This document shows positions 1 through 64,000 of a stretch of DNA of 64,000 nt, piece after piece. The stretch covers positions 248,001 through 312,000 of the forward strand of contig NZ_BAABCP010000001.1 of NCBI RefSeq assembly GCF_039539005.1, in the 5' to 3' direction. The notes beneath the pieces were generated by a model that saw only the letters and a list, made by a program, of their open reading frames with translations, had not been told where the DNA came from and made no database searches. The stretch's first letter is position 1. Every line of letters starts with the position of its first letter. Both the position numbers and the translations under genes were made by a program. The stretch is from Microbacterium soli. Its GTDB lineage: Bacteria > Actinomycetota > Actinomycetes > Actinomycetales > Microbacteriaceae.

Positions 1-121
1 ACAGTTCAAGCATCGAATCATCCGGTTACGAACTCCTTTGCAGTACAGCACGATGAGCCGGCCGGTGGAAGGGGAGCACGGTGATCTGTGGATAACTCGA
101 ACGCGCCCCGCGCCGGTGCCC

Positions 122-127
122 TACGCT
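122..127 (+). promoter_or_regulatory. -10 hexamer TACGCT, leaderless start
   Basis: TACGCT lies seven bases before the GTG at 135 and there is no Shine-Dalgarno sequence between them. Transcription starting seven bases downstream of the hexamer would begin at the start codon. The same arrangement recurs at about a dozen starts in this window. No convincing -35 is visible. Confidence 0.5.
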
Positions 128-134
128 CGGGCGA

Positions 135-743
135 GTGGAATGGGATCACCTCTTCGCCGACCTCGAGGGCCAGCTCGCGGCCGAGTGGGAGGCCGAGCGC
201 GCGGCGCTGGACGCCGAGTCCGAGCGACTGCGCATCTCCCGCCTGACGCTGCGCGACAGACTGCGTGCGGTTCCCCGTGACCCCGCGCGCCTGTCCATCG
301 AGATCATGGATGGAGACACCTGGGACTGCACGCTTCGCGTGATCGGAGCGGACTGGATCGGCGTGTCGATGCGCACCGACCCGAGGCTGCGGATCCTGCC
401 TGTGCAGGGGATCGGGGCGGTGTCCGTCGACCACGGCGCACTGCTGTCCTCACTGAGCGAGGACGGCACCGCACCCCGCGACGGCGATGCGCTGCGGGAG
501 CGCATGACCCTGGGGTTCGTCCTGCGAGACCTCGCGCGGCGCCGCAGCCCGGTCACGATCGCTCGTCGCGGCGCTGACCCTCAGCACGGCACGATCGACC
601 GTGCGGGCGCGGATCACCTCGATCTCGCACTGCACGATCCCGGTGAGGTGCGCCGCACGCGCTCCGTGCGCGGCTTCCGGATCATCCCCTTCGGGATGCT
701 CGTGTGGGTCCGCATGGAGAGCGGGGACTCCACCGCAGCCTGA
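135..743 (+). CDS. hypothetical protein, 202 aa
   Basis: I do not recognise a domain and assign no function. The protein is soluble, with no signal peptide or membrane segment. Residues 1-50 are rich in Glu, Ala and Arg and probably helical (MEWDHLFADLEGQLAAEW at the start), followed by a mixed alpha/beta part. The GTG start is chosen because TACGCT sits seven bases upstream, a leaderless arrangement, and because the acidic helix would otherwise be lost. The 134 bases before it hold no gene I can support. It is convergent with the small HTH gene at 813. A TGACGT-N6-ACGTCA dyad at 798-815 between them is a weak terminator candidate. That it is a conserved hypothetical of Microbacteriaceae is only an impression. 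Confidence 0.75.
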   Translation: MEWDHLFADLEGQLAAEWEAERAALDAESERLRISRLTLRDRLRAVPRDPARLSIEIMDGDTWDCTLRVIGADWIGVSMRTDPRLRILPVQGIGAVSVDHGALLSSLSEDGTAPRDGDALRERMTLGFVLRDLARRRSPVTIARRGADPQHGTIDRAGADHLDLALHDPGEVRRTRSVRGFRIIPFGMLVWVRMESGDSTAA

Positions 744-812
744 GCGCGGGGACGGATGCCGCACATGCCCGTCGTGGAGAAGCCGGCCGGTGCCGCATGA
801 CGTCCTGCGACG

Positions 813-1091
813 TCAGTCGCGACGATAGGGCGCGGGCCCCCACAGCTCCGGGAAGCTCGCGTCGTTGGCCTGGCGCCACAGCGCCTGACGGCGGGCGTCC
901 TCGGACTGCTCCTCGAGGTAGTCGGCCAGGCTCGCCTCCTCGATCCGCCAGCGCGGCGGAGATCCGAGCTCTGCCCCGCGCAGCCGTCCCTCGTGCACGA
1001 GGGCGATGACTTCATCGACCTCGATGCTCAGCAGCTCGGCGACCTGTGCGGGTGCAAGGAAGCGAGGCGCCTTGTCGGATGCTTCGGGCAT
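813..1091 (-). CDS. small helix-turn-helix (excisionase/MerR-like) DNA-binding protein
   Basis: The 92-residue protein is essentially one winged-helix HTH domain of the excisionase/BldC type. 'FLAPAQVAELLSIEVDEVIAL' fits the first helices and turn, and 'GRLRGAELGSPPRWRIEE' fits the wing that ends in the usual W-R-I segment. Residues 60-92 are a short helical tail rich in Glu, Arg and Trp. Such proteins act as small DNA-binding regulators or recombination directionality factors; no integrase is nearby, so a regulator is more likely. The ATG start at 1091 has CAGAAT six bases upstream and no clear ribosome binding site. It is divergent from the SAF-domain gene, with under 100 bases between the starts. 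Confidence 0.8.
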   Translation of the reverse strand: MPEASDKAPRFLAPAQVAELLSIEVDEVIALVHEGRLRGAELGSPPRWRIEEASLADYLEEQSEDARRQALWRQANDASFPELWGPAPYRRD

Positions 1092-1188
1092 GCGTACATT
1101 CTGCCCCGGACCGGCGCTTCGCGCCTCTGGGAATCCTCCCTGTGGATAACTTCTCGGTCACGAACTCGGAATCTGTGAGCATGTGTGC

Positions 1189-1803
1189 ATGACGTCCTCA
1201 CGCACCCGTCGGCCGTTCTTCGGTGATCCGCGCTTCCTGATCGGCATCGCCCTCGTCGTGGTCTCCATCGCGGGTGTCTGGCTGCTCATCTCCTCGTCTC
1301 GGCAGACGAGCCCGATCCTGCAGACCGTCCGCACGATCCTCCCGGGTGAGACGGTCACCTCGACCGACGTCCAGGTGGTCGAGGCCGGCCTCGGCGGCCT
1401 CGAGAGGACCTACCTCGCCCCGCAGGACCTCGAGTCGGGTTCGATCGCGACCAGGACACTGCCGAAGGGCGAGCTCGTGCCGAGGTCGGGCGTCGGCGAC
1501 GAGCGGACCTCCCACACGACGACCGTGGTGGTCAGCAGCACGTCGATCCCCGACGATGTCCGCACCGGGGCCGCCGTGGAGCTGTGGCACGCGCCGATGC
1601 TCGAAGACGGTCGCACACCGGACGCCCCGCGCGTGCTCGTCGGCGACGCGGTCGTGGCTCGTGTGACCGAGGACGAGGCCATGCTCACTCAGTCCGGCAC
1701 GGAGGTGGAGCTCGTCATCGACCGCGCCGACGTGCCCGAGGTGCTCACGGCCATCGCCGGCGGGTCGTTGATCTCGGTGATCCCGGCAGGAGCGGGATCA
1801 TGA
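1189..1803 (+). CDS. SAF domain-containing protein (RcpC/CpaB-like)
   Basis: A short basic N-terminus precedes one membrane helix at about residues 17-37 (FLIGIALVVVSIAGVWLLI). The rest is predicted outside the membrane and begins with an SAF-like segment: 'TILPGETVTSTDVQVVEAG' and 'ATRTLPKGELVPRSGVG' are the two typical strands. CpaB/RcpC proteins of Flp/Tad pili carry SAF domains, and the next gene is CpaE-like, so a role in a surface-assembly or localisation system is inferred. No pilin or CpaF ATPase is visible in the window. The ATG at 1189 is preferred over the in-frame GTG at 1183. The stop overlaps the start of the next gene (ATGA), so the two are probably co-translated. Confidence 0.75.
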   Translation: MTSSRTRRPFFGDPRFLIGIALVVVSIAGVWLLISSSRQTSPILQTVRTILPGETVTSTDVQVVEAGLGGLERTYLAPQDLESGSIATRTLPKGELVPRSGVGDERTSHTTTVVVSSTSIPDDVRTGAAVELWHAPMLEDGRTPDAPRVLVGDAVVARVTEDEAMLTQSGTEVELVIDRADVPEVLTAIAGGSLISVIPAGAGS

Positions 1804-3002
1804 CGCGCGTGATCGTCTGCGCCGAGGGCGACGACGCGGCGATGCTCGCCTCCGACCTCGAGCTCGAGGGCGCCGAAGTCCTGCGTCTCGACGCCGCCGA
1901 CCTGCCGCGTGCGGGGCTGGACGGTGTCGACGCGCTGCTGCTCGCACCAACCCGTGCAACGCTGACCGCCGAGCTCCTCGCCCGATGCGACAGAGCAGGA
2001 GTGCGTGTGGTCCCGGTCGGAGCCGCGCCGTCGCGGACCGTCGCGCGCTTCGGGCTGCCCGCTCCCCTCCCGTTCGAGACGCCTGCCGCGCACGTGCTGC
2101 GCACGCTCTCGGCGCCACCCGCCGCCGCTCCCCGGCCGGGCGGTCCTCCTTCGCGCATCATCGCGGTGTGGGGGCCGCACGGCGCGCCAGGACGGTCGAC
2201 GATCGCCGTCCAGCTCGCCGTCGAGCTCTCCCGCTCGGGCCGGCGCACCGCGCTCGTGGATGCCGACAGCGTCGCCCCGTCACTGGCCCTCCAGCTGGGC
2301 CTCGACGACGACGCACCGGGTCTGGCGGCCGCCTGCCGTCGCGCAGAGCTGGGCGGCCTCGACGTCTCCGAGCTCTCCCGACTGGCGACCCCCGTGGAGA
2401 CCTCGGGCGGGATCGTGGACGTGCTCCGCGGCCTGAACCGGCCCAGCCGCTGGCCGGAGCTGGGAGCGGCACGCGTGCGCACCGCGCTGAGCGTCTGCCG
2501 TTCCTGGGCGCAGGACACGGTCGTCGACGTCGCAGCCGAACTCGAGCTCGACGACGACCTCGGCCCGGGCGCACCCTCCCGTCACGCGGCGACGACCGCC
2601 GCCCTTCTCGAGGCCGACATCGTCGTGGCCGTGCTCTCCGCCGATCCGCTCGGGGTGAGCAGATTCGTCCGCGCGCACGCCGAGCTGCGTCACCTGCTGG
2701 GCGGCACGCCCGTCTCCGTCGTCGCCAACCGCGTCCGCACAGGCCCGCTGGGCATCGACGTGCGGGGGCAGATCCGTCGCACGCTGGACCGTTTCGCCGG
2801 CATCGGTGAAGTCGCCTTCGTCCCGGAGGATCAACGCGCGGCGGACGCCGCCGCGCTGCACGCCCGGGTCATCGCCGACGTCGCTCCGCGCTCCCAGCTG
2901 GTCAGCGCAGTGCACCGCCTGAGCACCGCACTGGGGCCGCGCGAGAAGGTCACTGCCGATAGCTCGCGAGGAAGTTCCCGAGCCGTTCGACGGCCTCGCT
3001 GA
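1800..3002 (+). CDS. CpaE/MinD-like P-loop ATPase with variant Walker A
   Basis: The 400-residue protein has an N-terminal receiver-like or pseudo-receiver part (residues 1-100), a Pro/Ala linker and a ParA/MinD-type nucleotide-binding domain. The P-loop at residues 125-134 reads GPHGAPGRST, with Arg where the usual Lys sits. 'TALVDADSVAPSLALQLG' is the switch region with the conserved D-x-D. Arg-variant loops occur in TadZ/CpaE-like proteins, so the fold is secure but ATP hydrolysis is not. The ATG at 1800 overlaps the stop of the SAF gene. The last 53 bases (2950-3002) overlap the convergent aminotransferase gene, and the Arg/Ser-rich tail is encoded by that antisense stretch. Role: localisation or assembly factor (inferred). 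Confidence 0.8.
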   Translation: MTRVIVCAEGDDAAMLASDLELEGAEVLRLDAADLPRAGLDGVDALLLAPTRATLTAELLARCDRAGVRVVPVGAAPSRTVARFGLPAPLPFETPAAHVLRTLSAPPAAAPRPGGPPSRIIAVWGPHGAPGRSTIAVQLAVELSRSGRRTALVDADSVAPSLALQLGLDDDAPGLAAACRRAELGGLDVSELSRLATPVETSGGIVDVLRGLNRPSRWPELGAARVRTALSVCRSWAQDTVVDVAAELELDDDLGPGAPSRHAATTAALLEADIVVAVLSADPLGVSRFVRAHAELRHLLGGTPVSVVANRVRTGPLGIDVRGQIRRTLDRFAGIGEVAFVPEDQRAADAAALHARVIADVAPRSQLVSAVHRLSTALGPREKVTADSSRGSSRAVRRPR

Positions 3003-4173
3003 GCACACGCGCCTCCGGAAGCGTCACCACCCGCAGGTGATCCGGCGTCGCCCAGTTGAAGCCCGTCCCCTGCACGAGCAGGATCTTCTCCGCGACCAGC
3101 AGGTCGTAGACCAGTTTCGCGTCATCATGGATCTCGTGCACGTCAGGATCCAGTCGGGGGAACGCGTACAGCGCACCCTGCGGCATGACGCAGCTGACCC
3201 CGGGGATGGACTCCAATCCCTTCCAGGCGATGTCGCGCTGCTCGTGCAGCCGGCCCGAGGGCGCGATCAGCGCATCGATCGACTGCACTCCGCCCAGCGC
3301 GGCCTGCACGGCGTGCTGGGCCGGCACGTTCGGGCACAGCCTCGTGGACGCCAGCAGCGTGATGCCCTCCAGGAACCCCTTCGCATGGGAGGTGGGGCCC
3401 GTCACGACAAGCCACCCGGAGCGGTATCCCGCCACCCGATAGGTCTTGGACAGGCCGTTGAAGGTCAGGCACAGCAGATCCGGCGCCAGCGTCGCCGTCG
3501 GAACATGCACGGCATCGTCGTAGAGGATCCGATCGTAGATCTCATCGGAAAGCAGCAGCAGCCCGTTCTCCCGTGCGATCTGCACGATCCCCTCCAGCAC
3601 CTCGTGCGAGTAGACGGCACCGGTGGGATTGTTCGGGTTGATGATGACGATGGCCTTGGTCTGCGGCGTCACCCGTGCACGGATGTCATCCAGGTCCGGC
3701 TGCCAGCCAGTGGCCTCGTCGCACAGGTAGTGCACCGGGGTGCCGCCGGCCAGCGACGTCATCGCCGTCCACAGCGGGTAATCGGGCGCCGGGATCAGCA
3801 CCTCGTCGCCCTGGTCCAGCAGAGCCTGCATGACCATGGTGATCAGCTCGGAGACTCCGTTGCCGAGGAACACATCGTCCGGGTCGAACCGCGGGAAGTC
3901 CGGGATCTCCTCATAGCGGCTCACGACCGCCCGGCGCGCGGAGATCACACCCTTGCTGTCGCTGTAGCCGTGCGCCGTCGGGACAGCGGCAAGCATGTCC
4001 CGGACGATCTGATGCGGCGCCTCGAAGCCGAATGCGGCAGGGTTCCCCGTGTTGAGCTTGAGGATCTGATGCCCCTCGGCCTCCAGCCGCGCCGCCTCGA
4101 CCAGTGCCTTGCCGCGAATCTCGTAGAGGACGTTCTTGAGCTTGGACGACTGGTCCAGGGTTCGGCGGGTCAT
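2950..4173 (-). CDS. pyridoxal phosphate-dependent aminotransferase (AlaA/AspC family)
   Basis: This is a fold-type I class I/II aminotransferase of 407 residues, full length for the AlaA-like alanine/aspartate aminotransferases. Landmarks are 'NTGNPAAFGFEAP' near residue 41, 'NPNNPTGAVYS' at about 179-189, 'SDEIYD' with the PLP-ring Asp at 210, and 'LSKTYRVAGYRSGW' with the Schiff-base Lys at 243. By family it moves an amino group between alanine or another amino acid and 2-oxoglutarate/pyruvate in the cytoplasm; the exact substrate cannot be read from sequence. The ATG at 4173 has TAGTCT six bases upstream and no ribosome binding site, so it looks leaderless. A perfect 12-bp inverted repeat brackets that -10 hexamer. 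Confidence 0.92.
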   Translation of the reverse strand: MTRRTLDQSSKLKNVLYEIRGKALVEAARLEAEGHQILKLNTGNPAAFGFEAPHQIVRDMLAAVPTAHGYSDSKGVISARRAVVSRYEEIPDFPRFDPDDVFLGNGVSELITMVMQALLDQGDEVLIPAPDYPLWTAMTSLAGGTPVHYLCDEATGWQPDLDDIRARVTPQTKAIVIINPNNPTGAVYSHEVLEGIVQIARENGLLLLSDEIYDRILYDDAVHVPTATLAPDLLCLTFNGLSKTYRVAGYRSGWLVVTGPTSHAKGFLEGITLLASTRLCPNVPAQHAVQAALGGVQSIDALIAPSGRLHEQRDIAWKGLESIPGVSCVMPQGALYAFPRLDPDVHEIHDDAKLVYDLLVAEKILLVQGTGFNWATPDHLRVVTLPEARVLSEAVERLGNFLASYRQ

Positions 4174-4204
4174 CCGCCAAGACTACCGCTCAGCGGATGA
4201 CCCG
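4166..4204 (-). promoter_or_regulatory. 12-bp inverted repeat around the aminotransferase -10 and start
   Basis: CGGGTCATCCGC at 4166-4177 is repeated in perfect inverted form at 4193-4204 with 15 bases between. The -10 hexamer TAGTCT (minus strand, 4180-4185) lies in the spacer, and the ATG (4171-4173) lies inside the downstream arm. Two readings are possible. It may be a repressor operator. It may instead be a stem-loop starting ten bases after the secA stop that limits read-through from secA. There is no T-run after the downstream arm, which weakens the terminator reading. Confidence 0.6.
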
Positions 4205-4213
4205 CGTCGCCGC

Positions 4214-7003
<2,790 letters not shown>

Positions 7004-7144
7004 GGATTTCTCCCTTGGATCTCGGGTTCCGACGGGATGGCCGCCGAACATACCGTGCCATGTTACCGGCCTGTGACATGCGCGCGCTGTGCGCCGTTGC
7101 GCGCCGGTCACGCTGAGCGCGAACGACACGCGGATGCCGATCGC

Positions 7145-7184
7145 TCGACACAAGTTTCCCGGCATGCATATACTCAGAAATGCA
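7145..7184 (+). promoter_or_regulatory. promoter and candidate PadR operator
   Basis: TCGACA (7145-7150), an 18-base spacer and TATACT (7169-7174) form the best sigma70-type promoter in the window. A TGCAT-N10-ATGCA dyad (7165-7169 and 7180-7184) spans the -10 and the expected transcription start. PadR proteins usually repress their own promoters through dyads in this position, so autoregulation is likely. The site lies in the 236-base divergent gap between secA and padR. A second ATG at 7180 follows the -10 by five bases and could be an in-frame leaderless start. Confidence 0.6.
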
Positions 7185-7239
7185 ATACCGAGAAACCCCG
7201 CGCAGATCCCATCCGTCTCGCACGGGAGAAGGAGAACGC

Positions 7240-7833
7240 ATGTCCGTCCGCCAGAGTCTGCTCGCCATCCTCGATCAGGGCCCCTGCTACGGCTATCAGC
7301 TGCGCGCCGAGTTCGACCGCCGCACCGGGTCCACCTGGCCGCTGAACGTCGGCCAGATCTACAACACCCTGGAGCGGCTGGAGCGCGACGGTCTGGTCGG
7401 CAAGGGAGACACCGACGAGCAGGGGCACGTGTACTACGAGATCACGGATGCCGGTCGTGACGAGGTGCGCACCTGGCTGGACTCCCCCGTGCCCCGCCAG
7501 ACCGGCACGCGCGACGAGCTGGCGATCAAGCTGGCGATCGCCGCGACCCTGCCGGGGGTGGATGTCGTCTCGGTCATCCACAATCAGCGCAAATCGTCGC
7601 TCGCGCAGCTGCAGGAGCTCAACCGCGCCAAGTACGCCGGAGCCGACCCGGACGGCGCCGAGGAGCTGGCCTGGTCCCTCGTGGTCGACTCGATGATCTT
7701 CGCCGCGGAGGCCGAGGTGCGCTGGCTGGACCACACCGAGGAGCGGTTGAGCAGGCATCCGCGGCGCGCCCTGGAGCTGGAGCTGTCCACCGAGCGCCCC
7801 AAGCGCGGGCGCCCCGCGAAGGCGCGCGCATGA
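7240..7833 (+). CDS. PadR family transcriptional regulator
   Basis: A winged-helix PadR-type repressor of 197 residues. The N-terminal domain carries the family signature: '[19 protein letters not shown]' followed by '[19 protein letters not shown]', where the recognition helix and the start of the wing lie. The C-terminal half (about residues 90-175) is a helical dimerisation domain of the long Vir-like type, with a short basic tail. PadR repressors respond to small hydrophobic ligands or stress signals; no ligand can be named here. The ATG at 7240 is chosen for its GGAGAAGGA ribosome binding site and because it matches the usual family N-terminus. An in-frame ATG at 7180 would add 20 residues. 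The stop overlaps the start of a 40-codon ORF (ATGA), where PadR operons often carry a transporter gene. Confidence 0.93.
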
Positions 7834-7952
7834 CCGCTGCGCCGACGGATGCAGTCCTGGACCGGCTGCGGGCGGATGCGACCGCGGACACCGACGTGTT
7901 TTCGCGCAAGCCGTACCGGATCCACAGCGCGGACATCGGCGGGCGAACGTAG
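7830..7952 (+). CDS. small ORF, 40 aa, coupled to padR
   Basis: The ATG overlaps the padR stop as ATGA, a translational coupling arrangement, and the frame is open for 40 codons. The product starts [17 protein letters not shown] and ends in DIGGRT. There is no membrane segment, signal or recognisable domain. The TAG stop is also the first three bases of TAGGAT, the presumed -10 of the next gene, so the ORF occupies the whole space between padR and that promoter. It could be a real small protein or the remnant of a gene once co-transcribed with padR. Function unknown. Confidence 0.45.
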   Translation: MTAAPTDAVLDRLRADATADTDVFSRKPYRIHSADIGGRT

Positions 7953-7962
7953 GATCGGAGTC

Positions 7963-9282
7963 ATGGCCGGTTTCTGGGGCAGACGCAGACGTGAACAGGA
8001 AGCGCTCGCGGCGCAGGACGCGGATCTGGCACGCCGTGCCGAGCAGGCGCTGGTGGCCGCCGATGAGCGCATCCGCACCACCGCCGACGAACTGGCGTTC
8101 GCGCAGGCGGAGCTCGGCGAGTCGTTGACCGCGGATCTGAAGGCGGCGCTGGATGCCGTGCGCCTGCACCTGCAGGAGGCGTTCCAGCTGCACCAGCTCA
8201 ATCACGACGAGATCCCCGACACCGACGAGGAGCTGCGCACGCGCAACGCGCGCATCGTGCAGCTGTGCGACTGGGCCGAGGATCTGCTCGAGGAGAAGAC
8301 CGGCGTGCTCGCCGAGACGGTGGCGAAGGTGCGCCGCGCACCCGAGGTCATCGCTCAGGTGCGAGCGGATGCCGAGAGCCTCAGCGGCCGCATCCCGCAG
8401 GCCAGGGAGACCATCGCCCGGCTGTCGTCGCGCTATGCCGAGACCGCCATGCGCCGCATCGCATCCTCGGGCGACGAGGCCGAGCAGCTCATCGCCTTCG
8501 CCCGGCACGGTGCCGATGTGTCGGAGCGCCGCCGCGCGGCCAAGCAGAACGAGGAGGCGAACCTCGCGCTGGAGACGGCGACCGAGGCCGTGCGCCGTGC
8601 GGGCGCGATGCTCGACGCCGTGGAGGACTTCGAGATCGAGGCGCTGCGGGCCGAGGCCACGCTGGCGGATGTCGTCGCGGACTCCCGGGGCGACATCGTG
8701 GCCGCCCGCAGCGCGCCGCAGACCCCCGAGGTGACGGCCGCCACGGCAGCGCTGGAGAGCGCGCTGAACGCCCTCGCGCCGGCGGGCGCGCTGAACGACC
8801 CGTTCGCCGAGCTCACGCAGCTGCGCACCGCCAACAACGCCCTCGACGAAGTGATCGCGAAGGCGCAGTACCGTGCCGAGCATCCGCTGCCCTCCCTCGA
8901 CCAGGTGCAGCACGCCCTCGACGACGCGGACCGGCAGCTGGGCGTGGCGCGCGGCCTCATCTCCGGGCACCGCGGCTGGATCGGTGCGGATGCCCGCACC
9001 CGGCTCGCCGAGGCGGAGCGGCTGCGCGTGGACGTGCCCGCCATGCTGCCCGCGGAGGACACCCGCGAGCTCGCGCTGTCCTCCGCGCGCCGTGTGGCGC
9101 AGCTGGCCGCGGAGGCGCTGCAGCTGGCACAGCACGACATCGACTCGTCCCGTCCGCAGAACCAGGGCTGGGGCGGGGACGGCTGGGGAGGCGGCGGTCG
9201 TCGCGGCGGCGACAGCGGGGTGATGGGCGGCATTCTCGGCGGCCTCGTGATCGGCAGCATCCTGGACGGCATCTTCGACTGA
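7963..9282 (+). CDS. hypothetical coiled-coil protein with Gly-rich tail, 439 aa
   Basis: No catalytic domain is visible. Residues 8-400 are almost entirely helical and rich in Ala, Glu, Arg and Leu, with long coiled-coil-like stretches. The C-terminus ends in a Trp/Gly-rich segment (GWGGDGWGGGGRRGG) and then a hydrophobic 'GILGGLVIGSILDGIF' that could insert in or lie on a membrane. Actinobacterial TPM-domain proteins have a similar helical half with a Gly-rich end, but the TPM domain itself is not seen. The ATG at 7963 is preceded by TAGGAT with seven bases between, a leaderless arrangement; upstream in-frame codons overlap the 40-codon ORF. A strong bidirectional hairpin follows at 9357. 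A membrane-associated scaffold role is a guess. Confidence 0.8.
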   Translation: MAGFWGRRRREQEALAAQDADLARRAEQALVAADERIRTTADELAFAQAELGESLTADLKAALDAVRLHLQEAFQLHQLNHDEIPDTDEELRTRNARIVQLCDWAEDLLEEKTGVLAETVAKVRRAPEVIAQVRADAESLSGRIPQARETIARLSSRYAETAMRRIASSGDEAEQLIAFARHGADVSERRRAAKQNEEANLALETATEAVRRAGAMLDAVEDFEIEALRAEATLADVVADSRGDIVAARSAPQTPEVTAATAALESALNALAPAGALNDPFAELTQLRTANNALDEVIAKAQYRAEHPLPSLDQVQHALDDADRQLGVARGLISGHRGWIGADARTRLAEAERLRVDVPAMLPAEDTRELALSSARRVAQLAAEALQLAQHDIDSSRPQNQGWGGDGWGGGGRRGGDSGVMGGILGGLVIGSILDGIFD

Positions 9283-9356
9283 CGAACGCCGTCGCCCTGC
9301 CCCGGAGCGGCCGGTACCCACCAGTGCTGAGACAGGCCCGAAAGGGGGACAGCAGA

Positions 9357-9385
9357 AGAGGCGTCCTCCCCGGGAGGACGCCTCT
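9357..9385. terminator. bidirectional hairpin terminator
   Basis: AGAGGCGTCCTCCC (9357-9370) pairs perfectly with 9372-9385, a 14-bp stem in sequence terms with the innermost bases forming the loop. It lies 12 bases after the hpf stop (minus strand) and 75 bases after the coiled-coil gene (plus strand), between two converging genes. There is no strong T-run, as is usual in high-GC actinobacteria. Confidence 0.8.
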
Positions 9386-9397
9386 CGCTCCGAAGGA

Positions 9398-10054
9398 TCA
9401 GGACGCGAGCGCCTCAGCAGGCGGTGCCTGCGTCGTCAGCGAGATCACACCGTAGTCCCAGCCCTTGCGGCGATACACGACGCTGGGATGATCGGTGCGG
9501 GCATCGACGAAGAGGAAGAAGTCGTGGCCGACGAGCTCCATGCGGTCGACGGCCTCCTCGACCGTCATCCACTCCGCATCGAAGTTCTTCGTGCGGATGA
9601 CGACCGGCGAGTACGCCTCCTCCTCGTCCTCCACGACCGGGATGGCACCCGTGGCGACGGCCCGCAGGACATCCGCGGACACCGGCTGCACGTCGATCCC
9701 GGCCAGCGCTCCGCTGCCCTTCTCGAAATGTGCTCCCCTCCCCTGGTGGCGCCCGTCGATCCGCTTCTCCTTGGCGCGCCGCAGCTGCTCGGTGAGCTTG
9801 TCGAGCGCCATGTCCAGGGCCGCGAACTTGTCACCGTCGACGGCCTCCGCCCTGACCACCGGCCCCTTGCCCAGGAGCGTCAGCTCCACGGTCTCATCAG
9901 GGACCCGACCGTTGCGATAGGCGCGATGCGTGACCTTGACCTCGAGCCGCAGCGCTCGCGGTGCAAGCGTCTGGATACGTGCTGTCTTCTCCTCGACAAC
10001 CGTGCGGAACCGGTCGGAGATGCTCACTCCGACACCGACGATGCTCGTTTCCAT
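9398..10054 (-). CDS. hpf: ribosome hibernation-promoting factor, long form
   Basis: Long HPF dimerises 70S ribosomes into inactive 100S particles in stationary phase or stress. The 218-residue protein has both parts: an N-terminal S30AE domain (about residues 1-110, starting METSIVGVGVSISDRF) that binds the 30S decoding region, and a C-terminal dimerisation domain (about 155-215, 'TKNFDAEWMTVEEAVDRM' and 'FVDARTDHPSVVYRR'), joined by a variable linker. The ATG at 10054 fits the AAGGAGG ribosome binding site with five to six bases spacing; the GTG one codon earlier would be too close. Its position between comF and secA matches Mycobacterium (Rv3241c). Confidence 0.96.
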   Translation of the reverse strand: METSIVGVGVSISDRFRTVVEEKTARIQTLAPRALRLEVKVTHRAYRNGRVPDETVELTLLGKGPVVRAEAVDGDKFAALDMALDKLTEQLRRAKEKRIDGRHQGRGAHFEKGSGALAGIDVQPVSADVLRAVATGAIPVVEDEEEAYSPVVIRTKNFDAEWMTVEEAVDRMELVGHDFFLFVDARTDHPSVVYRRKGWDYGVISLTTQAPPAEALAS

Positions 10055-10144
10055 CACTGCCTCCTTGTCCCGGTCCTCCCGGCCAAGGGCGGACCGTGGT
10101 CGCCTTGTGACCCCCTACGCTAGTCCCCGCCGTCGAACATGTCA

Positions 10145-10810
10145 CTATCCGTTCACCGGCATTCCCCGCGTGTCGTGACGCCCGGGCGTGGCGGCCAGCA
10201 CCACCGCGCATCGCGGCCGGAATCCGGCCTCCCGGAGCGCCCTCGCCGCCTCGTCGAGGGTCGCCCCCGTCGTGACCACATCATCGACGATGATGACCTC
10301 GCGACCGGCGCCGCGCATCCGTGCCGTGCGCATGCTCCCCGCGACGTTGCGCGCCCGTTCCTCCCGCCCCAGCTCGCGCTGGTCGCGCGTACGGCGCGCG
10401 TGTCGCAGGATCCGGTCCGCCCGCGCCCCCGCACGCCGGATCAGCAGCTCGGGCACCCGGTAGCCGCGACGTCGGAACGCCGCCGCGCCGGTCGGCACCG
10501 GCACGACCAGCGCGTGCTGCGGAGCATTCGCGGCGAGGACGACACCGAGCGCCCGCCCCAGCGGCCCGGCGAGCATGGTCGCCCCCTCCTCCTTCACACG
10601 GCGGATGCACCGGGCCACCACGCCCTCGTACCGCAGCGCCGCGTGGACGGGCAGTCCGCCCGGCGTGCACAGCCGCAGCGGGTCGGCGACCAGCCGTCGT
10701 CGACAGTCGTCGCACAGCAGCACACCGGAGCGGTCGCAACCGGGGCAGACGGATGCCAGCAGCAGTGCGAGCACCTCCTCACCCAGCGGGAGCAGTCGTC
10801 TGCCGTCCAT
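10145..10810 (-). CDS. ComF family protein (phosphoribosyltransferase fold)
   Basis: An N-terminal zinc-finger-like part has 'CPGCDRSGVLLCDDCR', giving C-x2-C and C-x2-C pairs. It is followed by a type I phosphoribosyltransferase domain with the PRPP loop 'VIIVDDVVTTGATLDEA' near the C-terminus. ComF proteins take part in DNA uptake or DNA processing in competent bacteria; outside those the role is uncertain. The ATG at 10810 gives about 221 residues. An in-frame GTG at 10855 would add 15 residues that look unlike the family N-terminus. Its place between lpqB and hpf matches Rv3242c in mycobacteria. The 3' end lies about 90 bases from hpf. Confidence 0.9.
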   Translation of the reverse strand: MDGRRLLPLGEEVLALLLASVCPGCDRSGVLLCDDCRRRLVADPLRLCTPGGLPVHAALRYEGVVARCIRRVKEEGATMLAGPLGRALGVVLAANAPQHALVVPVPTGAAAFRRRGYRVPELLIRRAGARADRILRHARRTRDQRELGREERARNVAGSMRTARMRGAGREVIIVDDVVTTGATLDEAARALREAGFRPRCAVVLAATPGRHDTRGMPVNG

Positions 10811-10912
10811 CCGATGATGCTCCCGCAGTCGACCGCCACGTGCAGGCCTCAGCACGGCATCCGTGGAGATTCTCCCTGCAGCGGCAGGATGTGCAGGGCG
10901 AACGACCGCGAC

Positions 10913-12625
10913 TCAGTACCCGGCCCGAGTGCCCAGCAGCAGCACGTCCTGCAGGGCGACCTGCCACGACGATCCACGCTGCGCGTACACGGCTCCGTCG
11001 GAGGCGAGCACGCGCACGCCCGTCGGCGTCTTCGCGCCGGAGAGGGCGACGGCGGCCTCCGGCAGAGCCGGCGAGCCGGCCACCGGACCTCCCACCACGT
11101 AGGACGTCAGGGCCGGATCCGGTCCGGTCGAGAGCACAGCCAGGGTGTCGGCGCCCACCCATGCCAGCCCCTGCGCCGGCCCGTCGATGCGGCCGATCTC
11201 ATGAACCTCTCCGAGCTTCGCGGGCACGGAGTCCTCATCCCGGACGACGGCGGCGACCACCAGCCGGTGCTGACCGCCCGTGGTGACGACGGCCGCGACA
11301 CGCGCACCGTCCGCCGAGACGCGAAGGCAGCTGATGGACTCCGCGCCCTGCCAGGCGTCCTCGATCGGGTGCCGATCGCCGTGCTCGCTCCATGCCTCCA
11401 GCGCTGCCGGGGCGGTACGCGGCACGGTCCAGGTGAACCCGAAGGGGTCGAGGGACGGCTTGATCAGATCGGCGCGGGAATCGAGCTCGACGAACTCCCC
11501 GGGACTGACCGCCAGCACGCGTCCGTCACGCAGCTGCACGGCGGCGAGGGCGGCGTCCAGGGACACGTCCACGGCCCCGACGGGGTCGGTGATCTTCGCC
11601 AGCTGACCGGTGAGTCCGGCCACGGGCTCCACGACGTCGCCGGAGACGGTCCGCCCGAAGGTCTCCTCGTCGAGCACCAGCACGCCCGGGTCGACGATGG
11701 GCTGCTCGACGGGCACCGTCGCGGCGGCCAGCGCCGTGCCGTCGACAGTGAAGCGCACCTCCGAGACGCCCACGCCGACCAGACTCTGCTCCAGCTGCGT
11801 GCGCATCCGCGAGAGATCGGTGGCGGAGAGCGAGAGCGCCGCCCGCGGCAGCGCCACCGACGCCGCCTGCGAGGTGGGGTCCACGGTGACCGCATCGCCG
11901 GTCAGCGACAGGTCGGCGGAGAACGCCGAGCGCACGGCGGGAGCGAGCCAATCGCTGGGCGCACCGGTGATGAGAGCGCGCGCGATCGTCGTGGCCATCG
12001 CCTGCCGCCGCGGGAACCAGCGCACATCGGGGACGAGATGCGTCCAACCGGGGTCGAAGTACTTCAGGGCGTACTTCTGGTACACCTGCTGGAACGTCTC
12101 CGCATCCAGCACGATGCCGTCGTTGGCCTTGGAGATCCGCCACTCCCCCTCGGCCGTGCGACGCAGCTGGTAGGTGGCCGTGGCAGTGCTGGAGAAGGCA
12201 CTGTACCGGCCGTCGCCGTCGACACCGGCGACCTGGTCGAAGCGGGCCTGCACTTCGGCCTCGGATGCGGATTCATCGTCGGCGTCGACGGACGGGTCAA
12301 ACTCGCGGTCGGTCACCGAGTCATCGACGGTGACTCCCGCGCCCGGCTTCCAGACCTTCCGGAACTCCTCGGTGAGGAACTCCTGCGCGGTCTCCCAGTT
12401 GCCCGCCGGCGAGATCGACGCCTCCAGGAACCCCTTCACGATGTCCTCCGGGCCGTCGCCGGGCCTCGGCCCCTGCGCGTACAGCACGAACGGATCCTCC
12501 GGGCTCTCCTCCCCGATGGCGAGCCCGGGCATCGGCGGGCCGGACGTGGGCAGCCCCGCGCAGCCGACCAGCAGCAGCCCCAGTGCCGTCAGGGCCAGCA
12601 GGCGAAGACCTCGCATGCTCCTCAT
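10913..12625 (-). CDS. lpqB: lipoprotein LpqB
   Basis: LpqB is the exported lipoprotein partner of the MtrAB two-component system in actinobacteria. The N-terminus has two Arg residues, a hydrophobic helix and the lipobox 'LLVGCAG' with Cys22 as the lipidation site. A GerMN-type domain lies in the central part, followed by a beta-propeller-like C-terminal half ('GWHRDEW'-type blades are not intact, but repeated GADTLAVLST/RVAAVVTTGG strands are visible). The protein has 570 residues, the usual size. The ATG at 12625 overlaps the mtrB stop (ATGA), so translation is coupled. In mycobacteria LpqB interacts with the extracellular domain of MtrB and modulates signalling; the same role is inferred here. 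Confidence 0.95.
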   Translation of the reverse strand: MRSMRGLRLLALTALGLLLVGCAGLPTSGPPMPGLAIGEESPEDPFVLYAQGPRPGDGPEDIVKGFLEASISPAGNWETAQEFLTEEFRKVWKPGAGVTVDDSVTDREFDPSVDADDESASEAEVQARFDQVAGVDGDGRYSAFSSTATATYQLRRTAEGEWRISKANDGIVLDAETFQQVYQKYALKYFDPGWTHLVPDVRWFPRRQAMATTIARALITGAPSDWLAPAVRSAFSADLSLTGDAVTVDPTSQAASVALPRAALSLSATDLSRMRTQLEQSLVGVGVSEVRFTVDGTALAAATVPVEQPIVDPGVLVLDEETFGRTVSGDVVEPVAGLTGQLAKITDPVGAVDVSLDAALAAVQLRDGRVLAVSPGEFVELDSRADLIKPSLDPFGFTWTVPRTAPAALEAWSEHGDRHPIEDAWQGAESISCLRVSADGARVAAVVTTGGQHRLVVAAVVRDEDSVPAKLGEVHEIGRIDGPAQGLAWVGADTLAVLSTGPDPALTSYVVGGPVAGSPALPEAAVALSGAKTPTGVRVLASDGAVYAQRGSSWQVALQDVLLLGTRAGY

Positions 12626-14349
12626 GAGACCTCCCCCTCGCCGTCGGCCGGATGCCGGTCGGCCACCGGGTGCGCATCGGGCGCCGGATGCCCGTCGTCG
12701 AGCGCGTGCAGATCGATCGGCTGGGTGAGGCTGCCCAGCTCGGTGAGCGTCTCCTGCGGCTCGAGCGGAACCGGGCCGTCGCCCGTGATCGCACCGCCCG
12801 CACGGGGGATCGTGAGGACGAAATTGCTCCCGAGGCCCGGTTCGGACCACACCTGCAGGGTCCCGCCGTGCAGTCGCGCGTCGCCGCGGGCGATCGACAG
12901 GCCCAGCCCCGTCCCGCCGATCGTGCGCTTGCGGGACGGATCGGCCCGCCAGAATCTGTCGAAGACGTGCTCGACGTCCTCGGGCCGCATCCCCATCCCG
13001 AAGTCGCGCACCCCGACGGCGACGGCATACTGATTGCTGTCGACGGTCACGACGACGGGGCGGCCCTCCCCGTGCTCGATGGCGTTGCCGATGAGGTTGC
13101 GCAGCACACGGCGGACGCGGCGCGGATCCATGTCGACGGGTGAATAGCCGCCGGGCGCGACCAGCCGCAGCTCGCTGCCGCGCGTGTCGGCGAGGGGCGC
13201 CATCTGCTCGATCATGTCCTCCGCGAGCCGTGCCAGGCTCGTCGCCTCCACCTCCAGCTGCACGGACCCGGCGTCGTACCGACTGATCTCCAGCAGATCC
13301 GCCAGAAGCGTCTCGAAGCGCTGCACCTGGGCGTGGAGCAGCTCCGCGGTGCGCGCCGTGGTCGGGTCGAACTCGTCCCGCTGATCGTTGAGCATCTCGG
13401 ATGCCAGCCGGATGGTGGTCAGCGGTGTGCGCAGTTCGTGCGACACATCCGAGACGAAGCGCTGCTGCACGAGGGACAGCTCGGCGAGCTCCTTGATCTG
13501 ACGCTCGATGCTGTCGGCCATGGCGTTGAACGAGGTGCCCAGGCTCGCCAGTTCGTCCTCGCCGCGGACGGGCAGGCGCACGCCGAGATCCCCCGCTGCC
13601 AGGCGCGCACTGGTGTCGGCGGCCTCGATGATGGGCGCGGACACCGACCGGAGCACCAGCCAGGAGATGGCTGCGATCAGCGCGACGAGAGTGAGGCCCG
13701 CCAGCCACAGCGTGCGCTGCACGAACAGCAGCGTCTCATCGGCATCCGCCAGGTCGTAGGCGATGTACACCTCATACCTGCCGACATCGCGGATCGTGAG
13801 CATCTGACCGACGACGATGCCGGCGGATTCCTCGCCGTCGCCGTGCTGCAGTGCGATCGACTGCAGCGCCTGTCTGCCGGGCACCTCCCGGACGCGCGTG
13901 CGCAGCTCCGGCGTCAGTTCGGCGGTGGTCAGCTGCAGGCTGCCGAACCCCGGAGGCGTGTAGCCGTCACCGAGGCTCTCCGCCAGCTGGCCCACGATCC
14001 GATTCGACGACGACGCCCGGCTCAACTCCCGCTGCGCCTCGCGCCACAGCCCGGACAGCGTCGCCCGGTCATCCCCCGTCACCCCCGAGTCCAGGACCTT
14101 CTGCGCCTGGGACACGGATGCGCGGGCGTTGTGCATGGCCTCGTCCTTGCGCGCCTCGAACAGGTCGTTGCGGATCACCAGCCCCATGATCGTGCAGATG
14201 ATGAGGATGGCCAGCGACGTCGCGACCATCGTGATCGCCGTGGCGCGGAAGCGCACCGAGCGACGCCAGTCCGTGGCCAGCGCGTCGGACCAGCTGCGCG
14301 GCGAGCGCCAGGATGCGGCGCGCACCCGCGTCGCGGTCGTCGCGATCAC
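12622..14349 (-). CDS. mtrB: sensor histidine kinase MtrB
   Basis: MtrB is the membrane sensor of the essential actinobacterial MtrAB system controlling cell division, wall hydrolases and osmotic response. The 575-residue protein has membrane helices at about 38-60 and 213-234, an extracellular sensor region between them, a HAMP domain at about 235-290, and a HisKA domain with phospho-acceptor His304 in 'VSDVSHELRTPLTTI'. An HATPase domain follows, with 'NLIGNAIEHGEG', 'DFGMGMRPEDVEHVFDRF' and 'GGTGLGLSIARGDARLHGG'. The GTG at 14349, eight bases after the mtrA stop, is chosen as start because the longer frame overlaps mtrA and reads as Arg-rich shadow sequence. The order mtrA-mtrB-lpqB is the canonical operon. 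Confidence 0.96.
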   Translation of the reverse strand: MIATTATRVRAASWRSPRSWSDALATDWRRSVRFRATAITMVATSLAILIICTIMGLVIRNDLFEARKDEAMHNARASVSQAQKVLDSGVTGDDRATLSGLWREAQRELSRASSSNRIVGQLAESLGDGYTPPGFGSLQLTTAELTPELRTRVREVPGRQALQSIALQHGDGEESAGIVVGQMLTIRDVGRYEVYIAYDLADADETLLFVQRTLWLAGLTLVALIAAISWLVLRSVSAPIIEAADTSARLAAGDLGVRLPVRGEDELASLGTSFNAMADSIERQIKELAELSLVQQRFVSDVSHELRTPLTTIRLASEMLNDQRDEFDPTTARTAELLHAQVQRFETLLADLLEISRYDAGSVQLEVEATSLARLAEDMIEQMAPLADTRGSELRLVAPGGYSPVDMDPRRVRRVLRNLIGNAIEHGEGRPVVVTVDSNQYAVAVGVRDFGMGMRPEDVEHVFDRFWRADPSRKRTIGGTGLGLSIARGDARLHGGTLQVWSEPGLGSNFVLTIPRAGGAITGDGPVPLEPQETLTELGSLTQPIDLHALDDGHPAPDAHPVADRHPADGEGEVS

Positions 14350-14357
14350 CGTCGCCC

Positions 14358-15038
<681 letters not shown>

Positions 15039-15205
15039 CTTCCACCCAGCCTCATCTTTCTCTGCGAAGCGAACAGCACATCCCCTGCGCTTCACGACTC
15101 GGATCAGCCTACTTGAGAAACCCGTTCACGTCCCGGAACCCGCGCGCGTCGACACCACGTCGGTCTCGTGTGACACGATGGAGGAGCACACGGAGGGAGT
15201 GCCGA

Positions 15206-16819
15206 ATGAGCGGTCAGAGCTGGACGCCCGCGCCCAGGAAGGGCCTGGTCCCCCTGCATCCGATGACCTTCGGGACAGTGCTGGGTCGTGCCTTCACGGC
15301 ACTGCGCCACAATCCCAAGGTGCTGTTCGGCTTCGCCGTCATCCTGGAGTTCGTGATCACGGTGATCACCGCCGGGGTGATGCTGCTGGTGGCGTGGTTC
15401 GTCGTGGAGAGGATCGCCACCGTGCCGCCCTCCTCGCCCGACTTCTGGCCCATCCTCATCGGGTCCACAGCGCTCGGCGTCCTCGCCGGGGTCGTGATGG
15501 CGCTGGCTGCGGTGGCGTTCACGGCGGTGATCCAGGGGCTGGTGGCGGCGGACGTGTCGTACGCCGCGCTCTCCCGCAGAGCTTCGCTCGGGCTGCTGTG
15601 GCAGCGCGTGAAGCCGGCGTTCTGGCGACTGTTCGCATACGCGCTGCTGCAGGGCGTCGCTGTCATGGTGTGGGTGGCGCTGGTGTTCGGCGCCGTCGTC
15701 GGGATCCTCGCGGCGCTCGGGCCCGAGGACGGCGGCACGATCGCGCTCGCGGTCGTCGTGGGACTGCTGCTCCTGCTCGGCAGCATCCCGCTGTACATCT
15801 GGCTGGTCGTCAAACTGCTGGTGGTCCCCGCCGTGCTGGTGCTGGAGCGCGCCAGGCTCGGCGCCGCACTGGTGCGATCGTGGCGTCTGATCCGCGGGCG
15901 CTTCTGGTTCGCCTTCGGCATCATGTTCCTCATCGGCCTGATCATGAACATCGCCGTGCAGGTCGTCGTGTTCCCGGCCTCCATCATCTCCGGCCTGGCG
16001 GGCGGCGTCCTCGCCCCCACCGGCGCCGACGGCCCGAGCGCCATCATCGCACTGATCACCGCGAACATCGTGCCGCAGGTGCTGGCACTCGCGGTGCAGG
16101 CCATCGCCCTCGTCGTGCAGGGTACCGGGGCGACCCTGGTCTACATCGACAGCCGGATGCGGTACGAGGGTCTGGACCAGACACTGATCAGACACGTCGA
16201 GCTGAGCTCCCAGGGCGTCTCCGATGCGGAGCTGGGCGATCCGTGGGCGGTGGATCCCTCCCGCGCCGTCTCCAGCGCACCGCCGCCGCGGCCGCAGCCC
16301 GCCCCGCCGGCGGGTTACGCCGGTTACGCGTATCCGCCTCAGGCGTACGCGCCTCCGGCCGGCGCGGATGGGTCCGGCCACGGCTCTCCGTACGCCCCGT
16401 CCGCGGCATACTCGCCCCCGTACGCCGCGCCGGGTCAGCAGACGCAGCCGGGATATGCAGGGCAGCCGGGATATGCAGGGCAGCCGGGGTACGCGGCACC
16501 ATCGCCGCAGCCGTACATGCCGCAGCCGACGTCCTCCCGGTCGGGAGCCGGCGAGCGGGCCGCCCAGCCTCAGCCGGGCTATCCGCAGCAGTCGGTGTAC
16601 TCGACGCCGGCGCCCGTGTACACGCCGCAGCCGCGCTCCCGCCCGGCTGAGCCGGCCCCGGATCGGTCGAGCACAGGCCGGCCGGCCGTGACGCACCCGA
16701 CGACCGCAGAGCCGGAATCCGTCGATCACGATGCGGATGCCGCTGCGTCACAGGGCGACGTGCACCCGATCCCGCCCTCGGACGCCGGCACCTGGGCTCC
16801 GCCGGGCGCGGGCGCATGA
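15206..16819 (+). CDS. membrane protein with GPDPase-membrane-like domain and repeat-rich tail
   Basis: The first 320 residues resemble the membrane domain associated with glycerophosphodiester phosphodiesterases: about six hydrophobic helices with a conserved 'RSWRLIRGRFWFAFGIMFL' segment. There is no catalytic phosphodiesterase domain. Residues 345-537 are low-complexity and rich in Pro, Ala, Tyr and Gln, including three copies of GYAGQP-type hexamers near nucleotides 16450-16495. They are probably a cytoplasmic disordered tail. The ATG at 15206 follows a GGAGGGAG ribosome binding site. It is the first gene of a five-gene operon, overlapping the DUF4129 gene by ATGA, and divergent from mtrA. 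The function is not established; association with membrane organisation or secretion is inferred from operon partners. Confidence 0.8.
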   Translation: MSGQSWTPAPRKGLVPLHPMTFGTVLGRAFTALRHNPKVLFGFAVILEFVITVITAGVMLLVAWFVVERIATVPPSSPDFWPILIGSTALGVLAGVVMALAAVAFTAVIQGLVAADVSYAALSRRASLGLLWQRVKPAFWRLFAYALLQGVAVMVWVALVFGAVVGILAALGPEDGGTIALAVVVGLLLLLGSIPLYIWLVVKLLVVPAVLVLERARLGAALVRSWRLIRGRFWFAFGIMFLIGLIMNIAVQVVVFPASIISGLAGGVLAPTGADGPSAIIALITANIVPQVLALAVQAIALVVQGTGATLVYIDSRMRYEGLDQTLIRHVELSSQGVSDAELGDPWAVDPSRAVSSAPPPRPQPAPPAGYAGYAYPPQAYAPPAGADGSGHGSPYAPSAAYSPPYAAPGQQTQPGYAGQPGYAGQPGYAAPSPQPYMPQPTSSRSGAGERAAQPQPGYPQQSVYSTPAPVYTPQPRSRPAEPAPDRSSTGRPAVTHPTTAEPESVDHDADAAASQGDVHPIPPSDAGTWAPPGAGA

Positions 16820-17472
16820 CCTTTCTCCCTCTGGCCGATGTCTTCGTCCCGGACGGGGATGAGGCACGACACTGGGCGGAGGAGGAGCTGGCGAAACAGC
16901 GGTATCAGGCAGCCAGGCCGACGTGGTTCGACCGGTGGACGGCCGACGTCGTGCAGTGGTTCATCGACCTGTTCACCGGCGACGGGGCCGCGGGTGCCGC
17001 CCCGATCGCGATGACCGTCGTCGTCATCGTCGTGCTCGCCGCTCTCGTCGTCGCTCTGCTGGTGTGGGGCAGGCCCCGGGCATCCCGAGCCGTTCGTCGC
17101 CGTCAGGACCTGCTGGGCGAGCGCGACGACCGCACCGCCGCGCAGCTGCGCTCCGACGCCGAGCGTCGTGCGAAGGTGCAGGACTGGGACGGCGCGGTCG
17201 TGCTGCGCTACCGCGCGCTGGCCCGTGGACTGCTGGAGCGCGATCTGATCGACCCCGCTCCGGGAGCCACCGCACAGGGAATCGCCCGTGAGGCGGGAGT
17301 CCCCTTCCCCGGCTTCGTCGACCGACTGCGCGATGCCGCCACGGCGTTCGATGCCGTTCGCTACCTGCGCGTCCCCGCGGACGAGTCCGCGTACCGCGCC
17401 CTGGTCGGGGTCGATGACGAACTTCGCGATGCCGCGCCCGCACTCCCCGCTTCGGAGGGGGTGCCGGCATGA
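16816..17472 (+). CDS. DUF4129 domain-containing membrane protein
   Basis: The 218-residue protein has one strong membrane helix at about 53-80 (MTVVVIVVLAALVVALLVWG), preceded by a 'FVPDGDEARHWAEEELAKQRY' segment outside. The DUF4129 domain (about 100-205) follows, with 'AQLRSDAERRAKVQDWDGAVVLRYRALARGLLERDLI' as its core. DUF4129 proteins occur in operons with MoxR ATPases and DUF58 proteins, often with transglutaminase-like proteins, but have no proven activity. Start and stop overlap both neighbours by ATGA, so it is tightly coupled to the membrane protein before and the DUF4350 gene after. Confidence 0.88.
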   Translation: MTFLPLADVFVPDGDEARHWAEEELAKQRYQAARPTWFDRWTADVVQWFIDLFTGDGAAGAAPIAMTVVVIVVLAALVVALLVWGRPRASRAVRRRQDLLGERDDRTAAQLRSDAERRAKVQDWDGAVVLRYRALARGLLERDLIDPAPGATAQGIAREAGVPFPGFVDRLRDAATAFDAVRYLRVPADESAYRALVGVDDELRDAAPALPASEGVPA

Positions 17473-18713
17473 GCACAGACAGCCTTGCGGCCCCGGTCTC
17501 CGTGGAGCAGCCGCGCGATCCCTCGACCTCGCATGGTGACCACCCCACGCCCTCGACCGCGGCGCCTGCCGCTCCCGGCCGGTGGCGGCGGGTCGCCGGA
17601 TGGCTGCTCGTCACGATCCTGCTGGCGGCGATCGCCCTGTTGTCGATGCGGTTCATCGTGAGCGATCCCGACCTGGACGGCGCTCTCAATCCCGACAGCC
17701 CGGGCCCGGGAGGCGCGGCCGCGCTCGCGCAGCTGGTGCGCGAGCGGGGCGTCGATCTCGAGGTGACCCGGAGCAGGACGGGCGCCGCCGCCGCGCTGAA
17801 GCCCGGTGCGCTGCTCGTACTGACCGATCCGTTCACCCTCAGCGACACCGCCGTGAACGACCTGTTGGACCGGGCCGATCGTGCTGTCATCCTCACCGGC
17901 AGCGCCCGGATGCTGCGCCTGCTGCGGCTCGGCGAGGACGCGCCCGGCCACGGGGGTCAGGTCGACGCGCAGTGCGCGATCCCGGAGTTCGCGGGCGTGG
18001 GCACGATCGATGCGGAGCGGATGTTCACCCCGGATCCCGGCGTCGACGGCTGCTTCCGCGCCGGCCCCGATGCCGCCGCCGTGCTGCGCGGCACGACGGA
18101 CGGCCGCACGGTCACACTCGTGGAGGGCTCTCGTCTCTTCTCGAACGCCGACCTGGCCGAGGGGGGGAATGCGGCGCTGGGACTCGCCCTGCTCGCACAG
18201 CAGGATGAAGTGGTCTGGTACGTGCCGTCGTTCGCCGACAGCGACATCACCACGGACGGGCCTCCGGATCTCGGCGATCTCACCCCGGAATGGGTGACTC
18301 CCGCGATCCTCCTGCTGCTCCTCGCCGGCTGTGCCGTGATCTGGTGGCGCGGCCGCCGCTTCGGCCCGCTGGTCGCCGAGGCTCTGCCGGTCACCGTGCG
18401 CGCCTCCGAGACCATGCACGGCCGCGCGCGGCTGACGGCGAAGGCTGCCGATGCCCCGCACGCCGGGGACGCCATCCGCCGCGGCACGGTGATCAGGCTC
18501 GCGGCACGACTCGGTCTGGGACCGCGAGCCTCCGTCGAGGAGATCGCGGATGCCGCATCCGATCGCCTGCGCGTACCGCGCACCTCCCTCTACGATCTGC
18601 TCGGCGGGCCGGCCCCGCGGAGCGATCCGGAACTCATCGATCTCGCCCGCAGACTCGCCGAGCTCGAGTCGGCGCTCGAGAGCACCGTCCACATCGAAAG
18701 GAAACGCCCGTGA
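17469..18713 (+). CDS. DUF4350 domain-containing protein
   Basis: A 414-residue bitopic or two-helix membrane protein. Helix one is at about 38-58 (VAGWLLVTILLAAIALLSM) and helix two at about 277-290 (PAILLLLLAGCAVIWW). Between them lies an exported DUF4350 domain resembling the glutamine-amidotransferase-like fold used in this family, with 'GAAAALKPGALLVLTDPFTL' and 'FTPDPGVDGCF'. The C-terminal 120 residues are cytoplasmic and helical. By operon context it works with MoxR and the DUF58 protein. The gene is coupled by ATGA to DUF4129 and by GTGA to moxR. No catalytic residues can be assigned. Confidence 0.87.
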   Translation: MSTDSLAAPVSVEQPRDPSTSHGDHPTPSTAAPAAPGRWRRVAGWLLVTILLAAIALLSMRFIVSDPDLDGALNPDSPGPGGAAALAQLVRERGVDLEVTRSRTGAAAALKPGALLVLTDPFTLSDTAVNDLLDRADRAVILTGSARMLRLLRLGEDAPGHGGQVDAQCAIPEFAGVGTIDAERMFTPDPGVDGCFRAGPDAAAVLRGTTDGRTVTLVEGSRLFSNADLAEGGNAALGLALLAQQDEVVWYVPSFADSDITTDGPPDLGDLTPEWVTPAILLLLLAGCAVIWWRGRRFGPLVAEALPVTVRASETMHGRARLTAKAADAPHAGDAIRRGTVIRLAARLGLGPRASVEEIADAASDRLRVPRTSLYDLLGGPAPRSDPELIDLARRLAELESALESTVHIERKRP

Positions 18714-19708
18714 GCGACGAGCACCTCCCCTCCGCCCCGGCCTCCCCCACCGCTCCCCCCGATGATGACGCGCTGCGGCGGGCGATGCACCGCGTGCGCA
18801 CCGAGGTCGAACGAGCCGTGATCGGCCAGGCGGGCACCGTCACCGGCCTGCTCGTCGCACTGCTCGCCCGCGGTCACGTGCTGCTGGAGGGTGTGCCGGG
18901 GGTCGCCAAGACCCTCGTGGTGCGCGCGTTCGCACGTGCGGTGGGACTGGACACCAGACGCGTGCAGTTCACCCCCGACCTCATGCCGGGCGACGTCACC
19001 GGCTCACTGGTGTACGACGCCCGCACCGGCGAGTTCGAGTTCCGCGAGGGACCGGTCTTCACCAGCATCCTGCTGGCGGACGAGATCAACCGCACTCCGC
19101 CGAAGACGCAGGCCGCGCTGCTGGAGGCCATGGAGGAGCGCCAGGTGTCCGCCGACGGCGTCAGCCGCGCACTCCCTGACCCGTTCCTCGTCGCCGCCAC
19201 CCAGAACCCCGTCGAGCATGAGGGCACGTACACGCTGCCGGAGGCGCAGCTGGACCGCTTCCTGATGAAGCTCGTGGTGGGCATGCCGGAGCGCGACGCG
19301 GAGGTGTCGGTGCTGCGGTTGCATGCCAGGGGCTTCTCGCCGCGCCTGCTGACCGGTGTGCAGGCCGCCGTCACCGGGGACGAGATCCGCGCCGCGCAGG
19401 ACGCCGCCGCACGCGTGCAGGTCACCGACGATGTGCTCGGCTATGTAGTCGATCTCGCACGTGCGACTCGCATGTCGCCGTCGGTCGAGCTGGGAGCCAG
19501 CCCCCGTGCGTCCACCGCTCTGCTGGCTGCCGCCAAGGCGTGGGCGTGGCTGAACGCGTCCTCCGCCGTCACGCCCGACCACGTGCAGACCATGCTCATG
19601 CCGGTCTGGCGGCATCGGCTGCTGCTGCGTCCCGACGCGCAGATGGAGGGCGTGTCGGCGGATGCCGTGCTGCAATCGGTCGTGCAGCAGACCCGGGTGC
19701 CGATCTGA
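18710..19708 (+). CDS. MoxR family AAA+ ATPase
   Basis: MoxR proteins are AAA+ chaperones that, with VWA/DUF58 partners, help assemble or activate protein complexes. This 332-residue protein has Walker A 'GVPGVAKTLV' at 61-70, Walker B 'LLADEINR', the MoxR signature 'ATQNPVEHEGTYTLPEAQLDRF' containing sensor 1, and a C-terminal lid with 'GASPRASTALLAAAKAWA' (sensor 2). The GTG at 18710 overlaps the DUF4350 stop and has AAAGGAAA upstream. The DUF58 gene follows after one base. This moxR-DUF58-DUF4350-DUF4129 arrangement is the standard actinobacterial set. Confidence 0.96.
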   Translation: MSDEHLPSAPASPTAPPDDDALRRAMHRVRTEVERAVIGQAGTVTGLLVALLARGHVLLEGVPGVAKTLVVRAFARAVGLDTRRVQFTPDLMPGDVTGSLVYDARTGEFEFREGPVFTSILLADEINRTPPKTQAALLEAMEERQVSADGVSRALPDPFLVAATQNPVEHEGTYTLPEAQLDRFLMKLVVGMPERDAEVSVLRLHARGFSPRLLTGVQAAVTGDEIRAAQDAAARVQVTDDVLGYVVDLARATRMSPSVELGASPRASTALLAAAKAWAWLNASSAVTPDHVQTMLMPVWRHRLLLRPDAQMEGVSADAVLQSVVQQTRVPI

Positions 19709-19709
19709 C

Positions 19710-21017
19710 ATGTTCGTGACCGCGCTGCTCGCGCCGCTCCTGGCGCTGGGGGTCGTGCCGATCGTGCTGCTGAGCGCGATCGGCGTCCCGGCATGGACGG
19801 TCTTCGGCGCCTGGCTGCTGGTGTGCATGGTGCTCGTGGGCGTGGATGTCGCGCTCGCAGCGAGCCCCCGTTCGGTCGTCGTGACCCGTCGGCTTCCCGA
19901 CCGCGCTCGTCTCGGCGAGCACGTGGAGGCCGCCATCACCGTTCAGAACACGGGATCCCGCACCCTGCGCGGCCGGCTGCGCGATGCCTGGCAGCCGACG
20001 GCGGGGGCGCCGGCGGAGCGCCAGTCGCTGAGCATCCCACCCGGCGAGCGGCACCGGATCCGGATCCCTCTGCTGCCCCGCCGTCGAGGAGAACTGATCA
20101 GCGGCTTCGCGGTGATCCGGTCGCGGGGGCCGCTGGGACTCGCGGGCAGGCAGGCCAGGCACGACGTGCGCGGTGCGCTGCGCGTGCTCCCGGCGTTCAC
20201 CTCCCGCAAGCATCTCCCCTCGCGCCTGGCACGGCTGAGAGAGCTCGACGGCAACACCTCCGTTCAGGTTCGCGGGCAGGGCACCGAGTTCGACTCGCTG
20301 CGCGAATACGTGCGGGGTGACGACGTCCGCTCCATCGACTGGCGCGCCACGGCCCGGGCGGGCACCACCATGCTCCGCACGTGGCGGCCCGAACGCGACA
20401 GGCACGTGGTGATCCTCATCGACACCGGGCGCACCTCGGCCGCGCGCGTGGGCGACAGCACGCGGCTGGATGCTTCTCTCGAGGCGGCGCTTCTGCTGGC
20501 CGCGCTGGCCGTCAGAGCGGGAGACCACGTGCACCTGCTGATGCACGACCGTGTCGTGCGTGCACGGGTGACGGGAGTCGACGGCGCCGCGCTCCTCCCC
20601 GCGCTGTCCGACGCGATGGCGCCCGTGCATGCGCGCCTGGTGGACACGGACTGGGTGGGCGCGTTCGCATCCGTCCGCTCGCTCACCACGCGCCCCTCCC
20701 TCATCGTTGTGCTCACCGCGCAGGATGCCGCGGAGTCGGCCCGCGGGTTCCTGGGCGCCTTCCCGGACGCCTCCCGGGCGACGACGCTGCTGGTCGGGTC
20801 CGCCACCGACGATTCCATCGTCGAGCTGGCGTCCCGCCGCGACTCCCGTCTCGACGTGTACCTGGCGGCGGCCGCCGAGCAGACCATGCGGGACGCTCAG
20901 GTCGTGGCGGATGCGGTGCGCCGGGCCGGGGGCGAGGCCATCGCCGCCGACCCCGACGGTCTTCCCCCGCGCATCGCCGACCGCTACCTGGAGCTGAAGG
21001 CCGCCGGTCGCCTGTAG
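19710..21017 (+). CDS. DUF58 domain-containing protein
   Basis: A 435-residue protein with two N-terminal membrane helices (about 1-25 and 27-50) and a cytoplasmic DUF58/VWA-like domain. The family signature is clear at about 195-225: 'GTEFDSLREYVRGDDVRSIDW' followed by 'ATARAG'. A degenerate MIDAS-like strand 'VVILIDTGRTSAAR' follows at about 232-245. DUF58 proteins are the presumed substrate or partner of MoxR ATPases. The ATG at 19710 starts one base after the moxR stop. The gene ends before three 15-bp tandem repeats and a GC-rich hairpin. Confidence 0.92.
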   Translation: MFVTALLAPLLALGVVPIVLLSAIGVPAWTVFGAWLLVCMVLVGVDVALAASPRSVVVTRRLPDRARLGEHVEAAITVQNTGSRTLRGRLRDAWQPTAGAPAERQSLSIPPGERHRIRIPLLPRRRGELISGFAVIRSRGPLGLAGRQARHDVRGALRVLPAFTSRKHLPSRLARLRELDGNTSVQVRGQGTEFDSLREYVRGDDVRSIDWRATARAGTTMLRTWRPERDRHVVILIDTGRTSAARVGDSTRLDASLEAALLLAALAVRAGDHVHLLMHDRVVRARVTGVDGAALLPALSDAMAPVHARLVDTDWVGAFASVRSLTTRPSLIVVLTAQDAAESARGFLGAFPDASRATTLLVGSATDDSIVELASRRDSRLDVYLAAAAEQTMRDAQVVADAVRRAGGEAIAADPDGLPPRIADRYLELKAAGRL

Positions 21018-21060
21018 CCGGCAGAGGTGCGGCCGGCAGAGGTGCAACCGGCAGAGGTCC
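21018..21060. repeat. three tandem 15-bp repeats
   Basis: The unit GCCGGCAGAGGTGCG is repeated three times with small changes right after the DUF58 stop. It is non-coding and lies before the hairpin at 21085. It may be simple slippage; no binding site is recognised. Confidence 0.7.
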
Positions 21061-21084
21061 GGACTGCACGGGGACGAACGACGA

Positions 21085-21114
21085 GACGGCCCCCACCGGA
21101 GGGCGGGGGCCGTC
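21085..21114. terminator. GC-rich hairpin between DUF58 and katG
   Basis: GACGGCCCCC (21085-21094) pairs with GGGGGCCGTC (21105-21114) across a ten-base loop. It lies 67 bases after the DUF58 stop and 15 bases beyond the katG stop (minus strand), so it could terminate both converging transcripts. Confidence 0.75.
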
Positions 21115-21129
21115 ATCGGAGGGTGTGCG

Positions 21130-23397
21130 TCACTCCAGGTCGAAGCGGTCGAGCTCCATGACCTTCGTCCAGGCGGCGACGAAGTCCGTGACGAACATCT
21201 CCGCGGCGTCATCGGCGGCGTAGGCCTCGGCGACCGCGCGCAGCTCGGAGTTCGAGCCGAACACCAGGTCCGCACGGGTGCCGGTCCACTTGCGCTCGCC
21301 CGTGGCGACCTCCGTCGCCTGGAACGCGTGCGATCCGGGATCCAGCGGCTTCCACTCGTACGCCATGTCGAGCACGTTCACGAAGAAGTCGTTCGTGAGC
21401 ACCCCGGGGCGATCCGTGAACACGCCGTGCTTCGAGCCGTCCCAGTTCGCATCCAGCGCACGCAGCCCGCCGACGAGCACCGTCATCTCCGGTGCGGTCA
21501 GGTTCAGCAGGTTCGCCTTGTCGACGAGCAGGAACTCGGCGGGGAGGCCTTGCGCGGTCGCGGCGGGACCCATGTAATTCCGGAACCCGTCCGCGACCGG
21601 CTCGAGGTAGGAGAACGAGTGGACGTCGGTCTTCTCCTGCGTGGCATCGGTGCGGCCGGGCCGGAAGGGCACGGTCACGTCGTGCCCGGCATCCTTCGCC
21701 GCCTTCTCGACGCCCGCGTTGCCGGCGAGCACGATGAGGTCGGCCAGCGACACGCGGGAGCCGGACTCCTCGAAGGACGCCTTGATGCCGCGCAGCACGT
21801 CCAGGACCTTCGCCGTGCGGGCCGGGTTGTTGGCCTCCCAGCTGATCTGCGGCTCCAGCGCGAGGCGGGCGCCGTTGGCCCCGCCGCGCTTGTCGCTGTT
21901 GCGGAACGACGACGCAGCCGCCCAGGCCGTCGCGACCAGTTCCTGCACGGTCAGACCCGACTCGAGGATCTGCTGCTTGAGCGCCGCCGCGTCCGCCTCG
22001 CCGATCAGCTCATGGTCGACGGCGGGCACCGGATCCTGCCAGATCAGCTCCTCGGTCGGGGCGAGCTTGCCGACGTAGCGGGTCGACGGGCCCAGGTCGC
22101 GGTGGGTCAGCTTGAACCACGCGCGCGCATACGCCTCGGAGAAGGCCACCGGGTCATCCCGAAACTTCGCGGAGATCGGCCCGTAGATCGGGTCGAAGCG
22201 CAGCGACAGGTCGCTGGTGAGCATCCGCGGCTCACGACGCGTGCTCGGGTCGTGGGCCATGGGCACCATGTCGGCACCGGCGCCGTTCTTCGGGCGCCAC
22301 TGCTTCGCCCCGGACGGGCTCTCCATGAGCTCCCACTCGTAGGCGTACAGGATGTGGAAGAACTCGTTGTCCCATCGCGTCGGATGGTACGTCCAGGTGA
22401 CCTCCAGCCCGCTGGCGGTCTGGTCGTCGCCCTTGCCCGTGCGATAGGAGTTCTTCCAGCCGATGCCCATCTGCTCCATCGGAGCGTCCTCGGGGGTCGG
22501 TCCGACCTGCTCGACCGGGCCGGCGCCGTGGGTCTTGCCGAAGGTGTGTCCTCCGCCGATCAGGGCGACGGTCTCCTCATCGTTCATGGCCATGCGGGCG
22601 AACGTCTCACGGATGTCGTGAGCCAGCTCCAGCGGATCGGGGTTGCCGCCGACGCCCTCCGGGTTGACGTAGATGAGGCCCATCTGCGTGGCGGCCAGCG
22701 GGCTCTCCAGGTCGCGCGTCTTCCCGGCCTCGTACCGCCCGTCATCGGCGAGCCAGGTGTTCTCCGAGCCCCAGTAGATGTCGTCGTCCGGCTCCCAGGC
22801 GTCCACGCGTCCGCCGGCGAAGCCGAAGGTCGTGAAGCCCATCTGCTCCATCGCGACGTTCGCGGCGAAGATCATCAGGTCGGCCCAGGAGACGCGCGAG
22901 CCCCACTTCTTCTTGACCGGCCACAGGATGCGGCGCGGCTTGTCGAGACCGGCATTGTCGGGCCAGCTGTTCAGCGGTGCGAAGCGCTGCTGGCCGCTGT
23001 TGCCGCCGCCGCGCCCGTCGGTGGCGCGGTAGGTGCCCGCGCTGTGCCAGGCCATCCGCACGACGGCGGGCCCGTAGTTGCCGAAGTCTGCCGGCCACCA
23101 GTCCTGCGGTGTGGTCAGCACCTCCTCGATGTCGCGACGCAACTCGTCGAGATCGACCTCGGCGAACTGCTTCCGGTAGTCGTACTCGGGTCCGTACGGA
23201 TTGGTGGCGGGCGGGTTCTTGGCGAGCACCCGCAGGTTCAGCCGGTTCGGCCACCAGTTGCGCGCGGTCGAGCCGCCGGCGCGGGTGGGTCCGGTGTGCA
23301 CGACGGGGCAGCCGGCGGTGTCCTCCGCGACGGCCTTCTCGTGCTGGGTGGGGGCGGGGATGATGCCCTCGTTCTCCTCGGTGACGCTATCGGTCAT
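21130..23397 (-). CDS. katG: catalase-peroxidase KatG
   Basis: KatG is a haem enzyme that removes hydrogen peroxide by catalase and peroxidase activity. The 755-residue protein has the full two-domain length. The distal triad Arg114-Trp117-His118 is in '[13 protein letters not shown]', the proximal haem ligand His284 in '[13 protein letters not shown]', and the Met-Tyr-Trp adduct residues needed for catalase activity are Trp117, Tyr243 ('[11 protein letters not shown]') and Met269 ('FARMAMND'). The C-terminal half repeats the fold without haem. The ATG at 23397 overlaps the furA stop (ATGA), so it is the second gene of a furA-katG operon under the Fur-type operator at 23924. No intact export signal is seen; the enzyme is cytoplasmic. 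Confidence 0.98.
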
Positions 23398-23906
23398 GAT
23401 GTCCTTCCAGTGGATGCGTGTTCAGGGGAAGTGCTGTGCTCAGAAGAAGTCTGTCGGTCGGGCGCGACCGCGCCCTCGGCCTGCGCGCACGTCGCGCACA
23501 GACCCCAGAAGGTCACCTCGGCGATCATCACGCGGTAGCCCTGCGTGTCGATCGGATCGAGGCACGGCGCGTGGCCGATGGCGCAGTCGACATCGGTCAC
23601 CGCGCCGCAGTTCGTGCAGACGAGATGGTGGTGGTTGTCGTCGACGCGGAGCTCGAACATCATCGGATGCCCGGCGGGTTCGATCCTGCGCACGAGATGG
23701 GCGTCGGTGAAGTCGGCGAGTGCGTTGTACACGGACTGCGGGCTCGTCGATTCGATCACCTCTCGCACCGCCTCGTGGATGACGTCCGCCGTGGCGTGGG
23801 GATGGGCGAGCAACGCGTCGTACACGGCCCTGCGAGAGTCGGTGACGCGCAGCCCCGCGGTGCGGATCGCCACGCTCGCGGCGTCCGTGGAGTGCTGATC
23901 GCGCAT
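23394..23906 (-). CDS. furA: Fur family regulator (FurA type)
   Basis: A Fur-family metalloregulator of 170 residues, the likely repressor of katG and itself. The N-terminal winged helix has '[17 protein letters not shown]' and '[20 protein letters not shown]'. The dimerisation domain has the metal motif '[13 protein letters not shown]' with the first C-x2-C pair, and a second pair in 'LCATCAQ', as in structural zinc-binding Fur proteins. The last 25 residues are a Ser/Thr-rich extension. The ATG at 23906 has no ribosome binding site; TAGAGT lies six bases upstream, so the mRNA is probably leaderless, as described for mycobacterial furA. In relatives peroxide or iron status relieves repression of katG. 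Confidence 0.94.
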
Positions 23907-23912
23907 ACCGAC

Positions 23913-23963
23913 ACTCTACCTTCTTTTGAATGAATCAAGAAATTGATTTTGACCGGATCAAAA
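23913..23963. promoter_or_regulatory. furA-katG promoter and extended Fur-type operator
   Basis: The furA -10 is TAGAGT on the minus strand (23913-23918). Upstream is an AT-rich block in an otherwise GC-rich sequence. AATCAA-GAAA-TTGATT (23933-23948) is a perfect dyad. On each side is a TTTTGA-N5-TCAARA element: 23924-23940 and 23947-23963, the second a perfect inverted repeat. The three overlapping dyads form a symmetric operator upstream of and overlapping the furA -35 region, facing the aquaporin gene on the other side. Confidence 0.75.
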
Positions 23964-24078
23964 CAGGATGCGCCCGAGCGGGCTCCGGAACGGCGCGCCT
24001 GCCTGCCTCCGCATCACCGAGCCGAGATCATGTTCTCGCCCGGCGCACGCCGGGCCTCGACCGGAAGGACACGGCAAG

Positions 24079-24837
24079 ATGTCTGACACACCCATCACCA
24101 TCGAGAGCCCGACGCTGGGCGCGAAACTGGCCGCTGAGGGCTTCGGCACGTTCCTGCTCGTCTTCGGCGGCGTCGGCACCGCAGTCTTCGCATCGAACCA
24201 CTTCACCGACCCCGGTGCGACTTCCGCCGTCTACGTCGCCATCGCGCTGGCGTTCGGTCTGACAGTGCTCGTCGGCGTCTACGCCTTCGGGCCGCTCTCG
24301 GGCGGTCACTTCAACCCCGCCGTCACCGTCGGCGCAGCCGCGGCGGGCCGCATCCCCTGGCGTGACGTCCTGCCGTACATCGTCGCGCAGGTGGTCGGCG
24401 GCGTCTTCGCCTCCAGTGCTCTCGTGCTGATCGGGCTGTTCGGCCCGGACAACTGGCTGGCCACAGCACAGGATGCCGGATTCGCGAGCAACGGATGGGG
24501 CGCGCACTCCCCCGGCGGTTTCGGGATGATGTCCGCCATCATCATCGAGGTCATCCTGACGGGCTTCTTCGTGCTGGTGATCCTCGGGTCCACTCACCCG
24601 ACGCGGGGCTCCGCGCACGCGGGCATCGCGATCGGCCTGTCCCTCACCCTCATCCACCTCATCGCCATCCCCGTGGACAACACCTCCGTGAACCCCGCCC
24701 GTTCCATCGCGGCGGCGATCTACGGCGGCGGAGAACTGCTCGCGCAGCTGTGGGTCTTCCTCGTGTTCCCGATCGTCGGTGCGCTCATCGTCGGCTACGC
24801 GTACCGGGCACTGTTCGACGGCACGACGACGAGCTGA
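24079..24837 (+). CDS. MIP/aquaporin family channel (AqpZ-like)
   Basis: A membrane channel of 252 residues with six helices and two half-helices. Both NPA boxes are intact: 'GGHFNPAVTVG' (79-81) and 'NTSVNPARSIAAAI' (205-207). The residue set around the second NPA and the lack of the Gly/Asp-rich insert seen in GlpF suggest a water-type rather than a glycerol-type pore. The ATG at 24079 is chosen for its GGAAGGA ribosome binding site; an in-frame upstream start would add an Arg/Pro-rich tail. The gene is divergent from furA and shares the gap containing the Fur-type operator. Some aquaporins conduct hydrogen peroxide, which would suit this context, but that is inference. Confidence 0.93.
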   Translation: MSDTPITIESPTLGAKLAAEGFGTFLLVFGGVGTAVFASNHFTDPGATSAVYVAIALAFGLTVLVGVYAFGPLSGGHFNPAVTVGAAAAGRIPWRDVLPYIVAQVVGGVFASSALVLIGLFGPDNWLATAQDAGFASNGWGAHSPGGFGMMSAIIIEVILTGFFVLVILGSTHPTRGSAHAGIAIGLSLTLIHLIAIPVDNTSVNPARSIAAAIYGGGELLAQLWVFLVFPIVGALIVGYAYRALFDGTTTS

Positions 24838-24852
24838 TCCCCACCCCGATCG

Positions 24853-24898
24853 GCCGGGTGATGGCGGGAGGGCGGCCGCCCTCCCGCCATCACCCGGC
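24853..24898. terminator. 46-bp perfect palindrome, bidirectional terminator
   Basis: Bases 24853-24875 and 24876-24898 are exact reverse complements, a 23-bp perfect palindrome centred on GGCGG/CCGCC. It follows the aquaporin stop by 15 bases and overlaps the last three codons and the stop of the converging SpoIIM-like gene (stop at 24890). The length and position fit a shared terminator. Unlike a normal terminator it has no loop bases in the DNA. Confidence 0.8.
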
Positions 24899-25879
24899 GG
24901 TCAGCGTCGGGGTTCCCGCCTCGTACTCGATGAGATCGCCCGTCTCCCCGCGTCGCGCAGCACGCCGCCCGACGACCAGCATGTAGACCAGCACGACGCC
25001 CAGCGCCACGGCCCCGATGCCGATCCTCACCACCCACGGCAGATCGGATCCGGTGACGAAGCCCTCCACAAGACCGCTCAGCAGCAGCACGAGCACGAGA
25101 CCCATGGCGACGGTGGCCAGCGCCCGGCCACCAGCCGCCAGCGATTCACCACGGGGCCTGCGACCGGGAACCGCCCAGGACCAGAAGATGTGCAGCCCCG
25201 CGGCCGCCGCGATGAAGATGGCCGTCAGCTCCAGCATCCCGTGCGGCAGGATGTGCAGGATCATCACGTCCAGCCGTCCGTGCGCGGCCATGACGGCCGC
25301 CGCGACGCCCAGGCTCACGGCGTTCTGGATCAGCATCCACACCGGCCAGATGCCGGTGACGCCGAACAGCACGCACTGCAGGGCGATCCAGGCGTTGTTC
25401 GACCAGACCATGCCCGCGAACGACGCCATCGGCCGGTAGTAGTCGACGAAGTCCTCCTCGGCGTACTGCCGGAGCGCCTCCGGCGTGCCCAGCGCGGCGA
25501 CGCGGGTCGGATCGGCGGCGATCCATGCGCCGCTGAGCAGGATCAGGAGCACGAAGACCACCGCGATCACAGCGGTGGTCCAGCGCAACCGGTACAGGGC
25601 GGCGGGCAACTGCATCGTGAAGAAGCGCGCGGTCCTGACGACGACGTTCTCGGATGCCCCGGTCAAGCGCAGTCGTGCGGCCGCGAGCACCGTGGAGAGG
25701 TACGCGCCCTGCGGCGAGTCGCCGACGGAGGTCTTCAGCTCGGCGAGGTCGGCGGATGCCGCACGATACCGCAGGATGAGCTCATCGACCTCGGCGCCGT
25801 CCAGCCGCCGTGCGCGGCTGAGGGCTTCCAGCCGCTCCCACTCCGGGCGGCGCGCGTCGGTGAGGGCATCGGCATCCAC
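24890..25879 (-). CDS. stage II sporulation protein M (SpoIIM) family membrane protein
   Basis: A membrane protein of about 329 residues. The first 100 residues are cytoplasmic and helical ('RRPEWERLEALSRARRLDGAE' region), followed by five to six membrane helices typical of the SpoIIM/DUF95 family, including 'NNAWIALQCVLFGVTGIW' and 'HILPHGMLELTAIFIAAAAG'. In non-spore-formers the function is unknown. It is normally paired with an RDD protein and MoxR/DUF58 genes, as here. The GTG at 25879 fits the family N-terminus (VDADALTDARR) and lies seven bases after TACAGT. An in-frame ATG at 25897 would add six residues and overlap the start of the divergent RDD gene. Confidence 0.88.
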   Translation of the reverse strand: MDADALTDARRPEWERLEALSRARRLDGAEVDELILRYRAASADLAELKTSVGDSPQGAYLSTVLAAARLRLTGASENVVVRTARFFTMQLPAALYRLRWTTAVIAVVFVLLILLSGAWIAADPTRVAALGTPEALRQYAEEDFVDYYRPMASFAGMVWSNNAWIALQCVLFGVTGIWPVWMLIQNAVSLGVAAAVMAAHGRLDVMILHILPHGMLELTAIFIAAAAGLHIFWSWAVPGRRPRGESLAAGGRALATVAMGLVLVLLLSGLVEGFVTGSDLPWVVRIGIGAVALGVVLVYMLVVGRRAARRGETGDLIEYEAGTPTLTAG

Positions 25880-25886
25880 ATGATTC

Positions 25887-25892
25887 ACTGTA
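25887..25892 (-). promoter_or_regulatory. -10 hexamer TACAGT for the SpoIIM-like gene
   Basis: TACAGT on the minus strand ends seven bases before the GTG at 25879, with no ribosome binding site, supporting leaderless initiation. It lies within a few bases of the RDD start on the other strand, so the two divergent genes leave almost no untranslated DNA. Confidence 0.45.
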
Positions 25893-25895
25893 GTC

Positions 25896-26735
25896 ATGTC
25901 CGTACCGATCCCCACCGCATCGATGAACTCCCCGGCGATCAGCGTCGAACAGGAGATCCTGTCCGGCGAGGCCGTGGCCATCGATGTCCAGCCGGTCGGC
26001 TTCATCCTGCGCGCGGCCGGGGCCGCGATCGACATGCTGATCAGCTTCCTCGTGTTCGCCACGTGCATGATCCTGCAGGTCTGGCTGCTGGCGCAGGGCG
26101 TCCTCGACATGCACATCCTGCCGATCCTCAGCATCTGGTCGGCGGTGATCAGCTTCCTGGTGCTGCCGATCGTCGTCGAGATGGCCACTCGCGGACGCAG
26201 CGCGGGCAAGCTCGCGGTGGGCGGCAGGGTCGTGCGGGTCGACGGGGGTGCGATCACGTTCCGGCACACCTTCATCCGCGCGCTCGTGGGCGTGCTGGAG
26301 ATCTACATGACCCTCGGCGGCGGCGCCGTCATCACCGGGGCCGTCACGGCGCGCTCGCAGCGACTGGGCGATCTCGTGGCGGGGACGTATGCCCAGCGAG
26401 TGCGCACACCGCGGCTTCCGCGGCATGAACCGCACCTGCCGCCGTCGCTGGACGCCTGGGCGGCCATCGCCGATGTCGCCCGACTTCCCGACCGGCTGGC
26501 CCGCCGCGTCTCGCAGTTCCTCGCCGGCGCCGAGCAGCTCTCGCCCGCGGCGCGAGTGCGCATCGCCGCGGAGCTGGCGGCCGAGGTGAGCGCGCACGTC
26601 TCGCCGCTGCCGCCGGTGTCGGCCGAGGAGCTGCTGGTGGGCGTGACCGTCCTGCGCCGCGAGCGCGAACGACGTGCTCTCGCGATCGCGGACGATCGCG
26701 CCGAGCGACTGACGGGGCGCCGCATCCGCGTCTGA
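25896..26735 (+). CDS. RDD family membrane protein
   Basis: A 279-residue protein with an N-terminal RDD domain (about residues 20-150). 'AIDVQPVGFILRAAGAAIDM' opens the first membrane helix, a second helix lies near 70-95, and 'GRSAGKLAVGGRVVRVDGG' plus 'HTFIRALVGVLEI' give the conserved Arg/Asp features and third helix. The C-terminal 130 residues are soluble, helical and charged. RDD proteins are of unknown function; some act in ion antiport. The ATG at 25896 is used. An alternative in-frame ATG at 25923 starts closer to the family N-terminus. Divergent from the SpoIIM-like gene and convergent with DUF3499. Confidence 0.9.
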   Translation: MSVPIPTASMNSPAISVEQEILSGEAVAIDVQPVGFILRAAGAAIDMLISFLVFATCMILQVWLLAQGVLDMHILPILSIWSAVISFLVLPIVVEMATRGRSAGKLAVGGRVVRVDGGAITFRHTFIRALVGVLEIYMTLGGGAVITGAVTARSQRLGDLVAGTYAQRVRTPRLPRHEPHLPPSLDAWAAIADVARLPDRLARRVSQFLAGAEQLSPAARVRIAAELAAEVSAHVSPLPPVSAEELLVGVTVLRRERERRALAIADDRAERLTGRRIRV

Positions 26736-26783
26736 TCCTCCGGCGTGTCCTCTGAGCCGCACCGAGCGACGCGCCGCACGCGA

Positions 26784-27008
26784 TCAGTCCCGCAGCGTCT
26801 CGTGACGGATGACGAGCCACCCCGCCGGCACCGAGAGCCGGTCCGCGTGCAGCGCGCACAGATCGTGGGCGTGCGGATCCCCGCCGGGGCCCAGCGGCCC
26901 CAGGGCCGCCATCCGGTCGCCGTAGTCGAAGGTCAGCGTCGCCACCGCCTCGCGCGCGCAGGCCACCTTGGAGCAGAGCCGTTCGTCGGTGCGGAGTGCC
27001 TCGTCCAT
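26784..27008 (-). CDS. DUF3499 family protein, 74 aa
   Basis: This small protein matches the actinobacterial DUF3499 family, with 'CSKVACAREAVATLTFDYGD' and 'HDLCALHADRLSVPAGW'. Three Cys and two His residues (C-x4-C and H-x2-C-x2-H) suggest a small zinc-binding fold. The ATG at 27008 gives the family length; the longer upstream frame overlaps the divergent gene and is non-coding. In mycobacteria the homologue (Rv3258c) also lies next to the metallopeptidase-like gene and near whiB2 and manA. Function unknown. Confidence 0.88.
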   Translation of the reverse strand: MDEALRTDERLCSKVACAREAVATLTFDYGDRMAALGPLGPGGDPHAHDLCALHADRLSVPAGWLVIRHETLRD

Positions 27009-27076
27009 CGCCTTCAGAATAGGCGGCCGGGTGCCGGATGCGGGGCTGCCGCGCGGCATCCGTCGCGGTCGGCACG

Positions 27077-27082
27077 TAGACT
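27077..27082 (+). promoter_or_regulatory. -10 hexamer TAGACT, leaderless start
   Basis: TAGACT lies six bases before the ATG at 27089 with no ribosome binding site between them. It is part of the recurrent leaderless pattern in this window. Confidence 0.5.
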
Positions 27083-27088
27083 CAGGGC

Positions 27089-27520
27089 ATGCCCCGTCGC
27101 CGACCGTCCCGACACGTGACCCGCCGTGGTGCCCGCCATGGCCGGCACGGTCGGCTGGGCCGCAGCGAGGTCGTCCGTCCGCCGCTGCCACCGCTGGACG
27201 GGCGCCTGGACCGCTTCGAGATCACCGTCGGCAGTGCGGTCGAGTATCTGCGTGGCGCCTGGGAGGAGCTGCGGGATGTGCAGTTCGACATCTCCGCGAT
27301 GCCTCTGCACGACCGCCAGGACGGCATTCCGCGCTGGCGCGTCGACCACACCGTGAAGCGCGTCTCGCTGTATCGCGTCCCCATCGAGCGGCTGCTCCCG
27401 AAGGGGCATGATGACGCGCTGCATCGCCGCGTCGCGATCGAGAGCGCGGTCTTCCACGCGGCCGCCGAGTACGTCGGACGCGAACCGTGGGAGCTCGGCC
27501 CGGAGGGGCACGACTACTGA
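27089..27520 (+). CDS. metallopeptidase-family protein lacking the zinc motif
   Basis: The 143-residue protein has an Arg/His-rich N-terminus (1-30) followed by a domain resembling the small zincin-like family found beside DUF3499 and WhiB in actinobacteria ('FEITVGSAVEYLRGAWEEL'). In active relatives a C-terminal H-E-x2-H helix binds zinc. The equivalent helix here reads 'RVAIESAVFHAAAEYVG', so the catalytic motif is absent. It is therefore unlikely to be a peptidase of this type. The synteny (DUF3499, this gene, then whiB and manA nearby) makes the family assignment reasonable. Start ATG is leaderless after TAGACT. Confidence 0.75.
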   Translation: MPRRRPSRHVTRRGARHGRHGRLGRSEVVRPPLPPLDGRLDRFEITVGSAVEYLRGAWEELRDVQFDISAMPLHDRQDGIPRWRVDHTVKRVSLYRVPIERLLPKGHDDALHRRVAIESAVFHAAAEYVGREPWELGPEGHDY

Positions 27521-27560
27521 GCACGCCGCCGGTCGGCCCGATCGTCGCTCGCCGGCCCCG

Positions 27561-28949
27561 TCAGGGCCGCACGATGATGGGCTGCTGCGTGGCGGCGGCC
27601 GCCCACAGCGGCCAGGCGGCGATGCCCGTCCCGTCCCGCATCCCGACGGACGCGCTGACGGCACCGCTCGGGCTCAGCGCGTAGCCGCCCGGGTCGAGGC
27701 GCACAGCGGCCGATCCGCCACCGGGGAGGGAGATCGGGCTGTGCACGCCGGATCCGCCGGCGATGTCGTGCAGCTCGACGGTGACGGGAGTCTGCCCGGG
27801 GTTCCGCAGGTGGAGCTCGGCGGCGGGGCCGTTCGGCACGGAGAAGGGGATGGTCGTCTCACCGGCGAGCTGCGGAGAGGGCAGCGACCAGGCGAAGTCC
27901 TCGATGCTCCCCGTCTGCATCGTCTGCCGGACGGCGGACACCACCGGCGATGTGGCGGAGATGTCGATGTCGTAGTCCCCCTCGGCGAGACCTGCGAGGG
28001 TGATCTCGGTGGGCGTCGCCTCCACGAGGTCGATCGAATACTCGTCCAGGATCCGACTGGACTCGGACGCCCGCACCCGCACGGTCGCGCGCGCATCCGC
28101 CTCGGGGGCGAGCATCCGCACCACGACGCCCCCGTGGTCGTCTCCGGGTGCTGCGGACGCCGCCCGCACCCCGAGGATGGTCTGCTGCCGCTGCGTGCCG
28201 CTCACGCTGTCCTGAAGGTCGACGCCGATGGGATCGAGGGCGCGCACGAGCGTCGACTGCAGGACGGCGCGCACGGGCGCGCCGGTGGCGGTCACGCGGA
28301 CGACGGGGGTTCCCGCTCCGGCCGCCACCGCCGCCAGGGGAACGCCGAGCTGGGTCTGCGGCGGGACGACGACGGTGGATGCGCTGCGCGTGGTGCCGTA
28401 CACGTCGAGGTCGACGGTCGCAGTCACGACGCCGGGGTTGGAGAGCAGGATGATGTCGGATGCCCCCGTGGACACGTCACCGCCGACGATCCACCCCTCC
28501 AGCGAGGGCTCCCGGCACGGGGCGGCGGCGAATCCCGTCGCGTCGGGTTCCGCGAGTCGCACGGATTCGGATGCCGCGACCTGCGGCACCGAGCGGGCGG
28601 CGATCCGGCCGATCACGGCCTGCGCCCCGGTTCCTCCGGTCACATCGGGCATCGACAGCTCGACGCTCGTGGCGGCGTCCTCCTCGCCGTCGATCCTCAG
28701 GCTCGGCGCGGCTGCGGAGACCATGAGCTCGGCCCTGGCGGCTTCTCTGCCCAGCACACGGAACGAGCCGTTGCACACCAGCACGGTGTCGCGGGGCACG
28801 GGCGTCACGGTCGTGCCGACCTGCTGGCCGCGCACCTGCGGCCAGGGAGCCGCGACGGCCGCGACGACGGCCAGCACGGATGCCGCGGCCAGGGCGGCGC
28901 CGAGGAGGACGCGGGCTCCGGCTGCCGGACGGATCGTGCGGCGACTCAT
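27561..28949 (-). CDS. DUF5719 family exported protein
   Basis: A 462-residue protein with a membrane anchor or signal at about 10-35 (GARVLLGAALAAASVLAVVAA) and an extracellular part of repeated beta strands, rich in Val, Thr, Ser and Ala, as in immunoglobulin-like or propeller-like folds. Typical strands are 'DIILLSNPGVVTATVDLDVYG' and 'AAELHLRNPGQTPVTVELHD'. It matches the DUF5719 proteins that follow a large GT2-type membrane protein in Microbacteriaceae. The ATG at 28949 overlaps that gene's stop (ATGA), so both are co-translated. A surface or envelope role is inferred; no catalytic site is seen. A short CGGCCC/GGGCCG hairpin at 27553-27569 marks the 3' end. Confidence 0.85.
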   Translation of the reverse strand: MSRRTIRPAAGARVLLGAALAAASVLAVVAAVAAPWPQVRGQQVGTTVTPVPRDTVLVCNGSFRVLGREAARAELMVSAAAPSLRIDGEEDAATSVELSMPDVTGGTGAQAVIGRIAARSVPQVAASESVRLAEPDATGFAAAPCREPSLEGWIVGGDVSTGASDIILLSNPGVVTATVDLDVYGTTRSASTVVVPPQTQLGVPLAAVAAGAGTPVVRVTATGAPVRAVLQSTLVRALDPIGVDLQDSVSGTQRQQTILGVRAASAAPGDDHGGVVVRMLAPEADARATVRVRASESSRILDEYSIDLVEATPTEITLAGLAEGDYDIDISATSPVVSAVRQTMQTGSIEDFAWSLPSPQLAGETTIPFSVPNGPAAELHLRNPGQTPVTVELHDIAGGSGVHSPISLPGGGSAAVRLDPGGYALSPSGAVSASVGMRDGTGIAAWPLWAAAATQQPIIVRP

Positions 28950-31879
28950 CGGACGGCCTCCGCCTCGACGTCGTCGGGACTGCCGCCCTCGGCGCCCGAG
29001 GCGTGCTCGGGAGGCCCGACGACCCCGTCGTCGGGATGGTCGACGGCGCGGTGACCCGGCAGTATGACGGCTTCGTCGGGCATCCGACCGACGATGCGAG
29101 ACAGGCCGCGGGCGGTCCGCCGGGACGCCCGGGTGGGGATGGCCAGCAGCACGGCGGCGGCGAGGACGATCAGCTGCGTACCGCCGATCAGCAGGGCGAG
29201 GGTGCTCTGAGTCGCGGTCAGTCCTGCGCGCGGCGAGATATCGCCGTCCACGCGCCACAGCGCGCCTCGAGAGGTCTGGCCGGCTCCCACGAGACCGGCC
29301 CGCTGATCCATCGATGTGGCTGCGGCGTCTCGCAGCGCACGGGCTCGATCCTGCTCGTGCGGCGTCTGCGCGAGGAGCACGAAGCCGATGCCCTCGCCGC
29401 GCAATGCCGCCGCGGCGTCGAAGTCGCGGCCGGAGAGCAGGTCGACGGCCGTCCTGGCCACGCCGTCCCCCTGCGGCCCGGTCGCCGCGGTCAGCAGCGT
29501 GCTCTGCGCGCCAAGGGTCTCGCTACCGCCCCAGACGACCTCGGCGGAGAGGCTCCCGTCGTTGAGGGGCGTCAGCAGGAGTGTTCCGTGGTCCTCGTCG
29601 CCGTCGGCGTGCGCCGCCACGAGAGCGGGGAGCGTGCTGGTCGCACTGCTGCGCAGCTGGGCATGTCCGGTGGGCAGCGCCAGCAGTCCGGGGAGGGCGC
29701 AGGCGGCGACGGCGACACCGACGATCAGTGCACTGGCGGTGCGCAGCGGGGCGATGAGGACGATGGTCTCGAGTGCGACCAGCGCCGCTCCGACGGCGCC
29801 CAACCAGGCCAGGCTCAGCCCGCTCCCCGGCCACACGTGCACGCCGACGCCGTCGACGAAGGAGACCTCCACCCCGACCGAGAACAGCGCGGTGGCGATG
29901 CCCGCCAGCACCGTCGCCAGCAGCAGACCGCCTGCGCGCCAGCGCGGCGACAGTGCGGACAGCAGCGCGAGCAGCGCCACGGGCGCCAGCAGCAGGGGCG
30001 CCCAGGCGGCCAGTGCGCCGCCGGCGAACCAGTCCCACCCCGCGTATCCCGGTGCAGGGAAGCCCATCGCGATGTGGGCGCGGGCGATCATCGGGGACTC
30101 CGCCGGCGATTCCACCGGCGTGGCGATCAGGCCGGGGTCGGCCAGCAGCGCCCAGGGCCGGCCCTCTCGGAGTCGCCGGATCACCAGGGGAGCGAACACC
30201 GCCGCGGTGGGCACGAGCGTCCACAGCAGCCGACCCGCTCCGCGCAGCCGGCCGGTCGAGAGCACGAGCACGAGCGCCACCAGCCACAGCAGCAAGAAGG
30301 CGGGAGCGAGGGAGGGCGCGCACGCCAGCGCAGCGGCCACGAGCAGCGAGGCGGCTCCCGCCGCACCCCATGAGCGGTGGGCGACGGCCGCGCTGTGCAG
30401 CACCCAGGGCAGCAGCAGGTGCAGCAGCACGGCCGCGGGGCGCCCGTCGGCGAGGGCGATGAGGAAGGTCGGCGCGAGCGCCCACAGGATGCCGCCGAGG
30501 ATGCGGAGTCCTGCACGGTCGGTGATGCGAGTGGCCGCGAACCAGCCGCCCAGCACCGCCAGGGGCAGCGCGGTGAGCCACAGCAGAATGAGGGCGAAGG
30601 AGGGTGAGGCCGGCCAGAGACTGCCGAGCACGGCGATCACGCCGGCGAACGGGTCGGCGGGGCCGATGATGCCCAGTCCGCCGTCCCGCAGCCCCCAGGC
30701 CGCGTCCTGCCAGAGTCGTCCCACGGTACTGCGCAGCGGCAGCAGCGCGCCGCCGCCCATCGCCGGCCAGGCCAGCAGCGGCACGAACACCGTGAGGCTC
30801 ACGACCAGGGCCGCCAGCACCGCCCACGCACCGCCCCCGCCGAAGAAGTTCAGCTCTGACACCGCTCCGTGCTCGGTGCCGTGGCCGTCGTCGAGGCGCT
30901 GCTTGAGCTGCGCACGGGTCACGCGCAGCGGGGCGATGTCCGCCCAGGATGCGCGCCGGAAGGAGCGGATGGCGCCGCGCGAGCGCGCCAGTGCGCCGGG
31001 GTTCAGCATGGTCCGCAGGGCCGCGCCCCATTCCGGAACGACCTCACCGGGCCGTTTGGCGACCAGATGAGTGATCGACCGCCACAGCGCCAGGGGCAGC
31101 AGCGAGAGCCAGTGCAGGGGTACGGCGGCGGCCGGTGCATAGGCGAGCCGTCGGTGCAGCTGCGAACGGCGCACCGCCCACGCCCTCGCGAAGACGGACG
31201 GCGGTCGTGCGCCGGGGCCGTGGCGGAGCACCCCGACGCGGGCCTTCGGCACCAGCACGAGTCGGGACCCGCCCAGCCGGGCGCGAATGCCGAGATCCAG
31301 GCCCTCGTCCGCGCCGGCGAGCGCGGTGTCGGGTCTGAGCACCGCGGGTGCCTCACCCCTGATGAGCATGCCGCGCACATCGGCGCCCAGCGCGTCCTCG
31401 AGGTCGTCGTGCTGTCCCTGATCGAGCTCGTCGGCCGCCAGCTCGACGGCGCGCCCGAACCGGGTCATGCTCACGCCCATCGACACGATCTCCTGGTCGT
31501 CGTCGTGCCGCACGAGCTTGGGGGCGACGATCGCCGCCGACGGCGAGCGCTCCAGCTCCCCCGCCAGCAGCCGCAGCGCGTCGTACGCGGGCAGCGCCCC
31601 CGCCACGAGCAGCCACACCGCGCTTCCCTGCCCCACGCGCGGCTGGGCGAGCGCCACGGCCTCGGAGAAGGTGGTGCCGGTGCGCGCTTCGATGACGCCT
31701 TCGACGATGCGCCCGATCCCGGTCAGTGCCCGCGCCTGCGCGGCGTCGCCGAGGACGACGACGGTGACCGCGGCGGGTGGGGCCGCCTGCGCGCTCAGCG
31801 CGTCGAGGGTCCGGCCGAGCTGAACGGCGGCGGACTCACCCGAGCGCGTGACGATGATGGCGTGAACACGTGCTGGCAT
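28946..31879 (-). CDS. large membrane protein with degenerate GT2 domain
   Basis: About 977 residues. The first 250 resemble a family 2 glycosyltransferase fold ('HAIIVTRSGESAAVQLGRTLDAL'). However, the place where the metal-binding acidic triad normally stands ('LLxDDDxxP') reads 'WLLVAGALPAYDAL', so catalysis is doubtful. From about 355 onward there are a dozen or more hydrophobic helices and a large extracellular loop, ending in an acidic Pro/Asp-rich tail. It matches the large glycosyltransferase-membrane proteins upstream of DUF5719 in Microbacteriaceae. The ATG at 31879 is preferred because TAGGCT lies nine bases upstream; an ATG two codons earlier is only three bases from it. A role in envelope glycan handling is inferred. 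Confidence 0.85.
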   Translation of the reverse strand: MPARVHAIIVTRSGESAAVQLGRTLDALSAQAAPPAAVTVVVLGDAAQARALTGIGRIVEGVIEARTGTTFSEAVALAQPRVGQGSAVWLLVAGALPAYDALRLLAGELERSPSAAIVAPKLVRHDDDQEIVSMGVSMTRFGRAVELAADELDQGQHDDLEDALGADVRGMLIRGEAPAVLRPDTALAGADEGLDLGIRARLGGSRLVLVPKARVGVLRHGPGARPPSVFARAWAVRRSQLHRRLAYAPAAAVPLHWLSLLPLALWRSITHLVAKRPGEVVPEWGAALRTMLNPGALARSRGAIRSFRRASWADIAPLRVTRAQLKQRLDDGHGTEHGAVSELNFFGGGGAWAVLAALVVSLTVFVPLLAWPAMGGGALLPLRSTVGRLWQDAAWGLRDGGLGIIGPADPFAGVIAVLGSLWPASPSFALILLWLTALPLAVLGGWFAATRITDRAGLRILGGILWALAPTFLIALADGRPAAVLLHLLLPWVLHSAAVAHRSWGAAGAASLLVAAALACAPSLAPAFLLLWLVALVLVLSTGRLRGAGRLLWTLVPTAAVFAPLVIRRLREGRPWALLADPGLIATPVESPAESPMIARAHIAMGFPAPGYAGWDWFAGGALAAWAPLLLAPVALLALLSALSPRWRAGGLLLATVLAGIATALFSVGVEVSFVDGVGVHVWPGSGLSLAWLGAVGAALVALETIVLIAPLRTASALIVGVAVAACALPGLLALPTGHAQLRSSATSTLPALVAAHADGDEDHGTLLLTPLNDGSLSAEVVWGGSETLGAQSTLLTAATGPQGDGVARTAVDLLSGRDFDAAAALRGEGIGFVLLAQTPHEQDRARALRDAAATSMDQRAGLVGAGQTSRGALWRVDGDISPRAGLTATQSTLALLIGGTQLIVLAAAVLLAIPTRASRRTARGLSRIVGRMPDEAVILPGHRAVDHPDDGVVGPPEHASGAEGGSPDDVEAEAVR

Positions 31880-31951
31880 GGCCATGTCAGCCTATGCAGA
31901 GCATCGGTCCGCCTCCGTCACCTCGTCGGCGCGCCGGGAACAGACTCGGCG

Positions 31952-32275
31952 TCAGCTCGCGCGCCGCTTGAGCTTGCGACGCTCGCGCTCGCTGAGTCCG
32001 CCCCAGATGCCGAAGCGCTCGTCGTTGTTCAGCGCGTATTCGAGGCATTCGCTGCGCACCTCGCAGGATGCGCAGATGCGCTTCGCGTCGCGCGTCGAAC
32101 CGCCCTTCTCGGGGAAGAACGCCTCCGGGTCCGTCTGCGCGCACAGCGCGTCGGCCTGCCAGGCGAGGACTCCGTCGTCCTCCGTCTCGATCTCCGACCT
32201 GCGAACTCCGGGAACCCCGAGGTTCACCGGATCGACGAACCAATTCTCGGGAACGTCTGAGCGGTAACCCGTCAT
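31952..32275 (-). CDS. WhiB family iron-sulphur transcription factor (WhiB2-like)
   Basis: A 107-residue WhiB-type protein. Four conserved Cys residues bind a 4Fe-4S cluster: Cys in 'ADALCAQTDPEAFFPEKGG' and then 'RICASCEVRSECLEYAL' with the C-x2-C-x5-C arrangement. 'FGIWGGLSERERRKLKRR' holds the G-I-W-G-G turn that contacts the sigma factor and the basic DNA-binding tail. Position beside manA and near DUF3499 matches mycobacterial whiB2 (whmD), a regulator of cell division. The ATG at 32275 has a GGGAGATCGAG ribosome binding site. Upstream DNA contains an AT-rich TGTAATTA element that may be the promoter. Confidence 0.95.
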   Translation of the reverse strand: MTGYRSDVPENWFVDPVNLGVPGVRRSEIETEDDGVLAWQADALCAQTDPEAFFPEKGGSTRDAKRICASCEVRSECLEYALNNDERFGIWGGLSERERRKLKRRAS

Positions 32276-32430
32276 CTCGATCTCCCAACCCTGCTTGTGC
32301 CCCCCACGGGCCGTCCTTCAGCTAATTACACCTGTGTCATTCGCTCCGGTCAAGTCGCGGATGGTAAACCCTCAAGGATGCGTTGAAGGTTCATTGAGGC
32401 TTCTCGGCGTGTCGCATCGGCGTGTCGCGA

Positions 32431-33573
32431 TCACCGTCCGGTTCCGTCCCGACCGGGTTCGGCGATGAACACCTCACCGTGGCCGTGCAGAGTCAGCCGC
32501 GTCTCATCAGCCGTCGCGAACACGGCCTCGCCGACGGGGATCGGCAGCCGCCTCGCATCCGCGCCGGACACGGCGACCTCCCCCGCGGTGGCCAGTACGA
32601 TCGCCGGGCCCGTCACGGTCACCGTCTGATCGCCCGCCGGTTCCAGGCGGCGCAGCGCGAAGTCCGGCACCGGGACGTCGTAGACGGTCGCCGCCCCGCC
32701 GCGGCGCTGGACCGGCACCTCTGCCGGACGGGTGTCGACGATCGCCAGCAGCTCGTCGACGTCGATGTGCTTGGAGGTCAGACCACCGCGCAGCACATTG
32801 TCGCTGGCTGCCATGATCTCCACGCCCAGACCGGAGACGTACGCATGCAGCAGCCCCGCACGCAGGAAGATCGCCTCCCCGGGGCGCAGCACCACGAAGT
32901 TCATCAGCAGAGCCACGACGACGCCCGGATCGGCCGGGTTCCGCCGAGCGATGCCGCGGATCGCGTCCAGCGCGTCGTCGAAGCCCTCGGCATCCGTCGC
33001 CGCGAGTCCCGCGACGATGTCCGCCACCGCCGCCCGGGCGCGTCCGGACAGCAGCCAGCCGATCGTGTCGCGCAGCGCCTCCGCTTCCGCATCCGTGCTC
33101 GTCCCCGCCCCCAGTCTGCGCCGCAGCTCCGCCACACCCGCAGACTCGGGGAAGGATGCCAGCAGCCGCAGCGTCTGCGAGACCGGACGCAGCCCGCTGA
33201 GCGCCTCGAACGTGTCGCTGAGCGCGACGATGAGCTCGGGCTTGTGATTGTCGTCGCGGTAGTTGCGCGCCGGGTCCGCCGGATCCAGCGCCGACTCGCG
33301 GGCGTACCCCTCACGCGCCTGCGCCCGGGTGGGATGCACCTGGATCGACAGCGGCGCTCCCGCGGCGAGGAGCTTGAGCAGGTACGGCAGCGAGCCGCCG
33401 GTCACCTCGTCGAGGGTGCGGCCGTCGGGGAGCTCCGCGGGGTCGCCCGGGTGATCCCCGAACCACACCTCGGCCTCGGGTGCTCCCGACGGAGTGCGCC
33501 CCTGGAGCTCCGCCAGCAGCGTCGTCGAGCCCCAGGCGTAGTCGCGAGGCGCATTCGTGAGAGTCAGCAGCAT
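32431..33573 (-). CDS. manA: mannose-6-phosphate isomerase, class I
   Basis: ManA interconverts fructose 6-phosphate and mannose 6-phosphate and so feeds GDP-mannose for mannosylated wall glycans. The 380-residue protein has the class I cupin features: 'PRDYAWGSTTLLAEL' at the start, the zinc ligands in 'SIQVHPTRAQ' and 'DDNHKPELIVAL', and 'YVSGLGVEIMAASDNVLRGGLT' in the C-terminal cupin. The ATG at 33573 follows a GGAGGT ribosome binding site; the longer frame upstream overlaps the divergent gene. Its neighbourhood (whiB and cell-wall genes) matches other actinobacteria. Divergent from the O-antigen-ligase-like gene. Confidence 0.96.
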   Translation of the reverse strand: MLLTLTNAPRDYAWGSTTLLAELQGRTPSGAPEAEVWFGDHPGDPAELPDGRTLDEVTGGSLPYLLKLLAAGAPLSIQVHPTRAQAREGYARESALDPADPARNYRDDNHKPELIVALSDTFEALSGLRPVSQTLRLLASFPESAGVAELRRRLGAGTSTDAEAEALRDTIGWLLSGRARAAVADIVAGLAATDAEGFDDALDAIRGIARRNPADPGVVVALLMNFVVLRPGEAIFLRAGLLHAYVSGLGVEIMAASDNVLRGGLTSKHIDVDELLAIVDTRPAEVPVQRRGGAATVYDVPVPDFALRRLEPAGDQTVTVTGPAIVLATAGEVAVSGADARRLPIPVGEAVFATADETRLTLHGHGEVFIAEPGRDGTGR

Positions 33574-33675
33574 GACCTCCAGCGTAGATCCCGCACCTGT
33601 GCGTGCGCGGAATCGTCCGCCGCGCAGGGGCGTCCGGCACCGGCGTCGAACCCCGGCGCGGACCGTGCAGGGCGG

Positions 33676-33681
33676 TAGCCT
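33676..33681 (+). promoter_or_regulatory. -10 hexamer TAGCCT, leaderless start
   Basis: TAGCCT ends seven bases before the ATG at 33689 with no ribosome binding site. It is the probable promoter of the two-gene ligase-like operon. Confidence 0.5.
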
Positions 33682-33688
33682 GAACTCG

Positions 33689-35107
33689 ATGGCCGAACAC
33701 TCCAAGCACCCTGTGGCTGCACCGCCCGCCGCTCCCGCCCGTGAGACGACGGGGCATCTCGCGGTGCGCGGTTACGGAGTGCTGTGCCTGTTCGCCGTGT
33801 TCGCCCACACGGCCGTGTACAACCTCGTGGGCCCCGTGGGTGCGGTCATCGTGATGATCGTGCTGACCGCAGGGGCTCTTGCCATCTGGATCCCCGCCGT
33901 CGCGCGGCGTCGTCCGACGCGGTTCCCGTGGCGCCGTCTGCCCTGGACCGCCCTCGGGTACGGCGCACTGGCCCTGGTCTCGGTGCTGTGGTCCCGCTGG
34001 CCGGGCGCGACGCTGCTGACCTGGCCGCTGCTGGCGGGCGTGACCGTCGTGGCGCTGCTGGTGGGCACCATGCTGAGCTGGCAGGAGATCGTCCGCGCGC
34101 TCTCCACCACGCTGAAGCTCATCCTGGGCCTGTCGCTGGCGATCGAGCTGTGGGTGGCCCTCGTGGTGCGGCATCCGATCCTGCCCAACTTCGCCGACAT
34201 CCCGGACGGCAGGATCGATCCGGTCAGCTACTGGGTGCGCGGCAACCTGTTCGACGGCGGTCGCATCCAGGGAATCGTGGGGAACGCGCACACCCTGGCG
34301 ATGATGTGCCTGTTCGCACTGATCGTGTTCGGCGTGCTGTTCGCCGCCCGTGTGCGACGCCGCGGACTGCTCGTCGTGTGGGCCGCTCTCGCGGTCTTCC
34401 TGCTCGTGCGTGCGGCCTCCACCACCGTCTATCTCGGGGTCGCCGTGCTGCTGGCGGTCCTCGCCGCCGCGCTCGTCGCCCGTGCGGCGGACGGCCCCCG
34501 CGCCAGGCGCAGAGCGTACCTGTGCTTCGCCCTCGTCGGTGTCGTCGTCGTCGCGACGGCCGTCCTCCTCCGCGACCGGATCCTCGCGGTGTTCGGGAAG
34601 AGCTCGGACCTCACCGGGCGCGTCGAGATCTGGCGGGCGGTGTGGGAGCGCGCGATCACCCGGCCGGTGTTCGGCAACGGCTTCTCCTCCCCCTGGGTGC
34701 CGTGGGATCCCGCGTTCGACGGATGGATCCTCGATCACGGCATCACGGTCTTCCACGCCCACGACATGTGGCTGGACGTGTTCCTGCAGCTGGGCGCGAC
34801 GGGCGTCGTGCTGATGGGCATCGCGTGGCTGGCGCTGACCTGGCGGGCCTGGTTCTTCGCGGTGGACCGGCCGCGTTGGGACCTCGATGCGCGCAGGCCG
34901 TACTCCGCCATCTCGCTGCTCCCCCTGCTGATGACCACGGCCCTGCTGTTCGAGGGGATCGCCGAGTCGGCCCCCATCGTGCTGTGGGGCTGGCTGACGC
35001 TGATCCTGCTGTCGTTCAAGATGAAGTCCGTGCCGCTGATCGGGATCGGCGTCGGCGAGCGCACACCCGTGATCTCGCACGGACCACGAGCCCGGCCGGT
35101 GCCATGA
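33689..35107 (+). CDS. O-antigen ligase family (Wzy/WaaL-like) polytopic protein
   Basis: A 472-residue membrane protein with about twelve hydrophobic helices. The large extracellular loop in the C-terminal half carries 'GRVEIWRAVWERAITRPVFG' and 'HGITVFHAHDMWLDVFLQLGATG'. The Arg/His pattern and the H-x-D/N-x-x-L-D segment are typical of O-antigen ligases and Wzy polymerases, which join or polymerise lipid-linked glycans outside the membrane. The exact reaction cannot be assigned. It is coupled by ATGA to a second protein of the same kind. The ATG at 33689 is leaderless after TAGCCT. Given the galactan genes downstream it may act on a wall glycan. Confidence 0.88.
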   Translation: MAEHSKHPVAAPPAAPARETTGHLAVRGYGVLCLFAVFAHTAVYNLVGPVGAVIVMIVLTAGALAIWIPAVARRRPTRFPWRRLPWTALGYGALALVSVLWSRWPGATLLTWPLLAGVTVVALLVGTMLSWQEIVRALSTTLKLILGLSLAIELWVALVVRHPILPNFADIPDGRIDPVSYWVRGNLFDGGRIQGIVGNAHTLAMMCLFALIVFGVLFAARVRRRGLLVVWAALAVFLLVRAASTTVYLGVAVLLAVLAAALVARAADGPRARRRAYLCFALVGVVVVATAVLLRDRILAVFGKSSDLTGRVEIWRAVWERAITRPVFGNGFSSPWVPWDPAFDGWILDHGITVFHAHDMWLDVFLQLGATGVVLMGIAWLALTWRAWFFAVDRPRWDLDARRPYSAISLLPLLMTTALLFEGIAESAPIVLWGWLTLILLSFKMKSVPLIGIGVGERTPVISHGPRARPVP

Positions 35108-36402
35108 CGACGCGGCGGCTCCTGGTCCGGCTGCTGGCGTCGGCGGAGTTCGCACGCGCCTACACGCTGTCAGCGCTCACCGCGATGTTCGCCTCGTTCA
35201 TGCTCAGTCGGCTGACCTCGCCGGTGACGCTGGTGACGATCCTCGCCCTGCTCGCACTGATCGGGGCGGGGATGCTCATCGCACGGCGTGACGAGCTGTC
35301 GCTGCTGCGCTTCGCTCCGACGTCCCTGATCGTGTTCCTCGCCCTGGCCCTGCTGAGCGTGCTCTGGTCGTCGCACCGCCTGCACACGGTCCTGGGCTGG
35401 CTGGCTCTGCTGGGTGGCGCGACGATCGCGATCACGATCGGCCACGTGCGCGACACGCTGCAGACGGTGCGCGCCATCGGCGACACGCTGCGCTGGCTGC
35501 TGGCCGTGTCGCTCGGTCTGGAGATCATGTCGGGCATCCTCCTGGACATGCCGTTCACCGCCTTCGGCATCGAGGGGAACCTCGCGCTGGGAGGACCGAT
35601 CCAGGGCGTCTTCGGCACCCGCAACATGCTGGGATTCATCACCGTGGTGGCGCTGATCACGTTCGTGATCGAGTGGCGCACGCAGTCGGTGAGCAGACCG
35701 GTGGGCGTGCTGTCGGTCGCGCTGGGCGCGTTCCTCGCACTGCTGTCCGCCTCGCCGACCGTCGTCGTGCTGGCCGCCGCGGTCGGCGTCGGGACCGTCG
35801 CGCTCACGATCGTGCGTCACACGCCGCCCGCGCGGCTCGCGAGCGTGCAGTGGGTGCTGGGCGGGCTGGTGGCCGCGGCACTGGTGATCGCGTTCGCGCT
35901 GCGGCATCCGATCATCCGGATGCTGGATGCCGGGTCGGACTTCTCCACCCGGGCGGACCTGTGGAACACCATCCTCGACTACGTCGCGGAGAAGGCGGTC
36001 ACCGGCTACGGATGGTTCGGCACGTGGACAGGCGGCGAGTACCCGTTCATGTACATCAACTTCGATCTCTCCGACCAGCACCGTTCCGCATTGAACGCCT
36101 ACTTCGACGTGCTGCTGCAGCTGGGCGTGGCGGGCCTCGTGCTCTTCCTCGTCCTCGGAGGGGTCGCCACGGTGCGCTCCTGGCTGGTCGCCAGCGTGCG
36201 CCGGTCGGTCGTGTACGCCTGGACACCGCTGCTGCTGATCACCCTCGCGGTGGAGTCGATGTTCGAGAGCTTCACGCTCACCGGGAGCGGATGGATGCTG
36301 CTGGTGCTGTGCGCCCTGCGGGCCGGTCAGACCAGGTCGTGGCGGCTGAACATCGGCGACGCGCAGACCGGCACCATCCCGACGCTGGGGGCGCAGCCGT
36401 AG
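35104..36402 (+). CDS. second O-antigen ligase-like polytopic protein
   Basis: A 432-residue membrane protein with about ten to twelve helices, homologous in layout to the gene before it. 'GVFGTRNMLGFITVVALITF' and 'DLWNTILDYVAEKAVTGYGW' match the ligase/polymerase family; 'HRSALNAYFDVLLQLGVAG' is the loop with the conserved His and the N-x-Y-F/L-D segment. The ATG at 35104 overlaps the previous stop. Two adjacent ligase-like proteins could have different acceptor or donor glycans, or act together. No signal for specific substrates is visible. Confidence 0.87.
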   Translation: MTTRRLLVRLLASAEFARAYTLSALTAMFASFMLSRLTSPVTLVTILALLALIGAGMLIARRDELSLLRFAPTSLIVFLALALLSVLWSSHRLHTVLGWLALLGGATIAITIGHVRDTLQTVRAIGDTLRWLLAVSLGLEIMSGILLDMPFTAFGIEGNLALGGPIQGVFGTRNMLGFITVVALITFVIEWRTQSVSRPVGVLSVALGAFLALLSASPTVVVLAAAVGVGTVALTIVRHTPPARLASVQWVLGGLVAAALVIAFALRHPIIRMLDAGSDFSTRADLWNTILDYVAEKAVTGYGWFGTWTGGEYPFMYINFDLSDQHRSALNAYFDVLLQLGVAGLVLFLVLGGVATVRSWLVASVRRSVVYAWTPLLLITLAVESMFESFTLTGSGWMLLVLCALRAGQTRSWRLNIGDAQTGTIPTLGAQP

Positions 36403-36471
36403 CGCGCTCCTGACCCTCTCGACCGGGCGGAGGCGGTCTGCTCCCTCCAGCGATCCCACGGGGACGCCCGG

Positions 36472-36477
36472 TAGGCT
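36472..36477 (+). promoter_or_regulatory. -10 hexamer TAGGCT, leaderless start of glfT2
   Basis: TAGGCT ends eight bases before the GTG at 36486. There is no ribosome binding site in the gap. Confidence 0.5.
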
Positions 36478-36485
36478 GTTGCTCC

Positions 36486-38396
36486 GTGACCCATGTGCTG
36501 CAGAACGTCGTCTTCCCCCTCGACAGAGACCCCGATCTGCTCCCGCTGTACGCCGATCCCGAGACCTGGTCCGTCATCGACGAGGAGCCGGTGCGCGTCT
36601 CCAACCGCGCCCACCTGGGCAACATCCTCGACCGCCATCGCGCGCGGATCGTCTCGGGCCGACGCGTCTCGCTGGGCACGTACTTCAACGCCTTCCCCGC
36701 GTCGTACTGGCAGCACTGGACGAGCGTCCGCGACATCCGGCTGACGGTGCGCACCAGCGGCCCCGCGACGATCCTGGTCTACCGCTCCAACGGCAGCGGC
36801 ATCCGCCAGCGCATCGACACCCGGGAGGTGACCGGCGAGGCCACCACCTCGTTCGATCTCACCCTGACCGAGTACAGCGACGGCGGCTGGATATGGTTCG
36901 ACATCGTCGCCGACGAGAAGCACGCCGTCCTCGAGGGCGCCGAATGGACCACCGAGCAGTCCCCTGCCCGGGACGGCAAGGCGTCGCTGGGCATCACGAC
37001 GTACAACAAGCCCGACTACTGCGTCGAGACGCTGCGCGCCCTGGCGGACTCACCGGCCGCCCTGGAGTTCGTCGATCGCATCTTCCTCATCGATCAGGGC
37101 ACCCGCCAGGTCGTCGATCAGGACGGCTACGACGAGGTCGCATCCCGCCTCGGCGACACGCTGCAGATCATCCGCCAACCGAACCTGGGCGGGTCGGGCG
37201 GCTTCGCGCGCGCCATGCACGAGACCTTGAAGCGACCGGACAGCGATTTCGTCCAGCTCCTCGACGACGACGTGCGCCTGGAGCCGGAGTCGCTGCGGCG
37301 CTCCATCGTCTTCGCCGGATACGCGACGACGCCCGTGCTCGTCGGCGGTCACATGTTCGACCTGCTGGATCGGCCGAAGCTGCACGGCTGGGCGGAGGTC
37401 GTCGACGAGCAGCCGTTCATGTGGCGCAACCTGTTCCAGGAGCGGATGCCGCACGACTTCGGCGTGGCCAATCTGCGGCAGAGCCCCCTGCTGCACATGC
37501 GGATGGACGCCGACTACAACGGGTGGTGGATGTGCCTGATCCCGCTGGACGCCATCCGCGAAGTGGGACTGTCGCTGCCGGCGTTCATCAAGTGGGATGA
37601 TGCCGAGTTCTGTCTGCGCGCCGGGAAGGCCGGGTACTCGACCGTGTCGCTGCCCGGGGTCGCCCTGTGGCACGTGTCCTGGGTGAACAAGGACGACACG
37701 CTCGACTGGCAGGCGTACTTCCATGCCCGCAACCGCATCGTGGCGGCGCTGCTGCACTCCACGGCGCCGCGCGGCGGCCGGCTGCTCACGCACAGCCTGC
37801 GCGTGGATCTGAAGCACCTGATGATGATGCAGTACTACCCGGTGGCCCTGCGTGCGCGGGCGCTCCGAGACGTGCTGTCCGGGCCGGAGCACATGCGGCG
37901 GAATCTCGCGACGGCCATGCCCGCGGCCCGAGCGCTGGCCGAGCAGTTCCCGGAGACCGTCGTCCACCGCGACCCGCATACGGTGCTCCGGTCCCGACGC
38001 GGACGTCGGGTGTTCGCGCCGACTCGGCGGAACGCGGCGGATGCCCCCACCGGGATGCGGCTGCGCTGGTTCACGGCCCGCACGCTCGTGGCGCACTTCC
38101 TCCGCACCCCGGACCCCGCGAACATCGCACAGCCCGAGGTCGAGTTCGGGAAGGACGACGCGCTGTGGTGGCGCGTCCCGTACGTGGACAGCGCCCTGGT
38201 CAGCGCCGCCGACGGCTCGGGGAAGAACGTGTACACCCGCGATCGCGGGAAGTACCGGCGGATGCTGCGGGAGTCGATCGCCCTGCACCGACGGCTGAAG
38301 AAGAACTGGTCCACGCTCCAGACCCGGTACCGGCAGGCGCTGCCCGAGCTCGTCTCGGACGAATCATGGGCGAGGATCTTCGAGGAGCAGGCATGA
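36486..38396 (+). CDS. glfT2: galactofuranosyltransferase GlfT2
   Basis: GlfT2 polymerises the galactofuran chain from UDP-galactofuranose with alternating linkages. The protein has 636 residues, essentially the length of the mycobacterial enzyme (637), and the same landmarks. An N-terminal beta-sandwich (1-160) is followed by a GT-A domain from about 165 ('LGITTYNKPDYCVETL'). The metal-binding triad is 'LLDDDV' at 260-262, the catalytic-base region 'WDDAEF' has Asp371-Asp372, and 'LWHVSW' holds His396, which match the mycobacterial residue numbers closely. A C-terminal helical domain completes it. The GTG at 36486 is leaderless after TAGGCT. The stop overlaps the next glycosyltransferase gene (ATGA). 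With glf and Wzm/Wzt it defines a galactan locus. Confidence 0.94.
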   Translation: MTHVLQNVVFPLDRDPDLLPLYADPETWSVIDEEPVRVSNRAHLGNILDRHRARIVSGRRVSLGTYFNAFPASYWQHWTSVRDIRLTVRTSGPATILVYRSNGSGIRQRIDTREVTGEATTSFDLTLTEYSDGGWIWFDIVADEKHAVLEGAEWTTEQSPARDGKASLGITTYNKPDYCVETLRALADSPAALEFVDRIFLIDQGTRQVVDQDGYDEVASRLGDTLQIIRQPNLGGSGGFARAMHETLKRPDSDFVQLLDDDVRLEPESLRRSIVFAGYATTPVLVGGHMFDLLDRPKLHGWAEVVDEQPFMWRNLFQERMPHDFGVANLRQSPLLHMRMDADYNGWWMCLIPLDAIREVGLSLPAFIKWDDAEFCLRAGKAGYSTVSLPGVALWHVSWVNKDDTLDWQAYFHARNRIVAALLHSTAPRGGRLLTHSLRVDLKHLMMMQYYPVALRARALRDVLSGPEHMRRNLATAMPAARALAEQFPETVVHRDPHTVLRSRRGRRVFAPTRRNAADAPTGMRLRWFTARTLVAHFLRTPDPANIAQPEVEFGKDDALWWRVPYVDSALVSAADGSGKNVYTRDRGKYRRMLRESIALHRRLKKNWSTLQTRYRQALPELVSDESWARIFEEQA

Positions 38397-39349
38397 GTCA
38401 GGCAGAGTTCGATCCCGCATCGGCGGCGATCGTCATCGTCACCTTCAACCGCTCCCATCTGCTGCGCGGGCTGCTCACCAGCATCCGCGCCATGGATCCG
38501 AAGCCGGGACGCGTCGTCATCATCGACAACGCCTCCTCCGACGACACCACGGCGGTCGTCGACTCGTTCCGCGACGATATCGGCACGGAGATCGTCTACC
38601 GCAGGCTGGAGACCAACACGGGCGGTTCGGGCGGTTTCAGCGAGGGCATGCGCACCGCGTACGACCTCGGCGCCGAATGGGTGTGGCTGATGGACGACGA
38701 CGTCGAGGTCCTGCCGGACGGCCTGGCGAGGATGGGGCACTGGTCCCGGCGGTTCAAGAGCATCCAGGGGCGCCGGTACGACTACGACGGCAGCGAGTTC
38801 TACTGGCAGTACCGCATCGCCGACCGCATGGGGATCCCGATCCCCTTCGCCCCGTCACGGTTCGATGAGTCGGGATTCAAGGAGATGAACAGCGGGTGCT
38901 TCGAGGGCATGTTCATCCATCGCTCGATCGTGCGGCAGATCGGCCTGCCCGACCCGCGCTTCTTCATCTACTGGGATGACCAGGTGTACGGCTGGCTGGC
39001 GTCGCGGCTGACCACCGCCGTGATCGTGGACGAGTTCGTGCTGCGCCGCACCCGCGAGATCAAGCAGTGGGACATGGGCATCCGTCACATGAACGCGTCC
39101 AGCAACGCGTACCGCTACTACATCATGCGCAACCGCGCCTACATCAAGCACTACTACCGCGTCAACGGGGTGTACAGTCCTGTGCTGTTCGGCCTGGGCA
39201 CGACGGCGACGTTCTTCAAGGAGCTGATCCGGCTGTTCTTCGTCGAGCGGACTGTGCGCGGCACGAGCAACCTGTTCCGCGGGCTGCGCGACGGCGGCCG
39301 GATCGGCCGTGACCGCAGCTGGCGGCCGATGCCGGCATTGGAGGGATGA
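38393..39349 (+). CDS. family 2 glycosyltransferase (GlfT1-like)
   Basis: A 318-residue GT-A glycosyltransferase. 'AAIVIVTFNRSHLLRGLL' opens the nucleotide-binding fold, 'LMDDDVEVL' (101-103) is the metal triad, 'NTGGSGGF' precedes it as in galactofuranosyltransferases, and 'FFIYWDDQVYGWLASR' supplies the catalytic acid region. The C-terminus has a hydrophobic segment near 255-285 that may associate with the membrane. In mycobacteria GlfT1 (about 304 residues) adds the first two galactofuranose residues before GlfT2 extends the chain; pairing with glfT2 here supports that role. Translation is coupled both to glfT2 and to the small anchored protein that follows. Confidence 0.88.
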   Translation: MSQAEFDPASAAIVIVTFNRSHLLRGLLTSIRAMDPKPGRVVIIDNASSDDTTAVVDSFRDDIGTEIVYRRLETNTGGSGGFSEGMRTAYDLGAEWVWLMDDDVEVLPDGLARMGHWSRRFKSIQGRRYDYDGSEFYWQYRIADRMGIPIPFAPSRFDESGFKEMNSGCFEGMFIHRSIVRQIGLPDPRFFIYWDDQVYGWLASRLTTAVIVDEFVLRRTREIKQWDMGIRHMNASSNAYRYYIMRNRAYIKHYYRVNGVYSPVLFGLGTTATFFKELIRLFFVERTVRGTSNLFRGLRDGGRIGRDRSWRPMPALEG

Positions 39350-39948
39350 TGAGCGAGCAGCAGCCCGAATACATCTGGGTGCACCCGCCGGAGAGGCCCC
39401 GGCGCGGCAGAGTCTGGGTGGTCGTCGGCCTCGTCGTCGCCGCCGTGGTCATCGCCGCGGCGGTGTTCTGGCTGTTCCTGCGGCCTGGTACGGGTGAGGC
39501 GGAGCCGGAGCCCACGGCCTCCGCATCGCCGTCGGTCTCCGCGACCCCGACGACGACCAAGACGCCGTCTCCGTCGCCCGACCCGAGCGCGTCGTCCGCT
39601 CCCGAGGACCCGGCGACCGAGCCGCCCGCGCCGCAGGACCCGAGCCTCGCGGTGTTCCGCGACAAGGTCTCACCGGTGCTCGGCGACGCCGCGCGAGGTC
39701 TGCAGATCGCCGACGGGTCCGACCCTCAGCAGGCCGCCGAGACCATCGGCCTCCTGCAGGAGGACGCCGGCCGCCTCGCCGACACCATCGCTCCCGATTC
39801 GATCGCCGCGGACTGGCGTTCCGCGCTGGACGGCTACGTCTCCGCGCTGCAGAAGCTGCGCACGGCCTACGAGCAGGGCGGCTCCGCCGACGGCGAGTCC
39901 GCGGCTGCGCGCCGCGCGCTGGACCGGCTGAGCAGCCTCATCGGCTGA
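39346..39948 (+). CDS. membrane-anchored hypothetical protein, 200 aa
   Basis: A short basic cytoplasmic end (1-22), one membrane helix at about 23-45 (VWVVVGLVVAAVVIAAAVFWL), a Pro/Ser/Thr-rich spacer (50-100) and a helical extracellular domain (about 100-195). I do not recognise the domain. The ATG overlaps the previous stop, and the gene is the last of the glfT2 operon, so it may serve wall galactan assembly. There are only 15 bases to the converging wzt gene and no visible terminator. Confidence 0.8.
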   Translation: MMSEQQPEYIWVHPPERPRRGRVWVVVGLVVAAVVIAAAVFWLFLRPGTGEAEPEPTASASPSVSATPTTTKTPSPSPDPSASSAPEDPATEPPAPQDPSLAVFRDKVSPVLGDAARGLQIADGSDPQQAAETIGLLQEDAGRLADTIAPDSIAADWRSALDGYVSALQKLRTAYEQGGSADGESAAARRALDRLSSLIG

Positions 39949-39963
39949 CGGAGCGGATGGTGA

Positions 39964-40701
39964 TCACTTCGCCCCGTGGTCGGCGTTGTAGCTGTCGAGC
40001 ACATCCGTGATGGTCGAATCCAGTACGAGCTCGCCTCCGTCCAGGTAGAGCCCCCGCGTGCAGAACCTGCGCAGATCACGTTCGTTGTGGCTGACGAAGA
40101 ACAGTGTGCGCCCCTCGGTCAGCAGCTCGTCGATACGCGCGTAGCACTTCTCCCGGAAGGCCTTGTCGCCGACGGCCAGCACCTCGTCGACGAGCAGGAT
40201 CGGCTCCTCCAGCTGCGAGACGACGGAGAAGGCCAGGCGCACCTTCATCCCGTTGGAGAGGTGCTTGTAGGGCGTGTCCTGGAACCCCTCCAGTTCGGCG
40301 AAGGCGATCATGTCATCGTATCGCGCCGACACCTCCGCGCGCGGCATGCCGTGCAGACCCGCCGTCAGGCGCACGTTCTCCCGGACGGTGAGGTCCCCCA
40401 CAAAACCGCCGGTGAGTTCGATGAGCGGTGCGACGCCGCCGTGCACCTCGACGCCGCCCTCGTCCGGCAGGAGGACGCCGGCGACGAGTCGCAGCAGGGT
40501 GGACTTTCCCTGCCCGTTCCTGCCGACGACGCCGATGGACTCGCCGGGCATCACGGAGAAGCTCACGTCGCGCAGCGCCCAGAACTCCCCCGGTCTGGAA
40601 CGGCGGGAGGCTCCTGCGAACAGGTCTTTGAAGCTGCGACGCCCGCGCCTGTTGCGGCGGAAGCGGATGCCGAGCCCCTGCACGTCGATCGCGGCGGTCA
40701 T
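39964..40701 (-). CDS. polysaccharide ABC transporter ATP-binding protein (Wzt/RfbE type)
   Basis: The 245-residue ATPase has Walker A 'GVVGRNGQGKST' (58-68), the signature 'LSNGMKVRLAFS', Walker B 'PILLVDEVLAVGD' and a switch His in 'FVSHNERD'. The 'GKFFDLTV'-type region typical of Wzt/TagH proteins reads 'ELTGGFVGDLTVRENV'. It lacks the extra C-terminal carbohydrate-binding domain of gram-negative Wzt, like the mycobacterial RfbE that exports lipid-linked galactan. The ATG at 40701 overlaps the permease stop. With Wzm it forms the exporter of the galactan locus. Confidence 0.95.
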   Translation of the reverse strand: MTAAIDVQGLGIRFRRNRRGRRSFKDLFAGASRRSRPGEFWALRDVSFSVMPGESIGVVGRNGQGKSTLLRLVAGVLLPDEGGVEVHGGVAPLIELTGGFVGDLTVRENVRLTAGLHGMPRAEVSARYDDMIAFAELEGFQDTPYKHLSNGMKVRLAFSVVSQLEEPILLVDEVLAVGDKAFREKCYARIDELLTEGRTLFFVSHNERDLRRFCTRGLYLDGGELVLDSTITDVLDSYNADHGAK

Positions 40702-41492
40702 CACAGCTCCTTCAGCACGGGTCGTTCGAGGGTGCGGAACACCCAGCTGCCCAATACGAGGACGCCGATGCTCATCAGGGCGCTGATGAGGATCGGGAGG
40801 GTCTGCCACAGCTCGGGGAAGAACGTCGCCCGGTAGAGGGTGAAGATGCCCGAGAGGGGGTTGAACGAGAGGATGGTGTGCAGCGGCTCCGGCAGGTCCT
40901 TGATGCTGTAGATGACCGGTGAGGCATAGAACAGGGCACGGAGTACGAGGGCCGTGGTGCGCTCGAGGTCGGTGAAGAGCACGCACAGCGGCGCGACCAG
41001 CAGCCCGAGGCCGACCAGCAGAGCCGCCTGGAGCAGCACCGCGACGGGGAACCACAGCAGCCCCCAGCCCACGGGCGCGTGGAAGACGATGGCGAACAGG
41101 GCGAGCACCGGCAGCGCGAAGAGGAACTCCAGCCCCTTGCTGAGCACCGTGCGGTTGACCCAGATGGAGCGAGGGATGGCCGTGGATCGCACGAGTTTCG
41201 CGTCGCGCCGGAACGCGCGAGTGAAGTCGGACACCGAGGTGTTGAACCACACCCACGGCAGCAGCCCGCAGATGAGGAACACGATGTACGGGTCGGCCCC
41301 GACGTCCCGCTTGAAGAAGAACGTGAAGACGAACAGGTAGATCACGCTCATCACCAGCGGGTCGAGCACCGACCACAGGTAGCCGAGCCAGCTCGTGGCG
41401 TACCGCACCTTCAGATCGCGGGCCGAGAGCAGCCACAGCGAATGCAGGTACCGTCGGGGCGTGCCCGACGGGGCGACGGCGACACGACTCAC
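40701..41492 (-). CDS. polysaccharide ABC transporter permease (Wzm type)
   Basis: The 263-residue permease has about six membrane helices. 'LWLLSARDLKVRYATSWLG' is the typical N-terminal amphipathic segment of the ABC-2 polysaccharide exporters, followed by 'YLWSVLDPLVMSVIYLFVF'. With Wzt it flips a lipid-linked glycan, probably the galactofuran, outward. The GTG at 41492 is chosen because TAGACT lies seven bases upstream. That hexamer begins with the TAG stop of glf, so promoter and stop codon share bases. The longer upstream frame is inside glf and non-coding. Confidence 0.93.
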   Translation of the reverse strand: MSRVAVAPSGTPRRYLHSLWLLSARDLKVRYATSWLGYLWSVLDPLVMSVIYLFVFTFFFKRDVGADPYIVFLICGLLPWVWFNTSVSDFTRAFRRDAKLVRSTAIPRSIWVNRTVLSKGLEFLFALPVLALFAIVFHAPVGWGLLWFPVAVLLQAALLVGLGLLVAPLCVLFTDLERTTALVLRALFYASPVIYSIKDLPEPLHTILSFNPLSGIFTLYRATFFPELWQTLPILISALMSIGVLVLGSWVFRTLERPVLKEL

Positions 41493-41502
41493 GGTGATGA
41501 GT

Positions 41503-42642
<1,140 letters not shown>

Positions 42643-42645
42643 TCA

Positions 42646-42651
42646 ATCGTA
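42646..42651 (-). promoter_or_regulatory. -10 hexamer TACGAT, leaderless start of glf
   Basis: TACGAT (minus strand) ends six bases before the glf ATG; no ribosome binding site is present. Confidence 0.5.
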
Positions 42652-42694
42652 TCGGCGTGAGGCAGGGAGCCCGCTCTTCGCGGATGGAGGGCGC

Positions 42695-43990
42695 TCAGGA
42701 ACCGGTGCCGACGACGATTCGCGGCGTGCCGCTCCACAGCGCTCCGTCGGTGATGTTGCGGCCGTCCACGAGGAGCTTCACTCCCGGGATCTGCGCCGGC
42801 GTCAGCGCCCGGTAGTCGGCGTGGTCGGTCTGGAGCACGGCCAGCTCGGCGGCTTCGCCGAGCGCGTAGGGCTCGAACCCGTAGCCGCGCAGCTCCTCAT
42901 CGGTGTACAGCGGGTCGTGCACGACGACCTCCGCGCCGCGCTGCCGGAGAGCGGCGACCGTGGGGAACACTCCGGAGAACGCCGTTTCCTTCACGCCGCC
43001 GCGGTACGCGGCCCCCAGCACGACCGCGCGCCGCCCGGTCAGGTCGCCCAGGATGCCCGCTGCCTGCGCGACGAGGCGCTCCGGCATCGACGCGTTGAAG
43101 TTGCGGGCGGTGCGCACGATGTCCGCATCCGGGTCGGTCGAGAGGTACAGGCGGGGGTACACGGGGATGCAGTGCCCGCCGACCGCGATGCCGGGACGGT
43201 GGATGTGACTGTACGGCTGCGAGTTGCAGGCCTCGATGACCTTGTGCACGTCGATGCCGTGCGAGGCGGCGAACACGGCGAACTGGTTGGCCAATCCGAT
43301 GTTCACATCGCGGTAGGTGGTCTCGGCGAGCTTCGCCATCTCGGATGCCTCGGTCGTGCCCAGATCCCAGACGCCGTTCGGACGCGGGAGGTCTGCCCGG
43401 TCGTCGAACTGCAGCACCGCCTCGTAGAACTCCCGGGCACGACGGGTGCCCTCCTCGGAGAGCGCACCGATGAGCTTCGGGTACTTCCGCAGATCTGCGA
43501 AGACGCGCCCGGTGAGCACCCGCTCCGGGGAGTACACGACATGGAAGTCGGTGCCCTCGGTCAGCCCGGATCCCTCCTCCAGCATCGGCTTCCAGCGCGT
43601 GCGGGTCGTTCCGACCGGGAGTGTGGTCTCGTAGGAGATGAGCGTGCCGGGAGTGAGGTGCTCCGCCAACGATTTCGTCGCCGCATCCATGTACTGGAAG
43701 TCCGGCTCCCAGGTCTCGTCGTCCACGAAGACCGGGGCGACCAGCACCACGGCGTCAGCCCCGGGGATGGCCTCCGCATAATCAGTAGTCGCACGCAGTC
43801 GACCACTCGGGATCAGCTGTTCCAGCTTCTCCTGCAGCTCGGCCTCGCCGGGGAAGGGCTCCTGAGCGGCGTTGATCGACTCCACCGTCCTCGGGTTGAC
43901 GTCGACGCCGACCACATCGTGGCCGGAGGACGCGAACTGGACAGCGAGGGGAAGGCCGATCTTTCCGAGGGCCACGACAGCGATACGCAC
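42695..43990 (-). CDS. nucleotide-sugar 6-dehydrogenase (WbpA/WecC type)
   Basis: The 431-residue enzyme belongs to the UDP-glucose/UDP-mannose dehydrogenase superfamily. It has an N-terminal NAD fold 'VVALGKIGLPLAVQFASSG', 'ETTLPVGTTR', 'YSPERVLTG', and the catalytic Cys274 in 'VGGHCIPVYP'. The G-G-H-C-I-P form is typical of UDP-N-acetylglucosamine or -mannosamine 6-dehydrogenases (WbpA, WecC) rather than UDP-glucose dehydrogenases, which have 'GGxCLPKD' as in the gene at 60998. It is therefore the best candidate for oxidation of UDP-GlcNAc to UDP-GlcNAcA, the first step of the amidino-sugar route proposed for this region. The GTG at 43990 is leaderless after TAGAAT; the substrate itself is not proven. 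Confidence 0.9.
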   Translation of the reverse strand: MRIAVVALGKIGLPLAVQFASSGHDVVGVDVNPRTVESINAAQEPFPGEAELQEKLEQLIPSGRLRATTDYAEAIPGADAVVLVAPVFVDDETWEPDFQYMDAATKSLAEHLTPGTLISYETTLPVGTTRTRWKPMLEEGSGLTEGTDFHVVYSPERVLTGRVFADLRKYPKLIGALSEEGTRRAREFYEAVLQFDDRADLPRPNGVWDLGTTEASEMAKLAETTYRDVNIGLANQFAVFAASHGIDVHKVIEACNSQPYSHIHRPGIAVGGHCIPVYPRLYLSTDPDADIVRTARNFNASMPERLVAQAAGILGDLTGRRAVVLGAAYRGGVKETAFSGVFPTVAALRQRGAEVVVHDPLYTDEELRGYGFEPYALGEAAELAVLQTDHADYRALTPAQIPGVKLLVDGRNITDGALWSGTPRIVVGTGS

Positions 43991-43997
43991 GATATCG

Positions 43998-44003
43998 ATT
44001 CTA
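43998..44003 (-). promoter_or_regulatory. -10 hexamer TAGAAT, leaderless start
   Basis: TAGAAT (minus strand) ends seven bases before the GTG at 43990, with no ribosome binding site. Confidence 0.5.
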
Positions 44004-44050
44004 GACCGACCCGGCCTACCCCAAGTTCGTTGGCGGCGCCGCAACCGTCA

Positions 44051-45762
44051 TCAGAGACCGGAACGGATCTGTTCGTCGAGCCCGGTGGCGAGATAGCGGA
44101 CGAACTCCGTGGTGAGGTGGTTCTCATCACGGTAGACGAGCAGGTCGTGCACGATCACCGGACACCGATCCGCCCCGCAGACGTACTTCGTGAAGTCGGC
44201 GTACAGACCGCCTTCCCGAGTGACAGCGGCCCCTTCCGCTTCGGTGAGAGCTGGGTCGAGGGCCCGAGAACGTGGACCATCGCATCTCGTCACGTCCATG
44301 ACGTTGTCCGAGACGAAGGTCGGCGGCGGAGCGGGAAAGCTCGCGGTGTCCGCGATCACGACCCGCATCACGGAGTCGCTAAACCGTGCGCTGCATCCCC
44401 GCCGCCCAGGCCTCGATGCGGGCCGTCTCATGCGACGGGAGCTCGTCGTGAACATAGCTGGAGATGACGACCAGCTTCGGCGGATGCGCTTCCAGTTCAT
44501 CCAGCACGCCCGCTCGCCATCGATCGCAGGACGCACGTTGTTCGACACTGTGACGTCCGCCGCGGGGCAGGAGGACTTCGTGTACGCACGCATCGTCGTG
44601 TCGCCGCGCTTCTCTGCGATGTCGGAGATCGCAGGAAACCACTGCGCCGCATGGGAGTCTCCGAACACCGCGATCGCACCGGAGCCCGCCCCGTAGCGAC
44701 AGTCCTGGACCTGCTCCTGCGCGGTGTCGAGATGGCAGTCGTCCGGATAGAGCACGGGAACGTCCGCGGCGACGTCCGCGAGCGGCGGCCGAAGGTTTCC
44801 CGGCACGAAGGTCGTCTCCTGCGGCGGCGCCTCGGGGTACGCCGGAGCCGCCGCGACCGCCTCACCGGATCCGACGACGCGGACCGCATCTCAGGGCACC
44901 TGCGAAGACGCCCACGAGAACCACCGTGACGATCAGTGTCGCGATCAGCGTCCATCGCGGCCGCCACTCGGTCAGCGCTTTCGGTGCGCATAGCGGCGTC
45001 TCGACGAATCGGTAACGCAGCCATGCCAAGGGGCCGGCCAGGAAGGATCACGCCGACGATCGCCCCGCCATGAGCTGCCACGCACGTGTCGGCAGGCCGA
45101 AGAAGGCGGACGGCTGGTCACTCTGCGTGATGACGATTCCCGCGATGAGGCTCACAGCGGCCAACATCACGATCACTAAGCTCATCCACCCTATGGCGAC
45201 GCCGGAGCAGCAGGTGCAGGGCGAACAGGATCAGCAGCCAGAAGACGTAGAACCGCTCCTCGACTCCGAGCGACCAGTAGTGTTGGTGGGGCGACGGCGA
45301 ATCATCGGCGAGATAGTCCGTGTTCTGAATCGCGAACCAGACGTTCAAGACGTACAGGATCGTTGCGAGTCCGTCGCGAAGGACCCGCTCGACCGCCAAC
45401 GGCTGGTAGCACACGATCGAGTCAACGTCGGTGAACACCGCGACCGTCAGCGCGGCAGGCAGGATGCGACGGACTCGTCTGGCGTAGAAGTCAGCGAATC
45501 CGCCCCTCCCGGTGTGCTCCATTCGCTCAATCAGGTGCGTCGAGAGCAGGAATCCGGAGATCACGAAGAACACGTCGACGCACACGTACCCGCCGGTGAT
45601 CACGGGTAGGCCGTCGTGGTAGAGCAGAACCACGCCGACCGCGATCGCTCTGAACCCTGAATGTCTGCGCGGAACTTCGACTTCGATGCTGTCTATGCTC
45701 GTGTGATCTGGAGGGTCACGCGGGTTCCTCGACAGCGGCCTGGTTCCTCGACGGCGGCGCAC
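44051..45762 (-). pseudogene. decayed acyltransferase-3/SGNH protein
   Basis: Read on the minus strand this is one OafA-type gene broken into pieces. The first part (45762 to about 45200) has the acyltransferase-3 start 'FRAIAVGVVLLYHDG', 'GGYVCVDVFFVISGFLL' and 'HQHYWSLGVEERFYVFW'. The frame then changes to read 'LPTRAWQLMAG' (near 45090), again for 'GVILPGRPL' (near 45040), again for 'LAWLRYRFVETPL' (near 45020) and again after an in-frame stop near 44880. The SGNH part starts 'VFGDSHAAQWFPAISDIAE'. Its middle, 'LDELEAHPPKLVVISSYVH' (about 44510-44390), is in yet another frame before the original frame resumes to the end. At least six frame changes are needed, while both neighbours are intact. 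Decay is more likely than sequencing error, but read support should be checked. Confidence 0.88.
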
Positions 45763-45858
45763 ATGGTGTCATCCTAATGACCCGTTGCTGGGTGACCGTC
45801 GGGGACCGACCGGGTTCTAGGCGGATGACGCACAGGCCGGATCGGGCAGAATCGACAT

Positions 45859-46776
45859 ATGACTTCTCTAGGCGACGCACGAGTCGCGATCGTGAGTCGC
45901 ATCTTCGCGCCCGAACCTGCCGCTGCCGCGCCGCGGCTCGCCGCTGTCGCGCAAGCCCTCACAGACGCGGGAGCCGAGGTCACTGTTATCACCACGACTG
46001 TGCCCGGGATGACGGGAGGGCCGGAGACCGATGATAGCGCGCCGTATGACGTGCGGTGCGTCCCCGCGTTGCGGGACAGGGACGGCTACATCCGTGGCTA
46101 CGTGAACTACATGAGCTTCGACATTCCCGCCTTCTTCCGGCTCGTGTTCAGCAAGAGATTCGACGCCGTCATCGTCGAGCCGCCGCCCACCACCGGCGTC
46201 TTCATCCGAGCAGCGGCGTGGCTGCGCAGAACGCCGTACCTCTTCTACGCTGCCGACGTGTGGTCCGAGGCCGCAGATGTCGCCGGCACACCGAAGGTCA
46301 TGGTGTCCGTCGTCCGCGCGTTCGAAGATTGGGCGTATCGAGGCGCGGCACGCGTGCTGTCTATGTCCGCGTCGGTCTCGCGTCGCGTGTCCCGGTCGGC
46401 CTCCGGGGCACGGGTGGAGACTGTGGGGAACGGTTACGACTCCACCGTCTTCAGACCGGACGGGCCTCGGATCGAGCGTTCTCCGTGTCCGCTCTACGCC
46501 GGGACGGCTTCGGAGGTTCACGGAGCCGGCGTCTTCGTCGATGCCATGCCGCTCCTGCTCACGAAGCATCCGGAGGACAAGCTGGTCTTCATCGGGCAGG
46601 GAGCCGACTGGAGCGTCGGAGAGGACGTCTCTGACATCGCAGCAGCGATGATCGAGGTATTCTCCGCTCAGGGGTCGTCGGCGCGCCGCTTGGAACTCGC
46701 GGAGCGCACCCGCCAGCGCCTCTCGCTTCAGTCCGTCGGAGCGCGAGTCGCCGATGCTGTCGGAGCAGTCATCTGA
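45859..46776 (+). CDS. GT4-type glycosyltransferase with internal in-frame deletion
   Basis: The 305-residue protein is a paralogue of the 389-residue glycosyltransferase at 56445. N-terminal domains align throughout ('VAIVSRIFAPEPAAAAPRL', 'YFEPPPTT'-like 'VEPPPTTGVF', 'YLFYAADVWSEAA'). After 'LVFIGQGADWS' (residues 242-252) the sequence jumps to the equivalent of paralogue residue 339 ('VGEDVSDIAAAMIEV'). About 85 residues of the C-terminal Rossmann domain are missing, including the donor-nucleotide-binding loop. The reading frame is kept, so the protein can be made but is unlikely to be active. It opens the plus-strand operon; its stop overlaps the next start (TGATG). CAGAAT lies six bases before the ATG. 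Confidence 0.8.
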   Translation: MTSLGDARVAIVSRIFAPEPAAAAPRLAAVAQALTDAGAEVTVITTTVPGMTGGPETDDSAPYDVRCVPALRDRDGYIRGYVNYMSFDIPAFFRLVFSKRFDAVIVEPPPTTGVFIRAAAWLRRTPYLFYAADVWSEAADVAGTPKVMVSVVRAFEDWAYRGAARVLSMSASVSRRVSRSASGARVETVGNGYDSTVFRPDGPRIERSPCPLYAGTASEVHGAGVFVDAMPLLLTKHPEDKLVFIGQGADWSVGEDVSDIAAAMIEVFSAQGSSARRLELAERTRQRLSLQSVGARVADAVGAVI

Positions 46777-48005
46777 TGAACGCGGATCTGCATCTCGAAC
46801 ACACACCAGAAAGACGAGGCGAGCACTCCGTGCCCCACAAGCCAGTGATCCTCTGCATCTCGCTCTCCCCCATCCGCAGGGATGCGCGAGTGCTTCGCCA
46901 GATCGGCCTGCTCCGTGAGTATGGAGACGTCGTCACGGTGGGGTTCGGCCCACGTCCCGACGGCGTCTCCGAGCATCTCGAAGTGCCCGCCGACCTGGCG
47001 ACTCTTCCGCAGACCGTGCCCGGTGTCATCGGACTCGCGCTGAGACGATTCCGCTCCGTCGAGCTCGCGGCACCGGCCGTGGCCTGGGCACGCGACGCGC
47101 TCCGAGGCCGGAGGTTCGACCTCGTCGTGGCGAATGAGGCACGGGTGCTCGCGCTGGCGAGCCGCGTCGCAGGCGACGCGCCTGTGTGGGCTGATATGCA
47201 CGAGTGGGCCCCCGAGGAGCGCACCCACATCCTGTCCTGGAGACTCCTCGTGGCGCCCTTCATGACCTACCTGTGCCGCCGGTACCTTCCGGGGTCTGCG
47301 CTCGTCACGACAGTGGGCGATTCCATCGCCACGCTGTACAGGAAGACCTTCGGCGTGAAAGCCCGTCTGATGCGCAACGCCGGTCCGTACCGGCCCCTGG
47401 AGGCGTCACGGACCGAGGAGGGCCGCATCCGACTCGTGCACAGCGGAGCCGCCATCCACGGACGCAAGCTCGAGCTGATGATCGAGGCCATGGCTCTGCT
47501 CGACGAGCGATTCACCCTGGATCTGTACCTGGTGCCCGGCGGCGATGACGGCGCGTATCTGGCGGAGCTGCGCAGGTTGGCGGCGCACGACTCGCGCATC
47601 ACGTTCCACGCCCCTGTGGCGCCCGAGGCGCTGCCTTCGACCCTCAATGCCTACGACGTCGGCGTGTTCTGGATCCCACCCGCTCATACCAACGCGCGAC
47701 TGACGCTGCCGAACAAGTTCTTCGACTACGTGCAGGCCAGGCTCCTTGTAGCGGTCGGGCCCTCCCCCGAGATGGAGCCCCTCATCGCGGAACACGGACT
47801 CGGTGTCGTGAGCACGGGCTTCAGCGTCAAGGAGTGTGCGAGATCCTTGGCCGCACTCACGACAGACCAAATCGTCCGCGCCAAAGCCGCATCGGATGCC
47901 GCAGCAGCAGTGTTGAATTTCGAACACGAGAAGGAGCGGATGCGGCCTCAGCTCGGCGCGCTCATCGAGGGCTCGTCACCGACCCCGAACGGAGCGACGC
48001 GATGA
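46776..48005 (+). CDS. GT4-type glycosyltransferase
   Basis: A 409-residue GT-B glycosyltransferase. The start has 'KPVILCISLSPIRRDARVLRQI', the acceptor half has 'WADMHEWAPEERTHILSW', and the donor half has 'RLVHSGAAIHGRKLELMIEAM' and 'LPNKFFDYVQARLLVAVGPSPEM', where the last segment carries the Glu that contacts the nucleotide sugar. It is a paralogue of the gene at 52443 with the same segments. The substrate is unknown; its operon suggests it adds one sugar of the amidino-sugar glycan. The ATG at 46776 overlaps the previous stop, and an in-frame GTG about 18 codons later is also possible. The stop overlaps the ABC transporter start. Confidence 0.88.
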   Translation: MNADLHLEHTPERRGEHSVPHKPVILCISLSPIRRDARVLRQIGLLREYGDVVTVGFGPRPDGVSEHLEVPADLATLPQTVPGVIGLALRRFRSVELAAPAVAWARDALRGRRFDLVVANEARVLALASRVAGDAPVWADMHEWAPEERTHILSWRLLVAPFMTYLCRRYLPGSALVTTVGDSIATLYRKTFGVKARLMRNAGPYRPLEASRTEEGRIRLVHSGAAIHGRKLELMIEAMALLDERFTLDLYLVPGGDDGAYLAELRRLAAHDSRITFHAPVAPEALPSTLNAYDVGVFWIPPAHTNARLTLPNKFFDYVQARLLVAVGPSPEMEPLIAEHGLGVVSTGFSVKECARSLAALTTDQIVRAKAASDAAAAVLNFEHEKERMRPQLGALIEGSSPTPNGATR

Positions 48006-49810
48006 AAACCGTCTTCACCCTCTACCGTGATCTCCTTTCGGTCCTCCCCTCGGATGCTCGGAGGTTCCTGAACTTCTACTCCGCGCTACTGGCATCTCTC
48101 GCACTGTTCGACGCGGCAGCCCTGGGTCTGCTTGCACTCGTGATCGGCCCCTTGTCCGTCGGCTCCCCTGTGACCCTGCCTATTTTCGGCGAACTCGATC
48201 AGTTCGGGGTGGTGCTCGCGATCCTCGCGATCTGTGCGCTCATGATCGGCAAGGGAATGGCGTCGACCCTGATCATGCGTTGGGGATCGCAGCGCATCGC
48301 TGTGTATGAGGTGGCACTGGGTGATCGCCTGTTCCGCGCGTATCTCGGTGCGTCCTGGCAGGAGCGTCTCCGTAAGAACTCCTCGGACATGCTGAGGTTC
48401 ACGGACAGCGGTGTCGACGCCGCCATCAACTCATTCATCCGTCCCGGCGCGACTCTCCTCGGCGAGGTGGTGAGCCTGATCGCGATCGTGGCCGCTCTGG
48501 CGGTCATCCAGCCCCTCATCGCTTTAATCAGCCTCGTGTACCTGGTGGCGCTCGGCGCGGTGCTCTATTTCTGGATCGCTCGGCATTCCCGTCGAGCCGG
48601 AGAGATCAATCTTGAGGCGACCATCCGTACCTCGCGCCTCATCCTCGAGGTGATGTCCGCACTCAAGGAGGTGACGCTGCGCCGCAAGGAGCCGGAGGTC
48701 GCCGATGTCGTCCTCACGAGCCGGCGCCGCAGCGCACGAGCCCGAGCGAATATCTACTTTCTCGGACAGGTACCCCGCTACGTGCTGGAATCCGGACTCA
48801 TCGGCGGATTCGTCGTCGTCGGAGGAGCCGGTTATCTGCTGGGCGGCCCGCAGCAGGCCTTCACGGCAGTGGCGCTCTTCGGATTGGCCGGGTTCCGCAT
48901 GGCTCCGTCGGTCATCCGTTTCCAGACCATCGTGTCGCAGATGCTCGCGGCGTCGAGTTACCCGCTCCGCGTCATCGAAGAGCTGCGGGCGGCCGAGACG
49001 CGCTCGAACGAATTCGCCGCGCGCCCAGAGCGCTCGTTGCCCGCGGCACCGTCCGTACTCACGTTCCGAAACGTCACGTTCGCATACGGCGACGGTGAAC
49101 CAGCCGTCCGCGACGTGAGCCTGAGCATCCCGATCGGCTCGTCGGTGGCGTTCGTCGGTGCCTCGGGGTCGGGAAAGTCCACGATGGTGGATTTGCTCCT
49201 CGGGCTTCTCGAGCCCCAGAGCGGACGGATCGAGATCGATGGCGTCCCGCTGTCCGAAGCCCGGAGCGCGTGGCGGGCGCTGACGGCGTACGTCCCGCAG
49301 GAGGTCGCCGTCTTCGACGCCACCGTCGCGCAGAACGTCGCCCTCACCTGGTCCGATGACGTCGACCGCCAGCGCGTGAAATCCGCGCTGATCCAGGCTC
49401 AGATCTGGGATCTCGTCGCCGCTCGCGAGGGTGGCATGGATGCCGGCGTCGGCGAGCGGGGTCTCGCACTCTCCGGCGGACAGCGTCAGCGGCTGGGCAT
49501 CGCACGAGCGCTGTACACGGACCCCAAGGTGTTGGTCATGGACGAGGCGACCAGTGCACTTGACACCCAGACCGAATCTGACGTCACGTCGTCGATAGCG
49601 GCCGCAACCGGCGAGAGGACTCTCGTGACCGTCGCGCACCGGCTCTCAACGGTCAAGGACGCCGACACGGTCTTCTTCATGAGCAATGGTGAACTCGTCT
49701 ACGCGGGTCCGTTCGAGGATGTCGTCGCCAATGTACCCGATTTCGCGCGTCAGGCCGCACTCGCGGGCCTCAGCCCGGACTCCAACGGATCCCCAGATTC
49801 GGAAGTGTAA
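48002..49810 (+). CDS. ABC transporter, fused permease/ATPase (MsbA/PglK-like)
   Basis: The 602-residue half-transporter has six membrane helices (about 20-330) and an ATPase domain. Walker A is 'GASGSGKST' near 385, the signature 'LSGGQRQRLGIARAL' near 490, Walker B 'KVLVMDEATSALD', and the H-loop 'TVAHRLSTV'. Fused exporters of this type include the lipid flippase MsbA and the lipid-linked oligosaccharide flippase PglK. Its place between glycosyltransferase and sugar-modification genes makes a PglK-like flippase role likely. The ATG at 48002 overlaps the previous stop. Confidence 0.9.
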   Translation: MKTVFTLYRDLLSVLPSDARRFLNFYSALLASLALFDAAALGLLALVIGPLSVGSPVTLPIFGELDQFGVVLAILAICALMIGKGMASTLIMRWGSQRIAVYEVALGDRLFRAYLGASWQERLRKNSSDMLRFTDSGVDAAINSFIRPGATLLGEVVSLIAIVAALAVIQPLIALISLVYLVALGAVLYFWIARHSRRAGEINLEATIRTSRLILEVMSALKEVTLRRKEPEVADVVLTSRRRSARARANIYFLGQVPRYVLESGLIGGFVVVGGAGYLLGGPQQAFTAVALFGLAGFRMAPSVIRFQTIVSQMLAASSYPLRVIEELRAAETRSNEFAARPERSLPAAPSVLTFRNVTFAYGDGEPAVRDVSLSIPIGSSVAFVGASGSGKSTMVDLLLGLLEPQSGRIEIDGVPLSEARSAWRALTAYVPQEVAVFDATVAQNVALTWSDDVDRQRVKSALIQAQIWDLVAAREGGMDAGVGERGLALSGGQRQRLGIARALYTDPKVLVMDEATSALDTQTESDVTSSIAAATGERTLVTVAHRLSTVKDADTVFFMSNGELVYAGPFEDVVANVPDFARQAALAGLSPDSNGSPDSEV

Positions 49811-49881
49811 CATTGGTTGGTTCGGTGCCGACCGGGCGAATTGAGCGACCGCGCAGCTTACGCAGTACAAGGAGTGATCAG

Positions 49882-51063
49882 GTGGACAAGCCTGTCGATG
49901 CCGTTGACCGCCACTCGGACGCAGCCACGTACCAGAGGTGCGTACGGACGGTCATGGACACGACTGACCCGGAGATCTGGTTCGACGAGCAGGGCGTCTC
50001 GTCACACGCGCTGCGCTTCGACGCCACGATGAAGGACCAGGTCCGAGCGGCGCAGGCCGGGGAGCTGATACCTGAGCTCAACGATCTGATCGCACAGATC
50101 AAGAAAGACGGCGAAGGCAAGCCCTACGACTGCATCGTCGGTGTCTCGGGCGGAGTCGACAGCACGTATCTCATCCTGCAGGCGGTCAAGCTGGGACTGC
50201 GGCCGCTCGCCGTTCATTTCGACAGTGGATGGAACTCCGAACTCGCCGTCGACAACATCCACAACATCGTCACGCGCCTGGATCTCGACCTCTACACGCA
50301 TGTCATCGACTGGCGGGAGATGCGCGACCTGCAGCTCGCGTTCTTCAAGGCCTCGCTCGCGAACTGCGACGTGCCCACCGATCACGCATTCGGCTGGGTA
50401 GCCTATCAGCAGGCCGTCAAGTACGGCGTCAAGTACATCCTGTCGGGCGCCAATCTCGCGAGTGAGTCGATCCTCCCGCAGTCCTGGGGCTACAACGCGT
50501 CGGACGCGAAGCACGTCAAGGCCGTCCACAAGCAATTCGGGACGGGAAAGCTCAAGACCTACCCCCTGATGGGGCTCTTCAAGCGCCATATCTGGTACCC
50601 GTACGCGCGCGGGGTGAAGACCGTCAAGCCGCTGAACCTCATGCCCTACCGCTACGACCAGGCCAAGCAGGCGATCACCGACGAGGTCGGTTGGCGCGAC
50701 TACGGCGGAAAGCACTACGAATCCGTGTTCACGCGCTACTTCCAGGGTTACTACTTGCCCAAGAAGTTCGGCTTCGACAAGCGCCTCGCCCACTACTCGT
50801 CCCTCATCCTCTCCGAGCAGATGACCCGCGATGAGGCGCTGAACCTCCTCAAGACCGAGAACTACCCGGAGAGCCTGCGCAAGCAGGATCACGAGTTCAT
50901 CGCGAAGAAGCTCGGGCTCACGGTCTCCGAGCTCGACGCAATCTACGATCTGCCCCTTCGCGATTACACGGATTACCCCAACGCGAAACGTCAATGGGAT
51001 GTCGCGATGGCGGCTGCGCGAGTGCCAGTCAAGATCCTCAAGAAGCTCGGGCTCCGACCATGA
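49882..51063 (+). CDS. N-acetyl sugar amidotransferase (WbpG-like)
   Basis: The 393-residue enzyme belongs to the family that turns an N-acetyl group of a nucleotide sugar into an acetamidino group, using ammonia made by partner HisH and conducted by HisF. The ATP-pyrophosphatase loop is 'GVSGGVDSTYL' (about 86-96). 'HFDSGWNSELAVDNI' and 'ILSGANLASESILP' are family segments. Near residue 18 the usual C-x2-C...C-x2-C zinc knuckle is reduced: 'RCVRTVMDTTDPEI' keeps one Cys, and the later pair reads 'GVSSHA' instead of 'GVCNHC'. The GTG at 49882 is chosen for its AAGGAG ribosome binding site at seven bases. The stop overlaps the hisH start. Confidence 0.9.
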   Translation: MDKPVDAVDRHSDAATYQRCVRTVMDTTDPEIWFDEQGVSSHALRFDATMKDQVRAAQAGELIPELNDLIAQIKKDGEGKPYDCIVGVSGGVDSTYLILQAVKLGLRPLAVHFDSGWNSELAVDNIHNIVTRLDLDLYTHVIDWREMRDLQLAFFKASLANCDVPTDHAFGWVAYQQAVKYGVKYILSGANLASESILPQSWGYNASDAKHVKAVHKQFGTGKLKTYPLMGLFKRHIWYPYARGVKTVKPLNLMPYRYDQAKQAITDEVGWRDYGGKHYESVFTRYFQGYYLPKKFGFDKRLAHYSSLILSEQMTRDEALNLLKTENYPESLRKQDHEFIAKKLGLTVSELDAIYDLPLRDYTDYPNAKRQWDVAMAAARVPVKILKKLGLRP

Positions 51064-51665
51064 GCGTCGGCGTTCTGGAGTATGGACTGGGGAACTTCGG
51101 CTCAGTCATGAACATGCTCAAGCGACTGGACGCCGACCCTTGTATCGTTCGCACGCCAGAGGACGTCGCCCAGAGCGAACGCCTGTTGTTGCCGGGAGTC
51201 GGCGCATTCGACCGCGGCATGTTGCTGCTGGAAACGGCCGGGCTCGATGTGGCGATCCGCGAGTTCGCCGCCGGCGGTCGGCCGGTCCTGGGAATCTGCC
51301 TCGGAATGCAACTGCTCCTGGATTCGAGCGAGGAGGGTGCCTCAGCCGGCCTCGGGCTCGTTCCCGGCCGCTGTATGCGCTTCTCAGAGGGGCGCGGGCT
51401 ACGGGTCCCGCACATGGGATGGAATCGTGTGACGGCCAAATCTCAGGACCCGCTGTTCGCGACGGTCCCCGAGGACAACAGGTTCTATTTCGTTCATTCC
51501 TACCACGCGGTCCCCGCAGACCCTTCGCATACCCTCGCCACGACGAACTACGGCGATGATTTCGTCTCGATGGTGCGTCGTGACAACGTCATCGGCGCTC
51601 AGTTCCACCCAGAGAAGAGTCACCTGTTCGGCCTCGAGATGCTACGGAGCTTCAGCACGCTATGA
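51060..51665 (+). CDS. hisH: HisH-like glutamine amidotransferase subunit
   Basis: The 201-residue class I glutaminase has the full triad: Cys80 in 'VLGICLGMQLLLD', and His183 and Glu185 in 'GAQFHPEKS'. It also has 'YGLGNFGSVMNMLKR' and 'PGVGAFDRGM' of the HisH family. HisH releases ammonia from glutamine for the HisF synthase. Here it is sandwiched between an N-acetyl sugar amidotransferase and a HisF paralogue with overlapping ATGA junctions, and no other histidine gene is near. The likely job is ammonia supply for sugar amidination, as for the hisH2 genes of Pseudomonas and Campylobacter glycan loci. A chromosomal hisH for histidine is expected elsewhere. Confidence 0.93.
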   Translation: MSVGVLEYGLGNFGSVMNMLKRLDADPCIVRTPEDVAQSERLLLPGVGAFDRGMLLLETAGLDVAIREFAAGGRPVLGICLGMQLLLDSSEEGASAGLGLVPGRCMRFSEGRGLRVPHMGWNRVTAKSQDPLFATVPEDNRFYFVHSYHAVPADPSHTLATTNYGDDFVSMVRRDNVIGAQFHPEKSHLFGLEMLRSFSTL

Positions 51666-52423
51666 GCCTGTTCCCCCGTCTGATCCCCGTGCTGCTCGTC
51701 AGTGACGGCTACCTTGTCAAGCCCGTCCGCTTCCAGGGAGACACGTACATCGGCGACCCCATCAACGCCGTGCGCATCTTCAATGAGAAGCAGGTGGACG
51801 AGCTTGTCATCTGCGACATCGATGCGACCCCGAAGCGGACCGGGGTGAACTTCCAGCTGATCGAGGAGATCGCGAACGAGGCGTTCATGCCCGTGGGCTA
51901 CGGCGGCGGCGTCGCGAGCGTGGACGATGCCCGGCGAATCACAGGTATCGGCATCGAGAAGGTGATCCTGAACTCGGCTGCTGTCACAGAGCCTGATGTC
52001 GTCCGCGGGATCTCCGACGCCCTCGGCGCTTCCAGCACCGTGGTGAGCATCGATGCGAAGAAGCGGCTCACCGGAGGTTGGGAGACATACAGCGAGCGAG
52101 GATCGCGGAAGGCGGGCATGACGCCGGCCGACGCCGCTCGGCGTGCCCAGGACCTCGGCGCGGGAGAGGTGATCGCCTCGTCCATCGACCGCGAGGGGAC
52201 CTTCTCCGGGTACGACACCAAGCTGATCCAGACCGTCACGTCCGCCGTGTCGATTCCGGTGATCGCTCTCGGGGGCGCCCGCGATATGAGCGACTTCCAT
52301 CAGGCGCTCGCTGCCGGTGCTTCGGGGGCCGCGGCGGGCAGCACATTCGTCATGACAGGGAAGCACCACGCGGTCCTCATCAACTATCCCGCACCGTCCG
52401 AGGTGCGTACCCTCGCTTCGTGA
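51662..52423 (+). CDS. hisF: HisF-like synthase subunit (amidination type)
   Basis: The 253-residue (beta-alpha)8 barrel matches HisF, with 'GYGGGVASVDDARR', 'VSIDAKKRLTGG' (Asp131) and 'IALGGARDMSDFHQAL'. In histidine-making HisF the first catalytic acid is Asp11 in the motif C-L-D-V. The same place here reads 'IPVLLVSDGYLVK', with Leu12 instead of Asp. That substitution is typical of HisF paralogues in amidotransferase loci and argues against IGP synthesis. Its likely role is to hold HisH and carry ammonia to the sugar amidotransferase. The ATG overlaps the hisH stop. The C-terminal end is 20 bases before the next glycosyltransferase. Confidence 0.92.
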   Translation: MSLFPRLIPVLLVSDGYLVKPVRFQGDTYIGDPINAVRIFNEKQVDELVICDIDATPKRTGVNFQLIEEIANEAFMPVGYGGGVASVDDARRITGIGIEKVILNSAAVTEPDVVRGISDALGASSTVVSIDAKKRLTGGWETYSERGSRKAGMTPADAARRAQDLGAGEVIASSIDREGTFSGYDTKLIQTVTSAVSIPVIALGGARDMSDFHQALAAGASGAAAGSTFVMTGKHHAVLINYPAPSEVRTLAS

Positions 52424-52442
52424 AACTGGAGACCTGACCATC

Positions 52443-53594
52443 GTGACCGATCCTCGCCCTCGCATCCTCGTCCTGACCCATACCCCGATCGATCGTGAGC
52501 CGCGCGCTCTCAAGCAGATCAATTACTTCGCCCAGCGGGCCGATGTGACGACCGCGGGCTTCGGTTCGGCCCCTGTGGAGGGCGTGCCCCACATCGAACT
52601 CGAATCCAGCCCCGCGACCTCCGGGCTGCTCCGGATCCCGGGTTTGTACACGTTGCTCCTCGGGTTGCGGCAGTACCGTCTCTTCGACAAGGTGAAGCCT
52701 CGCAACCGTGCGGCTCTCCCCCTGCTGCAGAACGGCGAGTGGGATGTGGTCATCGCGCACGATGTGCACACTCTGGCCCTCGCGCAGCAGCTCACCGCGA
52801 CCAAGGGGATCCTCCTCGACCTGCACGAGTATGCGCCTCGGCAGAACGAGAACTCGTTCCTGTGGCGGCTGCTCATTGCGCCGTACTTCCGATGGATCTG
52901 CAGGACGCAGGTGCCCAACGCCGCGGGCGTGACGACCGTTGGTCAGGGCATCGTGGACGAGTACCGACGTCAGTTCGGTTTCGAATCGACGTTGGTCGTC
53001 AATGCGACGCCCTACCAGGAGCTCACGCCCGGACAGGTCGGCTCGACGATCCGGATGGTGCACTCTGGCATTCCCGCGCCGGCGCGCAAGCTCGAGGCGA
53101 TGATCGAAGCCGTGAAGCTGACGCGCACCGACGTGACCCTCGACCTCTACCTGATCAAGGACGGCTCCGCCTACTACGACGAGCTGGTGGCACTCGCAGG
53201 CGACGACCCGCGCATATTCTTCCGGGATCCTGTCCCCTACGCCGAGCTGGTTCAGACGCTGAACCAGTACGACGTCGGGCTCAGTGTGATCGCACCGACG
53301 ACTTTCAATCTGGCGTGGTGCCTGCCGAACAAGTTCTTCGACTTCATCCAAGCCCGTCTGGGCGTGATCGTGGGACCCTCACCCGAGATGGTGGCCTTTG
53401 TCGAGCGTTACGGAATCGGTGAGGTGGCCGAGGGCTTCGACGGCGCCGCCCTCGCCAAGGTCCTCGATGGTCTCACCCCCGAAACGGTCAGGAATTGGAA
53501 GGAGCAGTCGCACGAGAATGCGCACGCTCTCTCCAGCGAGGAGCAGGTGAAGATCTGGGGCGAGGTCGTCGATGGGATTCTTGCTCGCGCCTGA
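52443..53594 (+). CDS. GT4-type glycosyltransferase
   Basis: The 383-residue GT-B enzyme starts 'PRILVLTHTPIDREPRALKQ', has the acceptor-side 'LDLHEYAPRQNENSFLWRLL' and the donor-side 'HSGIPAPARKLEAMIEAV' and 'LPNKFFDFIQARLGVIVGP' with 'SPEM' after it. It is a paralogue of the gene at 46776; the two probably act at consecutive steps or on different acceptors. The GTG at 52443 is used; the upstream spacing to hisF is 19 bases and a GGAGA element (52428-52432) could be the ribosome binding site. It is the last gene of the plus operon before the hairpin. Confidence 0.9.
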   Translation: MTDPRPRILVLTHTPIDREPRALKQINYFAQRADVTTAGFGSAPVEGVPHIELESSPATSGLLRIPGLYTLLLGLRQYRLFDKVKPRNRAALPLLQNGEWDVVIAHDVHTLALAQQLTATKGILLDLHEYAPRQNENSFLWRLLIAPYFRWICRTQVPNAAGVTTVGQGIVDEYRRQFGFESTLVVNATPYQELTPGQVGSTIRMVHSGIPAPARKLEAMIEAVKLTRTDVTLDLYLIKDGSAYYDELVALAGDDPRIFFRDPVPYAELVQTLNQYDVGLSVIAPTTFNLAWCLPNKFFDFIQARLGVIVGPSPEMVAFVERYGIGEVAEGFDGAALAKVLDGLTPETVRNWKEQSHENAHALSSEEQVKIWGEVVDGILARA

Positions 53595-53615
53595 GTCCTG
53601 CGACGACTCGAACAG

Positions 53616-53664
53616 AAAGAGTAAGGGCCGTGATCACTGATCGGTGATCACGGCCCTACTCTTT
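53616..53664. terminator. 21-bp hairpin between converging glycan operons
   Basis: AAAGAGTAAGGGCCGTGAT and the following CAC (53616-53637) pair with 53644-53664, with one bulged A and a six-base loop TGATCG. A-rich and T-rich ends on each side give it intrinsic-terminator form in both directions. It separates the stop at 53594 (plus) from the stop at 53672 (minus). Confidence 0.9.
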
Positions 53665-53671
53665 CCGAAGG

Positions 53672-54661
53672 TCAGAGGCCAACCGCATCCCAGTCCCGCG
53701 CGGAGTCGAGGGCGGCCTCGACAACAGCGAGCGTACGCTGTCCTTGCTCCATGGTGACCAGATCGGTCTTCTCTCCGAGGACCGCGTCGCGGAACGCCTC
53801 GTGCTCGACCTTGAGGGGCTCGCGCTTGGGGAAGGCGTACCGGGTGACGTCCCCTTCGGAGACGCCACGGAAGGTGGACACAGACTCCCATTCCAGAGGG
53901 ATGGTCCCGTTGGCATAGAAGGTCAGATCGCCCGTGGAGGTGTCGGCGACGAATGCTCCCCTCTCCCCCGTGACGACCGTCAGCCGCTCCTTCATCGGGC
54001 TGAGCCAGTTCACGATGTTGTTCACGATCACCCCGGATTCGGTGCGTCCGGTGATGATGATCATGTCCTCATGCTCCCGGCCCGACTTGAACGCCGTCTG
54101 CGCGAACACGAGCTCGTAGTCGGACTGCACCACCCACGCGGTCAGGTCCACGTCATGCGACGCGAGGTCCTTCGCCACTCCGACATCCGCGATCCGGGAC
54201 GGGAACGGGCCCTGACGCCGCGTTGCCACCTGGTACACCGCGCCCAGCTCGCCTGCGGCGAGGCGGCGACGCAGCTCCTGCAGCGCCGGGTTGAACCGCT
54301 CAATGTGACCGACACCTCCGACCAGCCCCGCTCCGGCGAAGGCCTCGACCATGCGCTGGCCCGCTTCGAGGCTATGCGCGATTGGCTTCTCCACAAGGGT
54401 GTGCACGCCCGCGGCCGCGAGCTTTAGCGCCGCATCCTCGTGGAAGCGCGTCGGGACGGCGACGACGGCGATGTCGATGCCCGCGGAGATGAGCGCGTCG
54501 ATGTCGGGCAGCACCTGCAAGCCCCCTGCGACGCCGTGCGGGTCACCGCCGGGGTCGGCGATGGCGACCAGTTCCACACCCTCGACCTCGCGCAGCACGC
54601 GCGCATGATGGCGACCCATCATGCCGACGCCGAGAAGCCCGGCACGCAGCACGTCCGCCAT
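53672..54661 (-). CDS. Gfo/Idh/MocA oxidoreductase (WbpB/WlbA-like)
   Basis: The 329-residue NAD-dependent oxidoreductase starts 'RAGLLGVGMMGRHHARVL', has the conserved 'HTLVEKPIAHSLEAG' (Glu91-Lys92-Pro93) and 'GHIERFNPALQELRRRL'. The latter, G-x-I-E-R-F-N-P, is typical of UDP-GlcNAcA 3-dehydrogenases such as WlbA and WbpB, where it lies near the substrate. By family it would oxidise C3 of UDP-GlcNAc uronate to the 3-keto sugar, the substrate for the aminotransferase encoded just upstream (ATGA overlap at 54661). It is the last gene of the minus operon. Specific substrate is inferred from context. Confidence 0.92.
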   Translation of the reverse strand: MADVLRAGLLGVGMMGRHHARVLREVEGVELVAIADPGGDPHGVAGGLQVLPDIDALISAGIDIAVVAVPTRFHEDAALKLAAAGVHTLVEKPIAHSLEAGQRMVEAFAGAGLVGGVGHIERFNPALQELRRRLAAGELGAVYQVATRRQGPFPSRIADVGVAKDLASHDVDLTAWVVQSDYELVFAQTAFKSGREHEDMIIITGRTESGVIVNNIVNWLSPMKERLTVVTGERGAFVADTSTGDLTFYANGTIPLEWESVSTFRGVSEGDVTRYAFPKREPLKVEHEAFRDAVLGEKTDLVTMEQGQRTLAVVEAALDSARDWDAVGL

Positions 54662-55758
54662 CAGGCACCCGCTCCCACAACGGTGTTCACAGCGGTCACG
54701 ATGCGCTCCAGGTCGTCCGCGCTCAGCGACGGGTGCACGGGGAGCGAGAGCACCTCGCGCGCGGCGCGCTCGGTCTCGGGGAGGTCGAGTCCCGCCGCGT
54801 ACGGCGCCAGAGACTGTAGGCGGTGGTTCGGGATCGGATAGTACACACCCGCGCCGACCTGATGCTCCTCCTTCAGCGCCCTCACGAACCCGTCCCGATC
54901 CTCGGGGACCCGGATCGTGTACTGGTGGTACACGTGCACGGCGCCCTCCGCGACCGGCGGCACGGTCACACCGCGCAGGTGGGCGTCGAGGAACGCCGCG
55001 TTCCGCTGCCTGGTGCGGGTCCATGCGTCGACCTTGGTCAGCTGCACACGGCCGATCGCCGCATGGATGTCGGTCATGCGCGCGTTGAAGCCGACGACCT
55101 CGTTCTCGTACTGACGTTCCATGCCCTGGTTGCGCAGCAACTTCACTCGACGCGCGATCTCCGCCGTCGCGGTGGTGACCATGCCGCCTTCGCCACTGGT
55201 CATGTTCTTTGTCGGGTAGAGGCTGAACATCGCGAACTCGCCGAAGGATCCCACCGGGCGACCGTCCAGCGAGGCGCCGTGCGCCTGCGCTGCATCCTCG
55301 TAGAGCGCCACGCTCTTCTCGGCTGCGAGCTTCTCCAGTTCGCGCATTCGCGCCGGGTGTCCGTATAGGTGAACCGGCAGGATGCCCTTCGTCTTCGGAG
55401 TGATCGCCGCGGCGACGGCCTCGGGATCAAGCGTGAACGTCGCCGGCTCGATGTCGACGAACACCGGCGTCGCCCCCGTCAGCGCGACCGAATTGCCCGT
55501 GGCCGCGAAGGTGAACGACGGCACGATGATCTCATCGCCGGGGCCGACGCCGGTAGCGAGCAGCCCCAGGTGCAGCCCCGCGGTCCCGGAGTTCACCGCG
55601 ACAGCTGGGCGGCCGGGCACGAAGTGCTCGGCGAACTCCGTCTCGAATGCGGCAACCTCGGGCCCCTGCGCGACCATGCCGCTGCGCATCACACGGTCGA
55701 CAGCCGCGCGCTCCTCCTCACCGATGATCGGCTTCGCCGGGGCAATGAACTCGCTCAC
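54661..55758 (-). CDS. DegT/DnrJ/EryC1/StrS aminotransferase (WbpE-like)
   Basis: A 365-residue PLP enzyme that puts an amino group on a keto sugar nucleotide. 'AVNSGTAGLHLGLLA', 'YEDAAQAHGAS' with the PLP Asp, and Lys184 in 'FSLYPTKNMTSGEGG' are the family landmarks. Next to the 3-dehydrogenase and the N-acetyltransferase it most likely aminates the 3-keto uronate to UDP-GlcNAc(3N)A, like WbpE and WlbC. The GTG at 55758 is chosen for its AAGGAGGT ribosome binding site and the GTGA overlap with the previous gene. The upstream in-frame start lies inside that gene. Confidence 0.94.
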   Translation of the reverse strand: MSEFIAPAKPIIGEEERAAVDRVMRSGMVAQGPEVAAFETEFAEHFVPGRPAVAVNSGTAGLHLGLLATGVGPGDEIIVPSFTFAATGNSVALTGATPVFVDIEPATFTLDPEAVAAAITPKTKGILPVHLYGHPARMRELEKLAAEKSVALYEDAAQAHGASLDGRPVGSFGEFAMFSLYPTKNMTSGEGGMVTTATAEIARRVKLLRNQGMERQYENEVVGFNARMTDIHAAIGRVQLTKVDAWTRTRQRNAAFLDAHLRGVTVPPVAEGAVHVYHQYTIRVPEDRDGFVRALKEEHQVGAGVYYPIPNHRLQSLAPYAAGLDLPETERAAREVLSLPVHPSLSADDLERIVTAVNTVVGAGA

Positions 55759-56366
55759 TTGACCTCCTTGGTCAGGGTTCCATTGGATTCGATGTACCGG
55801 TCGCCCGAGGCGGGACAGATCCACGTTCCGTCACTGTCGCCGGCAACCAACGGAACACCATGCTCCCCCACCCACCCGATCCTGTGGGCAGGCACCCCAG
55901 CGACAAGAGCGTAGGCGGGGACGTCGACGACCACCACGGCACCCGCTGCGACGGTGGCCCAGGCCCCGATCGTGACAGGTGCAACGCAGGTCGCGCGTGC
56001 GCCGATGGCCGCACCGCGTTCGATCGTCACTCCGACTGGTTCCCAGTCGTGAGCGCTCTTGAGGCTGCCGTCGGCGTTGATGGCGCGCGGATAGGTGTCA
56101 TTGGTGAGCACGACGGCGGGCCCGACGAACACGCCGTCGGCGAGGACGGCCGGCTCATAGACGAGCGCATAGTTCTGCACCTTGCAGTTGTCGCCCATCC
56201 GCACACCTGTACCGATATAGGCACCGCGGCCCACGATGCAGTTCTCCCCCATACGCACACCTTCTCGCACCTGGGCAAGATGCCAGATCGACGAGCCGTC
56301 GCCGATCTGCGCGTCACCGGACACGTCTGCGGACTCGACGATCCGCACGCGATTGGAATTGGTCAC
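55755..56366 (-). CDS. left-handed beta-helix N-acetyltransferase (WbpD/WlbB-like)
   Basis: The 203-residue protein is a hexapeptide-repeat acyltransferase, with repeats from about 'ADVSGDAQIGDGSSIWHLAQ' to 'APVTIGAWATVAAGAVV'. 'KVQNYALVYEPAVLADGVFV' and 'VLTNDTYPRAINADG' match the subgroup (WbpD, WlbB) that acetylates the 3-amino group of UDP-GlcNAc(3N)A. The Asn-Asp in 'LTNDTYPR' is the conserved catalytic neighbourhood of this subgroup. The GTG at 56366 follows AAGGAG at five bases. It is coupled by GTGA to the DegT gene. A 78-base gap separates it from the upstream glycosyltransferase. Confidence 0.93.
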   Translation of the reverse strand: MTNSNRVRIVESADVSGDAQIGDGSSIWHLAQVREGVRMGENCIVGRGAYIGTGVRMGDNCKVQNYALVYEPAVLADGVFVGPAVVLTNDTYPRAINADGSLKSAHDWEPVGVTIERGAAIGARATCVAPVTIGAWATVAAGAVVVVDVPAYALVAGVPAHRIGWVGEHGVPLVAGDSDGTWICPASGDRYIESNGTLTKEVK

Positions 56367-56444
56367 GAAGCTCCTTGCGCGCCGGCGGACGAGCCGGTGC
56401 ATCGGAATTCTATCTTCGCCGAGCCCTGCTCCCCTGAGTGCACG

Positions 56445-57614
56445 CTAACCGCCGAGCACGACGTCCGCGGAACGACCAGCCACAGCACTCGCCGAGATGT
56501 GCTCCTGCGCCCAGGAAACCAGCCGGTCAGCATCCACACGCGGCTTCGCCTGCAGCATCTCGTCCAGCGCGTCGGCCAGTTCAGTCTCGTCGTACGCCAC
56601 GCCGCGCCCCAGACCGTTCTGCTCCACCATGGACCGCACGGGATTCGGACCCGCGTAGGCGACCGGAGTGCCCACGGCGACGGACGCGTAGAGCTTCGTG
56701 GGGACGGCGAAGTCATACCCCTGCCCGGGAACCAGCGACGCGATGCTCACCCGAGCGCCGCGCAGCCATGCTGCGGCTTCCGGCGACGGCACGGTATCAA
56801 CGAACCTGATCCTCGGCGAGAGTCCGGACTCGGCGGCAGCCGCGCGCATGCCCTCCCAGGACGACCCCTGCCCCACGAAGGCGGCTGTGAGCCCAGGGCG
56901 CCGGCGGAGCACCTCAACGACTGAGCGGACGGCGAGTTCCGCGCCGTGCCATTCGCTGGCGGATCCGACATAGACGATGTCCGCAGGCTCACGCACAGTC
57001 GGGCCCGAAGGTGAGAACAGATCGAGATCGACCCCGTGACCCACGACATGAGGCGACACGCCCGGGGCGAGCTCGGCCACACGGTGTGAGACGCCGTCGG
57101 TGACGGCGAGGACCGATCGCGCCCCTCGCAGCGCGAACGCTTCCATCCACCGGACGACGCCGAGGATCAGACCGGACGCCCCGGTGGCCTGCGCGGCATC
57201 CGACCAGATGTCGGCCGCGTAATATACGTACGGTCTGCGGATCACCGCGCAGACCAGCCGCGTGAACAGCCCGGTCGTGGGCGGTGGTTCGCACAGATAC
57301 ACATCGGCCCGGGGTCCGAACAGGATCCGCAGAGCCAGCGGTACATCGAAACTCAGGTACGGAAGGTATCCGCGCACATAGCCCGAGCGGTCCCGAAGGA
57401 CAGGCCAGCGCCGGACCTCCACGCCGTCAGGATCGGAGATCGAATCGCGACCCGGAGGCCGCGTCGTCAGCACCCGCACCCGTGCCCCACGCTCTCGAAG
57501 CCGGACGGCGAGCGCACTCAGACGCAGGGACGCCGCCGCGGGCTCCGGAGAGAAGATCCGACTCACGATCACGACACGCGCGCTCTTACCGAAAGCCCGC
57601 TTCTCCTGCGCCAT
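56445..57614 (-). CDS. GT4-type glycosyltransferase (intact paralogue)
   Basis: The 389-residue GT-B enzyme has 'VVIVSRIFSPEPAAASLRL' at the start, 'CEPPPTTGLF' and 'YVYYAADIWSDAA' in the acceptor half, and 'VYVGSASEWHGAEL', 'FVGQGSSWEGM' and 'PTKLYASVAVGTPVAYAG' in the donor half. It is the complete version of the deleted gene at 45859. The start has AAGGAG at six bases before the ATG at 57614. It is the first gene of the minus operon carrying the WbpD/E/B-like enzymes, so it may transfer the sugar they make. Acceptor and donor are not proven. Confidence 0.9.
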   Translation of the reverse strand: MAQEKRAFGKSARVVIVSRIFSPEPAAASLRLSALAVRLRERGARVRVLTTRPPGRDSISDPDGVEVRRWPVLRDRSGYVRGYLPYLSFDVPLALRILFGPRADVYLCEPPPTTGLFTRLVCAVIRRPYVYYAADIWSDAAQATGASGLILGVVRWMEAFALRGARSVLAVTDGVSHRVAELAPGVSPHVVGHGVDLDLFSPSGPTVREPADIVYVGSASEWHGAELAVRSVVEVLRRRPGLTAAFVGQGSSWEGMRAAAAESGLSPRIRFVDTVPSPEAAAWLRGARVSIASLVPGQGYDFAVPTKLYASVAVGTPVAYAGPNPVRSMVEQNGLGRGVAYDETELADALDEMLQAKPRVDADRLVSWAQEHISASAVAGRSADVVLGG

Positions 57615-57687
57615 CCGCGCTCCTTTCCTGGCCCGAGTCCCACGGCCCGGTGCAGGATCCGATAGAAACACCTGACACAATGGAACC

Positions 57688-58386
57688 ATGTCGATGAGCG
57701 CGCTGCCGCCGCGAAGACCCGACAGCCGTGCCTGGGTCGTTGTTCCGCTGTACAACGAGGCGGATGTCATCGGAGATGTCGTCCACGCGTTGCGAGCGGA
57801 GTTCGTGAACGTCGTCTGCGTCGATGACGGCTCGAGCGATGAGTCAGCCCGCGCAGCCGTGGAGGCTGGAGCGCGACTGGTCAGCCATCCTGTCAACCTC
57901 GGACAGGGCGCGGCGCTGCAGACCGGCATCGATTTCGCCCTGATGCATCCCGGATGCGAGCACATCGTGACCTTCGACGCGGACGGTCAGCACAGGGTCG
58001 AGGACGCGGTGGCCATGCTCGACGTCTCCCGGTCGGAGGATGTCGCCGTCGTCTTCGGCTCTCGCTTCCTCGACGACAGGACACGGCCCGGCGCCGTGAA
58101 GAAGCTCATTCTCAAGACCGCGGTCTGGGTGACCAACATGACCACCGGAATGCGCCTCACTGACGCGCACAACGGGCTTCGTGTGCTCCGCCGGGATGCT
58201 GCGCAGCTGATCGACCTCAAACAGGATCGTATGGCGCATGCCACGGAGATCGTCCTTCAGATCGGACGCAGTCGCCTGCCCTGGAAGGAGTTCCCCGTGG
58301 AACTGCTGTACACCGACTATTCGAAGGCGAAGGGGCAGAGCGTCCTCAATTCCGTGAACATCCTCGTCGACCTGGTGGTGAGGTGA
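57688..58386 (+). CDS. family 2 glycosyltransferase (DPM/GtrB-like, soluble)
   Basis: The 232-residue GT-A enzyme has 'AWVVVPLYNEADVIGDVV', 'VNVVCVDDGSSDESA', the acidic 'IVTFDADGQHRVEDAVAM' motif and 'HNGLRVLRRDAAQLIDL'. It lacks the C-terminal membrane helices of GtrB and DPM synthases, but the next gene is a small DUF2304 membrane protein, and the pair is common. It is likely to make or use a polyprenyl-phosphate sugar. The ATG at 57688 has CACAAT six bases upstream and no ribosome binding site; a second ATG follows two codons later. Confidence 0.9.
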   Translation: MSMSALPPRRPDSRAWVVVPLYNEADVIGDVVHALRAEFVNVVCVDDGSSDESARAAVEAGARLVSHPVNLGQGAALQTGIDFALMHPGCEHIVTFDADGQHRVEDAVAMLDVSRSEDVAVVFGSRFLDDRTRPGAVKKLILKTAVWVTNMTTGMRLTDAHNGLRVLRRDAAQLIDLKQDRMAHATEIVLQIGRSRLPWKEFPVELLYTDYSKAKGQSVLNSVNILVDLVVR

Positions 58387-58389
58387 CGC

Positions 58390-58776
58390 ATGTGGATCCA
58401 GATCCTGCTGATCACCGTGATCGTCGTGCTCGCGGTGATCATGATGCGTCGCACGGGTGCCGACAGTCACCTCGCGATACGGCGTCTGCTGTTGCTGCTG
58501 TTCGTAATCGCAGCAGTGCTCTCCATCCTCTTCCCGCAAGGGCTGACCTGGCTTGCACGACTGGTGGGTGTCGGTCGAGGTACTGACCTAGTGCTGTACG
58601 CGCTGGTTACGATCTTTCTGTCTGTGGTTTACTCACAGCATCGGAAGAACGTTGCGCTGCAGCGCAATATCACGCTTCTCACCCGTCGCATGGCGGTCAA
58701 TGAAGCTCTCGCCCGAGAGTCGGCTGTCGAAACAACCCGAGTTCGTCCGCCAGACGACTCCGGACCCGCAAGCTGA
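58390..58776 (+). CDS. DUF2304 membrane protein
   Basis: The 128-residue protein has three hydrophobic segments (about 3-20, 31-52 and 66-83) with 'QGLTWLARLVGVGRGTDLVLY' between the second and third, the hallmark of DUF2304. A helical cytoplasmic tail follows. DUF2304 proteins lie next to family 2 glycosyltransferases and are thought to anchor or assist them. The ATG at 58390 follows the glycosyltransferase stop by three bases. It ends three bases from the converging DUF6541 gene, with no visible terminator. Confidence 0.9.
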   Translation: MWIQILLITVIVVLAVIMMRRTGADSHLAIRRLLLLLFVIAAVLSILFPQGLTWLARLVGVGRGTDLVLYALVTIFLSVVYSQHRKNVALQRNITLLTRRMAVNEALARESAVETTRVRPPDDSGPAS

Positions 58777-58779
58777 TTC

Positions 58780-60684
58780 TCAGCGGCAGGCTGTGATCCG
58801 CCAGAGTGAAGCCGCACCGACTTGGGCGACCTTATCGAAGCCCTCCGTCATCGCGAATCCCGTCAGGCCCGGCATTTCCCACCTTCCCGCGCCGTCCGAG
58901 CTACTTCCGAAGTCGAGGACGTAATCCACTCCGATCTCGCGAACAGCCGCGCACACCGATGGATCATCGATGAGGTGGACAAGATCGTGACGCAATGCCT
59001 GGAAGTACTCGTCCTCGGGCATTGACCATGTTCGCGGCACGACATCGACACCGCTGAGAGCGTAGCCGAACGCTGCCCCCGCCGACGGGTTCCCGAGCAC
59101 ACGGTCATCGGCGCCGACGTAGTCGGGGAGGCTCTCAAGCAGGTCGCGCTCATCCGTGGAGAGGTAGGACGTGGAGCTCTCCGCATAGGTGTCGTTCTTC
59201 GGATCCGCGGGCACGGCCGTCCAGACTACGGTCTCGGCGACGACAGCGGCCAGCAGGGTCCCGGCGACGATAGTCGGCGCGACCCGCGATCGCCGGGCGA
59301 TCCATGCAGCGGCCGCGTCGACGGCCACCGCTCCCAGCGGGATGACCACGAGCGGCATCATGGCGACGAAGCGATGCGGGTCCGCATACCAGGCCGCCAG
59401 GAGTCCTCGCACCGTCCCGTTCTGCACTGACACCGCCACGACGGCCAGCAGCGCGATGACGGCCGCATGCACGACCAGCCATCGCAGCGCGCCGACGCGG
59501 AGCGCCGCGAGCACGCCGAGCAGGGCCAGCACGCTCATCGAGATCATCGGACCGGGACCGGCACTCGCGTTCAGCAGCAGCTCCAGCGCCGCATCCGCCG
59601 CCGGCTTCTGCTGCACCCACAGCCCGCTGGAGCTGATGTGCGTCATGCCTAGCCAGACGACCGACCCGGCAACGAGCACGCCGACGCAGGCCGCCAGCCG
59701 ACGGCGGCGAACCGGGACCGGGAGGGAACGCAGGCCTCGCCCCAGCGCCCAGAGCGCCAGAAGCACCGCGCAGATCAGCGCGTTCAGCAGCACCGCGGGC
59801 TGCGCGAGGGCGATCCCGCTCAGCCCGACCAGTGTGGTGATCGTGAGCAGCCAGGTTCGTCGGCCCCGCCCTCCCATCGGGACCTCGGCGGGTTCACGGC
59901 GCACGGCGGCGACCAGAAGGGCAAGAAGACCGGGCAGCACTGCCAGGGCGAGCGCGTACGGGTACAGCACGCCGAAGTCGAGCATCGAGAAGGGAAAAGC
60001 GAACAGCGACGGCGCCATGACGGCAGCCGCGACGGAGGCCGTCGTCCTGCCCCGCACAGCGCTCCGAACGAACGCCGTGATCGACAACGTCCACAGCGGT
60101 CCGGCGATGACGATGGCGACGGCGTTCGCGGCGACGGTGATGTCCGTGCCGGTGGCGTCGACCACCAGGGAGGCCAGTCCGTGCCAGGCAGCCGGGTAGA
60201 AGGTGGTGGCGCCGAGGACACCGGAGACGTCCAGTGACGATGCGCTCCCCTGCTCCTGGATGAAGCGCAGCGCGTTCAGATGGAACGTGGCGTCGTTGGT
60301 CTGGGAGATGTTCTGTGGGTCGTGGATGACGGCCGCCATCCGGACCATCCCCAGCAGGGCTCCTGCTGTCACGGCGGCGGGCACCGCCCAAGATCGCCGT
60401 GTACGCACGACGGAAGCCGCCTGCGGCCGGAGCGCACGCCCGATGACGACGGCGACGATCACCAGGAGCAGCATCGCGGCGGACGCGCTCCACAGCGTCC
60501 ACCGCACTCCCACCAGACCCAGCAGGACCGCGCTGACCGCGATCGCGGCGATGCCCGCCGCCGGCGCGAACCCCCATGCTGCCATGCCCCGAAGCCTCAG
60601 CCCGTAGGCGACGGCCAGACCGGGCAGCAGCGTCAGGAGGAGCACACTCAGAGCCGGGAGCGCGGCGGTGAGCCAGCCTGTCAT
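58780..60684 (-). CDS. DUF6541 family polytopic membrane protein
   Basis: The 634-residue protein has about twelve to fourteen membrane helices and a C-terminal extracellular domain. 'LPGLAVAYGLRLRGMAAWGF' near the start and 'NDATFHLNALRFIQEQG' with 'TFYPAAWHGLASL' in the first large loop are typical of actinobacterial DUF6541 proteins, whose layout resembles GT-C glycosyltransferases. The loop Asp-containing 'TNDATFHLN' may be the catalytic acid if so. The ATG at 60684 overlaps the stop of a 34-codon leader ORF (ATGA), and its own ribosome binding site is weak. Function is not established; a GT-C sugar transferase is the best guess. Confidence 0.88.
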   Translation of the reverse strand: MTGWLTAALPALSVLLLTLLPGLAVAYGLRLRGMAAWGFAPAAGIAAIAVSAVLLGLVGVRWTLWSASAAMLLLVIVAVVIGRALRPQAASVVRTRRSWAVPAAVTAGALLGMVRMAAVIHDPQNISQTNDATFHLNALRFIQEQGSASSLDVSGVLGATTFYPAAWHGLASLVVDATGTDITVAANAVAIVIAGPLWTLSITAFVRSAVRGRTTASVAAAVMAPSLFAFPFSMLDFGVLYPYALALAVLPGLLALLVAAVRREPAEVPMGGRGRRTWLLTITTLVGLSGIALAQPAVLLNALICAVLLALWALGRGLRSLPVPVRRRRLAACVGVLVAGSVVWLGMTHISSSGLWVQQKPAADAALELLLNASAGPGPMISMSVLALLGVLAALRVGALRWLVVHAAVIALLAVVAVSVQNGTVRGLLAAWYADPHRFVAMMPLVVIPLGAVAVDAAAAWIARRSRVAPTIVAGTLLAAVVAETVVWTAVPADPKNDTYAESSTSYLSTDERDLLESLPDYVGADDRVLGNPSAGAAFGYALSGVDVVPRTWSMPEDEYFQALRHDLVHLIDDPSVCAAVREIGVDYVLDFGSSSDGAGRWEMPGLTGFAMTEGFDKVAQVGAASLWRITACR

Positions 60685-60785
60685 GACCCCGCCGCCCGGC
60701 TCGGGCCGAGAACCCGTCCGTCGACCGTGCCCGCATCGAGGAGATGGGGGGACGGCGGTGCGTCCTGCGCGCGGGAGGTTCTCAC
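60681..60785 (-). CDS. 34-aa leader ORF coupled to the DUF6541 gene
   Basis: A GTG at 60785 lies six bases after TAGGCT (minus strand, 60792-60797), the leaderless arrangement used by other genes here. The frame stays open for 34 codons (product starting VRTSRAQDAPPS) and stops in a TGA that overlaps the ATG of the DUF6541 gene. It is in a different frame from that gene. It may couple translation of the membrane protein to a leaderless transcript. No domain is recognised. The rest of the gap up to 60998 (about 200 bases) shows nothing I can name. Confidence 0.45.
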   Translation of the reverse strand: MRTSRAQDAPPSPHLLDAGTVDGRVLGPSRAAGS

Positions 60786-60997
60786 CCGGACAGCCTATGC
60801 GAACCCGGTTCCGCGGACTCCGAGCGGCGGAGGCTCGGCCGCGTGACCGGGATCCGACGAGCCCAGGTGGGACGGAGGCACCGCATGAGAGACTATCCAA
60901 TGGCCATCGCGCTCGTCCGCCGAGCCCGCACGGCCCCGTCTCACGCCGACGCCGTTACAGGCGCGCCGGGGCGGCGATCGAGGATTGGAGACCCCAG

Positions 60998-62299
60998 GTG
61001 AAGTTGAGCGTTGTCGGATGCGGCTACCTCGGTGCAGTGCACGCCGCTGCGATGGCGTCGATCGGGCATGACGTCGTCGGGATCGACGTCGACGAGGCGA
61101 AGATCGCGCAGCTGGCCTCCGGCAGAGCGCCGTTCTTCGAGCCGGGGTTCGACGAGCTGCTCACACGGACGATCGGGGAGGGGAACCTGCGGTTCACCAC
61201 CTCCGCGGCCGAGGCGCGCGATGCGACCGTCCACTTCATCGCCGTGGGCACTCCGCAGCGCGAGGGCGAGGACGGCGCCGACCTCCGTTTCGTGGATGCC
61301 GCGATCGACGCACTCATCCCTCATCTCAAGCCCGGTGACGTCCTCGTGGGCAAGTCGACGGTTCCCGTCGGCACCGCCGCTCGCCTGGCCGAGAGGATCA
61401 CTGGCACCGGCGCCGAGTTGGTCTGGAATCCGGAGTTCCTCCGCGAGGGGTTCGCTGTGGCCGACACCCTCTCCCCCGATCGGATCGTGTACGGTGTCGC
61501 GGACGTGGACAGCGAGGCTGTCGCGATCCTCGACGCCGTGTACCACCCGGCCATCGAGGCGAGGACTCCCCGCATGGTCACCGACTACGCGACCGCCGAG
61601 TTGGTCAAGGTCTCGGCGAACGCGTTCCTGGCGACCAAGATCTCCTTCATCAACGCCATCTCGGAGATCGCCGACGCCACTGGTGCAGATGTGACGCAGT
61701 TGGCCGATGCGATCGGATACGACGCCCGCATCGGCCGGCGGTTTCTCAACGCGGGCATCGGCTTCGGTGGTGGTTGTCTCCCGAAGGACATCCGAGCATT
61801 CGCCAGCCGGGCCGAGGAGCTGGGCCACGGCCGCGCGCTCCGCTTCTTGCGCGAAGTGGACGAGATCAATCTGCGCCAGCGCGATCGGGTCGCCGAGCTC
61901 ATCACCGCGGAGCTGGGCGGCTCGGTGGTGGGCAGGCGCATCGCGATCTTGGGGCTCGCCTTCAAGCCGAACTCCGACGACACCAGGGACTCCCCTGCTC
62001 TGGACATCGCACTGCGGATGCACGGCCTTGGGGCGAATGTGGTCGCATACGACCCCGAGGCCGTCGCCACCGCACGGCGGGTGCACCCGCATCTGACTTA
62101 CGCGAACACCCTGGAGGATGCGCTGCGCGGAGCCGAACTGGTCTCGGTCCTCACCGAGTGGCGTCAGTTCGTCGATCTGGATCCGGTCATCGCCGCCGCC
62201 TCCGTCGCCTCTCCGACCATCATCGATGGCAGGAACTGCCTGGACCCGCAGCGCTGGATCGAGAACGGGTGGAGGTACCGTGGCCTCGGTCGCCACTGA
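60998..62299 (+). CDS. ugd: UDP-glucose 6-dehydrogenase
   Basis: The 433-residue enzyme oxidises UDP-glucose to UDP-glucuronate with two NAD. It has 'LSVVGCGYLGAVHAAAMAS', 'GKSTVPVGTAARLAE', 'WNPEFLREGFAVADTL' and the catalytic Cys in 'GIGFGGGCLPKDIRA'. The G-G-G-C-L-P-K-D form is that of UDP-glucose dehydrogenases and differs from the G-G-H-C-I-P of the 42695 gene, so two different uronates are likely made. The GTG at 60998 has GGAG eight bases upstream. The gene overlaps the acyltransferase that follows by 20 bases. Confidence 0.95.
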   Translation: MKLSVVGCGYLGAVHAAAMASIGHDVVGIDVDEAKIAQLASGRAPFFEPGFDELLTRTIGEGNLRFTTSAAEARDATVHFIAVGTPQREGEDGADLRFVDAAIDALIPHLKPGDVLVGKSTVPVGTAARLAERITGTGAELVWNPEFLREGFAVADTLSPDRIVYGVADVDSEAVAILDAVYHPAIEARTPRMVTDYATAELVKVSANAFLATKISFINAISEIADATGADVTQLADAIGYDARIGRRFLNAGIGFGGGCLPKDIRAFASRAEELGHGRALRFLREVDEINLRQRDRVAELITAELGGSVVGRRIAILGLAFKPNSDDTRDSPALDIALRMHGLGANVVAYDPEAVATARRVHPHLTYANTLEDALRGAELVSVLTEWRQFVDLDPVIAAASVASPTIIDGRNCLDPQRWIENGWRYRGLGRH

Positions 62300-64000
62300 C
62301 CGCGAGGCACTCCCCGCACGCATCGGCGCGAGAGCAGCCCGCGCGGTCCGCGGCGACATCCAGGCGCTCCGCGCCTACGCGGTGGCCGCCGTCGTCCTGT
62401 TCCACGTCTGGCCGCGCGCCGTCACCGGCGGCTACGTCGGCGTGGACGTGTTCTTCGTCATCTCCGGGTTCCTCATCACCGGACAGCTGGTGCGCCTGCG
62501 GGAGCGCGGAGCGCTCCTGCTGTCCGCGTTCTGGGCGGCGCGGGCACGGCGGCTGCTTCCGGCGGCGCTCCTTGTTCTCATCGTCAGCACCGGGCTGACT
62601 CTGCTGTTCGCCCCGGCGTCCCTGGTCACGCAGTATCTGCGCTCGATCATCGGGAGCACCGCGTACGTGGAGAACTGGGTTCTCGCCGCCGATGCCATCG
62701 ACTACCTGGCAGCGGACAACGCGCCGCCGATCGCCCAGCACTACTGGTCGCTGTCGGTCGAGGAGCAGTTCTACATCATCTGGCCGCTCGTCGTGATCGT
62801 CGGGATGCTCTGGGGCGCGCGTCGGCGTCTGCTGGGTCTGATCGTCGCGCTCACCGCAGGCAGCCTGGTGTACAGCGTCGTCGCCACCTTCACCGACCCG
62901 TCGGCCGCCTACTTCGCCACGCCGTCACGGGTGTGGGAGTTCGGCCTGGGCGCCGTGGTGGCGCTCCTCCCCACCCTGGCGATACCACGCGTGATCCGCT
63001 CCGTGATGTGGGTCCTCGGCTGGCTCGCGCTGCTCCTCTCCGCGTTCGTCCTCAACGCGGCCACGCCCTTCCCCGGCTATGCGGCGATCCTCCCGGTCGC
63101 CGCTGCCGCCGCCGTCATCGCCGCCGGCCCGGAGGCTCCGTTCGCGGCCGCGCGGGTCCAGGATCTGCGCCCGCTCCAATGGGTGGGGGACAACTCCTAC
63201 GGCATCTACCTGTGGCACTGGCCGCTGGTGGTCATCGCCCCCGCCGTCCTCGGGCGCCCGCCCCGGCTGGCGGAGAACATCACCCTGGTCTGCCTCACCG
63301 TCGTCGCTGCGGCACTCAGCAAGAGGTTCGTTGAGGATCCGCTCCGGTTCGGGGCTCTCAGCAGGGTGCGCCCACGGTGGATCCTCATCGGCGTCGCCGC
63401 ATCGATGGCCGTGGTCATCACCACCGCAGCGCTGCCCATACAGCTGCTGTTCGCCTCGGCGACGACGAAGACGGAGCAGGCCAGGACACAGCTCCTGGAC
63501 CCCACAGAATGCCGCGGGGCTAGCCTCCTGCTCGAGCCGGGCTGCGCCCAGCAGCGTGCCAAGGGCTCCGTCCCGGCGGCGGATCTCGTCCCACCGCTCA
63601 CCGGGCTGTATGACGACACCGGGGGCGCGTTCTCGTGCTATCAGTCCGACAGCTCCATCGCCATCGTGCCCTGCCATCTCGGATCGGATGCTGCAGACAG
63701 CGTCCGCATCGCAGTGACCGGTGACTCGCACGCCGCCATGCTGACCCCGGCCTTCCGCGACATCGCCGAGGAGAACAACTGGGCCGTCGATGTCTACGTC
63801 GGACGCGGCTGCGTCTGGGCCGACGACCCGGACCCGAACTGCGCAACGCGACTCGTTGCGCTCAACGCCGATCTGCTCTCGCACCACTACGACGCGATCA
63901 TCGTCACGGCGTGGAACCAGCTCACTCTGGATGACACGCAGCGCACCGCACGCGCCGAGCAGTTCGTATCGGTGTGGCGGGATGCCGCCGCCGCAGGGAT
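62280..64000 (+). CDS. acyltransferase-3/SGNH protein, cut by the window end
   Basis: The 5' part of an OafA-type membrane acyltransferase that O-acylates surface glycans; the frame is open to the last base, so the 3' end is missing. Residues 25-370 hold ten or so membrane helices with 'RGDIQALRAYAVAAVVLFH', 'GGYVGVDVFFVISGFLI', 'HYWSLSVEEQFYIIWPLV' and 'NSYGIYLWHWPLVV'. The SGNH domain begins near residue 475 with 'VRIAVTGDSHAAMLTPAF', the catalytic Ser in G-D-S-H. The GTG at 62280 follows GGAGG by four bases. It is the intact counterpart of the decayed gene at 44051. Acyl donor and glycan target are unknown. Confidence 0.92.
   Translation, partial: MASVATDREALPARIGARAARAVRGDIQALRAYAVAAVVLFHVWPRAVTGGYVGVDVFFVISGFLITGQLVRLRERGALLLSAFWAARARRLLPAALLVLIVSTGLTLLFAPASLVTQYLRSIIGSTAYVENWVLAADAIDYLAADNAPPIAQHYWSLSVEEQFYIIWPLVVIVGMLWGARRRLLGLIVALTAGSLVYSVVATFTDPSAAYFATPSRVWEFGLGAVVALLPTLAIPRVIRSVMWVLGWLALLLSAFVLNAATPFPGYAAILPVAAAAAVIAAGPEAPFAAARVQDLRPLQWVGDNSYGIYLWHWPLVVIAPAVLGRPPRLAENITLVCLTVVAAALSKRFVEDPLRFGALSRVRPRWILIGVAASMAVVITTAALPIQLLFASATTKTEQARTQLLDPTECRGASLLLEPGCAQQRAKGSVPAADLVPPLTGLYDDTGGAFSCYQSDSSIAIVPCHLGSDAADSVRIAVTGDSHAAMLTPAFRDIAEENNWAVDVYVGRGCVWADDPDPNCATRLVALNADLLSHHYDAIIVTAWNQLTLDDTQRTARAEQFVSVWRDAAAAG

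Follow-up and report, generated by a model that had tools for sequence, protein, structure and literature searches.

The acetamidino modification has been described mainly in Gram-negative surface sugars. In Pseudomonas aeruginosa, it belongs to the Wbp pathway (WbpA, B, E, D, I, G, HisH2 and HisF2; PMC10622841, PMC10607449), in which a 2-epimerase performs the last step towards the manno sugar (PMC10622841). The tetracysteine motif CXXCXn[GN]XCXXC has been named as characteristic of the N-acetyl sugar amidotransferases (NASATs), and a WbuX enzyme of this kind is reported to amidinate FucNAc in E. coli O145 (PMC10607449). In the actinobacteria, 2,3-diacetamido-uronic acids, which are rare diamino sugar acids, are already known (PMC13274773, PMC6598116). 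The utr-dependent sugars GlcNAc3NAcA/ManNAc3NAcA were proven by NMR in Streptomyces (PMC13274773), and therefore this type of sugar is not new to the actinobacteria. The word 'amidino' does not occur in the main text of that report. A uronic acid is the defining component of teichuronic acids, which are anionic polymers of the wall, and one such polymer was shown to serve as receptor for antibacterial umbrella toxins (PMC13274773). Among the open-licence literature matches listed, with subscription journals mostly outside the coverage, there was no acetamidino sugar of a Gram-positive bacterium. The initial annotation had considered an acetamidino-uronic acid set apparently new in a Microbacteriaceae-like genome. 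Within these matches, this holds for the acetamidino group and not for the diacetamido-uronic acid.

We analysed a stretch of 64,000 nucleotides of Microbacterium soli (the window). Seven Wbp-like genes had been annotated at 42695, 49882, 51060, 51662, 53672, 54661 and 55755, and all of their frames were open there. Two operons were said to converge on one terminator, and a palindromic, terminator-like hairpin (53624..53657, reported on the minus strand) indeed lies where they meet (one observed versus a mean of 0.1 in shuffles). The three interleaved glycosyltransferases and the PglK-like flippase gene were also present, and a fourth glycosyltransferase has to be added. The added gene is a full-length GT4-type glycosyltransferase (56445..57614, minus strand; Pfam N- and C-terminal domains) at the head of the minus-strand genes. 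The glycosyltransferases at 46776..48005 and 52443..53594 (both plus strand; 65% and 58% identical in locus L009) had no NCBIfam match, and their assignment comes from the initial annotation and from their likeness to each other. The ABC transporter at 48002..49810 (plus strand) was PglK/MsbA-like (MsbA 232.7 bits and PglK 216.5 bits, both far under the equivalog cut-offs) and is a probable flippase. The remaining GT4-type gene (45859..46776, plus strand) had only the N-terminal domain in Pfam. Its C-terminal domain was largely missing, with an internal gap of about 115 aa in an alignment with its relatives (L009, L012 and the window gene at 56445..57614), and the enzyme is probably inactive. 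In Microbacterium strain CBA3102, which also carries this cluster, the corresponding first glycosyltransferase has its full length. A neighbouring acyltransferase gene was broken.

The amidotransferase WbpG/WbuX (49882..51063, plus strand) showed two marks of the NASAT/WbuX family: a TIGR03573 score of 274.8 bits (cut-off 203.2) and the PP-loop SGGXDS, intact as SGGVDS. With the single sequence, a PDB search gave no match at 1e-3. With a profile from the WbpG alignment, the top PDB match was the solved N-acetyl sugar amidotransferase 8WEX (LpNASAT; PMC10607449; E = 6e-11), which shares the PP-loop. Clustering with unrelated PP-loop enzymes had been proposed as a refuting test, and the profile and the tree placed the protein inside the WbuX family, most likely closest to proteobacterial WbpG. 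The glutaminase HisH2 (51060..51665, plus strand; TIGR01855 221.8 bits, cut-off 105.4) was aligned with the canonical HisH of the genome. It keeps GICLGMQ and FHPEKS, which we take to contain the catalytic Cys and the catalytic His/Glu, respectively. The ammonia-channel barrel HisF2 (51662..52423, plus strand) exceeded the curated cut-off of the AglZ/HisF2 family NF038364 by a narrow margin (313.2 versus 310 bits); its host and predicted glycan differ from those of that family. In the alignment, the Asp of CLDV in the canonical HisF is replaced by Leu in HisF2. Separate HisH (C1:2357362, 185 bits) and HisF (C2:132034, 341.5 bits) genes, both above the cut-offs, exist in the genome. Thus, the two window genes are not the sole copies and are paralogues, as annotated.

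Unlike LpNASAT (8WEX; PMC10607449), the window WbpG has a zinc site reduced to one Cys: its tetracysteine reads C-T-S-A, and three of the four zinc-binding cysteines are lost. In the WbpG clade, 14 of 16 tree rows lack three of the four cysteines and two keep all. Four-cysteine forms occur in G200 and G064. Excluded from the tree were copies no longer than 350 aa (among them a broken Homoserinibacter copy), duplicate genomes and L084. Among 70 other relatives, 46 keep four cysteines, two lack one, 21 lack two or more and one was unaligned there. The 21 come from Bacteroidota, Planctomycetota and Sphingopyxis, which rules out that the loss is unique to the WbpG branch. By the tetracysteine criterion, the window WbpG is a member of a cysteine-poor branch and not a canonical NASAT.

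The four precursor genes matched the expected superfamilies in NCBIfam and Pfam (nucleotide-sugar dehydrogenase, Gfo/Idh, DegT aminotransferase and hexapeptide acetyltransferase), and no NCBIfam equivalog cut-off was reached by any of the four proteins. We compared them with ten proteobacterial loci (L018-L027) and with four Streptomyces-type loci (L182-L185), which lie in 7-9 Mb genomes of one genus, presumably Streptomyces. The UDP-sugar 6-dehydrogenase (42695..43990, minus strand; TIGR03026 300.5 bits, above the cut-off) was UtrD-like and is the functional counterpart of WbpA. It was 62-68% identical to its Streptomyces-type relatives and 27-31% in the five proteobacterial loci where one was found. 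Among named equivalogs and solved structures, it was nearest to UDP-ManNAc dehydrogenases. The Gfo/Idh 3-dehydrogenase (53672..54661, minus strand; NF040723 200 bits, under the cut-off of 450) was UtrB-like and is the functional counterpart of WbpB, with identities of 58-62% to L182-L185 and, in the seven proteobacterial loci where one was found, 25-29%. Its tree, without duplicate genomes and rows outside 180-460 aa, separated seven proteobacterial from 22 actinobacterial rows at 100/100. The UtrA-like 3-aminotransferase (54661..55758, minus strand; Pfam DegT 406 bits), the counterpart of WbpE, was 59-61% identical to L182-L185; in the PDB, WbpE scored 219 bits and six other distinct sequences scored higher. 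The UtrJ-like hexapeptide 3-N-acetyltransferase (55755..56366, minus strand, start codon uncertain), the counterpart of WbpD, had 3mqg, an LPS biosynthesis acetyltransferase, as its best solved relative (130.6 bits). It was 63-64% identical to L182, L184 and L185, and no counterpart was found in 20 kb of L183. Overall, the precursor enzymes were 58-68% identical to the Streptomyces-type loci versus 25-42% to proteobacterial Wbp-type clusters. These low identities and the separate clade rule out close kinship with the latter. The Wbp-route reading stands for the acetamidino module WbpG-HisH2-HisF2 and for neighbouring genes that probably make a 2,3-diacetamido-uronic acid as its precursor, whereas the precursor genes appear to sit in a separate actinobacterial lineage and not in that of Pseudomonas Wbp.

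With the Streptomyces utr system (utrA, B, D, J, H), compared through L182-L185, the window probably shares counterparts of all four precursor genes. In L183, the genes of the 3- and 6-dehydrogenases flank a TarS-linker glycosyltransferase, with a 2-epimerase and an acyltransferase nearby, and this gene order is the arrangement published for utrA-D, utrH and utrI (PMC13274773). The other three loci have GT4-type genes between the two dehydrogenases without the TarS linker; thus, only L183 closely matches the published arrangement. The TarS linker profile PF22181 had no match in the window genome, and none in control genomes either. Unlike utr, the window locus adds WbpG-HisH2-HisF2 and has GT4-type glycosyltransferases and an ABC flippase. 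In both systems, a 2-epimerase may be present or absent among relatives. In the window genome (99.97% complete), TIGR00236 and PF02350 gave no match to a WbpI-type UDP-GlcNAc 2-epimerase, and each profile was positive in 11 of 14 control genomes. A manno-configured product was therefore rejected, and the sugar is predicted to be gluco-configured. The predicted reactions and the amidination trio resemble those of P. aeruginosa, from which the locus differs in this missing epimerase and in its Gram-positive host (PMC10622841, PMC10607449).

WbuX-family genes were sparse, occurring in 17 of 398 Microbacteriaceae genomes. The window genome is not the only one with the set: WbpG and the precursor genes recurred at 12 further examined loci, of which 11 were complete and the last was truncated by a contig edge. 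In four of the 13 WbpG-clade loci, WbpG was present twice with a single HisH2-HisF2 pair (one of these copies is broken), and HisH and HisF were present in 11 of the 13. Three Microbacteriaceae with WbuX outside the window clade's type (G104, G277 and G294) lacked a close 3-dehydrogenase (best 8e-21). A Streptomyces plasmid carried an aminotransferase/3-dehydrogenase pair related to that of the window, with the other two genes not in view.

Gene identity, lineage and genomic pairing, read from the sequences together with the lack of a recognised 2-epimerase, point to an actinobacterial UDP-GlcNAc3NAcA pathway joined to amidination by WbpG-HisH2-HisF2, which we consider probable; its product would be an amidinated, teichuronic-acid-like wall glycan. 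We infer the substrates, step order, amidine position, and nature and attachment of the polymer as follows. The cluster enzymes would convert UDP-GlcNAc to UDP-2,3-diacetamido-2,3-dideoxy-D-glucuronic acid by C6 oxidation (42695), C3 oxidation (53672), C3 transamination (54661) and N-acetylation (55755). HisH2 would release ammonia from glutamine and HisF2 would channel it to the PP-loop amidotransferase (49882), which with ATP would replace one acetamido oxygen by NH to give the acetamidino group; as in P. aeruginosa, C3 is its probable position. With its carboxylate and amidinium, the residue would be built into a repeat unit by the neighbouring glycosyltransferases, and the ABC transporter would flip the repeat into the wall glycan.

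Amidination genes beside an actinobacterial diamino-uronic acid set are probably unusual in a Gram-positive bacterium. If the proposal is true, acetamidino sugars would extend to Gram-positive walls. With an amidine attached, the uronic acid would have its charge neutralised or reversed; this could change toxin and phage recognition, the binding of metals and how cells respond to cationic peptides. Tentatively, the polymer of these Microbacteriaceae might be zwitterionic and teichuronic-acid-like, with the amidinium balancing the carboxylate and the amidotransferase working without the zinc site; the product in relatives with two WbpG copies might be doubly amidinated and net cationic.

It is also conceivable, if unlikely, that the precursor genes make UDP-GlcNAc3NAcA and that the target of the amidination trio is a different N-acetyl sugar in the same glycan, as FucNAc is reported to be for the WbuX enzyme of E. 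coli O145 (PMC10607449). Consistent with this, two genomes of the family (G258 and G310) carry a close 3-dehydrogenase, and all of their WbuX genes are divergent. In the phylum sample, where the five best candidates per genome were scored and the count is at least 20 of 396, a close 3-dehydrogenase and a WbuX match coincided in the window's genome alone. However, in 12 of the 13 WbpG-clade loci a 3-dehydrogenase orthologue (one with an internal stop) was on the same contig, the thirteenth being cut off. The six nearest proteobacterial loci also carried WbpE- and epimerase-like genes, and five of them B- and D-like genes nearby. A different step order or a non-uronic product would fit the nearest relatives of the two dehydrogenases. 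The 3-dehydrogenase, aminotransferase and acetyltransferase might use UDP-GlcNAc in a GnnA-like way to make GlcNAc3NAc, with the 6-dehydrogenase serving another sugar. The best named profile of the 3-dehydrogenase was an archaeal UDP-GlcNAc 3-dehydrogenase and its best solved relative 7bvj, presumably GnnA; a congener (G106) and another member of the family (G079) had B/E/D without a 6-dehydrogenase within the 20 kb examined. Nevertheless, the 6-dehydrogenase accompanied WbpG in 12 of 13 loci, and each of the four Streptomyces-type loci, of which one is utr-like, had a 62-68% relative of it beside the 3-dehydrogenase and aminotransferase. We thus rated this alternative as quite improbable.

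Because one glycosyltransferase is truncated and the neighbouring acyltransferase is broken, part of the locus is, on sequence grounds, decaying. The amidination step may then no longer be active, and the three lost zinc ligands count against the proposed pathway. Yet the PP-loop and many other positions were invariant in 29 aligned sequences including that of the window, and the one-cysteine form recurred in 14 rows of the tree, which represent several genera and have frames of 350 aa or more. An inactive amidination step seemed to us the least likely of these explanations. The cysteine-poor amidotransferases offer a natural test of the purpose of the zinc site in the family.

The gene set that the initial annotation had recognised, a WbpG-type amidotransferase (N-acetyl sugar amidotransferase, NASAT; WbuX family) with HisH and HisF paralogues and four precursor enzymes, was indeed present in the window (C1:248001-312000; 64 kb, 69% G+C; genome 3.12 Mb, completeness 99.97%). 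On the plus strand, a truncated glycosyltransferase gene (45859), a second glycosyltransferase gene (46776) and an ABC transporter gene (48002) preceded WbpG (49882), HisH2 (51060), HisF2 (51662) and another glycosyltransferase gene (52443). The minus strand carried, in order of transcription, genes for a glycosyltransferase (56445-57614), the acetyltransferase (55755), the aminotransferase (54661) and the 3-dehydrogenase (53672). The two convergent groups met at a hairpin (53624-53657). The 6-dehydrogenase gene (42695) adjoined a UDP-galactopyranose mutase gene, about 10 kb away from the 3-dehydrogenase.

Wall-glycan genes flanked the cluster (37667-42639 and 57688-62299). They encoded a GlfT1-like galactofuranosyltransferase, a TagH-like ABC ATPase, a UDP-galactopyranose mutase, a PpgS-like polyprenyl-phosphate GalNAc synthase and a TuaD-like UDP-glucose dehydrogenase, all scoring below curated cut-offs except the mutase and the general dehydrogenase family. 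On the minus strand at 44051-45762, remnants of an acyltransferase-3/SGNH gene were spread over separate frames; of its acyltransferase domain, the C-terminal half could not be located.

In profile searches, WbpG scored 274.8 bits with TIGR03573 (cut-off 203.2), HisF2 313.2 bits with NF038364 (cut-off 310) and HisH2 221.8 bits with TIGR01855 (cut-off 105.4). The best PDB match of a profile of 29 WbpG sequences was a solved NASAT, 8WEX (6e-11). A second HisF and HisH, both above the cut-offs, were located elsewhere in the genome. In alignments, HisH2 kept its catalytic motifs; in HisF2 the Asp of the canonical CLDV was replaced by Leu, and this Asp was absent from all 13 other aligned HisF2 rows. 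Lacking it, HisF2 would be unlikely to carry out the histidine reaction.

A zinc-binding tetracysteine is named as characteristic of the NASAT family in PMC10607449. The WbpG of the window retained one of the four cysteines (C-T-S-A). A tree of 92 rows placed 16 of Microbacteriaceae type in one clade (100/99), joined (100/94) by six proteobacterial rows in which all four were kept. Inside the clade, G200 and G064 had four cysteines and the remaining 14 rows one. As these 14 formed a single subgroup (99/93), the cysteines were probably lost once within the clade. Comparable losses also occurred outside it: among 70 other relatives, 46 had all four cysteines and 21 missed two or more. The closest named relatives were from Microbacterium sp. 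CBA3102 (80%), with which the window's WbpG paired (100/99), and Cryobacterium sp. BB307 (70%). The trio may have been transferred from proteobacteria, judging by this tree, which has an arbitrary root. The G+C content of the trio (63.1%), lower than that of the three minus-strand precursor genes (67.7%) and the window (69.0%), is in keeping with its later arrival. In four of the 13 clade loci (L010, L014, L015, L017), WbpG was present twice and the HisH2-HisF2 pair once, which suggests two amidination sites or substrates; one copy in L015 lay in broken frames.

In the Pseudomonas route, as outlined in PMC10622841, UDP-GlcNAc is oxidised at C6 and then C3, aminated, acetylated and epimerised at C2. 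We compared the window's precursor enzymes with four loci (L182-L185) from 7-9 Mb genomes of one genus, inferred to be Streptomyces, and with ten proteobacterial loci (L018-L027). Identities to the former were 62-68% for the 6-dehydrogenase, 58-62% for the 3-dehydrogenase, 59-61% for the aminotransferase and 63-64% for the acetyltransferase (found in three of the four). The corresponding values in the latter were 27-31% (found in five), 25-29% (seven), 33-36% (eight; a second copy in L023, 32%) and 38-42% (seven). In the 3-dehydrogenase tree, a very long branch (100/100) set seven proteobacterial rows apart from 22 actinobacterial ones. The ancestry of 53672-56366 is mosaic. The window's 3-dehydrogenase was 91% identical to those of G106 and L011, yet only 54% to that of L009, a relative's locus whose aminotransferase and acetyltransferase matched at 89% and 84%. 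A related aminotransferase/3-dehydrogenase pair lay near a phosphopantetheine-binding protein on a Streptomyces plasmid (L214), with neither of the other two precursor genes in view around it; the pair may serve further pathways as well.

In L183, a TarS-linker GT2 gene sat between the 3- and 6-dehydrogenase genes, and the opposite strand encoded a 2-epimerase and an acyltransferase, which matches the arrangement described for the utr teichuronic-acid pathway in PMC13274773. At that place L182, L184 and L185 had GT4-type genes without the TarS linker, and the link to utr therefore depends mainly on L183. According to the same source, utr gene content varies considerably; the S. griseus polymer contains ManNAc3NAcA and GlcNAc3NAcA, and that of S. 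antibioticus, a species with no utrE, utrF or utrH in its cluster, is a GlcNAc3NAcA homo-oligomer. ManNAc3NAcA is also reported from Cutibacterium acnes (PMC6598116). The core of the earlier proposal, an acetamidino-uronic acid pathway, was a good guess, but diacetamido-uronic acids in actinobacteria had already been published. What is new is the amidination module on such a pathway, together with the cysteine-poor enzyme. No description of an acetamidino sugar in a Gram-positive organism was seen among the results listed in searches of open-licence literature.

Among the 398 genomes sampled from the Microbacteriaceae, 17 carried WbuX-family genes (14 above the cut-off). Across a phylum sample of 396 genomes, at least 20 had a 3-dehydrogenase match (<=1e-50) and nine a WbuX match (<=1e-30); the two lists, the former a lower bound, overlapped only in the window's genome. 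Twelve of the 13 clade loci had the 3-dehydrogenase and WbpG on one contig, counting G027, whose 3-dehydrogenase has an internal stop. The 13th locus, L013, is cut short, but its genome contains a 72-residue match at the end of a contig, which probably represents this gene. Within the stretches examined, 12 of the 13 had the 6-dehydrogenase and 11 had HisH and HisF. It follows from these counts that the precursor set is often unaccompanied by amidination, and that this type of amidination was seen alongside it. Of the genomes outside the clade, G258 and G310 combined a close 3-dehydrogenase with WbuX genes that were all divergent, and G104, G277 and G294 had WbuX without a close 3-dehydrogenase. 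The two WbuX genes of G258, which belongs to the window's genus, were very divergent, fell outside the clade in the 92-row tree and each had HisH and HisF nearby (L190, L192).

No 2-epimerase was detected in the window's genome by TIGR00236 or PF02350, each of which matched in 11 of 14 control genomes. The gene was also absent from seven further clade genomes, including the L013 MAG. It was present in the stretches examined of four of the 13 loci (L011, L016, L017, L194) and, far away from WbpG, in G236. From this distribution, the sugar of the window is predicted to be gluco-configured, and that of some relatives manno-configured. The product is likely a GlcNAc3NAcA residue bearing one acetamidino group, which by analogy with P. 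aeruginosa (PMC10607449) would be at C3. The carrier would be UDP or a lipid; like the polymer and its attachment, it is inferred. Against amidino-GlcNAc3NAcA stand the lost WbpG cysteines, the top named-family matches, which fit ManNAc and non-uronic substrates, and the truncated glycosyltransferase at 45859, for which the full-length paralogue at 56445 might stand in.

A further conserved protein, some 616 aa long, carries a class-II glutaminase domain (starting VCGIFGF; Pfam GATase_6/7) fused to a WbuX-like domain. Its gene was found in L106:1381-3228 (G075), L116 (G236), L117 (G032), L118/L120 (G386), L107 (G311), L108 (G219) and L013:2904-4751. The 6-dehydrogenase gene was its direct neighbour in two loci (L199, L211) and at most a few kb away in two more (L202, L203). 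The L013 copy was 99% identical to that of G075, and the WbpG of L013 fell inside the Microbacteriaceae clade; although assigned to a Mesorhizobium MAG, this contig probably stems from Microbacteriaceae and was probably misplaced in binning. The WbuX-like domain scored 131-138 bits with TIGR03573, below the cut-off, in the two proteins scanned, and CxxC..CxxC and SGGRDS were intact in the two sequences read. By its architecture, the fusion protein would be independent of HisH and HisF and may work as a sugar amidotransferase on its own.
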